This document shows, piece after piece, positions 1-64,000 of a DNA stretch of 64,000 nt (the stretch's first letter is position 1; every line of letters begins with the position of its first letter). The notes under the pieces are model-generated. The model searched no databases. It was not told the DNA's origin and worked only from the letters and a program-made list of their open reading frames with translations. This stretch comes from Cymodocea nodosa (lineage: Eukaryota; Streptophyta; Magnoliopsida; Alismatales; Cymodoceaceae). The DNA is taken from assembly GCA_036874045.1 (NCBI GenBank), contig CM072337.1:25084001-25148000 (forward strand). The letters run 5' to 3'. The position numbers and the translations under genes are program-made.

Positions 1-1652
1 CCCTTTCAAAGTCCTTGAAAATTTTGTCTTAGTAGAAACTTGCTTTTAGTAGTGTTGTCATACTTATCATTGCAAAACTTTCCATAACTATATAGTGTTC
101 TCAAAGTAAATGACATGGCTAAGTGCTTCCTCAGATAAATGACTTATGATCTATCCTCTAACCAAGTAATTAGTTTGTCAACATGCTAAGGAATCGGGGT
201 TGGAATGACTTCCACCATAGCCACCTTTGAGTAGTTGGATCTAGAGAGGATTTGCCTTCCTTAAATGTCATTAGGATCTCTATTGATGTCGACAATGACC
301 CATCAACAAAACCACCTAAATTTTAACTCTCGAGAAAAAACAGGACCTAAGTTCACCATAGGTAGTAATTCTTAGCCTTGAGCTCCAATAAAATGAAGTT
401 CGTCATGTTAACTTCAGATGGGAATGGATAGTGTCTGGCCAATAGTGAAGATAAGGTCATCAATAGCTTTGATAGCATGATGAAAAAAATGAGAAAATGA
501 GCAAGAAGATGAGGGAGAAGGTGAAAGATGAGACGCAAGTGGCTTGAAGATCACTGCCTCTCATATTGTCGAGAGAAGAGGATCACCAATATATTTATAA
601 TGCTATATTACTACAAAATGATAGGATTGTTAAAACAAAGCACATGGATGATTGCCAAGTGTCAAACAGTGAAAGAATAATAAAAAACCATATTCTAGAA
701 ACAATCTAAAAACATTTACTGAGGGGGAGCTATCTGCTATGAGCCATGTGTGTCATGCACACCATGCATTCTATGCATGTCATCACTTATATCCTTAATA
801 CCCCAAGCGACAAGAAACACAATAGTTGCACTATTTGAACATCTGTTTCCTGAAGTTCTTAATTCCTTTCTCAACATATCATGTGCAACATAAAAAGCAA
901 AATATTGTTGCCTAAATGTTTCATTGTTGTAATCTACTTTTACCACTTCCCCTCAAACTTTACATGTTCTTTCATCCATCTAGGTTCTACCGCTATAAAC
1001 ACCATCATATCAACCCCAACCAAGTTAATTAGTTCATTCACGTCCTCATAAAAATCCCAGCAATGCTGGCTTATACTTGAAAGAGGTAACACAAGAAAAC
1101 TCCATTAAAATTGTAACCAACAATCACACACAGATCATCAGAGATTACAAAATGCTTAACCATGGAACAATTTATGGTACAATTTCTCTAAGTTAGTGTG
1201 TCATGGGACTGAAAGTACATGATTCCACAATTTCTCTAAGTTATGTGTGGAACACACTCAGATCTTTCTTTTTTAATTAGACATTATCAATATTTCATTG
1301 TCCAGTACAAAATGTAGTAAATTTAACATCTTAATATTATTTTAGACACACATTAACATCCAAAATATATTAGTTAAAGGATCATAACACCTAAAAATGC
1401 ACGGATCCTTACTAGATATGATATTGAATACAACAAGGAATTGCTAAAATAGGATGTTGCTCCATTAAGAAAAAATGGTGCCTAAAAATTAGGCATCTAA
1501 GAGACTTGATCCATTATGGAAACATTAAGATTCAAAAGAAACCAGCACCCTAATTTTAATGCTTACAATAGCACACAAGAAATTCCAAAAACATGTGTAT
1601 ATGCATGCATGCATGTATATAATAAGCTTATCAAACTAGATAAATGCTTCAC
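1..1652 (-). other. ATG9 intron, incomplete at the left edge
   Basis: The last visible ATG9 exon ends at 1653 with a GTGAAG donor, and no later ATG9 exon (the one expected to begin near a TGMMLLEEM-like motif) is found down to position 1, so the intron is at least 1.65 kb. The stretch is AT-rich. On the minus strand around 353-540 a short reading frame ends in a phrase resembling the start of Copia gag proteins (LELKAKNYYLW). Around 737-946 there is another unassigned minus-strand frame. These may be scraps of an inserted retroelement, but the similarity is too short to name it with confidence. Confidence 0.5.
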
Positions 1653-4600
1653 CTGAAACAAGGTTTCAAATTCCAATCTAACAGAATCTGTATTTTCTTT
1701 GCCACGCCATCTTTTTGGCATGTAATGTGTATGCTGAACAACAAGTGACATTGCTTCTTCAGGATTGTGAACTGGCAAATCATCAGTTACAGCAGCTCGA
1801 CTAATAGCTGTCACAGTTCCAAAAACAGCAGCATACCAAAGTAAATTACGACCAAATATCTGCACTCCAGAGAATCATAGGTCAAGCCAGCTTATTATTA
1901 ATCATAAGTAACTGTGGAACAGAAACTGTGTTTAACAGCCTTACATGACCCTCAAGTAGTGATTTTTCTAGAAAAGCAATAATGATTAGAATAGCAGCGA
2001 AGCCACCAGATACAAAAGAAATGAATTTAGCTATTAGAGAAATGATATGAGATGGAAATTGCTTCAGATAATCAGAAGCATGCATTACACCATTATTGAT
2101 CCTGTGCTTGAACAAGTGATCCACCTGAAATGTAAAAAAGTTAAAAATATATATAAGGGTCATAACACAAGTAAGGTGCGCAAGATGCCGTACTAATGCT
2201 TAATGTTCAAATATTATCAATTACTGAAAAAATTAGTTAGTAGTGGGAGGACATTGTATTGGAATGTTAAACTCAGAAAAACATGGTTTGCTAATAAACA
2301 TGAAGAAATGATCAAACAAGATAACAAATAAGATTCCAGCAATTAAACAAGGTGGAGTCATTCCCATCCAGTTGGAAAGAGCTAGACTGTACCATTAAGA
2401 ATTATACTCTGATGAAAGCATATCATTAAGAATTATACTCTGTAACAAAAGCATAAGAAAGCAAACAGAAGACAAGGAAAAGTGGAAATTGGTAGATTTT
2501 ATTATTCCCAACTGAAAAGGTAAAGAGCTTACGTTGGCTTCCAAGGATGGTTTTCATTTTTTGCAGACATATTGGGGACAACTTCTGGACAAGAGGAAAA
2601 TAAATTTATCTTTTCCTAGAATTCTTATCCTTTCGAAGTCCATAAACCAAATAAAATTTATTCAATTTTTTTCTTATACGTAACATTACCTAACCACATT
2701 GGTGGCACAGTTGGACCTTCCCTAGATCCTATGTCAATGAAAATCTCATGTACTGGGTTTACCCTTAACCTCTTAAACATGTATAGAAATGCAAGTAAAT
2801 CTCAACACTCAAAATTTAGATATGCATATGACCAATCTTAGTTCTAGAAATTTGGTTGACTCCTCTTAATTTGAGAGAATAAGCTTCCAACAAGTTGACC
2901 CACTACCGTTCATGAGGGTTAATCGACAATAACATATTTAGCTTGGTCTTATATATTTTACTCAATAATTCTTTTAGTTTCATTCATAAAAAGTGTTAAA
3001 TATTTAAGTCAAATGTGACATGCATTGTTATTCCCCGATATTCTATAACCCCAAATAAATAATGACATTGTCATCTCTCTTGTGGATAGCCCTCATTTGC
3101 ACAACTGGATCAGCAAACAAATGGATAGGAATGAATTAGTATTTTTGCATGTCAAATGCATAATAAAGATGGGTCTGAAAGCACAATGTGATAAATGCCA
3201 GTAAAGAGCATAACAATGAATTACATTTTTCAGATAAATAAAATTATTAATACCTCATTGAACTCTCTGAAAATCCACCTTGATAAGTTTGACCACCTTC
3301 GTGATGATGCAGTACTTGGACGTTTGTAGAACTGTTCAGCGTGTCTCAAGAAAAAGTATACCAACATAAAGATAACAAGGAAAGGTGAAAGAAGTAGCAT
3401 CACAATCCCAACTGTGACCAGTCGCTTTCTCAATGAAGAAGGATTAGAAATGAAATCCCTCCGGATACAATAATTTCTGGACAAAACAACCATGATACCA
3501 ATTTTAAGGAGAAAGAAAAACAATAAATGCAACTTGTTTCTAAAATTATAGTATTTGAAGGATCAATGAATTCATAGACTGTTAGAAGTAGAATTTAAAA
3601 TTTCAGTGCTAAGTAATTCACAACAGCATTTTTTTAAGCAGGAAGCATCTCACATGATCAACACTTCAGTAAGATCAGATCAAATTTGGTATTAGAACAT
3701 ATATTCTCCATTTTTTTCCTTGATTAGGTTCGAAGAGGTGTATCCCCCACTAAAAGTAATTTACATGATCAACAATTTATTTAGATATTTTTTATCTTAG
3801 AACATAAATTTTATATTCATTAGGACTGAAAAGAAGGTATATCCCACATATACTCTTTAAAAGTAAGCATTTGAGCAACAGATGCACACCTGTCAAACAT
3901 GCTTTGGAGTATGCACCAATATAGCGTCCATTCAAATGTTTTTGTTAATACCAAATGGTTTTTTCTTCTGCATGATTGAGAGCTGACTGCAGGACCAGCA
4001 CCAGGAATCCATGAAGATATTGGAAAAGCAAGAAGCCCTTTGTTTAGCATTCCAATCAGGTAGTTCTCTTTCCGCATTATTCGCATCACTATCTCATGAC
4101 AAGATAGATCTTTGACAACACAAAGCTGTTGCGAGTGCTGGATTGCCACAACCTTTTCCAAGATTATTGGCCAAGGTGTTGTCTGAACTTCCCGATCTGT
4201 AACATTGAGGCTGAAAAAAAGAAGGAAAAGCATTCAGTTCCTCTTAACAAAACTTAAAAGCAGATTTATGTGATGAAGTACGATCATTACCTATTGTTAT
4301 AAAAATGACGTATCTCCAGTGTGTCTTTTAACTGTGCAAAGAATCTTAGAAAACAGAACAAGAGATAGACGGTAAATATGGCAAGGTATCCGACAATAAT
4401 GGCTTTAGAAAATGTGAAAGGAACTAGAGGATGACTGTGAATGGCTTCTTTAGCTAGATCACAGGGTTTATTTCCCACATTAACTGCATCAGTCCCACAT
4501 TTAGCATTGAGAAGACCATTCCAGTCAACAAATAATAAGAAGAAACAGGAAAAACTTATGGTGAAGCTCAAACTCAGAAGCTCGACGATCCACTTAACAA

Positions 4601-4859
4601 TGATGCACCAAAGTCCTTTCTCACAGTAATAATTGTACACCCTCTCAAAAAATATATCTAGGTCAGCAATTGCATCTGTCTTTAATCCTTCACCATTAAG
4701 AAATCCAGAAGGGCTCTCACTTCCAGAACTTGCCAACCTCTGATAATCAGATAGCTCTATCTCAGGAGGTGCGTCTACCAGTAGTTCAGTATTCAAGGAA
4801 GATTTGCCTCGCCAATCCCATTTAAATATGACGGGACTCTTCCAACCACTAAGCATCAT
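1653..4859 (-). CDS. ATG9: Autophagy-related protein 9 (3' part outside window)
   Basis: ATG9 is the multispanning lipid scramblase of Golgi-derived vesicles that feed the growing phagophore. Five coding exons are visible: 4291-4859, 3890-4210, 3254-3476, 1945-2124 and 1653-1859. All have GT-AG borders and keep one frame, giving 500 codons; plant ATG9 is about 860-900 residues, so some 40% lies beyond position 1. The start is the double Met MMLSGWKSP, as in other plant ATG9. Recognisable parts are the region EIRHFYNN/SLNVTDREVQTTPWP joined across the first intron, the core LRHAEQFYKRPSTASSRRW, WIFREFNEVDHLFKHRI joined across another, and EGHIFGRNLLWYAAVFGT. Hydrophobic membrane segments occur near residues 95-115 and 150-175 and again in the later exons. 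No lesion is seen in the visible part. The identity is certain from sequence; the function is inferred from the family. Confidence 0.95.
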
Positions 4860-5660
4860 TTATAGAAATGTAAACCGTGCAAAGAATTCCAGTCCATTCC
4901 ACTAGTTGTGCATTTGGTTTTGAATCAGCACTGGTAAAAAAGAAGAATATCATCACATCACTGTTACGAACCACCACATCCACGTCAAGCATATTTAATG
5001 GAATAATAAAAAGAACAGGCGACTAATTTTCATCGAAATGTGAAGAAAAAGTTAGCTCACTTTATCAGTTTATATGGGGTATGACGACTCCAATGAGCAA
5101 GAAATACTAGGCTATAATCAAACTCGAAAGCACTTCGTTGTTTAATGCAAGTATAATATATTTTCCCGAGCTCGCATCCTTCGCTATTCAGTACACAACA
5201 CTTCTAAACATTTCAATTCAAAATACAAAGGGTTTTATTTTAAAGAACAGGACGCAATTCCCCAGTTCAACCGAAAACCCGATGTAAACACTAAACACCA
5301 TTCATCCAACACATCCCCCCCCCCACCACACACACAGAAAACAACCACCACCGCGCAAACCAAACCCATCCAGTAGGAACAACAGCTCGAATCCAACATC
5401 AACTGCTCCAAACAAACTTCGTATCGAAAGAAAGTAATCATAAAACACAAAAGATACCCAGAAGAACCAGTGGTGAAAATAGCGCAAACAACAACACCAA
5501 AAGGAAAAATCACCTGCCGTCCACGCAATCGGCTGCGAACGAAACGCCGCGCTGGGAACAGGAAGAAGAAGACGGCGACGAGGAAAGGAAGGTCGGCGAG
5601 GAGAAGATGGAAGAAAACGTCCGATCAGAATTAGGGGCGCGTTAGACAGAAGAAGAAGAG
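4860..5660 (-). other. ATG9: ATG9 5' untranslated region with leader intron
   Basis: On the minus strand a CAG/GTGATT donor at 5514/5513 pairs with a pyrimidine-rich acceptor (TTCTTCTTTTTTACCAG) ending at 4931. This gives a non-coding first exon of roughly 5514-5655, a leader intron 4931-5513 and a second leader exon 4860-4930 that runs into the start codon. Leader introns of this kind are common in plant housekeeping genes. The intron includes a run of C and CA/CCA repeats near 5316-5335. The transcription start is inferred from the TATA box only. Confidence 0.55.
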
Positions 5661-5682
5661 AAAACGAAGGAGATAGTTTGCG

Positions 5683-5690
5683 TATTTATA
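5683..5690 (-). promoter_or_regulatory. TATA box of ATG9
   Basis: Read on the minus strand the octamer is TATAAATA, a canonical plant TATA box. It lies about 30 bp upstream of the predicted ATG9 leader exon, at the edge of a GC-richer purine/pyrimidine-skewed segment (5520-5930) typical of a 5' gene end. Confidence 0.5.
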
Positions 5691-5699
5691 AGGAGGGAG

Positions 5700-7720
5700 A
5701 AGAAGAGAGAAGGATTGGGTGTCCCAGACGTCGGGCAATCGGAGGAGGAAGACGTCGGGGAATCGGTGGAAGAAGGTGGGGTTGCGTGGAGGACGAGCAG
5801 AAGCGTTGGGCTTTTAATTTCCCTGGCCGAGGTGTCGTGTGCGCCTTCCTTCCTTCTTTTCCCCCCTCTCTTCCCGTTCCCCTTTAGATTTTTTGATCTA
5901 TTCTCTCGGCTTCTGTCGCAGTGTACTCCTACTCGCACGGTGATTTTTTATTTTTTTTTTTAATTTTTTTTTTTTTTTTAGTGGCAGGGAGAAAGTGGAA
6001 GAGATGATTTCTCGTCTTGATGGGCCTTGCGAAGGTCCAACCCAATCAATCATCAATTATTCGCACGTCGACCTTATTCTTTTAGAGTGAATGGCAAACA
6101 TGCCTCGTTCACGAAGTTTGTGATTTGTGAATAAGAATAAGATCAACTCTTATACAATTTTCATGGTATCTGCAAGACATGTGGTATATAAACCCAACGA
6201 CAAATGTCGTACCGAATAACTAAATATAATATACCACTAAACTTACAGAAAAAATACACCAAGCATTCCTAACAATATATCTGTGCCGTCCATAACCTTA
6301 ACGGACATTCAAAAGATAGCGGAGGCCGTTGGCATTGATTAAATTCTGTCAACTAAAAATAATAGTGTCTGTGTACAAATTTTGTAAATAAAACCGAAGA
6401 GAAGTAAATCCTTTATTTTTCTGGTGCAAAAAGTGAGGCATGGAATTAGGGTCTATTTGTATAAAATAAATTGACTTAGGTATCTGGAGAATAAACTTAA
6501 AAATTAGAAAAAGGAAAAGAGAAATTATAGGAATTAAAAAGTGCAGAAAAGGAATTTTCCATTTATAAGTTTTTATTATTTATACTTATTTATGAGGTCA
6601 AAGAAATTAAAATATGGATGTTGACGTGTTGTGCATGTTAATTGGATAATTTTATCTCAATTGTTAATTTAAAAATTAATTAAATAAATATCACTAACAT
6701 ATTTGCGTTATATTTCTATTTAATGTAATGTATTGCTATTATTAATGTTATTATATTATTAGTGCCGATCCATTATATTTTTTTTAATGCTGATAAAGCA
6801 GAAATAATTTAGAATTCAACAAATTTCTCTCTCTCTCTCCAAGGAGGAAACTCTCGCCCCCTCTCTTGCATCTTCTCTGTGTACTCTTGCATTATATTAT
6901 GATAAAAAAAAGTTACATCAATAAAAAGAAGAATTAAATTGAGTCATACGTTTGATAAATTCTTTTATTTATTATCGATTGATTTGGAAATAAATTTAAC
7001 ATGACAGAAAGGTTAAGTTACTCACATCTATCTATAAATACCTTTTCATTCAGCAATTATTTGTGACTTATTTTACTCGTTGTCAAATTCTCTTCTCTCG
7101 TACAAGTACTCATTGAAAAATTGAGTTTGTCCATCTGTGTACGTATTTCAATACATGTAGATATATGCAGTCTGGTATATATTGTGTGTTGGTGATTTGC
7201 TGCGTTAATATATCTGCACTGATTACATTCTGTGCTCAGATTTTCAAAATATACATGCTCTGTTGCTCTTATTTGTGATATTAATGTTAATATGCTATGT
7301 ATATGATTTTCTAAATATGACAAATTAGGGTATAATGAAATAATATTATACCCTCTTTGGAAAAATTCCTAATGAAAAAAATATGATCGTAGAGTTGGGC
7401 TGAAATAATTAAAAAGTACAACGAAAAGAAAAAAAATATGGGCCGTCAATGCTGACATGACGTCTTATGCATACGTGATTAAAGAATTACCACCGAAAGT
7501 ATGGAATAATTTCGTTGAATTTAGATTATTAATACATTTGTTTGCTTGCCAAAAAGAGTTAGATTATTATACATCAATATAAAAATTGTTAAGGAAAACT
7601 ACGTCTAATGTATTATCAATTTGTGGCAACGTTTGAAAGTACCATTGCTATTCTAAAGGATACAGGAACTTAATAAAGGTAGGAATTAAAAATGGAAGAA
7701 GACTTTAGGCGTCACGTAGA
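5700..7720. other. Intergenic, no gene seen
   Basis: The segment begins with the GC-rich upstream flank of ATG9, then a T-tract (about 5945-5980), then AT-rich sequence. Only short, unrelated frames occur. No RNA gene or transposon terminus was recognised. Confidence 0.6.
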
Positions 7721-7726
7721 GTTAGA

Positions 7727-7985
7727 GGAAGATATTACCAATGCAACGAAAGACAAGTTTGCGGTACTTGTTGGAACTTTTCGTGGTTACTGGTGGCAAT
7801 TGGATGGATATTTTTTTGTTTATTAGACGCACATATTTTATTTATTGGAAGATATTACCAATGCAACGAAAGGCATGTTTGCGGTACACGTTGGAACTTT
7901 TCATGCTTAAAGGTGGCAATTGGATGGATATTTTTTTGTTTCTTAGACGCACATATTTTATTTATTGGATGATATTTTTTTATTT
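7727..7985. repeat. 120-bp direct tandem duplication
   Basis: The segment starting at 7731 (GATATTACCAATGCAACGAA) recurs exactly 120 bp later at 7851. The two units stay alike over the whole period, with scattered substitutions, and the start of a third unit (TTATTGGATGATATTTTT) follows at about 7962. Because 120 is a multiple of three, the repeat yields a repetitive open frame on the plus strand (7741-8004), but the frame has no recognisable protein and is probably incidental. Confidence 0.85.
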
Positions 7986-7989
7986 TTAT

Positions 7990-8780
7990 AATAAAAGTAT
8001 TTAATCCGTTGTGATGGATGCGTATATATGTTTTTCTTAACATGTAACATGTACTTACAGGGAATAATTTTACAGGAATTTCTACATTTGTGATGGATTC
8101 AAATAAAAATGCCAAGTTGGTGGCTGACCCTTATGGATTCATATGTCCAGGTAGCTTAGTCCAAGCATTTCAACTAAGTTCTAGTGCATGTAACGACAAA
8201 TAATTTTCGAATCTCAAATGCACATTCATCATCCTTGTATCTTTTCTTATTTTAAGGTAAGGTTTTGCACCTATGGCTTCATTGCATTGATGTGATTTTC
8301 TACCATCTATTTTGTTATAATTTGAAATCAACAAGATTGCATTGTGCTATCGATGAAATACATGCTAAATCAACGATTTTTCAAGATGAAAATGCAAGAT
8401 TTGGGAATAGCATAGGTGAGATATTCCAAGGTGATCATGTGTATTCCTAAGAAATTGAACACATTTCTTTTGCATTCGAATGAAATAAATATGCTAAGTA
8501 ATGAAATACGGTACTCTGAAACGGAAAATTGACTACTAATGGCTCTACTATTTTTTTCCTAAAAATTAGACATCATTTTTCATGATTTTGAATTCCGAAA
8601 TTACTAATAGAGAGTTTCAACATACAATTTTTGGACTTATAAAAGGTAACAGTACACAATATATATATAAATCTTATGGTATATATGTCACACTTCAAAA
8701 ATTGAAAAATGACAATCAACGCAAAAATTCAAGAGGAGATTCACAAAATAAATAAAAAAGGAAATGAGAATGGAAAACCT
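7990..8780. other. Intergenic, no gene seen
   Basis: AT-rich sequence with only short frames. Nothing recognisable before the C-tract at about 8780-8800 that precedes the LTR-like segment. Confidence 0.55.
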
Positions 8781-9206
8781 TCCCCCCCCCCCAACCCCCT
8801 TATTTTTGCAAGGTTCAGATACATGTTTCTGTTGTAAGTTTAACAAAATATTAAACTAACAACTAAAAAACCAAAACAAAATTTCAATTTAACAAACAAT
8901 CCCACAACTGGCTAAAAGTATAAGAAGCATTTAGACTAAGGACATTATATATACAAATGTGGTCTAGCAACATGTCAAGCCCAATCCGTCTTAGGCTGTA
9001 AAAATGACACATTGCCAACACCTGTAAGGACTATATGGCAATCTTACCCACTTGCACCTATCAACCCAAGTTTGCCTTGAAAATTAAAGCAAAACAAACA
9101 AAGTGAGTTATACTCAGTAAGCATAATTCTAGAGTCGATGAATACAAGAAATGCATAAAAAAATACAACATAGTATATTACACAACAATACAAATTTTAC
9201 AATTAA

Positions 9207-10175
9207 GGGGGGGTTTGTGCAATCGGAATCTGATGGAATTGAAAATTTTTTATGTCAGATTTCGAGTCATGAGGTGTTTGTGCATTTTGGAATTCAAATT
9301 CTCAAGGAATTTGAATTCTAATCATGTGTAAAGGTTGGAATTCATTTTCCAAAAGATCGCTCGACGCTTACCCTCCCCTGTTGAAGTATATATTGTTAAT
9401 ATTTTTTATTTAATTAATCATTTTAATATTTGTTTATTAAAATAAAAATATTAATTATTTTATTATTATTAATATTATTTAATTTTATAATATTAAAATC
9501 ATAAATATTATTTAATTCAATTATTATTATTATTTTATTTATTATATTATATTATTTAATATATAATATCAAATTTTCAAAAACCATATAATTTTCCTAA
9601 CTTTATGTGGCTAACACAAACGAAGTCTTAAAAGTCATTTATGGCTAATAAAATGTTTAGAATTATATTTTCTTATAATCAAAGTATTTCAATAATTATT
9701 TATTATTTACTTTCATTTATTCACTTCATAATAATTATATTTTTATAAAAGTTATTTATTATTACATTACAAGGAATATAAAATTTATAATTAACCTTTT
9801 GTTGTTTTAAACATGTATTATAACTAAAAAGTTATCAATTTTTGTAATTTTTGATTTATTTTATATAATGATAAATGATATATAAACATTTATTTTAATA
9901 ATATATTCATTTATTAATGTCAACAATTCATTAATAAATTAATTACATTTTCACTAATTATTTTAAGTCAATACTTAATTTTATTAAAAATCAATTTTAT
10001 TCAATTCCCTCCAATTCTGTCATGTGCACAAACACCTGGAATTCAATTTTCGTCAAATTCCTAAACGTGCACAAACACCTAGATTTTGAATTCTTTCCGT
10101 CAAATTCTGTAGAATTCAAATTCCGTTAGAATTCAAATTCTGCGAAATTCAAATTCCAAGTGCACAAACCCTCTC
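9207..10175 (+). mobile_element. PIF/Harbinger-type MITE, copy 1
   Basis: A 969-bp non-autonomous element. It starts GGGGGGGTTTGTGCAATCGG and ends with the near-inverse GTGCACAAACCCTCTC, flanked on both sides by the 3-bp duplication TAA (9204-9206 and 10176-10178), the hallmark of PIF/Harbinger insertion. It has no coding capacity and an AT-rich middle. Its last ~420 bp closely match the last ~420 bp of the autonomous element at 25635-30526, and its first ~130 bp match that element's other end. It is in the same orientation as the autonomous copy. It lies inside the LTR-like segment. Confidence 0.9.
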
Positions 10176-10929
10176 TAAAAGAAATTAATAACAATCTAAC
10201 AAAACATGTTACTACATTAAGCTTGCCCCTAGGTAATTACATTCAAAAGTTATGGCCACAATCACAAATTATTCTGTGATAGGGATTGAGTTGACTCTCA
10301 CATCTCATCATTACCATCTTGCAATGAATTCTGAGTTGACTTACATAGCATATCTTGTCACCGCCATTTTATGTCAGTCACAATCGTCCTGCAATGGAGT
10401 CTAAGTCAACTCTTGTATCACATTTTGTTACTGCCATCCTATGATGAGATTTGAGTCGACTCATGTAACATACATGGCTTTTATCCATAGTTGCCACACA
10501 AGCAAGGAAAAGATTAAATGCAAAGAAAAATGACACATACAATTTAAGCATCAAATATAAAATTAAACTTAAATACACATGAATTATGCTATCATGGGAA
10601 AAGAATTTGCCAACTTTGAACATACACCACATGCTACCATTTTAGCATACTCTCATTCATAATATTGTGTACATGCATGCATCCCCTTTTCAAATAAAAA
10701 CCTATTAGTCATGCATTTTCAATATCGAACGTATGAACAATGCAATAGGTTTAAGCATGTTTTTTCTCAAGTTTCATATCAATTTAATCAAGCCATACAC
10801 AACATGTTAGTGCATATAATCACATGCATATGCTTCACACCAGGCTTCATAACAATTAAGTCATGCATGTCAGTCAATATATGAATGTGTTTTGACGTGC
10901 ATATCAATATATAATTCATTTTAGCAATA

Positions 10930-11270
10930 TTATCATCTTATAATGCATTTCAATATTTCTATCAATGTTATTATAATGCAGTTCAATAATATTTTCAACA
11001 TATCAATGCATTTTAACATTATTATCAACATATAAATGCATTTCAGCAATAACATCAACATACCAATGCATTTTAACATTATTATCAGCATATAAATGCA
11101 TTTTTCGACAAACAAATGCATTTCAGCATTAACATCAACATACCAATGCATTCTAACTTGTATATCAAACTATAAATGCACTTCAAGATATACCTTAACA
11201 AATAAATGCATTTGTACGAGCACAGCATAGAAATGCATATCACCTAAAAAATGAATTTCAACATGTATCA
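10930..11270. repeat. Imperfect ATGCATTT-type repeat tract
   Basis: The phrases AATGCATTTCAGCA / AATGCATTTTAACATTATTATCA / CATACCAATGCATT recur about ten times at irregular spacing of some 25-70 bp. They produce a repetitive minus-strand frame (10933-11151) with no recognisable protein. The tract appears to be part of the LTR-like segment. Confidence 0.6.
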
Positions 11271-11699
11271 ACGAATAAAAGTGCTGAAGCACGAATTAAC
11301 CAAAAATAATGCATCACAATATGCATTTAAGAACAACTAGAACTATACTTACCAAAATAGCTAAATCCAACAAAAGCCCCCAAAATCTCCCCTCATCTTC
11401 TCCTTCACTGCACCGCTGGTTTTCCACCCTTCTTCCACCAAAATCCAGCAGAGCGTCGCCTCCTCTCCACGCAGACGGCTGGAAACCAGCTCTGAGCTCG
11501 CAAGGAGAGAGCTCCATGGCAGCTAGCTGATCTTCTTCCTCGTGCGCGCAGGAGAAGGCCGAGCCGAAGAGCCTCCTCTTCACGCGTGCCCTGCGGTGGG
11601 GAGGAAAAACGGGTGCCGCCCGTTACGGGAAAGGTGGAGAAAAATAAAACTCTCTCTCTTCCCACTCAGGCAATACTTTTTTAAAAAAAAAAAAAACAT

Positions 11700-13508
11700 A
11701 TCTTCACAATTTATATACAGTGATTTCCAAAAGAAAACAATGTCTATGGAAAATTTTATGCATCCTAAAAATATAAAATTTTACTAATGAGGAGTTTCTG
11801 CACGTTCTAAATAAGTGGGAAGAGATAGTGATAAAAATAATAAAAAATTAAGTTAAAATGTAAGGTGTTTATGTGTAACGAAAAGTAGAAACAAATTTAA
11901 TATATTTTTTACTTTAATTTTTTTTAAAAATATTTGTATTCATATTTATTTTGTAACTTTAGGATGTACAAAAGAGTCAAAAAAAAATGACGACTTGTTC
12001 TCATCGTACGTTTTAGCAGAGGTTTCTTTTAATTTACTTATGGATCATATGTTATCATTATATATCATAAAAGTTGTACTTTATCGTCTTTTATCATAGA
12101 AATAATATTTTATTTTAAAAATTATATTTTATCATCATAAATCATAAAAGTTATATTTTATCGATATAAATCATATTTTATCATCATAAATCCTAAAAAG
12201 TATATTTCAATATAAAAATCATATTTTATCATCATAAATCATAAAAATTATATTTTATTAAATTTATATTCTGTTACTTTCTATTATATTACTGATTGTA
12301 TATAAATATTTATTATTTTTGCTAACTTTTTGTAATTTTTTCTTTCATTAATTTTTTTTCCTTTTTATTACTTTATGTGTGTACAAATAAAATAAATCTT
12401 AAATATAAGTTTACGTATGTAAATAATGTTATTATCGTAGTCAAATATTATTACAATTGATTTTATTATAAAGAAAATTTAACGAAGACAATTAAAAAGA
12501 TGTTTGAGATTTGAGAGACAGTAAGAGAGGATAACAAAGACAATTAACAAGGAAGGTTTAGGAAAAGAGAAGACCGGTTTAAATATCCAGGCATGATCAA
12601 TTATCAATCTCCTTCAAAACCTTCTGAACATTACAGCACAATAGATGAAAATCAAATACTATTGGTAGAAAAATTTGTATCTCAAGGAAGAGACCATTAA
12701 TTGTCAAAAAAATTATAATATAAATGAACCTAAAAATCTGGTATAGTAATATTTATCAATGAATGCATTTAGTTTCTCTAACTCTAATTACTACATGGAG
12801 TTGAACTAAGTGAGGAGTAACTAAATACATAACGTAATTTATTTTTGGAACAGAGTTGAAATTGTCTAGAAGCAGCTTTTAATTAGAGTTGTTCACTTTT
12901 AAAGTAAAATTACTCTATTCTCCTTTTATTTTCTAGCCTTATTTATTGATTGAACAACTCATTGTCCACGAAAGACATTTTTTACATTGTTAATAGGTTT
13001 TACTAATTGAATTTCCTTAGAATATATTAGAAAAATTTATACTATTTAAAATTTTTACTCTAATACATAATGTAAAATAACGTAATTTTGTTTAATTTAA
13101 CAAGTTTAGCAAATAACAAACAATAAAACATGTAAAATCATTTATAATAATAAAATAGTAACATAAACAGCAAACAACTAACTCAACATTAATTAATTTA
13201 TACTTTAAGAAAGAGTAATTTAAAAAAGATAAATCTATAAATATACAAATAACATTGTTCTACTAAATAAACGTTACATTTGAACATTAACTTTGTTTTG
13301 TTGTAAGTTATTTTTCTAAGATATAATTATAATAACACTTTAACTTGAAATTACTTTCTTTTAGAACTAAAATAAAGGCAATCTATTAAATACGAAGACT
13401 CGAGACAAAGGTTGAAAAAAGGTAACCTGAAAATGATGCTCAGAGAAACAGATACCACGGTTGTGTTGGACTGCAACAGATTTATTGGTTATTGTCACGC
13501 AACAACTT
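11700..13508. other. Intergenic, very AT-rich, no gene seen
   Basis: Mostly A/T with short repeats of ATCATAAA / TTTATCATCATAAATC between about 12050 and 12250. No open frame worth noting and no recognisable RNA gene. Confidence 0.55.
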
Positions 13509-13511
13509 TAA

Positions 13512-14509
13512 GGGGGGGTTTGTGCACCTGGAATTTGAATTCCGCAGAATTTGAATTCTAACGGAATTTGAATTCTACAGAATTTGACGGAAAGAATTCA
13601 AAATCTAGGTGTTTGTGCACGTTCAGGAATTTGACGGAAATTGAATTCCAGGTGTTTGTGCACATGACAGAATTGGAGGGAATTGAATAAAATTGATTTT
13701 TAATAAAATTAAGTATTGACTTAAAATAATTAGTGAAAATGTAATTAATTTATTAATGAATTGTTGACATTAATAAATGAATATATTATTAAAATAAATG
13801 TTTATATATCATTTATCATTATATAAAATAAATCAAAAATTACAAAAATTGATAACTTTTTAGTTATAATACATGTTTAAAACAACAAAAGGTTAATTAT
13901 AAATTTTATATTCCTTGTAATGTAATAATAAATAACTTTTATAAAAATATAATTATTATGAAGTGAATAAATGAAAGTAAATAATAAATAATTATTGAAA
14001 TACTTTGATTATAAAAAAATATAATTCTAAACATTTTTTAGCCATAAATGACTTTTAAGACTTCGTTTGTGTTAGCCACAGAAAGTTAGGAAAATTATAT
14101 GGTTTTTGAAAATTTGATATTATATATTAAATAATATAATATAATAAATAAAATAATAATAATAATTGAATTAAATAATATTTATGATTTTAATATTATA
14201 AAATTAAATAATATTAATAATAATAAAATAATTAATATTTTTATTTTTAATAAACAAATATTAAAATAATTAATTAAATAAAAAATATTAACAATATATA
14301 CTTCAACAGGGGAGGGTAAGCGTCGAGCGATCTTTTGGAAAATGAATTCCGACCTTTTAGGTTGGGAATTCATTTTCCCAACCTTTACACATGATTGGAA
14401 TTCAAATTCCTTGGGAATTTGAATTCCAAAATGCACAAACACCTCATGACTCGGAATCTGACGGAAAAAATTTTCAATTCCGTCAGATTCCGAGTGCACA
14501 AACCCCCCC
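13512..14509 (-). mobile_element. PIF/Harbinger-type MITE, copy 2
   Basis: A 998-bp element, near-identical to copy 1 but inserted in the opposite orientation. Both ends are clean GGGGGGGTTTGTGCAC / GTGCACAAACCCCCCC inverted repeats with TAA duplications at 13509-13511 and 14510-14512. It retains a subterminal hairpin (about 14337-14382) whose arms read GAAAATGAATTCC..., which copy 1 has lost. No coding capacity. The clean termini and intact duplication suggest a younger insertion than copy 1. Confidence 0.92.
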
Positions 14510-14512
14510 TAA

Positions 14513-16300
14513 AGCGCAGGCAATTGTTGTTACCACTTGAAGACGATTAGGCCTGCGTTACATCATGTTGGGTTGGACTCCAGTACCGCAAACGATCTTC
14601 TTCCGAAGGAATATTATGATTATCATTACCGAAAAAAAAGAAGAAGGGCAATTGCGTCACGTTTCAAAGTATGCCACCTGAATTTTTATCTTGAGTTGTT
14701 ATTTTTGAACCAAAATAATTTAGGAACTGCTAATTTGGGTTGTTCATTGATTCACGTCATGTTAGTGCCGGTGGTACATCGCTCTTATCAAGAATAAATT
14801 GGAGTTTTTTTTTCTCACGATAGTTGTATTTTTATCTGTTTGAAATTAAGATCTCATTCTCTGTGATTCAAAGGATGATTAATTGTGTTATCCCGTTTTT
14901 ACGGTAAGAACGAATTGGAGGTCGTTCAACATTTTTTTATGGCACCTATATTTTTCAAATATCTAATTTTTGAAAAAAAAAAATATAGATAGATAGATAG
15001 ATAGTTAATCTATGATATAATCTACCATACATTAAAATTTGAACTCAATTTGTTAAGATTTTTGGCTTTAAAAATCAATTTTAAACCAAGAATCGACACT
15101 TGTTTAATTTAAATAAAAATTTTACCATTAAAGTATTACTACTGATTTATGGTAGTTCAAATGCAGAGTCCCGGAAAAGGACGCAACTTTCAGGCAGCCG
15201 AGTTTCTGGTCGGCATACGTTTCCTTCGTGCCGAACTTGTCAATTTTCACGAGGGAAGACATTTCCGTGTGAAAGTTGACATGTGGAGCAGGCGACATGA
15301 TACATCAACAATCCACTTTCTCCGCGTTGACTTGAATTTAAGAACACTTCTGTCTCTTTCTCGCTCTCGTGTGTAAAAAAGGTGGTTGACTGGTTGTTTC
15401 GACGATTGAGATTTGATCTCAATCATCCTCCCCCAACTTGTCCGTGTGGAGAACAACCGGAAACTTAAATCTTGGTCGATCTATTGGGTGGGAGTGTGGG
15501 AAGCTTCAGAAGTCGCCGTCCGTCCAACCGACCATTGCACGAGGCGAGTTCCAACTCTGGTAAGGCCACACGTGCCTTTCAATCTAAGTGGTGGAATCGG
15601 CCGAATGTGAAGGAGGAGGGTGATTCTACAGCGTGTGGACGCGGAAGAGAGGAGGAAGTTCGCCAACCGAGCTTCACGGAGAAGAAGAGAGTTCTCCGCT
15701 GAGTTCAGTTTTTCCACCGCAAATAGAAATTCATTTCCCACAATTTCTTTCTCAACAACTCTTACTTTTGGTTAGTCTCATTTCTTGAAGCACCTCAAGT
15801 GTTTGAAATTTCAATCCATGCCTGTATAAACAGAACCGAGAACACGTAATCTAGTTATTAAATACATACTTCGATTGCTTACCTTTTCTCGAGAATATCA
15901 AAAAGTAACATTCAACGTGGAACAGATCATTCGTATGATAAACAATTGTCATAAACCGGAGAAAATCGCATTTCATTCGTACCAACTCCAGCGTACAGTT
16001 CCCGCCGTGGGACGGAAAACACGATCATGTGCAAACAAATTCGACGTTTTAATTAGGGATTCCAATTCCAAGTGCATCATGTGAATCTTCAAGTTCAGAT
16101 AAAGATGAATATATATATATATTTTTTCACGTATAATAAATACACCATAACACCCACTCTTGTTCTTATCTTCCACCGCCAGATGATGAAATGAAACTTG
16201 ATCGTACGAGGACACATTGACGAATTGACTATTGACAACCAGAAAACACACATTATTTTTTTTTTTAAAAAGACGATAACAATCGGCCGTTCAGCTTTCA
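14513..16300. other. Intergenic, no gene recognised
   Basis: Several short frames occur on both strands between 15149 and 15741, in a segment of more balanced composition, but none matches a family I know. A (ATAG)n run lies at about 14987-15003. TTGAC motifs (W-box cores) are frequent near 15236-15340, which by itself does not prove a promoter. Confidence 0.45.
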
Positions 16301-16343
16301 CGCTACTTGTCGTATTCGGACCTCGTCCTCACCATCCCTAATC

Positions 16344-16699
16344 TTACCCCCCTGGCGGAGACGGCACCGTCGGGGGCGGGTCGTGCCTGGGGTTGGACGA
16401 CGGATCGTCATAGTCGTCGGCTCTCACCGCGTTCCCCTGCTCCAGCAGCACTCTCCCTTCCAACGCCAACACCGTCCCTGATCCCATCCACACACAGATC
16501 GGAATCACGTCACCACTTGGAAGCAAACCCGTAACATAAAATAGAGAGACAAACAAAGGAGACAAAAGAACCATCGGAGTTTCTCTGTCTTTCTCTTACC
16601 TGGAGAAGAAGAGACGGAGCTGTGGAAGACCAAGGCAAGGAGAATGACGGAGCTCGCGAGGAGGAAGCAGCGGCGAGATGTTGCAGTTGCGGCGCCCAT
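16344..16699 (-). CDS. PSY-family tyrosine-sulfated peptide precursor
   Basis: Two exons, 16600-16699 and 16344-16477, separated by a 122-bp intron (CCAG/GTAAGA donor, ATCAG/GG acceptor), encode 77 residues. Residues 1 to about 30 form a secretory signal (MGAATATSRR then a hydrophobic CFLLASSVILLALVFHSSVS). A short variable part with VLLEQGN follows. Residues 54-69, DDYDDPSSNPRHDPPP, match the mature PSY1 peptide DYGDPSANPKHDPG; Asp55-Tyr56 is the expected sulfation site for tyrosylprotein sulfotransferase. PSY peptides are secreted, act outside the cell through LRR receptor kinases and promote cell expansion. The name should not be confused with phytoene synthase. The frame is kept exactly across the intron, and the exon-1 start has the only suitable Met. 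Evidence is motif recognition plus splice logic, with no transcript seen. Confidence 0.82.
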
Positions 16700-16785
16700 T
16701 TTTTCACGAAGGCGAGTCGTGTGCAGGTGAGATTGTTCAAGGGGTGGGGTATGTATAGGGATCGAAGGGAAGGAGGTTGAAGTGT

Positions 16786-16791
16786 CACGTG
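16786..16791. promoter_or_regulatory. G-box upstream of the PSY-like gene
   Basis: CACGTG palindrome about 90 bp upstream of the PSY-like start codon. A TATA-like CTATACATA (minus strand, about 16749-16757) lies between them. bZIP/bHLH binding is known for this motif; its use here is inferred from position. Confidence 0.4.
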
Positions 16792-16879
16792 CGAGGGATA
16801 TGGGGTTGAATTAGCTTTACCGGTACGACTGCAGTTTTCTTCTTCTTTTTTAATGGTTAAGAAAACTACGGGTTTCAAA

Positions 16880-18120
16880 TCTGCGGTCGTCTTTTATTTA
16901 TCATTTTTTTTATTCTATGATTTTTACTTGAATGTTTACCATGTCAAGTCCTATCTCTCTCTTCAGTCATTTTAGTCTTTTGGATGTACTTATTTTTTTT
17001 GATCAAATTCTGTTTAGTTTTACTTAATTTTATTTTACTTATTAAAAAAAGTACGACTGTGTTTTTTTTTGCAATTGTCGGTGTTTTCGTTCCAAGTTGA
17101 ACTTTGTTTTTTTCCCCCCTTTCGTAACAGAGTAAAAGACTAATTATATTATTAGTGCTTTCCTTTAAATTTGAAGTGTAATATTAATTATATTGTCTTG
17201 TCGTTGATCTCTACGGTTTTAATTTTTTTAATCGGGAAATTTTATGACACTCGTGATCTCTAGGTAACCATATTTTTATTACTGATAAAAAATTATTTTT
17301 ATATTTAAATATCATATCATTACAGTTTAATAGATGCAATTACTGATAATTACATGTTGGTTGGATGCCACAGAATTCACATTCAATTGATGGGGTTATG
17401 CGTTCGTCCCTACCGTCCGTCGCCATGCTGTGTTTTCTGGCATCTTGGAAGAGATTTTTTCAAATTCTAAAGAATATCAAAAATATTACTATTATAAAAA
17501 TGATACAAAAAGTTAAATGGCTGAATCTGGTCGCCATTGTTTTCTACGTGCATTGTAGATTTGTTGACCGTGAGGATGATTTACCGATGCACGGAACAAC
17601 TTTTTCAAATGGAATATTTTTGTTCTTTTTATTTTCCTCCTGTTTCATTTCAGTTTCCGTTTTTTTATTATGTAACTCTATTTTTTGATGTTTTTCAGAA
17701 TGTTTTGATTACCGATTCTTATATTTTTCTCGTGATAAAGAACCAAACGAGCGTTCACAAAACAAAAATCGGTGTAAAGCCCCCCTTTGCTATTTTTTTT
17801 AAAATTAAAATCGGTTTCTAGTAATTGATTTCTCGTAAAAATTGAAAAATTTTGGAATTAGTCCACTGCTGATCAACCATCTGTTATATTTTAGTTCGTC
17901 AGGAATAGCTTCTCCTTTTATCAGAATTTTAATCTTGATAATCATAAAAATACTATCATTATCAAAGAATGTTCAATGGTAGATTCAAAATTTTCATTAT
18001 AAATGCTATCATTTATTTTTCGTGCTTTCTGGATTTTGTTAAAAATATGCTTACGAAGCTTGATGACGTCGTATAAAATAAGTCAATAATCCACCGCAAC
18101 AACACAACCGCCACCGTAAT
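16880..18120. other. Intergenic, no gene seen
   Basis: AT-rich. The overlapping frames at 17365-17821 are T-rich, low in complexity and without a recognisable domain. Confidence 0.5.
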
Positions 18121-21100
18121 TAAGGGAGGGTTATTGCTAACTTGGAAAGTAAGGGACAATAGGATTAAATGAAAGTTAAGAAGAAAAAAAAATAAAATAA
18201 AATTTCATGTGTTAGGTGTCGATCGAAAAGTAAGGGAATTACTTTCACTTACTTTTTGAGTATTAAAATTGTTGGTCCTTAGGCTTTCCAAAGGCTTCCT
18301 TCGGAAAATCTTAAGAAAATCTTCCCTCGCACGTCGATGTAGTTATGTCCTCGTGCCTACCCACAACTACCGTCGAGATCGTGCCTGCAGCTGCCGTCCT
18401 CAGGCTAATACCTACGTCCTCGTGCTCACACACATTTGCCGTTGAGATCACGCCCACAACTCCCATCCTCGCCACCATCGACCTCGTGCCCCTGCATCTT
18501 TGGGGGGGTTAGTGACTGACGGAATTCAACTGACGAAAAGGAAAATTATTGAATTCCGTCAGAATGTTGTTAGTGTGTATTACACTTGACGGAAATGAAA
18601 GTCGAATTTTATCATTGTATAGAATCCAAAAATTTCCTTTACCGTCAGAAAATTTTCGATCGCCCCCCTTCAGAAAATTTTTCTCTCTCTCTCGTGCCTG
18701 ACGGAATTCGTAAGACTGATAAGGAAGATTTACTTGAGGACCTGCTAGATGAGTTGGAAGAGTTAAATATTATTGACGACATACAACCAATGGGAGGGAT
18801 ACATATAGAAAGCAATGCCTAAGTTCGAATGACTCAAGAACAAAGAAAAGAAATGACAGATAAGATGCAAGAAGATATGATGATGACAATGTGGGATGTA
18901 AGAACTAGATGATATTATTTCGTATTGTAATATTTCAATTAAGATGTATTTGTATTTTTCGAATATTAGTTGTAATAAACTTTTGTCAGAATTTTCATCA
19001 GAATTTTCCATCCTGCACTAAACCCCTCTCAGAATTTTCATTTTCCTTTCCGTTACAAATTTTTCATTTCATTTCTGTCAAAATTTTCTTTTTCATTTCC
19101 GTCAGAATTTTCCGTCATGCACTAACACGCCCCGTTGTCGTCGACCTCTCACCCCCTACGTCCTTGCGCCCACACTTGCAACCTCTCGCTTGCAAATTGA
19201 CCGTCGAGCTCGCTGGTAATCCCCTGCAATATTTAGATCTACATTTTTGTAATCCTGTTTTGCATATCAATGTTTGACTTGTCGGGTATATTGAATCATA
19301 CTTTCACATCATAGGGCATGCCTGCCTGCCTGTTTTGTTTGTCTTGTCTATGCTTTTATCGTCAAATTTGTTTGAGGTCCTAGCGGTGTTTACATCATTT
19401 TAGAAGTAAAAACGTGATGGAATCGTCCATGTAAATAATTCTGAGGAGGTCCTAGTGGTGTCATGCAATATTGCTGCCATGCTGCGCCTACACGGTTTTG
19501 ATCGATCCACACTACTGATCAAACAAGCCCATCTCTAGCTAGCTGGTTGTGTTCCAGTCTTCTTTCAGATTTCTCAAAGGAGAAAATAAGGCTGGTTGGG
19601 TTTGATTATCATAGAACCCAACTGCAACGAAAAAAACAAGAGGAATTGAACGAATTGTACCCTTCCTTCCATGGCAACTAATAAAGCTCTTACAGTTCTG
19701 ATGAGCTTCCATCCGTGTCCCTGCTTATTAATTAGATTATTTGACGGTACTTGTACTCTAGAACAACTAATTGAGACCAGAAGATCAGAAGAAATCGAAG
19801 CAATGCAGATTGCTTGCATGCCAATATGAGTTGATCAATGTTTGCATCTTGTTTTGCTCAAGCGTTTTCCTATTTTTTTTGTAGTCTTTTAAGATTATAA
19901 TCAATATGGTTTGTAAATCATAGTTTCCAAATAGAAAAATATCAAGATTCAAAGCTTGTATCGTAGGCGTGCCTTTGCAGTTTTCTGGTTTTAAGCAGTC
20001 CGAGTTCTTTCAATTTCTGAAACTGATTGGGAAAGAAAGCTGCATATTTCAATACACTTCATGAGCTTTCTTTTGATGCCGATTTTATGAATTTTGGTGC
20101 TGTGTGGTGCATGTTATAGGTTTTTGAAGGTAGAAAGTGATTACTGTTTTGTCTGCCATACTTGAGTTGCACCTATTTCTTTCCAGAATTTTCTACAGTT
20201 TTTTTACCATGTGGATCTGGCCTTGAGTAATTTTCTTAGATAGTGCATTCTTTGAGCATTCTAGTGATTATTTATTTACAATTTTTGGGTTTGTAAAAGT
20301 TGATTTAGGAAGTTTTAAAATTGGATGTAATTACTAGTTACAATCTGTAATTTATTTTCATCGTAGCTTTGTTGGATTTTCTGCAACATCTTCTAGCTAC
20401 GAAAGTAGGGCTGGATAATTTTCCCATTTAGTGCACTTTCTAAGATTTCTAACAAGTATTTATTTGTGAATTGGATTTATGATTTCTAACATGTAGATTG
20501 TTTACATGCTATATTTTCAAATTCGTTTTTACATATGAATTTTTAAACAATATGACTTGTTAAATAATTTATTTTTCATATGAGTTATTAAACATAACTT
20601 GCATTTGTGTATGTAGTATTTTAATATTTTTGTAGGTATCTTAACATAATGGTTAATTCAAAAAGAAATTATTACACTTGAAGTGTAAAAGTAAATGAGA
20701 AAATCTTAAATATTTTGGTTGAAGTTATTAACGAAAGAAATGCAAGAACACATCATGAGAAAATTCAAGTGAAAACTTAGAATGAGATAATAAAAAAATA
20801 CAATGTTTGTATAAAAGTAATAATTACGAAAAAAGATGTTGAGAATATAATGAAAATTTAACATTTGATGTATAAGAATTACTTGAAGATTACAAAGGTT
20901 AAGATTATGTGAATAAATAGACAGATATTAGTATCAAAATTTTAGATGAATTTGTAAAGGTAATATTTTTTTATGAAATTAGGAACTTTATTATGCCACA
21001 TTTTTTAATATTTGACATATTTTTGTTTAGATACATCTAGAATGCAAATAATGTAAAGGGATGTCTTGTTTAATTTATGACCAACTATAAGTATTATTTA

Positions 21101-22010
21101 AAACAACTATGACAATTGAAAATTATAGTAAGCAAGTAGTAGACAACATACAATTTGATGAAAATATGAGAGTTTCCCAAGATGAGACATTATAGGATGA
21201 TGTTCCAAAGTTTACATAAGTTCAACATTAATTTTTTAATTCTGATCCAAGAAAAAAGAGTTTCCCTTTAAGCATTAATGACATTCGAAAAAAAGAAAGA
21301 TAAGCAAGCAAAGTTACACAAAGAATCTCAAGAAATAATTACAATAATAATTATAGACATGATAAAGGTTTTTAAAATGCATTGTGAGAAAGAAGACATT
21401 TGTAAGGTTAAATTACATTGTATTAGTGATATAAAAGAAAGAAAATTAGAATAAAATATAAAAAAAGCAACGATAGTTGTTTAAACTTAACTTCTCAGGT
21501 ATGAGTAATGTTAAAATCTTTTAATCAATAAAGTTAATGTAAAATATAGAAATGTAAGATAGAATTTCTTGCATTTCCAATCAATGTGCGTGTCATGTGG
21601 GTACAATATAATTTGTCCACTTGAACTTATATTTATATGATTTTTGTGGTGGATGTTTCATGATATGTTAAACTATTATAGTGAATGTTTGATGATAATG
21701 TTGTGGTATGTTAAACTTTTGTGGTAAATGTTTGATGATATATTGTGTTATGTTGAATAATAATGTTATATGTTTGAATTAACATTGTAGTAATGTTAAT
21801 TTTTGATATCTTTTATTATTTATTGTAGTACTTAATATACAATTTGTCCGCCTTAGTTTCTCTCTCGCCAGGTGGGGGAAGCTGTCGGGGTCGTCTGCAA
21901 GGAAAAAAGGGGGCAACGGGGCAGTAAGTGGGGAAATCCTCGTGAACCAAAAAAAATATCAAGGGGATGAAATTACCATTTACCCCCTACCTTACACTAC
22001 TTGACTTTTA
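18120..22010 (+). mobile_element. Decayed Harbinger-like region with Myb/SANT-like remnant
   Basis: Around 18310-18500 and 19135-19220 there is a C/T/G-rich repetitive block built of CGTCCTCGTGC-like units. It resembles in style the block at the start of the intact Harbinger element (25806-26200). Further on, 20650-20960 on the plus strand translates in pieces to phrases such as LVEVINERNART, WNEIIKKYNV and MYKNYLKITK, reminiscent of the Myb/SANT-like DNA-binding domain of Harbinger ORF1 proteins, with stops between them. Borders and terminal repeats could not be found. A smaller element (18502-19134) sits inside the C-rich block. This is an interpretation of weak similarity. Confidence 0.3.
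18502..19134 (+). mobile_element. Deletion derivative of a second Harbinger-type lineage
   Basis: A 633-bp element starting GGGGGGGTTAGTGACTGACGG and ending in the approximate inverse of this (CCGTCATGCACTAACACGCCCC). Inside, 18730-18910 encodes LEDLLDELEELNIIDD and, after a stop, MTQEQRKEMTDKMQEDM and MTMWD. This parallels the C-terminus of the intact transposase at 29960-30040 (TQEQRKEIADQFRENI then MYAMWD). It is therefore an internally deleted transposon that kept the tail of its transposase gene. The flanking trinucleotides (TTT and GTT) do not match, so no target duplication can be claimed. Confidence 0.7.
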
Positions 22011-22019
22011 ACAAATGAT

Positions 22020-22890
22020 CTATAATTATTTAAAATTGATTGTTAGGAATCCAGGAATAAATATTTGACAACGATTTTGAAAAAGACGATGAATCCATTT
22101 CCCTTTCTAAATCCTCAAAACAAGTACGAATTCACCCCAAATTTCCGTTGGAAATTTGTACCTCTGGAATTAGGAGGTAAGGAGACAATGGAAAATAAAT
22201 TTTGTCTAAATAAGAGTATTTGTTTATATAGAAAATATAAAGAATAAATTTCTATCATTCCAATAGCAAAGTCCACTGAAAATAACATTCGCATCGTAAT
22301 AGGTTGAAAACGATGAAAATCCCACCGATGTCGTTTTTCCTACGACATGCAAATAATATGTTCGACACCATTTTGAAAAATTAAAAAAAGAAAAGAAAAA
22401 TAATATGTTCACACATGTTGGTTAATTTATGTTTATTTTTATTAATAAATTTGAATATTTTAAAATAAAGATAATTATTATATTTAAATATAAAAATAAT
22501 TCTATGGAAATTGAGACTATCAAGTTAATTTATGTCGCACAATTAAATTTGAATAATTAACTTTATTTTACAATGTTGCAATATTTTATTGATTAATTTA
22601 TGTTTGCTTTTATAAAAATATCTATATATAAAAATCATCTACGTAAAATTAAAGTTAATTACATTAATATACAAGTTAATTTAAATTTATTCTTTCAATT
22701 TCTGTAAATTTACACGTTTACATAAATACTTATATTTCAAATTATACGACCTTCCAATAGATACATAAATATCTCCGAAAAAAAGTATTTTTTTATCATT
22801 TCTGTTTTTCATGAATTTTAAACTTTCATTATGGTACAAACATGAATATTTTTTAAAAGATGAGGCTGTTTTTTTTAACCAATGGATAAA
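22020..22890. other. Intergenic upstream of GRXS16
   Basis: AT-rich sequence without a recognisable feature. GC content rises sharply from about 22900, where the GRXS16 5' untranslated region is expected. Confidence 0.5.
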
Positions 22891-23037
22891 GATTAATTAC
22901 TTCCGGATCCGGATTTTGATCCACGCCCGTCAGCACACCTCAACCGACTACCCGTACCGGAAGGATAAACCACCAAGCCGAAGCCGAAGACACCTCCATT
23001 CCTAGTACCCACTCCATCCTCAACGCCACGGCGGGAA

Positions 23038-25516
23038 ATGGCCGCGATCCACCTCACCTCGATCAACCCTACCACCTCTCCTTCATCCTCCTCCTTCCCC
23101 ACTCATCTACGAGCCGGATTCCTCCCTTCCGTTTCCCCCAACCCCATCGCCGCCTCGCCCCCGAAACTCCGATCCGTTGTCGTGCGGTGGGGCATCCGCC
23201 GCAAGGAGGTCGGGACGGGATTTAGGTGGTCTAGGATGGTTGTTTCGTCCCTGGGGAAGTTGTCGGAGACGGAGCTTGTGTCGGTACCGGAGGATCCCAA
23301 GGAACTTGTGGGGAAGTTCCCGACGGGTGCTGGCGTTTACGGGGTTTATGACGGTAGCGGTGCCCTGCAGTTCATTGGAATCACCATGAACATTGCGGGT
23401 AGCGTCGTGTCTCACCGGAAGTCGCTTCCTGACCTCTGCTGCTCCGTGAAGGTGACTACGAAAACTTATTTATTTGGTTTTGTTTTCAAAGAGAATAAGC
23501 CTATGATGAAGCCCTAAAGTGAGCTTCGCAGTCATTTCTGGAAGCTTTAGGTGATGCTTGATATGCGTTTTTGGTAATTTTAATATGCATTCCCAAACTT
23601 TTGACGAGATGCTTCTTATTAAAACATACATGCGTAAACGAGATAAAGTGGACCACGTCTACACATGACTGGAAGGAATATTTCTAGTTGGACAGTTTAG
23701 GAGTAATGTTCTCAACATGACTTAAATGTCTAACTAGATAATTGATTGATGCCTCGTATATTGAGATTTAGAGTATTTTCCTCTAAGACATTCTGATTTT
23801 AACTCGTCATTTAAGTGATTTCTTAGTTTGCTTAGTTCTCATGGTAATTAATTGCATTTGATTTTGTGATCATCGGTTGAACGATTGGATTTCATTTCAT
23901 GTTGAGACCACAGAGGTAGGAAATAATGTGGATTCATTTTGATATAGTCATATCTTGGAATGATTTGAAATTACATAATAATCCAATGGATAATATAGTG
24001 GTTGATAAGAATAAATGAAGAAAAATATTCATGTTGCCATAGTGGATAAGAATAGATTCATATTTCATTTCTTTCTATCTACCCCATACTTCTGTAGTTA
24101 GATTTTTTTTTTCAATGAATGTTTATATATCACCCTATATACTGAGCTAGGGAACAATATTCATTTTGGTAGGGTCATGTTTATGGATGTAAAATTGCAC
24201 CAAATATTAACGCCATGCATTGTATTTTCTTGGAAGATTTTAAAGTGCATAATAATCTAATATTCTAATGATGAATATGGTAATGGAGAGGAATAAATGG
24301 TGAAAAGATTTACGTTCCCAGCTGTCTATAAGAAGTTGATTGTTGCTGCTTGATATTGCTTGTCATATTTGCTTGGTGGCAGTTTCATAAAGGGAAGACA
24401 TTCTCTCAAATCATGGTTCCCAAGTGGGAAGGTGTGAAATAATGGATAGAAACACTGGGCATGGGCGTGCCACAATACAGTTTGTTCCTACACATCTTGT
24501 AAAAGAAGGTTCTTAAATAAACTGTCTGAAAATGAATGCATTTTAAAACGTTCTATATATAAAATCCACTGACGTAGGACAAATGTGAACATTAGATTGG
24601 TTCACTCAAGTTGTAAACTTCATTGAAATGAAATTTTATTTTGTTACAGAAGAATTGGAATAATGTCCAAACCATAAATAATGAAATACTATAGACGTAA
24701 ATGCATAATTAGGTTAAGAAGCTGGCCGTTGGTTTGGACCGGCTTTCTCCTTACATGAAAAATGAAGTGCACGTGTTTGTTGTTTGTTACAAACTGATGC
24801 ACATTGTCATTTCTGGATGGTCTACTATTTCTGAGATCAAATGGAAGATCTAAGACTAAGAATCATTATTGTTACCATTAAGTGTACGATAATATATCTG
24901 ATTGGAATCTTCCCGTTAATAGTATCTCTTGGGTTTTCGAGTCCAGCTGCTCTTGACTAGAAGATGGAAGCTCATATTTTCCTAACTAATTGGTGTTTCT
25001 TTTTTGAAGGTGGGTGTGATAGATGAGCCTGCACCTGATCGTGCTGTTCTTACCGATGCTTGGAAAGCATGGATGCAAGAGCATATAGAGGCTACTGGAT
25101 TCGTTCCTCCTGGCAATGAATCGGGGAACAACACATGGCTCCGGCGGCCACAGAAGAAACCTGATCTTCGTTTGACTCCTGGGCGCCATGTCAAGCTAGC
25201 TGTTCCTTTGGAGGATCTCATCGATCGTCTTGTGAAAGAGAACAGGGTAGTGGCCTTCATCAAGGGGTCGAGGAGCTCTCCACAGTGTGGATTCTCACAA
25301 AGGGTTGTCGGAATACTGGAGTCTGAAGGTATGGATTTTGAGTGTGTGAATGTCCTAGACGAAGAATACAACTGTGGCTTAAGGGAGACGTTGAAGGCTT
25401 ACAGCAACTGGCCAACCTTCCCGCAGATTTTCGTCAACGGGGAACTTTTAGGTGGGTGCGATATCCTTGCCGCCATGGCAGAACAGGGAGAGCTTGGTTC
25501 ACTGTTGGAGAAATAA
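23038..25516 (+). CDS. GRXS16: Monothiol glutaredoxin S16, chloroplastic (GIY-YIG + CGFS)
   Basis: Two exons, 23038-23451 and 25010-25516, joined AAG/GTGACT to GAAG/GTG in phase 0, encode 306 residues (Arabidopsis GRXS16 has 293). Residues 1 to about 65 are Ser/Pro/Arg-rich and look like a plastid transit peptide. Residues about 85-185 form the degenerate GIY-YIG nuclease-like module ([10 protein letters not shown] at 96-105). Residues about 205-306 are the glutaredoxin fold, with active site CGFS at 231-234, WPTFPQI at 272-278 (cis-Pro) and GGCD at 286-289 for glutathione binding. Family members bind a 2Fe-2S cluster with glutathione in the stroma and can be redox-regulated through a second cysteine. 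The 1,558-bp intron shows no obvious element. A Harbinger transposon begins 118 bp after the stop. The start was chosen because it opens the transit peptide in a good context (GAAATGGCC). Confidence 0.96.
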
Positions 25517-25715
25517 TGTTCATTTTAATTTTATTCTGATGTGTACACTCCTGAAACACTATATCATACATGCCTTCCACTTCATTAATTGCTAGAACAG
25601 CACTTGATTATTTGATATCCCATCTCGCGTATTAGGGGGGGTTTGTGCACTCGGAATCTGACGGAATTGAAAATTTTTTCCGTCAGATTCTGAGTTAGTG
25701 GTGTTTGTGCATTTT

Positions 25716-25806
25716 GGAATTCAAATTCCCAAGGAATTTGAATTCCAAACATTAACAAAAGTTGGGAAAATGAATTCCGACCTAAAAAGGTCGGAATTCA
25801 TTTTCC
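25716..25806. repeat. Subterminal hairpins of the Harbinger element
   Basis: Two inverted repeats lie in series. The first, 25716-25746, has 14-bp arms GGAATTCAAATTCC / GGAATTTGAATTCC around a 3-bp loop. The second, 25765-25806, has 19-bp arms beginning GGAAAATGAATTCC with a 4-bp AAAA loop. The same motifs occur in the MITEs. Such subterminal structures are candidate transposase-binding or replication-slippage sites; that role is inference. Confidence 0.8.
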
Positions 25807-26210
25807 GACATTCGGCCTCGTCGCATCCCGCTCGTCGTCCTCGCCCGCACGGTCGTCATCCTCGCCTGCACGGTCGTCGTCTCGCTCGTCGCCGTCGCCT
25901 ACGTGCTCGTCGTCTGGCTCGTCGCCCTTGCCTGCGTCATCGTCGTCTCGCTCGTCGCCCTCGCCTGCGTGCTCGTCAACTCGCTCGTCGCCCTCGCCTG
26001 CGTGTGTCGTGTCACTCGTCGCCCTCGCCCGCGTGCTCGTCGTCCTCGCCTGCGTGCTCGTCGTCCTCGCCCATCGCCCTCGTCTGCACGCTCGTCGTCT
26101 CGCTCGTTGCCCTCGCCTGCGTGTGTCGTCTCGCTCGTCGCCCTCACCCGCACGCTCGTCGGCCCCTCGTCGATTCCCCCTCGCCGATTCCCCCTCGCGC
26201 TCTATTTCTC
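25806..26210. repeat. GC-rich degenerate repeat block inside the Harbinger element
   Basis: Short units such as CTCGTCGCCCTCGCCTGCGTG and variants (CGTGCTCGTCGTC) recur many times over about 400 bp, in an otherwise AT-rich element. All three plus frames stay open through it and yield R/S/A/L/V-rich low-complexity peptides, which I take to be artefacts. Its position directly before a consensus splice donor at 26224/26225 suggests a promoter plus first non-coding exon. Confidence 0.75.
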
Positions 26211-27353
26211 TTGAACGAACGCAGGTATGTGGTATCGCAGATTTGCGTTGATTTGAGAAATTTTGTCATGAGGTATGTGTATCAGGCCTTGATTTGAGAA
26301 TATTGCTAAATTTTCAATCCTTGTCAATGGTTCTGCTTACCATCTTAGATGTGGTCTTGGTTTTAGGTAAGGGTGTCTCTTATATCTATTAGTGTTTGCA
26401 TTTATGGTAAATTTTATTTGTAGATTGTGTTCTACATTCTATCACTCAAAGGAATAACTTAATTCAAGGATTCTCCCCTGGGGACACCCTTGTTTACGGT
26501 ATTTGGATCTCATTGATTTTTTATGATATTGATATGAAATAGGTTATGTATCCAGTTTGTTTGCACAGTTCCTTCTACATTGTGTTGGGATTGTAAGTGA
26601 ATTTTAACAAATCTCCAGTCTTCGATATTGGACCCTGCAATCTGAAGAGCGCATGGGTTAGGAAGTAGAGACTTCCTCTAAAATATTTGGGATTGCTATT
26701 ATCATGCTTTTATCTGATAAGTATTGATTTGATGCCTGTCATTGAGCATTTTGAAAAGCATTGCTCTGGTTGGGCTGACTAGCTTTTCTCTTTTGTTGGC
26801 AAATTTTCTCGTCCCTTTTGTGCTATGTAATCTACCAATTTATTGCTTTCTGTCATGATGATCTCGATTTGTGTGGCAGTATGATTAATAGAATTCAAAG
26901 TCAGTTTTTGTGATGCGGTGATATGAAACAAAATCCCTTTGGATTTCTCATGGGAGCTTGGCACTAATCTTGTAGATCAAAATGGTAGGTGGTCTTGGTT
27001 TAAGGAATATTTGCTTTGTGAACTTGGCTTTGCTAGAGAAATGGTTATAATGATGGTTGTAGACAGTCCATCTTTACTATGGCATGGTATGATATTGGGG
27101 AAGTGGTAGCAGGATGGTTGGTTAGAGGTATGAGGTATTTTTTAGTTACGTCTACAGATATCTTGATACATTTTATTTCTGAGTTTAGTTAAGGTTTAGA
27201 CCCTGGAAATCCTTTGGAATGTTGGTCTTGTAGTTATTGTAGCCTTTTTGCATTCATAATTTATGTGCTTGTGCATTTATGTTGTGATAATGTCCATCTC
27301 TATGTTATGTTGTGGTGCATTTTATATTTTGTTCATATATGTATTCTTAGGAA

Positions 27354-28453
27354 ATGGAAAACAAGAAAGGATGTGGAAGATCTTATTTTAGTTGGAGTGT
27401 TCAAGCAGATGAGATGATATTAAGAAAGGTGTGTGATGCTATTAAGGAGGGTAATGGTAAAACTCCTGATGGAAAGATACGAGTTGATACTTGGCTGAAG
27501 GTAATTGATGATTACAATAAAGAAACAGGAGGTAACATCCAAAAGAAAAATATTGATAGTCGAATGAAAACATGGCGACAAATGTACAAGATTTATACAA
27601 AGATTGGTGCACAAAGTGGTTGGGGATGGAACTACATTCATGGACATACTGATATCGCAAAAGAAGTTTGGGATGAATTTGTTATGGTTAGTTGAATTTT
27701 TTCAAATTTAAATTTAACATTTGATTAGCTTATAATTTGTACTAATATTTTTTTTCCTAATAGGTTCATCCAGAGTGTGCACAGTATAAGGGTAAAGCAT
27801 GTCCTATATATGACCAGCTTCAAATAATATTTGAAGGAAATCTTGCAACAGGCTCAACTAAAATGAGTACAACAAATCTGAGAGCAGCTGTGAACTTGAA
27901 TGAAGATACAAATAACATTGATAATGTACCTCTTACACAAAATACTATGGAATTTGAGGCTGAAACTCAAGATCCTTTTCCTACTCAAACTACTTCTCCT
28001 AGTTTGAATGATGTAGACTCATGTAGGAAAGGAAAACGTCCACGTCCACATGCTGAATCACAACAACTTATGGCATCTACAATGAACAATGTTGGTGTAT
28101 CACTTATGAATTATTTTAGTGAGGATTTGGAAGAAAATTCGAGGAAAATGGCATACTCAGAGCGTGCCATACAACTACAAGAGAACATGATATCGATCCA
28201 AAAGGAGAAGATGGCATTTACACAACGTATTGAAGAAAGGAAATTAGCATACATGGAGAGGAAGATGGAATTGTTAGAGAAAAAAGATCGTGAAGAAGAT
28301 GATGTTCTCACTATTTTACTTTCACTTACAGATCTTACAGAAGAAGAAAAATACAAGGCAATGCAATTATTGGAGATAGAATCAAAGAAGAATCAATTTA
28401 GGCGTCTACCACCGAACATGAGAACTTCATGGTTGAAGTTCAATTTGAAATGA
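27354..28453 (+). CDS. Harbinger ORF1: Myb/SANT-like DNA-binding protein
   Basis: Two exons, 27354-27686 and 27764-28453 (GTTAGT donor, TTTTTCCTAATAG acceptor, phase 0), encode 340 residues. The first ~130 residues carry a Myb/SANT-like domain of the kind found in plant L10-interacting-MYB-like and Harbinger ORF1 proteins: FSWSVQADEMILRKVCDAI, IRVDTWLKVIDDYN, KKNIDSRMKTWRQMYK, SGWGWNYI, AKEVWDEFV and HPECAQYKGKACPIYDQL. After an acidic and polar linker with a basic patch (GKRPRPH), the C-terminal third is strongly charged and helical, probably a coiled coil (QENMISIQKEKMAFTQRIEE). In PIF/Harbinger elements this protein works with the transposase in DNA binding and nuclear import. The ATG follows a TTCTTAG acceptor by three bases, so the leader intron supports this start. 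Confidence 0.9.
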
Positions 28454-28631
28454 TGTGCTTTTTTCATTTAAAAATTTAAATTTTGTTGAACATGTTTGAA
28501 TTTATTGAACTTGTGTTATCCTTAATGTTATGTAACATGGTCTAAACATTTTGTTGATGTATGCATTGTTTTGCATTGTATGCTATTATTATGTTTTCTT
28601 TATTAAATCATAATTGATATGATAGGTACAG

Positions 28632-30043
28632 ATGCAAGGATTGGAATTTATGAAGACGTCTATGTCCATTATTAATGAAGACGAAGAACGAAGGAAGAAA
28701 AAAAGAAAAGTTATATTGGGAACATGGCAATTCCTATGCGGAATTACTATAAATGGGATTCAAACATCCACCACTCGTATATACAGTAAGGAAGGAGCAC
28801 AATATGTACAAAGATTGTTAGATCCATCGTCACCATATCAAGCATACAATTGCAGGAAAATTTATCGAATGAGTCAACATGTTTTTTCACAATTTTGTGG
28901 ATTATTAAGAAATATGAAAGTAATATCAGATAGTAGAAATATGAGCGTAGAGGAGAAACTTGCTATTTTTTTAGTAACAGTTGGACAAAATCAAAGGTAT
29001 GGAGTAACCAGAGAGCGTTTTCATCGCTCAGCATGGACTGTTAGTACATATTTCAATGAAATGATAAATGCTATATTAAAAATAGGTGATATACTTTTAC
29101 CTAAACATGAAGTTGCTACACACAATCGAATTCAGAATGATGTTAATGTTTATCCATATTTCAAGGTACACACTTCAATCTTTATTTCTATTTTAATATT
29201 TCATGTTATTCATTTATATATTAATTAAATTTGTTTTTGGTATGAATAGGATTGTATAGGTGCTATTGATGGTACACACATTAAAGCCACAATTTATGGA
29301 AAAGAGAATGCCCGATTTAGGAATAGAAAAGGTGAATTGTCACAAAACGTATTGGCTGCATGCAATTTTGATATGGAATTTACTTATGTTCTCAGTGGGT
29401 GGGAAGGTTCAGCTGCTGATGCTCGACTCCTTCAAGATGCAACAACTCAATGCAATGGTTTGCAAATACCACGAGGTATACAACTTATGATCTACCTTTA
29501 TGTTACCTTATTTTCAACATTGAATTTATTTCAAATGATGTTCAAATACATGCAGGTAAATTTTACTTAGTTGATGCTGGATTTCCAAATAGGCCTGAGT
29601 TTATATGTCCATTTCGAGGTGTTCGATATCACTTATCAGAATATGAAGGAAATCGACAACCAACAAATGCAGTGGAAAACTTCAACTATAGACATTCACA
29701 GTTGAGGACAGTAATTGAACGTACATTTGGAGTAGTCAAACATCGTTTTGCAATATTACGAGGATATATGCCATTTCCTTTCACAACTCAAGCGAAAATA
29801 GTGTTGGCATGTTTTTTACTTCACAACTTCATTCGTAAAGCAGATAAAACAGACTTATGTCAAGATCTTGAAGATGAAGTACAAGAAGATGAACGTGATA
29901 TACAAGTTGAAGACTCTACAAATGTAGAAAGACAATATGAAATACTTAACACTATTGGGAACAACACACAAGAGCAAAGAAAAGAAATTGCAGATCAATT
30001 TCGTGAAAATATTATGTATGCAATGTGGGATGGTCGTGAATGA
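28632..30043 (+). CDS. Harbinger ORF2: DDE transposase (HARBI1-like)
   Basis: Three exons, 28632-29165, 29250-29475 and 29556-30043, with GT-AG borders that preserve the frame, encode 415 residues. The N-terminal half carries a basic stretch (RRKKKRK) and the helical region typical of the family (MSQHVFSQFCGLLR, MSVEEKLAIFLVTVGQNQRYG). The catalytic core shows all three acidic residues in context: CIGAIDGTHI (first Asp), YLVDAGFPNRPEF (second Asp) and RTVIERTFGVVKHRF (Glu). LACFLLHNFIRK follows as expected, then an acidic tail with TQEQRKEIADQF. The protein would cut at the terminal inverted repeats and insert at TWA, which agrees with the TTA duplication. The length suits the family. An extra 5' exon cannot be excluded because the ATG lies just after an ACAG. 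Confidence 0.93.
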
Positions 30044-30696
30044 AAATATTACAAACATCATAATTATAAATTTTTTGTAATATACCTTTTTTTTGATCAT
30101 TACGAGGAATATAAAATTTATAATTATCCTTTTGTTGTTTTAAATATGTAATATAACGGGAAAGTTATCAATTTCTGTTATGTTCTGATTTATTTTATAT
30201 AATGATATATTTAATTAATTGATAAATGATATATAAACATTTATTTTAATAATATATTCATTTATTAATGTCAACAATTCATTAATAAATTAATTACATT
30301 TTCACTAATTATTTTAAGTCAATACTTAATTTTATTAAAAATCAATTTTATTCAATTCCCTCCAATTCTGTCAAGTGCACAAACACCTGGAATTCAATTT
30401 CCGTCAAATTCCTGAACATGCACAAACACCTAGATTTTGAATTCTTTCCGTCAAATTCTGCAGAATTCAAATTCCGTTAGAATTCAAATTCTGCGGAATT
30501 CAAATTCCGAGTGCACAAACCCCCCCTTAGGAAGCTTGATGCCTTGCCAATTAAACAGATAAAATATTTGACAGCATCATCCAATTATTTTGTTTTATTT
30601 ATGTGATTTGATAGCTACATGTGAAATAATGATTTCACTGTACTAATATACTCATGATGCGCCTTTTTAACCACGGTTTTACTGAATTTTTTTTGT

Positions 30697-31285
30697 TCAA
30701 AAAACATTTTTTAAAACGTGTTTCAAATGCAGTTCATGTGTTTCAGTTCAAATTTATTTCATTTTCCTACCTTCTGATCTCTGAAATTGATGAAAAATAA
30801 AGAAAAAGAAAATATGAATTATCACATAATATATTAATAATATATAATTTTAATATAAAAATTATTTATGTCTTTAATAGATGAAAATTGATATTACAGA
30901 GATATGTAGAATAATAAAGATGTGTAAAATATATTTTATATTATAATAATTATTATAAATGACTTTATCTTATATTATATATAATAAATTTTGTTATTCT
31001 ATGTCTTATAAATAAATACAAAAAATATTTAATTTATTAATTTTAATATTTTTATTTTATAAATAAACATATATATTTTATATTTTATGATTTTTCGTCA
31101 TTTTCTATTCTATATACAAATATATGTATTTCAAATTTCATCATTTTTTGTTCTGTGCACAAATACCTTAATTTTCTACTGATTTTTCGTTAATTTCTGT
31201 CATTTTCATTTCTATCATTTTTTGTGATATTCCGTCATTTTATTTCTTCCATTTTCTAAGTGCACAAACACTACTTCATTGTTTT
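30697..31285. mobile_element. Decayed relative of the Harbinger MITEs
   Basis: Read on the minus strand from about 31277 the segment begins GTGTTTGTGCACTTAGAAAATGG. After some 100 bp rich in GACGGA/GAAAATGA phrases comes a second GTATTTGTGCAC (near 31157). This is the same architecture as the intact MITE ends (GTTTGTGCAC, about 70 bp of GACGGAAT phrases, then GTGTTTGTGCAT). The middle is very AT-rich. The other end (about 30730) is not a recognisable match, so it is old or incomplete. Confidence 0.35.
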
Positions 31286-31289
31286 CCAA

Positions 31290-32580
31290 GAAATTGATGA
31301 AAGTCAATTTGTGGAAATATTGTACTATATTTTAAGACTATTCTCATAATTTTTGTTTTCAAAAAGCTTTTTGGAAAAAAAAAAAATGGTAATGGTTCCA
31401 AATGCAACGTAAGATTTGAATATGTGGCAACAATCATAAAAAGAACTACAATTTAATAAGTTGAATTTATTAAAACAAGTTTAATAATATTGATGTAATT
31501 GAGCTTATTTGAAACTAAATGGTTTCTTTCTAAGAAGATAATTTGACCATCTGCTTGTAACCTAGTGTTGCTTCGCTTTATGTTATTGGTTTATTCTTTG
31601 CCAATGCCTCTCTTTAACAAAAAGAATTCATTAAATAAATTTGTACGAGTTTTTGACTTTTCTCTCTCTTTTATCAATTTCATTAAATAAATTTGCTGCA
31701 GTTGTAAACTTTACACAAGGGTCTGTAGCCTATATCTATAATATTAAGGGAAGAGATTAGTTGTAGATTGGATCGATACATAGTCTAAGAATTTCACATA
31801 TGTTAGCCTATTTTCAATATACAACCTTTTCATATGAGGGTGAAAAGAAAAGGGTTATAGACAACATAGGAGAGAAAAAGAGGAATTTATATTATATTAA
31901 GGGAATTTATCTCCCATAGGCATGCATTTTGCTAATACCCTACACTATCCTTAAAAGTCATAAGAATAAATTTTTCAAAAAAATTTCTAACTATTAAAGA
32001 TAAGACTCAAACCTGCAATCTCATCTCATTCCTTAAAATCACCTACTTCACAATAAATCACATATTTATCGTATGTGTGTAGATGAACAAGAAATCATTT
32101 TTTGATTCCATAAGGCACCTTTTTCCTTTATTGAGGACAAATTTTTATACGGTACGGTGTTCATGCTTTTGTTTTCATTCAACTTGAACACAGAGGCTGA
32201 AAGGTAGTGAACTTTATCATGTCCAAGAAGAAAGAGTGAGCTCCAAATAAAGTCCATTTTTGTTGCTATTTTTTACAAATAACAGCATCCTCACGGCAAG
32301 AACGTCACATATATTCCTGAAAACTCAATCATCATCGGGGAGGTCAAAGAAGACGCTCAGACGGTCAGGAACGGGGAAAATCATACAAACGGAGAAAGTG
32401 TTAAGAGATGATGGGCGAGTAAGTGGAATATCGGAGAAAATCAAACAAGTGTATTTGACAAGTTGGTTAATAAACCGAGAAAATGAAAATGATGATATTT
32501 ATGGCATGTAGAGAAAGAGCCACAAATGATGGACAAACACGTGAAATATTAGAGAAAGACATCATAAGTAAGTAGTTATA
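31290..32580. other. Intergenic, no gene seen
   Basis: AT-rich sequence. A repeated phrase (GGAGAAAATCA / GGGAAAATCATACAAACGGAGAAAG) occurs between 32380 and 32450, with no recognised meaning. Confidence 0.5.
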
Positions 32581-32592
32581 GGGGAAGATGCC

Positions 32593-32700
32593 TCAGGCGT
32601 AGTTGTTGTCGACGCGGAAGACGAAGTTACTCTTCGAGTCGAAGAAGGTGAATCCATCGCAGTCGAAGATGATCGACCACCCTCCAACCCGTCGACGACG
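32593..32700 (-). pseudogene. LURP-one-related (LOR) domain fragment
   Basis: An isolated GC-rich island in AT-rich DNA. On the minus strand it translates to WSIIFDCDGFTFFDSKSN followed by FVFRVDNNYA and a stop. The LOR family has the pattern TVWxKSLLFxxxGFTVFDSxGNLVFRVDNYA near its N-terminus, which this matches well. The rest of the ~200-residue domain is absent, so it is a gene scrap or the relic of a first exon. LOR proteins are small tubby-like proteins, some tied to defence. Identification rests on one motif. Confidence 0.5.
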
Positions 32701-32759
32701 CCGCGTCCTTGGGGCTTGCAACGAAGACGTTCCTGGAAAATTTTCCTAAGAAGCACATT

Positions 32760-34590
32760 TTTTAATTATTTTTATAAATTAAAATCTAATTATGCAATCA
32801 GTTAATCTATAGTATAATTCCATAATCTTACATGCATTAAAATTTTTACTTAATCTAAATTATATTTACTAAGATTTTTATTTAAAATTTAACGGAAATT
32901 ATTAAATTTTAAGAACATTTCATAGAAATTTTTATCGTATATTTATAATCAACTAATCTTAACATCTATATTATTATTTTTACCGTTTCATTTATTTGTG
33001 AAGGATGCAAAAATAACTCTCGAAAAATTTCTTAAGTATAACTTTTTCCTGTAGAGAGGTAGATAAAATTAACTAAAGCAGTAACCTAATTGTGAAACCA
33101 CAATCGGAGAGCAAGCTCTAACATTACATCAAAGTCCACACAAGTTAACATAAAAAAGGGAAATAATTGAAGAGATACAATTTTAATTTTTAACTACAAA
33201 TTAGTCATGTTCTTGAATATCGATGTGATATTTTTACAAGGATGATTAAAAATTCTATTATTTCTTTCTATTTAACAATTCCAAACAAAGAACATCAAGA
33301 ATGAATATTAAACTAATTTATTGCAAGAAAAGAGACATTAAAAGTTACGAGGAAAAGTAGAAGCACAAAAGTATCATTTAAGAAATTTTGTTTACTTTTA
33401 ATCGGAAAGGATTAAATTTCACAATCTAAAAACAGGTGATTTGTATTTTTCCAGTAAATGTTACCATGGAAGCAAGTTGTATTTTTTTTACAAGGTTTTC
33501 TTTAATGAATAATTTATCTTGAATGTAAAATCAAGATCTTAACTGAAACTTTAGTTCTCGAGATTTGTTTGTAAGGATTAAAATGTAAATCTTTATCAAT
33601 TAAAATAATATAACAAGATTTTAAAGTTTAAAGTTTATTAGACAAATTAATGCAATAAAATATAAAAAAAAGAACAATTTAAACAGAAAGGAAAATTTGC
33701 ATATTGTAGTGAAATGTGCCATTTATATAAAATGAAATTCACTAGTTTATTTGTGTACGTCGAGAAGTTTAGAAATAAAATAAATGAAAAATTCAGAATC
33801 TTGAAAAATAAAAAGTCTAAAATCTTAGAAAAAATTAAGATGTCTGTGTACATAATAGAAAGTCAGAAAAATTAAAATTCTCAAAGTTATTTGTGTCTAA
33901 TAGAATGTTTAGAATTAGATTATTATTTTTTAATTAAAGTACTTCAATAATTATTTATCATTTACTTTTTATTCAGAATTAGATTATTTACTTTACTTTT
34001 TAACCTTGGTGTTAATAATGTCATAAACAATACAATACTGATTAACATAAAGTTCTTAACATATAAGTACATAAATATAAATTTTCAAGATGCACTTATT
34101 ATAACATAACAATAACATAAACCATTACATATAAAATAATTTAAAAGTAACGTCCATCCTACGACCACAAGGCAAACAATTGGCTCAGACATATTTCTAA
34201 TCCAATTGACAACAAGCATTTTGATCAGATGTTCAATTGATCAATAAGTCCTTGGGTTTACTCATGCATTCAGCTTAACTACCGGTAACTAAGAAAATCT
34301 GACAAGATTCCCTCAACACTAATGTCGATCAAAGTAATAATAATCATATAACAAAAAATCCTAGTAACATTAATCATTATTGGTCAACAACAAAAAATCA
34401 TCACGTACCAAGCTCCTTCTCTCCTTTCTCAGTACACAACTTCAGGGGAGATAAATACAACTGCTAAATTAATCATCCGAGTTCAGTAATCAATACAACT
34501 TCAGTAGGATATGTGATGTTACGCTAAATTAATCAAGTTCATTCAAGTTAACAGTCAAAAACCCACAAGATCCAACTGCCAGATAAATAC
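32760..34590. other. Intergenic, no gene seen
   Basis: AT-rich with short frames only. Phrases such as GATAAATACAACTTCAG recur three times at 34450-34600, just before the Copia fragment, without a clear meaning. Confidence 0.5.
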
Positions 34591-34599
34591 AACTTCAGA

Positions 34600-35335
34600 A
34601 CATGTTTTATTATTTGGAACAGGATCCATGAAAAGCCCTAATTTCAACAGGAGAAAGGAGAGGGAAGGGGAGTACCGGAGGTCTGACGATAATAGGAGAA
34701 ATCTGGGAGAGAAGAGCTTCTATCGGGAGAAGGAGCTCATATCACCTCGCGCAAAGAGAAAGGGCTTCTGTCGGGAGAAAGGGCTTCATGTCGATTGATG
34801 AAGCATTTGTCACCGAGTGAATAGTAGGGGAGTACTGAAAATGTCAGTTGCGGGCGCAAATACCGAGAGCTTCCAAGGTGGCGGCAACAAGCGTCGGAGA
34901 GAACGTCAGAGGTGGAAGCGGGCGGAGGTCAGAGTGGTCAAAACAGCCGATGAAACGGAAGGAATCGCCGGTAGACGCCGAAGGAGCAAAACCAGTTAGG
35001 CCTGATACCATGTAAGAAAAATGCACAAAAAAGAGAATGTGTTTCCCCATTGAAGAAAAATCAGAGAATAATCGAGATTTATTTATAGAAAAAGTTCTAA
35101 CCAATTATAAGAGAGAAAACAAAAATAAATAAATAAAATACAATTTACAAATTCCTCCCACCTCCACTGTTGTTTTGGTTGAGCGGTTTCCCTCCCAACC
35201 CAGAGGAAAGTTCACCCTAGACGTACGCGAGAGGTTTCGTGTCGTCTCCCATTCGTGCTGGAAAGACTTTTTTGCGTAGAAAATCTTACGTGGTAGTTGG
35301 AAAAGTTGGGAAAGTAATAATATCAAAAAATGGTA
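34600..35335 (-). mobile_element. Copia-type LTR retrotransposon fragment, fossil
   Basis: On the minus strand a primer-binding site complementary to initiator Met-tRNA (TGGTATCAGGCC, 34998-35009) directly follows what looks like an LTR of about 320 bp (roughly 35010-35335). A GC-rich leader (about 34640-34997) of the kind seen after the primer site in plant Copia elements comes next. No gag or pol is present downstream and no second LTR was found, so this is a 5' remnant and clearly broken. Confidence 0.55.
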
Positions 35336-35339
35336 ATGT

Positions 35340-38300
35340 AATTAAATTATATTATTTAATCAATTTATAATATTTAGTATTCAGATACAAATTAATTATG
35401 AGATCATATAAAAATCATTACTACCATTTAAAATCATTTTTAGTTAGTGAAAAAAAAAAATCATTTTCGGTTCCACGTATGCATGATGACCACGGTTTAA
35501 ATTGTTCACGAATATTCCTATTTTTGTTTATAAATTTAAATTTTAACAAAAATTTCCCTGCTATGGTTTTTAAAATTTTCCTTCTTTTACAAAAATTTCT
35601 CCTTTTAAATTTAAATTATCTAACATGAAATATCAATCCGTAACTATAATGCATGGAATTATCACTAATTTCTTATAATTTCCTAAAACTCCACCAAACT
35701 TCACGTCCTTAATTAATTTTTTTTCTTGTAAACGTCGACGCACCTTTAAGGTGAGCTAGAAATATTGGTCCAAGCATGATTTATGCGCGATACCTCAACT
35801 AGAATTTTACTAATCGCGCCATTATTTCCAACCCCATCGTTGACCAAAACCAATAATGCACCTCCCCACGTGATTACATACTTTTCATCGATATTTAAAT
35901 TGTAGCTATGATGATTACGTGTTAATTTCAAAACAACGTTCACACTAATTAGCCCATTCTCAATTTTTTAATTCTAAGACATTCTTACTTTGTGATCTTT
36001 AAGCAAATGAAATATCATGCCATCGCAATTGTTGTTATCTACAGTGATTTTCCTATTTTTAAATATTAACATTATTTTTGTTTAAATTGAAATCTGAAAT
36101 TTATTTTTCTTATAATAAATAAAGGCTAATTATATATATTATCGTAAAATTATGTTTTTCGTAACGATAGTCTCTACGATTATTACTATATTAATATTGA
36201 TAATAAAAAAAATGATGATTCTCGCAGTATGATCTTACAATTATTCCCTTTCGGCATGTGCAATCCTTATCCGTAGAACAAATAGTTAAATGCTAGTGAT
36301 GAAATAGAGACATGCACGTTTCTACCAAAGCCTCCCTTCCAGCCAGCCTGAGAACATGAGCATGCATGTTATTATTTTTTAGATAGAAAATATTGTCTTT
36401 GATGTAGATTAATTTAGACATTATCGACAAACTTCACTTTAATTAGATCATCTGGTTGCTAGAAATTCAAACAATGTTATCGACATCAATTCAGGTGGAA
36501 TATAGTTGATATTTCATTTAAATTTTTTTTCTAATAATGATGTTATCAACTGTCATTCTTTGAGATATAAGTAGTACCATTACTCTTTGTTAACCGAACT
36601 ACTGTAAGTGATTGATATTTCATTTAAAAGCTGGTAGAGAAAAAAGGTTTAAATTTGATTTTAAACGAAAAAAAAACACTGCTATCGTAAAACAAAATTG
36701 TTCTCTTGATCGCGCGGCGTTTCATATACGGTGGATTCTATTGCTTTCATCAAGATTAATCCAAAGGAAATGAGCTAATGTTGGAAGTAAGTACGTAAAT
36801 AAATTATAAATAAAGTACGTAGCGTTGAAACATCAAGGTCTGTTACTTCCGCCGTGGAGAAGCAAACATGCAATATTCAAATTTGCGTTATCTCCTTTTG
36901 GTGTTGGGGATATTTGAAATTCTTCCTGATAATATATATAGACATGATATATAAAGACACGAGTAAAACATCTTAAATATGTCCAAAATAACGTGAGTGT
37001 GAAAAAATATCGATATTATTCTTGGGAAGACGAACCCATCCACGTCAACTTATAATGAAACAACAACTTGAGGAGAAGAATATATAAGTTAAAAAATAAC
37101 GGGGAATGCTTTTCCATGTAGCTTAAATATTGTAAAGCTATGAAGTTAGTTATATTTCTTTTCAAATTTCTTAAAAAGGTAAAAACGTCGTAATTTTTTT
37201 TGACTTTTCCCAACAAAAGATGTTGTAGTTATACGTAGTATGTTGATTATTTATTTATATTTTTGCGTTGTGAAATATTTGTTACAACGTTTAAATCAGT
37301 GTTGTTTCTGTAAAAATCATACGACTTCCATTCATACTTACGATTTAATGCATGTAACGCAAATCTAACGACGAAAATTAAATTATGTTGTACTATATTG
37401 GATATATAACCCCAGAATAAAAGCCGAGGAAGAAAAATGAGAGGATAATTATTAGTTCTTTAAATAAAACAAGTTTATATCATATATATATTACATTGTT
37501 TAATAACACAAGCGTTTGAAATTTTTTTACTTCCAATAACAGTATAAAATAGTTCGTATGCTTTTTAAATATAATATTTTCTTAGATACCATTGAAAACT
37601 CGAAACCGTAATTAATGTATACTTGTAACGATCATTTCTTCTTAACTAATCAAAAGAATACTGTAGATATGGTTTAAATATTAAGATGGTTGCAATGTGA
37701 TATTATTTATAACTTCGCAAAGCAAAAAGGAAAGTCTGGACAACATCCAGAGTTTCCATGTCCATTTTCCATTTGCAGAATATATGATAGCAATAAATAG
37801 CTCATTCTCCATATTAATTCAAATTCCTAATTAATAATTAAATAATAATAATATGCTGAAAAAATAATTCCTAATTTGTAGGATTTAGCTAGACATTCAA
37901 AAAGAAGTACAAAATTACAAAAGAGTAAGAGAGGGCGGTAGTTAAATTAGACAAGTTGTATGACTTAATATTCTTATCAAAATTCAAAATTCCATAATAA
38001 TATACTCTTACCAATTATAAACCTTAAGCATCTAAATTCAGATTCTATCCTTTTTTATTACATACACAAATGTCAGAAAAATGACTTATATTTTTGTTAT
38101 TTTCCATTTTCATCCTCTTATATCAATTTTCAGATTTTATTTTTTACTATTTTATAATAAACAAGTTATTTTTAATGTCATCGTTTAAAAAATTTGTTAA
38201 CGATATACTCTTACCAATTTAAAAAAACTTGTTTTTTAGTGTCGTCCTTAGAAAAATTTCCTATCATGATGGTATGGTGTTGTTGTTTTCTAAATGTTAG

Positions 38301-38450
38301 AAAATTAGAATCATTTATTGCAGTTAATTTTAAAACCAGAAGGTAAAACTTTTTAATATTAAACAAAGCTAGAAATTCGCACGTTGGGTTTGTATTGCGA
38401 TTAGCGGCACAATTAAAAATTAGAAAAATAGTACGAGAACGGATTTATTA
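35340..38450. other. Intergenic, AT-rich, no gene seen
   Basis: Only short A/T-driven frames. No terminal repeats, RNA genes or domains were recognised. Composition changes abruptly at about 38480, where the 5' end of the next gene begins. Confidence 0.5.
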
Positions 38451-38617
38451 ATAAAATAAGCCAAATGATCCACAACCGTATTTATGACGCGGAGGGGGTT
38501 AGGCCTCCCGGCATCGTCGTTGGGGGTTCGGGCCTTCCCTCGTTCTCTATCCCACTGTGTTATTCGCAGTCGTCGTCTTCTCACCCGTTCTTGCTCCCCA
38601 CGTTTCCCTCCAAACTC

Positions 38618-38626
38618 AAACCCTAG
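38618..38626 (+). promoter_or_regulatory. Telo-box in the 5' leader of the GNAT gene
   Basis: AAACCCTAG, the plant telo-box core, lies 27 bp before the start codon in a pyrimidine-rich leader. In plants this motif is common near the 5' ends of growth- and nucleus-related genes and can bind TRB factors. Activity here is inferred. Confidence 0.4.
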
Positions 38627-38653
38627 TTGGGATCCCCTAGTAACTTCGTAGCA

Positions 38654-41600
38654 ATGCCGCCGTTGACGAGAAGTCGCAAGCGGGATGGCGCCGGTGGTGC
38701 TGGCGATGATGTTCGCAGGAGGAGGAAGAGGAGAAGACTTCACCAATCCACGACAAATCGGAAGCTTCTGGTCGGGGAGGAGGTTGAGGTGTGTTGAAGG
38801 AGATGATGCTTTTTCCTTTTATTTAATGTGAAAACCGTGCTTTCTTTTTTGTGTGGTTTTCCTCTCTTTTTTTGTTGTAACTGTGGCATGTTTCAACTTC
38901 CTTCTGCCTTTTGTCTATTTTATCATGGATTGGTTTTTGTGTTTCCTTGAACGTTTTGAGTTGGAGTGCTGATTTTAATACCTGCATTGTGACTTCTATG
39001 GATCAAAGTTATGGATAAAAATTCATATATATATATATTTCTGATCTGTGCGTTTTCTTGTTTTTTCTGAGTTGAACTTTTTCCGTCTTCCTCATCCTTA
39101 TGTGCATAAAGCTTCCATTCGGTCCATGTTATAAATATCCGTGTCTGGTTCTTCATATGAATCGTTTTATTGCTTAAAATAACACTTATTACAGGAAAAT
39201 AAACGATACAAACTCTTATTCTATTAATTTTCTTACTTTCATCTACTTTGTGTTTTTTCATGCTTATTGTTTCATTTTTCTGAATCATACTTATTAACAT
39301 GGGTGCTAGGCGATGTCTGGCATTCGGGTGTGAGATGCCCTTGGTTAAATAAGTAAATAAATAAATAAATATTATGAAATACTACTGAATATGCATAATT
39401 ATTGAAATATATATTCATATGTATTTCCGAAAGGTACATGCCAGTATTATATTTTGATTTTATATTGGGGTTATTTATGTATTTGAATGTTATGGTCTGA
39501 ATCAGTTCAACCAAATTTGTTTCAGTTTATAACTATTTCCCATGTAAGTTTGTCTAGATTGTTGCTGTTTGAATTTTTCTTAGTTTGTGAGTAATGTCCA
39601 TGATCATTAGTTATGCTCCTCTTACAGGTACGCTTTTCTGACGAGGGGCTTAAAGGATCATGGAACTCAGGTGTTGTTACCAGCTGTGCAAATTGCATTC
39701 GCGTTGTCAAGTATAATGAGATGCTTGAAGAGGATGGTGTCACAAACCTTGTTGAATCAATATTAGTGTCTGATGCAATTGAAGGATTGTCAAATAAAGA
39801 ACCAAAAAATCATCGTGGTTGCATAAGGCCATTACCACCTCATCAGAATATCAACACAACAAAAATCACATATGGAATGTGTGTTGATGCTTTAGTCAAT
39901 GATGCCTGGTGGGAAGGTGTGATCATGGACAACAAAGAAGGTTCATCAACAAGGTTGGTATTTTTCCCAGACCTTGGTGATCAACATGCTATTACAACTG
40001 AGAGCATGCGTCTTACCTATGATTGGAATGAGGTTTCAGGTGATTGGAAGTGTCGTGGTTGTTGGGTATTGTTTGATTTAGGAGTCTTTCCTATTTCTAT
40101 AAGACAAGTATGGTATCTCCTCTCCAGTACTATTGCATTCCATAAAAAGATTGGAGATTGGGTTTTTGGATCACGGTCTACATGGCAAGAATTGGTGTCA
40201 GAGGTGATAGAAGAGGCTTTATCTGTTTCCTGTGGACAAGTTGCAGTGGATGATAATTTATCTTCTCAATTTGATGATGATCTCTGTGATGTACCTAATA
40301 TTGGCACTGAGGGACAACAGAGGCCTGTATGTAAAGATGATGCTCCATTGACTACTTTTGTTGAGAGTGACTCTGTCAAATGCATATCTCATGGAATCAA
40401 CACTGATCTGAGTCTTTCTCCAGAAGCTGAAAGGACTGAAAAGTTGGAAATTCCTGTAAATGGGGAGAGTATACCTTGTGGACGTTCAGATGATGTGTCA
40501 ATTTCAGAACAACGATTGAATGCATTAGCCAACTTCATTGGTGCATATCGCAACCAATCTATTCCTCAATCTTCTCTTAGCAGAAGAAGATGTAAGGATG
40601 CTCGTAAGAGTGCACAACAATATCTTTTTGCTGCAGGCTGGAAAATGAAGGTTGGACCTAGATGCAAGTGTTATGTCTCTCCCACTGGGGAACAGTTCTT
40701 CTCTTTTATCAAAGCATGTGAAGCTTGTGCTGGAGTTCAAATTTCAGTTAGAGAACCTACTGGTGAAACATTAACACTCATGAAAAATGCTGGGGTGAAG
40801 AGGAATTCTGAAAATCAAAACAATGAGATCCACACACCCCACCCTGATCATTATTCTTGGCAGCTCGAAGAAATTGTGGGTGAATACTGCCCTCAGGCCA
40901 TATTTAACTATAATCATCATACAAGGATTGAAAGAACTGATACTAGGCATAATGTAAAGAAGCATCTTGTTGCTCTGGGCTGGAGAATCTATCATAAATT
41001 TGATAAATCAGTAGGTAGGGTTTTTCATAGATTTCGCTACTGTGCACCTGATGGGCAATGTTTTTACTCTCTTCTGAGGATCTGCAAAAAATTGATGAAT
41101 GAACATACAGTAAAAATGCATTTCGGAGGTGTTCATGATAATGAATATCTGGCTATTAAATATCAACGTGAAGAGCAAAATCCTGATGCAATATTAGCTT
41201 ACGTTAAGTGTATGGAATTGAAAAGGTTGAAACAAGTATCTAATATTTCCAAGAAAGAGATTAACCAGAAACGATTGAAGGCAATGGCACATCTGCAAAG
41301 TTCAGGCTGGAAACTCGGGTATGAACAGAAAAAAGATAAGAATGAATTACGTTATTCTTCTCCTAAAAACAATTGTTTTCTTTCTCTCTTCGAAGCCTGC
41401 AAGTCATATCTGAATGAAATGAAAGAAAATGAGAACAATGGTTATGATTCTTTGATTTCTGTTGACAATGTCAGGGGCTCAAGGGAGAATAGTTGCAGCA
41501 CCAGTGATTTAACATGTAAAAATCAGCAATATAATTTATGTCAATCATATGTTGTGACTAGTACAGGTTCTGCATTTACCTCTACTCCATCACAGTTTGG

Positions 41601-44600
41601 GAGGCAAAAATCCATCAAACTACGACAAAGGAAAATTATAAAAGGTAAGAAGATATCAAAGGATGCATTGCTTTCTTCGTCTATCTTTCAAGTCCAAGAT
41701 TGCCCAAACTCTAAAAAAAGGAAGATATCTCAGTCACAAGTTAAACATAGTTGTAGATCACGCACTCGTATTTCAAGTCCTCTACTATTGCCTCACAAAC
41801 AAGCTAGGAGTGACCTTGCATCATTTAATGGTCCATGTAGACCTCGGACGGTACTATCTTTGCTTATAGAAAATAACATACTGCAACCAATGGTGAAGGT
41901 GCATTATCTAAATAAGAGAGATAAGAGTGTTATGATGGAAGGATGGATAACTCGTGATGGAATCAAGTGCATGTGTTGCGAGCAATTGTTTTCCCTTACT
42001 AAATTTGAGATTCATTCTGGTAGTGCCAACCATCGCCCCTCAGCTAATATTTTCTTAGAAGATGGAAGATCTTTGTTAGAGTGCCAGAAAGAGATGCTTG
42101 ATGGTATTAAAACCAAACATTTTCAACACAGAAGAGTAAAAGGAGACTTTTCCAATTTCTTGAGTGATGGCATTTGTTCTGTATGCCAAGAGGGTGGTAC
42201 ATTGGTGCTGTGTGATCATTGTCCGGCCTCCTTTCATTTAAACTGTGTTGGTTTGAAGGTTAGTCATTTTTTTCCACTTTTATATTTATATCGTTATTTG
42301 GCTAGACATGAAAAGCTTCTGCTTTTCTATCCAATTTCCTTTATTGCTGTAACTTATTTTTATAACTTATTCTGTAATCCTAGTTTGACCCTCATATGGA
42401 TTAAATATATCTACATTATTATGAATTATTACCGAGTTTCTTATTCTACATCTTCGTTTGCTTACAACTCCAGAAATAGTATATCTATCATTTAATATTG
42501 TCAAGTAATGTGATTTGTCTTTTCTGTCAAATTCTTGATTTTGGGGCCTGAAGATGTATGCTTTCATCATACCTTTTTGCTAGTTTTGTATTTGTCACCT
42601 TCTATATTTTGGAACCTGAAGGTGCATCATAAGTTAATGTCTATTCTAATTCTTGCATAAGTTTTGGTACTTGTTGGCTCTATACGTATGCTTGCTGCTT
42701 GTTTTTTTTCCTGCCTTCCCTTTATCAATCTTCACGGTTCACACCTTAGAAGAGAAAAACCTGAATATGTAGTGCTCATATCCTTCAAATCTTTGAATAT
42801 AGTATAATGAGTTATAGATTTCATCATTTCATAGTTTGTAAATATCAGTTCATGAATTCACATATATGCATGGATATACTGATAGATACATCCTCATAAT
42901 ACTCTGAACTAATAAACATGCACATATCCTAATATTTTTCCGGTATACTTCTCACAGTTCACCTATATACCCATAATCATCTACAAAGGCTCAAAGAGTA
43001 TATATGTAATTATCTCGTTTACATGGGTATATGCATGAAACATTAAGTCTATAAGAGAATATGTGCATACAATAGATGCATATTTGAAAAGCACAAATGT
43101 TGTGGAGCACAAGAAAAATCACTTTTAAAAGAATAAATGTGGCTTCCTTTTTCAAGACACGAAAAACAAAATAGGAAATACTGAAAAGCCTTAAGGCAGG
43201 CAACAACAACAAATCATTTATGTTTCCCTATGTTAGTGTTATATCTAGCAAATTATGTTAGTGTTAGTGGGTAAATGAATCCCATGTGTTATGTGAATCC
43301 TCCATTTGAATATCATTTTATCTTTTCAACACAATATGGTACTAGAGCCACCCTAAAAATGCCAGATGTTTTCACAAATCCACCCCTTTCACCAGCCACC
43401 AACCTCTCTTTCGATGTTGGCCTGCAGCAAAGGGCATCCCTTTTCCCTTCCCTTCTCTTCAGTTGGTTGTTCTGACCAGCACCTTTCACTGCCCATTCTA
43501 GGGAACCAATGGTCTCACAGCTGCTTGTCCATGTCCAGTGACTGCAAATTTTTGCAATAGAACAATATTTGGTCTGCACCCCTTTTGCCAGCCACCAACC
43601 TCTCTTTCAATGTTGGCCTGCAGCAAAGGGCCTCCCTTGCTCCTTCCCTTCTCTTAAGTTGGTTGTTCTGACAAGCACCTTTCACTGCCCATTCTAGGGA
43701 ACCAATGGTCTCTTAGCTGCTTGTCAATGTCCAGTGGCTGCAAATTTTTGCAGTAGAACAATATTGTTCTGTGCAACAGGTACATGCCTTTAGTACATGT
43801 GTTTTTGGGGTCTCCTCCAGTTCAAATTGGCTTTCACTCGCATCTACAGTTCAGATTTTGCTAGCTCCAGACAGTACAATGCAAAATCAGTTCTTGGTAT
43901 GCCCATTTTTAACTGTTTCTAGTACAGATCAGACCAATTTTTTGCCATCAATTTTCTCAGTGACTTTTGGTTCAGTGACCTTGCTGTTACATTGATTAAA
44001 TCAGCTGAAAGGAAGTAATTTTGGTGGTCTCAAATCTTTGATACTTTTCTTGGTACTCACCAGAAGATATTACACATTCTTCATCCGATGTTGAGGACAC
44101 TGCCTGTGAGAATTGATTTGTTGATGATTAAAGTTAACAAGGCACTCACCTAGGTGATGCCAAGGGCATAACATGGGGTCTAGGTAGTTGACACTTGAGT
44201 TCATTATTAGTTTATTTGGAACTTTAGGTGGATGTAATAACGGATCCACTTATTTAAAATAGGTTTTAGGGATTTTCTTTCAATCATTCCTCTTCTTTTT
44301 CTCAACCACTGGTATAGCTTCAACAGACTTCTTTGATGACTATAATAGCTTTGGTAGTGTCAACGACTTTAATGAGCTTCCTAGTGATGCTGGACAAGCC
44401 GTTGCAGAGGTTTTGACGTGTTGTTGGACAAGCTTGTCCTCTCCATTTGTGTGCTCCTCTTAACTGATATGCTTCTTTTTTGATGATGTTTTCAAGAGTT
44501 CTACATGCATTACCATGTTAAAATTTTAGTCTAGGATGTTAGAATAGTAGGCTTCCACCTTTTAATAAAATACTCTATAATAAATAGTAATAATGAAATT

Positions 44601-47600
44601 TTAGAGGTTGTTATTCATAGGATTAAAGTAAGATGGATAAAATGGAGAAATACTTCTAGAGTGTTATGTGATAAGAGGATATTTTTAAAATTAAAAGAAA
44701 AATTCTATAAAATTATTAATTTTCTAGCTTTATTTTATGACTCAAAATGCTAGGTTTGTTGAGATGCATATGTTTAAATAGATGAGTGGTAATATTATAA
44801 GGGATAAACTTAAAAATCATTTTATTAGGAATAGAGTAGGAATTACACCTATTACAGATGAGAGAAAATCAACTTAGGTTTGTTGTACCTTTGATGATAT
44901 GCAAGTGGGGAGAAAGATTCATTTTGCTTGTAGAGGGGACATGACATGTGCTTTCTCATATGAGATGATGTCACTAGGATTTGCCATTGTTGCTTGATAG
45001 TTGAGTCATCCCTCCTTTGGCATTATCATCTAGGACATCCCTTGCTTTATCATTTGTAATAAGCCATTCCATAGGTATCCTTAAAGTCTTTTGTTTGTGA
45101 GTTATATCAATTAGATAAGCATCACCACGCTATTTATAGGCACTAACCTTTGTCTTTGAGTCAAAGCAAGTGCACTCTTGACTTACTTCAGGAGATAGGA
45201 TTTTTAGAGGACAAATCAAAAAGTACATCTATAGAATACAATCCTTCCTTTTGGGATAGTTCATGTAAGTTATTAGAGGAAGCTAATAGATATAGATGCA
45301 TGATTAGCAAGTTGGACTATTTAATGGTTACTTGCCTAGATATTTCATTTGTAGTAGGGTTTCTTAATCAGTTTTTGCATCAAACCATGTAGTTGCATTG
45401 GTAGGGGGCTCTATATTTATTTTCCTAGATTAAGAGTACCTTTAGGAGATGTTTAATTTACAAAAAAAATGAGTACTTGTAGTTTGAAGCATATTTAGAC
45501 TTTAGATATGTAACTGATAGAGACAAAATTTCTACCTTACATTACTATACTTTTGTAGGTGGTAACTTGGTCACTTGGAGGGAGAAAAAGTAAAATGTAG
45601 TCTTTTGATCCAATGTAGGGGTATATAGAGCTTTGGTATAGACAAGTTGCAAGATGATGTGCTATGTTTTCTATTGTTAGTTTGATTGCCACGTTAATCT
45701 TATGATCATGCATTGTGACAATCAGACAACAATATTCATTGCTAGTAACACTATATTTCATGGGAGGATAAAACATATAGAGGTAAATTATTCTTACATG
45801 GAGGATCTGGTGTTGTCTAGTAGTATTAGTGCACATTATACTTAGTCTTCTAAGCAATTCGTAGATATCTTCATGAAAGGTTGAATGCTGAGGTTTTTGA
45901 TAATTTATGCAATAAGGTAGACATGTTAGATATATTCACTCTAATTTGAGGTGTTAGTTTTGTATCTAGCAGGTTGTGTTAGTGGGTCAGTGGCTCTTCT
46001 CCTCTAATGATTCACTATATACTAGTGTTAGTGGGTTAATGTATCCTATGTGTTTTGTGGATCCTCTCTATTGATCCACATCATATATTTTGTTATCTAC
46101 TTTACTTTGTGTGATTATCCTATACTTTTCTCGTCTCAACACAATACTCTATATAAGGTGTCATCATAAATTTATTAACGATCTTATTGTATCATATCTA
46201 TTAGGTGGTTTCATCATTTTACCCAATATGTATTCAATACTATACTTTTTTAGCATTTCTTGGTTTGAACATCATTGCACATTTAGAATAACAAATCTCT
46301 GATATAAGAAATTATTTTTTTCATAGATGATATATTTTCTCTATTGTTCCCAATTTTGTGATCATTTTCGACTTAAGTGACATTGCACCATTATTTTGGC
46401 ACCTATTCACTATTGTCTGTGGGAAAGGATCATGCCTAAAGTCATTTTAGATTTATAATTGTATTATATTATGATATTGTGTTATAGAGTAATTATTTTT
46501 AATTTTATTGTACTTTTAAGCTCTTAGGCATGAATGGGAATACAATTTAACATGGAAAGTATGAATAACCAGCAATCATACAACACATTAAAGCAATGGA
46601 TGCATAACTTCTATATCATGAGTAAATGATGTGCAGCTAAACTAAATTTACTAGCATTGAAATCCACCACAATAGTTTTGGCCTATTGAAAAATTCACTA
46701 ATTTTCTTCCGAAGAACTTTAGAGCTTTTCAGGATCAAATAGAGAATCTCTGTCCTGGTTACCAATTTACCAACTACATGAAGGCAAAAGTCCTATTTTC
46801 TGCAGGGGATGGGACATTGAAGAAGAAATCTGTGTTTTTGTTACTTTAAAAAATGTTTGATACTTTGATTTGACAGGAAGGCTGCACCTAAAAGTGCTGC
46901 TGAGTTGCAAAGCACGTCCCTCTAGGTTCCTTCAATACCATGACATTGATTGATTGAACATGTTTGTTTATATCCATTCTTCTTTTGAACTTTGCCAGTG
47001 CAATTACATTTTTTGGGCTTTTATTATCTCATGCTATTTATGTGATCTTGTGGTATTTCAGGAATTTGTTTTTCTTCAATCTACTTTTTTTATTTTGTTA
47101 TTATAGGTCAATATAATTGATATTCTTACTAATGTTCTGTATTCTGTTCAGGATATTCCTGAGGGAAATTGGTTTTGTCCATCATGCAAATGCAACATTT
47201 GTGGCTTAAGTGAATTTAACAGTGATACTGGAACATTTGCAGACGATACAAAGTTGTTTTGTGATCAGTGCGAGTGTGAATGTGTGTTTTCCTCTCTTGT
47301 ACTTTTTTTTTTCCTCTTCTCTATTTTTGCAAGAAGATACTTATATCACCTTTTTTCTAGGATGAAATTTCTAACAATATAAAACTTTTTTATTCTGTCA
47401 TGTGTAGTTCACGTGGGATGTTTGAGAAAAAATGGCTTGCAAGAGCTAAAGAGCTGTCCTGAAGGATTTTGGTTTTGCAGCCAAATTTGTTCAAAGGTAG
47501 AATGGTAGCCACAACAAGCTATTATTCTACATGTTTGAAGATTCTTCAATTCTTTAGTTGTCTTTCCTTCGAGCTTGTCAACTTTTATAATTTATTCAGG

Positions 47601-50600
47601 AAATTCTTAATTTTATAAGCATTTGCAACATTAACAACATGTGTCCTAATTTCATTATGTAGGGTCAGCCATATAAATCCTTTCTTTCTATATATTTCTA
47701 TCTATGGTGAAGTCTTCAATTAAATTACATAAATTTAAAATGTTTTGTCAAATTCCTAACTTAGTTTTAGGTCATCCTTTGCTTCTTTTAGTTTCTTCTA
47801 TACTAATTAATTTTCCTTTCTAATTGCTGTATCTTTAGTCTTCTAAGGATATAAGAAAATCACTTAAGTGAAATTATTCTTATCTTATATTCAATTGATA
47901 CAACTCTTACTCTGTTCTTAATAAAATTACTTTTGACTTATTCCTTATAGTATTACTATTCACTTAATTAAATATTTGCATCTCAATAATACTAACTTCT
48001 TACACATGATTAGGGTTTACAATCCAACATTTTGAATCATAAAGAATAGTCAGACAAATAGTAATTTTATAAAATTTTTCTTTTAATTTTAAGGCTTTCT
48101 TATTACATAATACTTTAAAATATTTTTCCATTTCATCCACCTTACCTTAATCTTACAAATAACATTCTTTATAATTCCTCTATTATTACTTATTATAGAT
48201 CCTAAGTATTTAATAATCTTACTTTTATGGATCTCATGACCATTTAATTGTATATTTTTATCATTATTTCTCTTTTTGTTAAACCTAAACTTTGCCTATT
48301 TGATTTTTGACTTAATCTAAATCTCTATATTTCTAATTTAGAATTAATTTTGACTTTACTTTCATCAACCAAATCTATATGATAAGAAAATAATACACCA
48401 AACTATTTCTCTTTAAATTTCCTTAGTTATTTCATCTATAACTAAGATAAATAGGTATGAATTTAAAGAGGATCCTTGGTGTAAACCTATGTCTATTGAA
48501 AATTTAGTTTCTTCTCTTATAGTTTTAATACTAGTAATCAGCTTTTATATATGCTCTTTATAATATCAATAGATCTTATAGGTGTTCTTTTTCTTTTCTA
48601 TATCTACCATACTAGGTTTCTCAATACTTTATCATAAGATATCCTTAAATCAGTGAAAATTTTTTGTTAGTTGTCTAAATAAATGAATAGCTTCCATTGT
48701 TGAATTATATAGCATAAATTTAAATTAATTTTTTAAATTTTATTTACATGTCTTATTCTTTGTTCAATTTCCCTTTCCCATAGTTTTATAGTATGATGAC
48801 TTATTATTAACTTAATATCATGATAATTATTACAATTCTATGTCTCTCTTTATTCTTAAATAGGTATTAAAGAACTATTTTTCTATTCATTTGACATCTT
48901 TTCTGTCTTTAAAATTATATTAAAAAGCTTAACCACTTAAATTCCCACTTTACCCATGTACTTCCATAACTTAATTGGAATATCATATGGTCCGTCCAAT
49001 TACTTTCCCACATTTCATTTTCTTAGTAACAATTTTTACCTCCAAATTGCTAATTCTTCTATAATAACTATAATTTATATCTTTTATACTGCTACTCAAA
49101 TTTCACATGAAACAGTTTTCAAATACGTGTACCATTCATCATTTTTGTTAGTTTAGCTTTAGCCAATTTATATGTTCTATTTTCTCGTTATTTTGTGTTT
49201 ATAATTCTTTATATGCCTGATTTTTAACATCACTAACAATTTTCTTTGCATTCTTGATAGGTTATATTTTTTTAATTTTTTGCATTTCTACATTTATGAT
49301 AAGTTTTATAACATTCTTTCTTTTCTTGTATTGTTTTGTGTACATCTTCATTTCATCACCAACTTTCTTAGTGGAGTTATTCCACAAAGCTCTCCTAAAA
49401 TTTCTTTAGTAATCTTTTTAATACAAATAGTCATTTCATTTCAAAGTTTATTTACCTTTCTATTTGGTTTCCATATTTGTTCTTTTAACTCTAAATATCA
49501 TTTTCTGGCTAGATACACCAGTAATCTACTATATTTTGTCATATTTTGTGTTGATCTCTTTAGATTGTCTCTGTTTTGCTTTAATTTCATAAATTTAACT
49601 ATATTTGAATTCACTATCGTTAGTTTTTCTTTTCCCTCTTTCATAAACAAATTGGTATATGATGTAATCGATATTTACTTTGCAGATATTTCATCATCTT
49701 CTTGAACTTGTTGGCAAATCTAATCCAACGTCTGTGGATGGATTCCATTGGAGCCTTCTGAGATCAAATAAAGCAATTGGTATTGAATCTGATAAATTGG
49801 ATGCTGAGACCACGACTGAGAACCATAGCAAGCTCCAAGTTGCTCTAGATGTACTGCATGAATGCTTTATAAGAATTGTTGAACCTCGTACTGGAACTGA
49901 TCTTATTTCAGATATTCTTTATAATAAAGAGTAAGCTCTTTTCTTGCGGAACTCTCTATCCCTCGAAATATCCATTTTATGCTTTGAGATATTATCCATT
50001 TTTTTTCGATAAAGCCATGAATGATACTAGGGAACTTTCTGATGAGAATTATTTGATCCGTTCAACATCTTTAATCAACTAAAGGAGTTAAACATGACCA
50101 TACAATCTTGTTTAACATGTTTGAGCTAGCTGTTTGTTAAATTTTTATAAAAATTCAAATAAAATTGTAACTATTACATAGATTAAACAACTTTTGGTCT
50201 TTGATTACATATTCATTATCTACTATTTACAATCGGAGATAGAAATGTAAAAATAAATAATTAATTGGATTCTTGGTTCATAAATGGATTGATTTTGTGA
50301 ACTTGGATCTAACCTGATTATTAAACTTGCTAAACACTTTTAACTTATTTATGATCTGAAATCATTTATATTTGACTCTAACCCATTTAATACCAAGTTG
50401 GTGGGTTGGGCTGAGAATTGCCACCCCGAACTAAATGTTGTTGGTTACTTTGAATTTGATTTTACATGATGAGAGGGTTCTTAATGGCTTTCAATCAAGT
50501 AGAAAATTGCATTTCACAAAATAGTTACATCACCATTCATCAGTAATATCCAAAAATTCAAAGCTCTTTATCATATTTCTTTCTTTAAATTGTACTTTTG

Positions 50601-51820
50601 GCAATACAATGAAGTGCATCACTTCATCTTTCAGTCATTTTTCAATACATATTTTGCATTCGTGTGCATTGTAGGTCAGAGCTGAAACGACTGAATTTCT
50701 GGGGATTTTATACCATGGTTTTGGAGAAGGAAGATGAAATTGTCTCTGTTGCTTCATTCAGGTATTGAATAAACATAACTTGTTATGCCTTGTATTTAGC
50801 TATTGAATATTGATCCTCAAAATTGGGAACAAAATGACCAGTTCTCATGGCTTCCTGGACCTCATAGGGTGTTTGGTAAGAAGGTTGCAGAAATGCCTTT
50901 TGTTGGAACTCGTATACAGTATCGTCGAATGGGAATGTGCCGCCTTCTCATAGATGAACTGGAAAAGGTATTTTATGTGTATCTTGATGGACTGAATAAT
51001 TTTACACAAACTTGTTGACCCTCGTATTGTCAATTGATTACATCCTGTTGTTTACGTAACTTATTACCATTTTATTACATGCCGTCACTATATGAACATT
51101 GTAATTCACGCAGCTGCTTTTCTCATTTGGGGTGGAGAGGCTGTTGTTGCCAGCTGTTCCTGAACTCGTAGAAACATGGACAAATTCCTTTGGATTCTCG
51201 AGGATGGCACATTCTGAAAGAATGTTGTTCTCCGAATATATTTTCCTTAATTTCCAAGGCACCACCATGTGCCAGAAACCAGTTTGTCCCTCGAATTTAT
51301 CCATTACAGCAACAGACAGATCAAGAGGTATGATTCACGTATTCTATCGAGTGCTTTGCTTCTTCTTTTTGTTTAATTTTATATTTCGACTTCTTTTAGC
51401 AGAAACTTTCGTGTGATTCTTAAATTCGAAGATAACTATTTTCCAGAATTTTGTAAAGAGAAGAGGGATGTTTCAGACAAAAGCAACAATGAGGTGAATT
51501 ATGACGGTCATGCCGTCGTACCTGAAGTGTTTCAGGTGATGCAACCTCTTGATGAAGTACCATCTTCAGCTACTGAGACATATTTGCATGCTGAAGATGT
51601 TGAACTAGGAAAGAATGGTTTCCAAGATGTTGCCAATCATTCTTCTCCCGTTGGAAGTTGTTTAGATCCTGTTTGCCTTACACAAGATGCTGGTCACGAT
51701 GCTGGAGAATCTGGAAAGGACCTCGTAGCAGATGGCATCTTGATGAAGTTGGTTTCTCGTTCTCTCTCCTTCGCCGCTCACAACGAGACACAGCAAGCAG
51801 GCATCAATTCATGCGGATAG
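38654..51820 (+). CDS. Agenet/PHD/GNAT histone acetyltransferase-like protein (IDM1/ROS4-like)
   Basis: Nine exons: 38654-38788, 39628-42258, 47152-47281, 47408-47496, 49686-49930, 50675-50761, 50868-50967, 51114-51327 and 51447-51820. All junctions are GT-AG and in frame, giving 1,334 residues. The order is a basic N-terminus (RRRRKRRR), two Agenet/Tudor-like modules (about 38-190), three related repeats with a GWK/GWR core and a CYVSP/RYCAP/RYSSP phrase (about 366, 486 and 592), and a TIFY-binding-like domain (about 787-866). A PHD finger follows (CSVCQEGGTLVLCDHC from about 894, completed in exon 3), then a second Cys-rich unit (CNICGL...FCDQCECEFHVGC) and a GNAT acetyltransferase (about 1000-1210) with the acetyl-CoA loop QYRRMGMCRLL. 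The tail is polar. Arabidopsis IDM1/ROS4 acetylates histone H3 to guide active DNA demethylation; a similar nuclear role is inferred. Two introns are enlarged by retroelements. Confidence 0.92.
43392..43770 (+). repeat. ~196-bp direct duplication in the Copia leader
   Basis: The block beginning CCAGCCACCAACCTCTCTTTC at 43392 recurs at 43588. It runs in both copies through CAGCAAAGGGC, CCATTCTAGGGAACCAATGG and GCAAATTTTTGCA to AGAACAATAT. The two units are near-identical by eye. Tandem leader repeats are known in some plant retrotransposons. Confidence 0.85.
44550..44890 (+). mobile_element. RTE-type LINE fragment
   Basis: The plus strand translates in pieces to KWMKWRNTSRVLCDKRIFLKL, KEKFYKI, LFYDSKCW and later phrases. 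This follows the end of plant RTE-clade ORFs (WMKWRxASGVLCDRRMPLRLKGKFYRTxxRPALLYGxECW). Stops and shifts interrupt it. It lies between the Copia leader and the Copia reverse transcriptase remnant, which suggests insertion into that element. Confidence 0.6.
47497..49685 (+). other. Intron 4 of the GNAT gene, filled by an antisense LINE
   Basis: The intron runs from AAG/GTAGAA to TTTGCAG/ATATTT, 2,189 bp. Nearly all of it from about 47830 on is a reversed RTE-type LINE. Confidence 0.85.
47830..49660 (-). mobile_element. RTE-type LINE, decayed, antisense in intron
   Basis: Read on the minus strand, the part around 48000-48130 gives MKWKNILKYYVIRKPLKLKEKFYK and ILYDSKCW. Farther upstream (48350-49000) come phrases fitting RTE reverse transcriptase: an ASP-SPYLF/ADD-like region near 48360-48500, a LWE/IEH-like motif near 48780, and GPYDIPI/EVWKYMGKV-like near 48950-49000. 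The frame is broken many times. The 3' end lies near 47830. It is unusually T-rich on the plus strand, as expected from an ageing, A-rich LINE in reverse. Confidence 0.6.
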
Positions 51821-52260
51821 CCTTTCCCCTTTTTTCTCCCACAGACCATTTTGGTTTTAAACCCAATTTAAACGGAAGCCGTGGCATCTGCTATGGTGGT
51901 ATCATACAAACTCCACGAAGGTATTCTTGCAAAATCACAAAAATCTTTCCTACGGAGGAACGGTAATCGTGTGTACTTTCAGATGAAATCAGACAGGCGA
52001 TGACTTCAGGCTAATTTCACAGAAAGAAAGCGTGCCGACCGCGTATGATTGGTTGAGTAGCCTGTCGAAGATCTTAGGACAAATATGTGGAATATATGAG
52101 TTTTATGGGCGGAAGATATTTGCACGCTTCTGAGTGGTCTCTCTTGTGGTTGAACACCTTCCGTGCGTAGGGCACCGGTGAAGCTTTTTTCCAAATCCGA
52201 GGTTTTCATTGTAAAGCTTTTCTATAGGGTTTTTGATAATATCTAGGGTCCGTACATGTT
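51821..52260 (+). other. 3' untranslated region of the GNAT gene (probable)
   Basis: Sequence after the TAG at 51818-51820 is of mixed composition and has no conserved frame, and it grades into AT-rich DNA. No clear AATAAA was found, so the 3' end is a guess. Confidence 0.35.
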
Positions 52261-52852
52261 GTGGATGCTATATTTTTTCAACTAGGCGTTTACTTCCAGT
52301 AATGGTAGTACGTTGAAGGTTATTTCAAATTAGGCTCACGATACTTGTGCCTTTGCATATATGGAATCGGTGCGGACTGACTCATCTACGGCCTCTCATA
52401 TTCTGTTGTATGAAGGGAACTTGCTTTTGAAATGTCTGAACTTGTGAGTTGCACCAATTGAAGTTCAAATGAAAAATAGTTTTCATTTAAAGTTCAAATT
52501 AACAAGCTAAATTGGACAGAAGCATTGGACGAATGAGCAGACGTCTGTTTTTTTTTTTTTAATTTAATATTTCAAAATTTGAAACTAAATCGTAACCATC
52601 ATTTTTATAAGCATAAGCATGTAATCAATTACTTCACAATATTCATTCATAAAATCCAATTGATTATTTCCAACAGAAAGGAACGCACTTTAAGTGCATT
52701 TACAAACCATCCATCTTCATCTCCAACTAGTACAGTGGCCAACCATGTGCATCTCAAATTAGTATGATGACAGTTAAATTCACCATTTTGACAACACAAG
52801 AATCGCTTGAAAGGCAATCAACACACACACTAAAAATATAGTAGGGTGATTT

Positions 52853-53115
52853 AACACATATATGAAAAGGTCCGAACGGCGACTCCTGGAGAAACTTCTT
52901 CCACTTTCACCGGCTTCTTGTTGATGACCTTTGCCTGGAGTTTCTGACCGACAGGAACCGCTGCCTGAGGGCTGTATGCTGAAACAATGGACTCCCAAAG
53001 CAGCCCTTCCCGAAGGGTCAAGCTTGTTGCACCATTCGGAAGCCCCACTCTACAGCCTTTGCTGTGCCGCAAGCCACACTTAGACATCCATTAACAGTCA
53101 ATCTGGGTGGGTTCT
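52853..53115 (-). other. Unassigned exon-like open frame
   Basis: On the minus strand a TATGCAG acceptor-like site at about 53123 precedes two overlapping frames. One reads KNPPRLTVNGCLSVACGTAK, the other GLPNGATSLTLREGLLWES and continues to VRTFSYMC before a stop at 52853. The composition is more gene-like than the surroundings, so this may be a terminal exon or gene scrap. I do not recognise the family and found no partner exon upstream. Confidence 0.3.
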
Positions 53116-53119
53116 TCTG

Positions 53120-56100
53120 CATACCAAAAGGGAAAAAGGATTCATCATTAATATCTGTAGTCTGTTGTGGGTGATCTGTGGCGTTCACCAATTTAAACCA
53201 GTGATTTCACGCAAATAACAACCAGTAATCTTGTCCAAGATGTTTTCTACCTGTGAAAAGATCCTTTCAAATATCATCCTGTATTCAAGTAGGCTTCTGC
53301 TACATCATCCTCTCTGTGACCTGTGAAGGAAAATCCTGTCTGTGACTTGTGAAGGAAATTAAAAGTCGAATGTCTTACAGAAATAAACATTTAAACTGAC
53401 ATAAGATAGAAAGTTTATTAGACATCTAAACATACTGTTTCTTCAGCATGATCCTTAAGACCGTCAATCCGGTCACATCCAACACCATCACTGAACCGCT
53501 CCTGCTGCTTGTAAAGAATATGCTACATAGAAAGAAATGACAAAATTATGCCAACACATCATCCCCATTAATTCTATAATTGGATGCCACTGATCCTTGG
53601 TTATTAATTATTTTCTCTTTTGTAAGATTATTGTTGCAATTTTTTTGGTTAAGGTTGAATTTCAAGTGTACATTTGGCAAATAAGGCTTCTCCCCCTCAT
53701 CAAAAGCCTCTCTCAGCAAAGATAAAATACGTACGATGATCATCTTTTTGTAGTGTTATTGCTTTGATTTAAACTTAAGATTTTATTCCTTTAAAGATCT
53801 TATAAGTAAAAGAATATTAACTACGCCATACCATATTGGTTGCAGGAGATCCAAATTAATGGTATGGGAATTAGGTAGCTAGAGGGAATAGTGAGAATAG
53901 AGAAAACCTAGCTTAGTAGAGTTAATTAGAGAATGAAAATCCCCTCTGTTCTTTTTGTTTAACTCCTTAACTCCTTCAATAATAAGTAATGAAATCTTCA
54001 AGGAGTCACCACCACTGAAAAGTGCACCTAAATTGTGCGTAGTATAGTATAGTATAGTATAGTATAGTATATACAATATATTATTTAAAAGATAAAAAGT
54101 AAAATATAAGTAAATTATAATTTTGAAAGTGAGATGGTAAGCAGTTTGGGTTTTTTGATATTGGTAATATTTTTACCAATTTAAGTTTTTTTCCCCTTAA
54201 CTGTACTATACTATTGGAAAAGGAATAGATGATTGAGTTATATTGCATGATGGATCAACTTGGACATTCATATCAATTTTTACTATGATGTTCAAAATAA
54301 CTTATCAAATTTAACTTTAGTATACTATTCTGTGATATTAAATATGTAATTTATAAAGAAAATATATCTATGCAATTCGCAGAAGAACTATAACAATATG
54401 CTGAAAATGCATTTACTATATTGTTTTTAGACAAGTACAACAAAAAATATTAAAGTACCTATATTCACATATTTCTCAATATATAAGCCTGGTTAATAGT
54501 CTGTCTATGATAAGATTGAACAAAGAGCTATAGTAGTGTGGACCCCAACTTGCGTTGAAATTTGCTTGGTTAATAACTTCTAACTTCTATTATTATTATT
54601 CAGACATCGTTATTATGGTCTATTCTTTGTTAAAAAGTTTAATGGTCTCTAGTATTGTCTTTTCAAGCATGAATAGCATTTTTTCTTTGCTAAATTACAG
54701 CAACAGAAAAAAGAAAAAGAAAAAACTTATATGGTTCTCATGGTAAATCCAATGTATATACTGGATAACGCCCGAATAGCACTAGGGACATGTGGATTCG
54801 GCCCAATATCCCAACAGAAAGCCCAAGTGCAAGGAGAACGAAGTAACCGGCCCATTAGGGTCCAAAGTATTAACCAACCGTCATATTATCCTAAATCCTG
54901 GAATAAGTAAAAAAAGATGCATTGGCCAAGTTTCGCGTGAAGACTGCTCGAACATTTGTAAAAGAATGACGAAATAACTAAATAGGTAGACCAGAGGGAT
55001 GGAACACCATCTGTCTTTGTTCCGTGTCAAATAACGATAATTTTTCTGAAGATATATATCTAATGCGTACGTGGCTTTCCCCGGAAAAGCAAACACGTAT
55101 AGCCTTTTGACGTTTTGAAGACAAAGGCAACGGTAGCTGTAAATGCAAGTCTCGGTCATCTTCTCTTTTGACATCTCGCCGGAACGAAAAGGTTCTGGTG
55201 CGTTGTTGCCACCGTAACACCCATGCATCACAAATATGTATATATATATGTAATGTTCTTGGTTTTGATGTGCTCATCGTCCTCCGTTGGTCGATTAGCA
55301 TCTTCTGTGCACTATAATATGCTTGTTTTTGTCCCCATACATGAAAAGGAAGTGATTGAGTGGGAGGAGGCGCACCCAACACCAGCCCGCCGGCCGACCG
55401 GCCGAGGTGGGTTGGTAACGGCCTTCTTTCACTTGGAGGGAAAGCTATGCATGTGGTGTCTGCCGATGTGACCTGTGGTCTTGAATGTGGAATTGTAAAC
55501 ATTGCGTTAAACTTCAAATATTTCAAGATCAATCATACAATTTGATGGTAAAAATACGAAAATGCAATATTAATTACTAGGCGCAGGTTCAACCATATCC
55601 TTTTCAACATGGAACTATGTTATTTAACATTCTTGTTTTAGCTTACAAGCATCTTATAATATAAATAAATGACGTGTGCAAATCAGGCTCTAATATTAAC
55701 AAGCAAATTTATTTCAAAGTCAACTAACAATAAAAAAAAAAAACAAAAACACAATATTATTAAGCTCAGACTCAACCACGTTCCCATTTATGATGTGAAG
55801 TATAGTTTAGTATGCATAAATGACAATTGAAGTTTTTAACATATATTAATTGTTGTTGACAAAGAGTTGAAAAACAGACATTTCCTATCTAAAGAAAATA
55901 TATTAAAATGGACTGGGAGCTAGATAGAAAATGATTATTGTAATTTTCCCAACAATGATAAAAGAAATTCTTTGACCTTCGTCTGTTCTATAATTCTAAG
56001 GTGTGACCAAGACGAACAACTTTGTTTCACCGTCATTTCTCATTTTCAACACAACAGCGATTCTTTCCTTCGTCTTTCTTTTGTATTCTTGTATTAAAAA

Positions 56101-56940
56101 CCAAATACTGAACTGGACCTTATAATAACATTAAATTGAATCAGATTATGAAAATGATTCAATTCAATTCCTTTAATCAGTTCTGAGACGTACGTACGCA
56201 CTCTTGTCCTTCGTATTTTAGTAATGACAGGAGTATTTTCCTTATCTCTTTTCCTATATATATATATATATATACCAAAGCGATATAAAAAGCCGCAAAT
56301 TTTATTATGAGATATTTAAGTTTTCAATTAAGTAAAAAGAACTATATTTTTGATATTGATAGTATTTTTACCTTGGTTTGAACCCAAGACCTCTTTTCTG
56401 ATCACCATAGAAAGAAAAGACCGACAATACTGTTTTGAGTATAAAGAAAACTATTGATCAATGATCCAAAGAGCCTAAACTTAGCATATATATACGTTTT
56501 GTTAAACATTAATTATTGAATTTCCCATGAAAAATTAAAAACGTGCGCATTTATTTAACTCAAAGTCAGATAAGACTCGACAAATAGTAGATTACATTAC
56601 AAATTAATCAATGGTATATTTAAATAAAAAAATAAAAATTTGTTGTTGAATTATTATATAAAATGTTTGTTCAAATATGGTATTCCGTAATTCACTGATT
56701 TTCATTATATCAAATTTTAGGTAAAATAAAGATTTTTCACAGTTTGATATTCTTAAAATGTTATCTAAATACATACTTTTCTCGTAACAAATTCTATTAA
56801 ATTAATCAAAATAACAGTACTCGCTACTCTTGTCTGTTTTGTCATTCTTCATGTGGTTGTTAAAAAAAAGCGATCATTTTCTTGAAAAAACAAAAAAAAT
56901 GAAGGAGCGAGAATTTTATTTTAATTGCTCAGTGGGCCAG
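53120..56940. other. Intergenic, no gene recognised
   Basis: AT-rich with simple repeats: (AGTAT)n at about 54038-54070 and (TA)n at about 56256-56274. A 184-residue minus-strand frame at 54978-55532 has no recognisable domain and is treated as incidental. Confidence 0.45.
54038..54070. repeat. (AGTAT)n microsatellite
   Basis: About six uninterrupted units of the pentamer AGTAT. A possible marker; no function seen. Confidence 0.85.
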
Positions 56941-57072
56941 TGCATGCAGTGATTTATTGAGATCGAGAGGAGAAAAGTGGAGCGTTTAGTCCCACGCCAC
57001 CAAAACGCAGCCCTCTTCTTTTTTATGTGGTCCATTTCCTCTTCTCCTCACACCCCTCGATCTCCTCCTACC

Positions 57073-59457
57073 ATGACCAAGATCCCCACTGCAACATGTC
57101 GGAAGGGTTCGTCCCTCTTCACCTCGCCGGAGTACTCCACCCGCGTGAAGCCCAAGAACAGCCAATTCTCCATCTTAGCCTTCGTCCTCTCCATCTTCCT
57201 CTTCGGTTGTTTCATGTACAACGAAGACTTCGCATCTCTCGCTGAGTTCCCCTTCAATTCCTCCCGCAAGATGGCGCCGGCCATCAACCAGCGGCACGAC
57301 TCCTACCCCTCCTTCTCCTCCTCCTCTCCCATCCTTTTCGAGACGAAGAACGGAGACCTGGAAGAGGAGAGCGTCGAGAACAGCAGCAAGAATCGGGGGC
57401 CAAAGAACATCGAGGAGCCAGCTGAGGAGGGAGGAGATGAGGACGACGAGCGAAGAATTGAGTCCACGTCGTTGCTATCTGCGCAACGGAAGGTGGCGGC
57501 GGCCGTACCGAAGAGCTGCGACCTGTTCAGTGGGAAATGGGTGTACGACGAGGCGACGCACCCGGTGTACCGTGAGGACGAGTGCGAGTTCTTGACGGCG
57601 CAGGTGACCTGCATGAGGAACGGCCGGACCAATGACATGTACCAGAAGTGGCGGTGGCAGCCCCGGGGATGTACTTTGCCAACGTCCGTTTCTTCTTTCC
57701 AAGCAAACTACCTGTGGTACTTAATCCAAACGCGTGCTTTGATTAGTCCCTTTGTTTCTGGCGTCGTAGATTTGACGCGAAGCTGATGTTGGAGAGACTG
57801 AGAGGGAAGCGGCTCATGTTCGTCGGCGACTCTTTGAACCGGAACCAGTGGGAGTCCATGATTTGCTTGGTGCAGTCGGCGGTTCCGCCGGGCAAGAAGT
57901 CACTCCGGAGAGAGATCGGCAACCTCTCCATTTTCCGGGCTGACGTATGTGGAAATCGTATATGCACCGACATAATGTTTGTCTGCCAGAGTCATACGCG
58001 CGTACGTATATGTAACAAAGCACGACGTTAATTAATTAATGTGTTGTTAATTAATTGGTTTGTAGGATTACAATTCGACGGTGGAGTTCTACTGGGCACC
58101 GTTCTTGGTCGAGTCGAACTCGGACAACCCGAAAATGCACAGCATTCTCAACCGGATCATCATGGCAGACTCGATCTCCAAGCATGGAGCCAACTGGAAG
58201 GACGTCGATTATCTCATCTTCAACACTTACATATGGTGGATGAACACCTACAAGATGAAAGTCCTGTGAGAGCTTGAATATATACGTATATTTGTTTTTA
58301 TCAAGTGATTTCAACTACTACTTGCGAAAAAAGAGGTCCTTAAAATTGATCGATTAGTTTTCTTCGGTGCCTCGCGGTGATCACCGGAACGACAGACGAG
58401 GAACGTTCGACGAGGGATCGGATGAGTACGACGAGATCGAGCGGCCGGTGGCGTACGAGAGGGTGCTGAGGACGTGGGCGGGTTGGGTGGACGAGAACGT
58501 CGACGGGAAACGCACGTCGGTGTTTTTCGTCACACCATCTCCACTCCACATCAAGTAATTAATTAGTTGGCCCTTCTTTTTTTATGAAAAGTACTTGGTT
58601 GGCCTTAATTAGTTGGGTATTTTCTCTCTTACTTACATGTGAATGCATCATCAATCGGTCCGGTAGCGATCATGAAACCTTCTATTCGAAGAAAAAATGA
58701 GGGCGGTTGGTGGCAGACTTTTGCAGTGTGGTTGTGGGGCATATCCACGTACCAAAACGTCGGTCGAAATTAACGGAGATGCACCGACTAACATATGTAG
58801 CATAAGACTGCACCCTTCGATTGAAGTTAGAAAAACCCCATTGCCAACTCATACAAGTGCCATTTGCATTCACTGACAGCTCAAGATATAATCCTTGAAC
58901 TTCTTATGATTGGTGTTTTATTACAGCACCATGTTGTTGCTGTTGTTCGGACCAATCTGTACGTCGTCAGGTCAACCACGGCCTTTTTTTTGTAGCCTAG
59001 TTTGCGACAGATCCGGTGGCAAATTATGAATTATCACATGGAGTCCACAGGTTTTTAATTTGACGAAGAACTTTCAACTCATAAATTAATGGTGTAATGG
59101 AACAGGAGCACGGACTGGAACAACCCCGACGGGGTCAAGTGCGCCAAGGAGACGGAACCGATACTAAACACCTCGATGGCGCTGGACGTCGGCACAGACC
59201 GGCGACTGCTGACGGTGGCGGCGAGAGTGGTCGGCTCGATGAGGACCCCGGTCCGCCTCCTCAACATCACTGCGCTGTCGGAGTACCGGAAGGACGCGCA
59301 CACGTCGGTGCACACCATCCGGCAGGGCAAGATGATGACACCGAAGCAAGTAGCAGATCCGGGGAGGTACGCCGATTGCATCCACTGGTGCCTTCCTGGC
59401 CTGCCGGACGTCTGGAATGAGTTCCTCTACGCATGGATCATGTCCAAACCTCTCTAG
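57073..59457 (+). CDS. Trichome birefringence-like xylan O-acetyltransferase (DUF231)
   Basis: Five exons, 57073-57683, 57770-57944, 58066-58265, 58396-58554 and 59106-59457, all in frame, encode 498 residues. The product is a type II Golgi membrane protein: short basic N-terminus, membrane anchor at about residues 32-49 ([18 protein letters not shown]), then an acidic, Ser-rich stem to about residue 140. The TBL domain opens with [13 protein letters not shown]. The catalytic domain has GDS at 223-225 ([15 protein letters not shown]) and DCIH at 472-475, which supply the Ser-His-Asp triad. The C-terminal part ([20 protein letters not shown]) is typical of the TBL3/ESK1 group of xylan acetyltransferases; the exact substrate is inferred. 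An in-frame ATG at 57025 would add 16 residues; 57073 was preferred for its better context (ACCATGA). The first junction uses a weak donor (AC/GTCCGT) and turns the usual LPRFDAK into LPTFDAK. Confidence 0.93.
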
Positions 59458-59459
59458 TA

Positions 59460-62240
59460 GTGCAGGACCTCCTGCTCAGTGTTGGTCTACCAATTACATG
59501 TGCAGATTACAATATATATATATATGTCCAAAGAGGTTCATTTTATTTTATTTTATTTTATAAATGTATTTTCTCTTCGGCTCGCTTGATTTGAGAAATA
59601 ATAATCGGGAGAGTTAACCTGGCCGGCTTGGCTTATATAAAACACGTAGTCAAATTTTTTTTTTACATATGTGAATTATTATTAATAGTGATTATCATTG
59701 TTGAGTGTAGTATATTATTATTAATAATTAATGCTAAGCATAACATGATTAATAGTGTTTATTGCATTTTCATCATATATAGTGTTGTAAATGCATTTGT
59801 TGGTTGTCAACTTGGTATTATCGAGTCACGTTATATATATTATATTTATTTGAAAGATTTATTGCATTTATATGTGAATGACAAATTATTAGGAGGGCTT
59901 TATTATGATTATACATATGAGTATTTATTTGTTAAGAAATGCATTTATTATAGGCTATACAATTATTATTATACATAAGGAAAAAAATATAATATTAAGG
60001 GAAAAAGTTTTCACATCTTATTTTTAATTATACGTGAGTTATTTTTAATATTACGGTAATTTTTATTTTATAAATTTTTAGATAATTTGCATTCTTTAAG
60101 GTTTGAATTTTAATAAAAAATACAAATATAACTGTTTTATAGTATGAATAATTATAATTAATTAATGAGTTAGTCGAATTTAAACATTTACAATCTATTG
60201 GTGCTTACAGCAAACCGACTCTCTGTTAAGAAAGGATTAAAAATATATATATAATTAAGCACCACATTGCTTTCATTCTTTTACTCGAGAATTATGATAC
60301 GTAGGTGTTTATGGATTTGAAAAATGATAAGAATTAAAGTTTAAAAAGTAAGAATTTAAGAGAAGTAGAAGGTGACTCAAAGTACTTTACCTTTTACTTT
60401 TTAAAGATGCCCTTGGGTATTCAAGAATTTAAAAGAAGATGAAAAAATTTAAAATCTGTTAACGCGCTTAACCTCAATTAACATATAATTAGGGTTAATT
60501 TTTTTTACCGTAATTAACCTCGATTAACATAGACGTAGGTACCGGCAATATCACGAGAATTCATGGAGTTGGGGTTAAGAATGTGACGATATCAGGTGGA
60601 GGAGCTTAACATTGGTGCCAGCAATCTATACATACATATGATGGAAGATTACGCTCTCCTACGTATGAAAACACCTGGACAACTTTGCACCAATAAAAGC
60701 GAAGTTTTTTAATCATTTAGTCTTAAATAATAAAAGTTTAAATAAAAGATTTATTTGAAAATGTATAAAATTAAAAGTGTAGATCGCAAATAACTTCACA
60801 AGAAGATGGGTGAATTATAACTATAAAAATTTAACTTTAAATCTTAAAAAATCATATCGTAAAAATCTTTTCTAAATACTTTATCTATTATACACATAAT
60901 TTTTACAATTTATTACGATAAGGTACAATTTATAATACTTTAAAAATTTACCTTTAAGTAATAAAAATAACTACACAAATAACTTATACATAACATTTTT
61001 ACATTTCTTTCTCTAAGTTTTTTTTCAACAACTATTGGAACATTACTTTTCTAAATTCTCTGTTGATCTTTAGTTTTGATTTATTTTGACTTTCAACTGT
61101 TTAGATTGATCTCATGTAACATAAGTAGTTGTTGGTGTATGTAGAAGCTTTTTCTGTCACTCTAAATAGGGAGAATGTATTAGATTAAGATGTCTTGAAG
61201 TGCACCTCGTACTTCATATTTATGATAGTTGAACTAAAATTTCACTTTTTTCATAATTCTATGATTCAATGTTCTTTTGAATTTCAAAATACCATGTTCA
61301 TCATGTTATTACGTCATAGATTCATGGAGAATATTCTTTTTAAGAAATTGTAGAGTTTTTCTCTTAAGTTGTCATTTTAATTGAACATTTATCTTATAAT
61401 ACTTGTAAAAACTTAAATAATTATTCGATAATTCTTTAAGTTTTTCACCTGCAAAATATATGACTAAAAAAGGAAAACTTAACATTACGCTAATCACTTA
61501 TAAAATTTGAATATTTATCTAATTCATGTATAAAAAATTAAACAATTATCTAACTCTTTAATTTTCTTTAAAAACACGTTAACTATAATTATATGATTTT
61601 TCTAAAACTTGTTAATGTCTAACTATATAATTAAGATAAAAAATTATATTTAAGACTTATTTAAACTTATTTTCAAACTAACTAAAATATACATCATTAA
61701 AATAAAATTCTTAATAAGAATTAATAAAGATTCTTCTTATACGCAAGATTGTGCAGTAATAAATGATAGAGGATTTCTTCTTTGAATGACATAAGTTGTC
61801 ACACCAAGGTAGAAAAAAACTCCACCTATTTCTAGAATGTTCTGTCACGAAAAAAAGTACTAAACTTTTCTTTCAAATTAAGTATTTGCCATTGATTTAT
61901 TTAAAATATACAATTGGTACAATAGTAAAGGAATTTAATAAGAAAGTAGATAAATAACAATGACACGGTGGGTGCGAATGCTGCCTTCCCACGACAAATG
62001 CACAATACATAAGGTCGGCGTATGGGGCTCCAATGATGATCGATGATCACAATGATTAGCTTTTAAAATATATATCAAAGTAGATGGACTGTCTTTGTTT
62101 CATGATCTTTTTTCATTATTAGTAATTTTGTCTTTTCGTTATTAGACACTAAACGTGTAACGTTAATCGGTTTAAGATTAAGGTATGATAAATAAAATGA
62201 AGAAATATGATAGGAGCATCTGTTTAAAATAAAAAGAAAA
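59460..62240. other. Intergenic, AT-rich, no gene seen
   Basis: Includes the probable 3' flank of the TBL gene with a (TA)n run at about 59511-59526, then strongly AT-rich sequence. TTAACCTC(A/G)ATTAACAT occurs twice at 60468-60530. No domain or RNA gene was recognised. Confidence 0.5.
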
Positions 62241-62246
62241 TTTTTT

Positions 62247-63162
<916 letters not shown>

Positions 63163-63169
63163 GGCTAGC

Positions 63170-64000
63170 TATCGGCCGGCAGTCGATCTCGATTCTTCGT
63201 AAAGCTGTTTGCGAAGAAGAGTGCATGAATGCTGGTTCGTCGGTAATATGAGATGATCAATCCGCGTTGCAGGTAGATGAAACTAAACTAACCAAACGGT
63301 AGTCAACGATTAGTTTCTGCGATCAGAGATCCATCGACGTCGCCGTCATGTGCTAATTCGGATTTCGAACGATCCTTACATATTGGAAGGAACCTTGTCA
63401 TGTTCTCTCCGCTTTCAGCATGTAGTTGATTAGAACAAATCAAGTTATCATTGGTAGAACAGTCGGCTTTTGATTTGGTCTTAGCAAGGCGTCCTTCATC
63501 ACATCATGCATAAGGACAAGTGTGAATGTTTGAAAAATCAAGGGTGATCCGAACACTTACGAATGACGTCAACACTTTATCATCATAAATTCAAAAAAGA
63601 CTCACATTGTTGAAGAATTAGTCTCTACCTAGTCTATTAAATGAGTATTAAGAAAATCTATACTATAGATCTCTTGTATATCAAGAGATTGACAAGAAAA
63701 ATCCTTAAGACTCTAAGTAAGTCTCTTAAGTATGAGTAGAAAATGTGTGAGCCACATTACCCACACAATCAAAGTTGACCACTCTAGAAGGTTGTACAAA
63801 TATTCTATCAAGTTCTAAAATGTGAAACAAATGATTATGTGATAACATAAAGGTTCTCCTTAGAAATCATAGACCCATAAGGCTTATGTAAAGACCACAC
63901 ATCTTTAATCAAAATAAAGAAAAAGGTCAAAGGTCAAAGGTCAAAGTCAATTAGGCCAAATCCACTAGAGAGTAACCTATGTATGAGATCACTCAAAAGA
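63170..64000. other. Upstream flank of the peroxidase pseudogene and unassigned sequence
   Basis: To about 63400 this is the former promoter side of the peroxidase. The rest is unassigned; a GGTCAAA unit is repeated three times at about 63924-63946 followed by GTCAATTAGG. It may be part of a transposon that continues past the window, but no terminus was seen. Confidence 0.35.

Follow-up and report, generated by a model that had tools for sequence, protein, structure and literature searches.

Members of the PIF/Harbinger superfamily have been mined from plant genomes by a TIR that is 14 bp or longer and fits G(N)5GTT, together with a TSD of TTA or TAA (PMC2213677). Several described systems resemble the element reported here (element A) in the portions of the cited papers available to us. 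PePIF1 of Phalaenopsis, a 5,053-bp element of the PIF P lineage, is like element A in carrying ORF1 and the transposase head to tail, in dividing ORF1 into two exons and the transposase into three, and in its TTA TSD, but its TIR as described (GGGYCYGTTTGGGGCAGCT) differs and its ORF1 product has 272 aa versus 340 aa in element A (PMC6327408). MtMaster and DcMaster-a of the PIF M lineage likewise place ORF1 before the transposase within 4.0-5.5 kb, and DcMaster-a encodes proteins of similar sizes (ORF1 353 aa, transposase 425 aa), whereas their TIRs of 14-22 bp, compared by description, have another sequence, and MtPH-M transposases have 1 or 2 introns (PMC2213677, PMC6327408). Grapevine Pifvine shares two ORFs and a mostly TAA or TTA TSD, its TIR of 20-35 bp and length of 5-7.2 kb count by description as further likenesses, and the long non-canonical 5' region frequent in Pifvine-3 has a parallel in element A (PMC2528002). 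Rice Ping/Pong and mPing are similar in using a Myb-like ORF1 and a DDE ORF2, both of them required, in their 3-bp TSD and in the intron of Ping ORF1 (PMC4055405, PMC2836001); Ping/Pong forms a branch separate from PIF in published trees (PMC6327408). The initial annotation considered intact copies rare. In the available portions of these sources they are in the minority without being very rare: ORFs are intact in 24 of 236 grapevine PIF sequences (PMC2528002), and in one orchid 66 PePIF1 copies are putatively autonomous, alongside over 3,000 that are non-autonomous or MITE-like (PMC6327408).

We analysed a 64,000-nt stretch of Cymodocea nodosa DNA (the window) and found that element A, at 25635-30526 (4,892 bp), is very probably an autonomous PIF/Harbinger DNA transposon that is structurally complete, probably young and probably PIF-like. 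It is inserted 115 bp past the stop codon of a gene with a glutaredoxin domain, and its ends are marked by the following features:

25632-25634, no strand: left copy of the TTA TSD (flank sequence)
25635-25657, plus strand: left TIR, 23/23 against the right end (terminus comparison)
25704-25711, plus strand: internal copy of the TIR word TTTGTGCA, a possible protein-binding site (word search)
30376-30383, minus strand: internal copy of the TIR word (word search)
30419-30426, minus strand: internal copy of the TIR word (word search)
30504-30526, minus strand: right TIR (terminus comparison)
30527-30529, no strand: right copy of the TTA TSD (flank sequence)

The termini agree at 23/23 over the first 23 bases and at 26/27 over the first 27, and the TIR has seven G followed by TTTG, which fits G(N)5GTT. 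Counting the TIRs, TTTGTGCA occurs five times near the ends of element A, twice on the left and three times on the right, and these copies are likely candidates for protein-binding sites. In a literature text search, 11 papers contained at least one of four short words from the ends, and judged by title and start of abstract none of them concerned transposons. A 21-bp TIR word, allowing up to 3 mismatches, occurs six times in the window versus 0.00 expected from shuffles; two of these sites are the ends of element A and the other four are the ends of two related non-autonomous elements, both with a TSD of TAA:

9207-10175, plus strand: element B, 969 bp (TIR word, BLAST, flanks)
13512-14509, minus strand: element C, 998 bp (TIR word, BLAST, flanks)

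The window also holds decayed relatives, and fragments of ORF2; the decayed relatives, elements B and C and three 5' hairpins described below were absent from the initial annotation.

Once three predicted introns are removed, all of them beginning with GT and ending with AG, ORF1 and ORF2 give stop-free products of 340 and 415 aa, as had been claimed for them together with the complete element, its TTA duplication and its matching termini. Their order is consistent with the published PIF lineages M and P. The coding features are:

27354-27686, plus strand: ORF1 coding exon 1, with Myb/SANT-like domain PF12776 (ORF and profile match)
27764-28453, plus strand: ORF1 coding exon 2, its C-terminus matching PF24769 (At2g29880_C, named after an Arabidopsis gene) exactly at the cut-off
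28632-29165, plus strand: ORF2 exon 1, with AG immediately before the ATG (ORF)
29250-29475, plus strand: ORF2 exon 2, holding D185 (ORF, profile and motif)
29476-29555, plus strand: ORF2 intron 2 (80 nt), interrupting codon 254 in phase 1 (GT..AG)
29556-30043, plus strand: ORF2 exon 3, holding D260 and E308 (ORF, profile and motif)

The second ORF expected of PIF/Harbinger, with a Myb/SANT-like domain, is represented by ORF1 (PF12776, E 7.6e-9), and ORF2 is matched by the superfamily's DDE_Tnp_4 transposase profile over its full length (PF13359, E 4.6e-27, profile 1-158 of 158). The three DDE acids claimed in the initial annotation can be assigned to candidates D185 (DGTH), D260 (DAGF) and E308 (ERTFG); this triad is placed by motif and profile because the single-sequence AlphaFold2 model of ORF2 reaches a mean pLDDT of only 33.5. 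Intron 2 of ORF2, six residues before D260, corresponds in position and size to the 72-88 bp intron of Triticeae PIF cDNA, which is kept unspliced in 112 of 156 cDNAs (PMC5543537). Searches with ORF2 gave 0 matches at E <=1 among PDB sequences, and in two non-plant collections ORF2 exon 1 gave 2 pattern matches in viral contigs and full ORF2 gave 52 in genome contigs, with 0 confirmed in either case. Chance matches predominate among those listed by tblastn at E 200. Going by what is published on this superfamily, the Myb-like protein from ORF1 would bind DNA at the element ends and the ORF2 transposase would catalyse excision, after which the element would reinsert at a TTA or TAA triplet that is thereby duplicated; for element A, we infer splicing, expression and catalysis from its sequence.

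Upstream of ORF1 lies a long 5' region with the following features:

25649-25695, no strand: hairpin H1, arms 17/18 complementary (arm pairing)
25713-25749, no strand: hairpin H2, arms 17/17 (arm pairing)
25765-25806, no strand: hairpin H3, arms 19/19 (arm pairing)
25807-26224, plus strand: segment rich in GC (69%) and dense in CpG, containing tandem repeats and ending at the leader donor AG|GTATGT
26225-27350, plus strand: predicted leader intron, 1,126 nt, containing 35 ATGs (splice-site motifs)

Across the three hairpins 53 of 54 arm positions are paired, and the single mismatch in H1 may be a decay change. The GC-rich segment is a probable promoter and 5' UTR, for which a captured host promoter was considered as an origin; among the blastn matches listed within the window, neither it nor the leader intron has a match outside elements A, B and C. 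The predicted leader intron runs from the donor after 26224 to an acceptor, TTCTTAG, that ends at 27350 and is followed by GAA-ATG, which bears out the earlier claim that it places the ORF1 start codon three bases past the acceptor.

How ORF2 would be expressed is less straightforward. The 178-bp gap between ORF1 and ORF2 contains nine ATGs and one ATTAAA, with neither TATAAA nor AATAAA found by motif scan, and ORF2 would therefore probably be translated poorly as a plain downstream cistron. The AG adjoining the ORF2 ATG allows splicing from the shared leader, such that the donor after 26224 could join the acceptor at 27350 to give ORF1, or the AG just before the ATG at 28632 to give ORF2. We nonetheless consider it unlikely that both proteins arise from one promoter by alternative 3' splice-site choice, and the AG|ATG at ORF2 may well be chance because 93 (6.9%) of the window's 1,357 ATGs on the plus strand have an AG immediately before them.

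The age of the insertion was gauged by simulating neutral decay in 4,000 trials per divergence level and scoring whether the element was left intact. The element stayed intact in only 108 of 4,000 trials (2.7%) when divergence was 1%, and in 2 of 4,000 when it was 2%, suggesting that element A is probably young. Open frames do not establish function, however, and are compatible with missense damage or silencing, and we rate at slightly below even the chance that element A is immobile, through epigenetic silencing or disabling missense changes. For ORF1, ORF2 and the rest of the window, respectively, CpG observed/expected is 0.42, 0.71 and 0.78, and TpG/CpA is 1.38, 1.37 and 1.12; the CpG depletion in ORF1 and raised TpG/CpA in both ORFs may reflect past methylation of the lineage. 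Of the 12 changes private to element B, 10 are C>T or G>A, as would be expected in methylated DNA, which suggests that the family probably is or was silenced here. In contrast, the 418-bp leader of element A retains 76 CpGs (observed/expected 1.67), and its differences from B and C, although not polarisable, are not enriched in C>T/G>A, which makes up 6 of 36 against 10 of 36 for the reverse change.

The initial annotation further proposed that element A is the master copy, the maker and mover of the family's non-autonomous members. Elements A, B and C have a common TIR-word layout, and at ungapped positions A matches B and C at 93-94% in the 3' block (89.5-90% in BLAST) and at 88-93% in the first 131 bp. 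However, the identity between B and C is 98.3%, and both contain a shared 376-388 bp middle with no colinear counterpart in element A among the BLAST matches listed. Very loose blastn of this middle against A listed AT-rich, non-colinear matches, with a best E of ~1e-4, and also 21-22 bp matches between element B and the hairpin H3 region. On the matches listed, the middle rules out B and C as simple internal deletions of element A, and together with their mutual identity it makes an element other than A the more likely source of both, so that we regard the master-copy proposal as quite improbable. The ends are close enough that the proteins of element A might still mobilise B and C in trans. 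It is highly improbable that the ORFs are a domesticated transposase gene pair retained for host function, since, although both are open and the ORF1 C-terminus reaches the exact cut-off for At2g29880_C, they are bracketed by matching TIRs and a TSD, the hallmark of a mobile element.

As an intact two-protein element beside end-matched non-autonomous relatives, element A offers a usable case in which to study cross-mobilisation and the expression of the two ORFs. In other respects this structurally complete and probably young transposon is one further copy in a well-described plant superfamily.

The PIF/Harbinger copy at 25635-30526 is structurally intact. The initial annotation had proposed a complete element here, and this was borne out: TTA duplications flank the copy, its termini agree over all 23 of 23 bases, or over 26 of 27 if one mismatch is allowed, and both of its coding regions are stop-free. 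With up to three mismatches allowed, the window contains six copies of a 21-bp core of the terminus (0.00 expected), at the two ends of this element and the four ends of two shorter elements, B and C, which were absent from the initial annotation. The coding regions are as follows:

27354-27686 and 27764-28453: ORF1, 340 aa, no stops
28632-29165, 29250-29475 and 29556-30043: ORF2, 415 aa, no stops

ORF1 carries a Myb/SANT-like domain (Pfam PF12776, 7.6e-9), and its C-terminus matches At2g29880_C at 26 bits, exactly at the cut-off of 26. ORF2 matches the transposase domain DDE_Tnp_4 in Pfam (PF13359, 4.6e-27) with all 158 profile positions covered, and its likely catalytic residues, assigned by motif, are D185, D260 and E308; a single-sequence structure prediction gave a mean pLDDT of 33.5, too low to be of use. 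In the excerpted descriptions of known elements, PePIF1 has the same ORF order and exon counts (PMC6327408), PePIF1, DcMaster-a and MtMaster are close in size and protein lengths (PMC6327408, PMC2213677), and the TIR of the present copy conforms to the G(N)5GTT rule applied in Medicago (PMC2213677).

All three predicted coding introns start with GT and end with AG. The second intron of ORF2 (80 nt) lies at codon 254, six residues N-terminal to D260, and an intron at the corresponding place in Triticeae PIF cDNA was retained in 112 of 156 cases and absent in 44 of 156 (PMC5543537, in part), which independently supports its place and is a sign that intron retention is common in such elements. 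Upstream of ORF1, the leader at 25807-26224 is 69% GC in a 34% GC window, with tandem repeats and 76 CpGs, and any matches listed for it in the window fall within the intact element, B or C. The leader intron predicted to follow (donor AG/GTATGT after 26224, 1,126 nt, 35 ATGs inside) behaves as first described, its removal leaving the ORF1 ATG three bases past the acceptor. ORF1 of rice Ping is described as having a "first intronic region", which may or may not belong to the leader (PMC4055405, in part).

Transposition of such elements needs both proteins, ORF1 for DNA binding and the transposase for catalysis, and excision is usually precise; in the same excerpt the two genes appear independent, and the TPase promoter of a Ping construct is presumed to lie in the intergenic region (PMC2836001). 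Here the ORF1-ORF2 gap spans 178 bp with nine ATGs and one ATTAAA, and contains neither TATAAA nor AATAAA. The ORF2 ATG is preceded directly by AG, and alternative splicing from the shared leader, if true, would remove the nine gap ATGs; we consider this route to ORF2 expression unlikely because 93 of the window's 1,357 plus-strand ATGs (6.9%) follow AG anyway.

B and C are non-autonomous relatives of about 1 kb:

9207-10175: B, same orientation as the intact element, TSD TAA
13512-14509: C, opposite orientation, TSD TAA

They agree at 952 of 968 ungapped positions (98.3%), with a further 31 gap positions, and tblastn with E up to 1 found no ORF1 or ORF2 coding matches in either. Over ungapped positions, their first 131 bp are 88-93% identical to the intact element and their 3' block (471 bp in the intact element) 93-94%, or 89.5-90% by BLAST. 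Simple deletion of the intact element was rejected as their origin because the matches listed show nothing within that element colinear with their middle (388 bp in B, 376 bp in C), and on the same comparison descent from another source element appears more likely. A further dispersed repeat or relic at 33883-33968 matches part of this middle at 85% (E 1e-18). B alone carries 12 changes in the compared blocks, and 10 of them are C>T or G>A, a pattern consistent with methylation-driven decay; C alone carries one change.

The window holds 19 copies of the 8-mer TTTGTGCA, where 2.5 would be expected. The intact element, B and C each have five in corresponding places, two left and three right with the TIRs included; another is within ORF1 (27608), and three more, at 31156, 31261 and 35022, belong to none of the three elements. 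This repetition suggests that the copies near the ends are putative binding sites for the ORF1 protein. Mobility of mPing is influenced by sequences inside the TIRs, and the excerpted account found no specific promoting internal sequence common to mPing and mPong (PMC9921582). More distant relatives survive as decayed coding fragments, with 33-58% amino acid identity in the aligned pieces:

20664-21207: ORF1-like, many stops, E 6e-14 and 2e-5 in two tblastn searches
18832-18903: ORF2-like, E 1e-4
8346-8429: ORF2-like, E 5e-4
30801-30878: weakly ORF2-like, E 0.011

Downstream of the last, 31156-31268 bears two minus-strand TTTGTGCA copies 105 bp apart and may be an eroded 3' end left by an older relative.

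The surrounding region is gene-rich, and its gene families, together with the introns, suggest that this is plant nuclear DNA. A glutaredoxin-domain ORF (PF00462) occupies 25004-25516 on the same strand, its stop codon 115 bp before the intact element, which may sit inside its 3' UTR, and gene pieces at 3820-4859, 39613-42495 and 56977-57786 carry ATG9, DUF7028/TDBD/Agenet/PHD and PMR5N domains. Tandem duplications at 43381-43765 (196 bp) and 7727-7976 (120 bp) each hold about two copies with a 92% match.

We simulated neutral decay with 4,000 trials per level, two transitions per transversion and one indel per ten substitutions, treating any indel as fatal and requiring start, stop and 16 splice-site bases. 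The intact share was 49.7% at 0.2% divergence, 17.3% at 0.5%, 2.7% at 1%, 0.05% (2/4,000) at 2% and 0.025% (1/4,000) at 3%, with none intact at 5% or 10%. In three hairpins at the element's 5' end, 53 of 54 arm positions pair. Simulation and hairpins point to a young copy, although neither they nor the termini give a date. Cutting against a simple young-copy picture, CpG is depleted in ORF1, with an observed/expected of 0.42 compared with 0.71 in ORF2 and 0.78 in the remainder of the window, and both ORFs show elevated TpG/CpA (1.38 and 1.37 versus 1.12 in the remainder of the window); the leader keeps its 76 CpGs at an observed/expected of 1.67. The element's ancestors may once have been methylated.

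The initial annotation also held intact copies to be rare. They are a minority but not exceptional in the excerpted surveys: 24 of 236 grapevine PIF sequences are intact (PMC2528002), and Phalaenopsis has 66 putative autonomous PePIF1 copies versus over 3,000 that are non-autonomous or MITE-like (PMC6327408). PIF/Harbinger is a known kind of element, of which this probably young copy is a new example.
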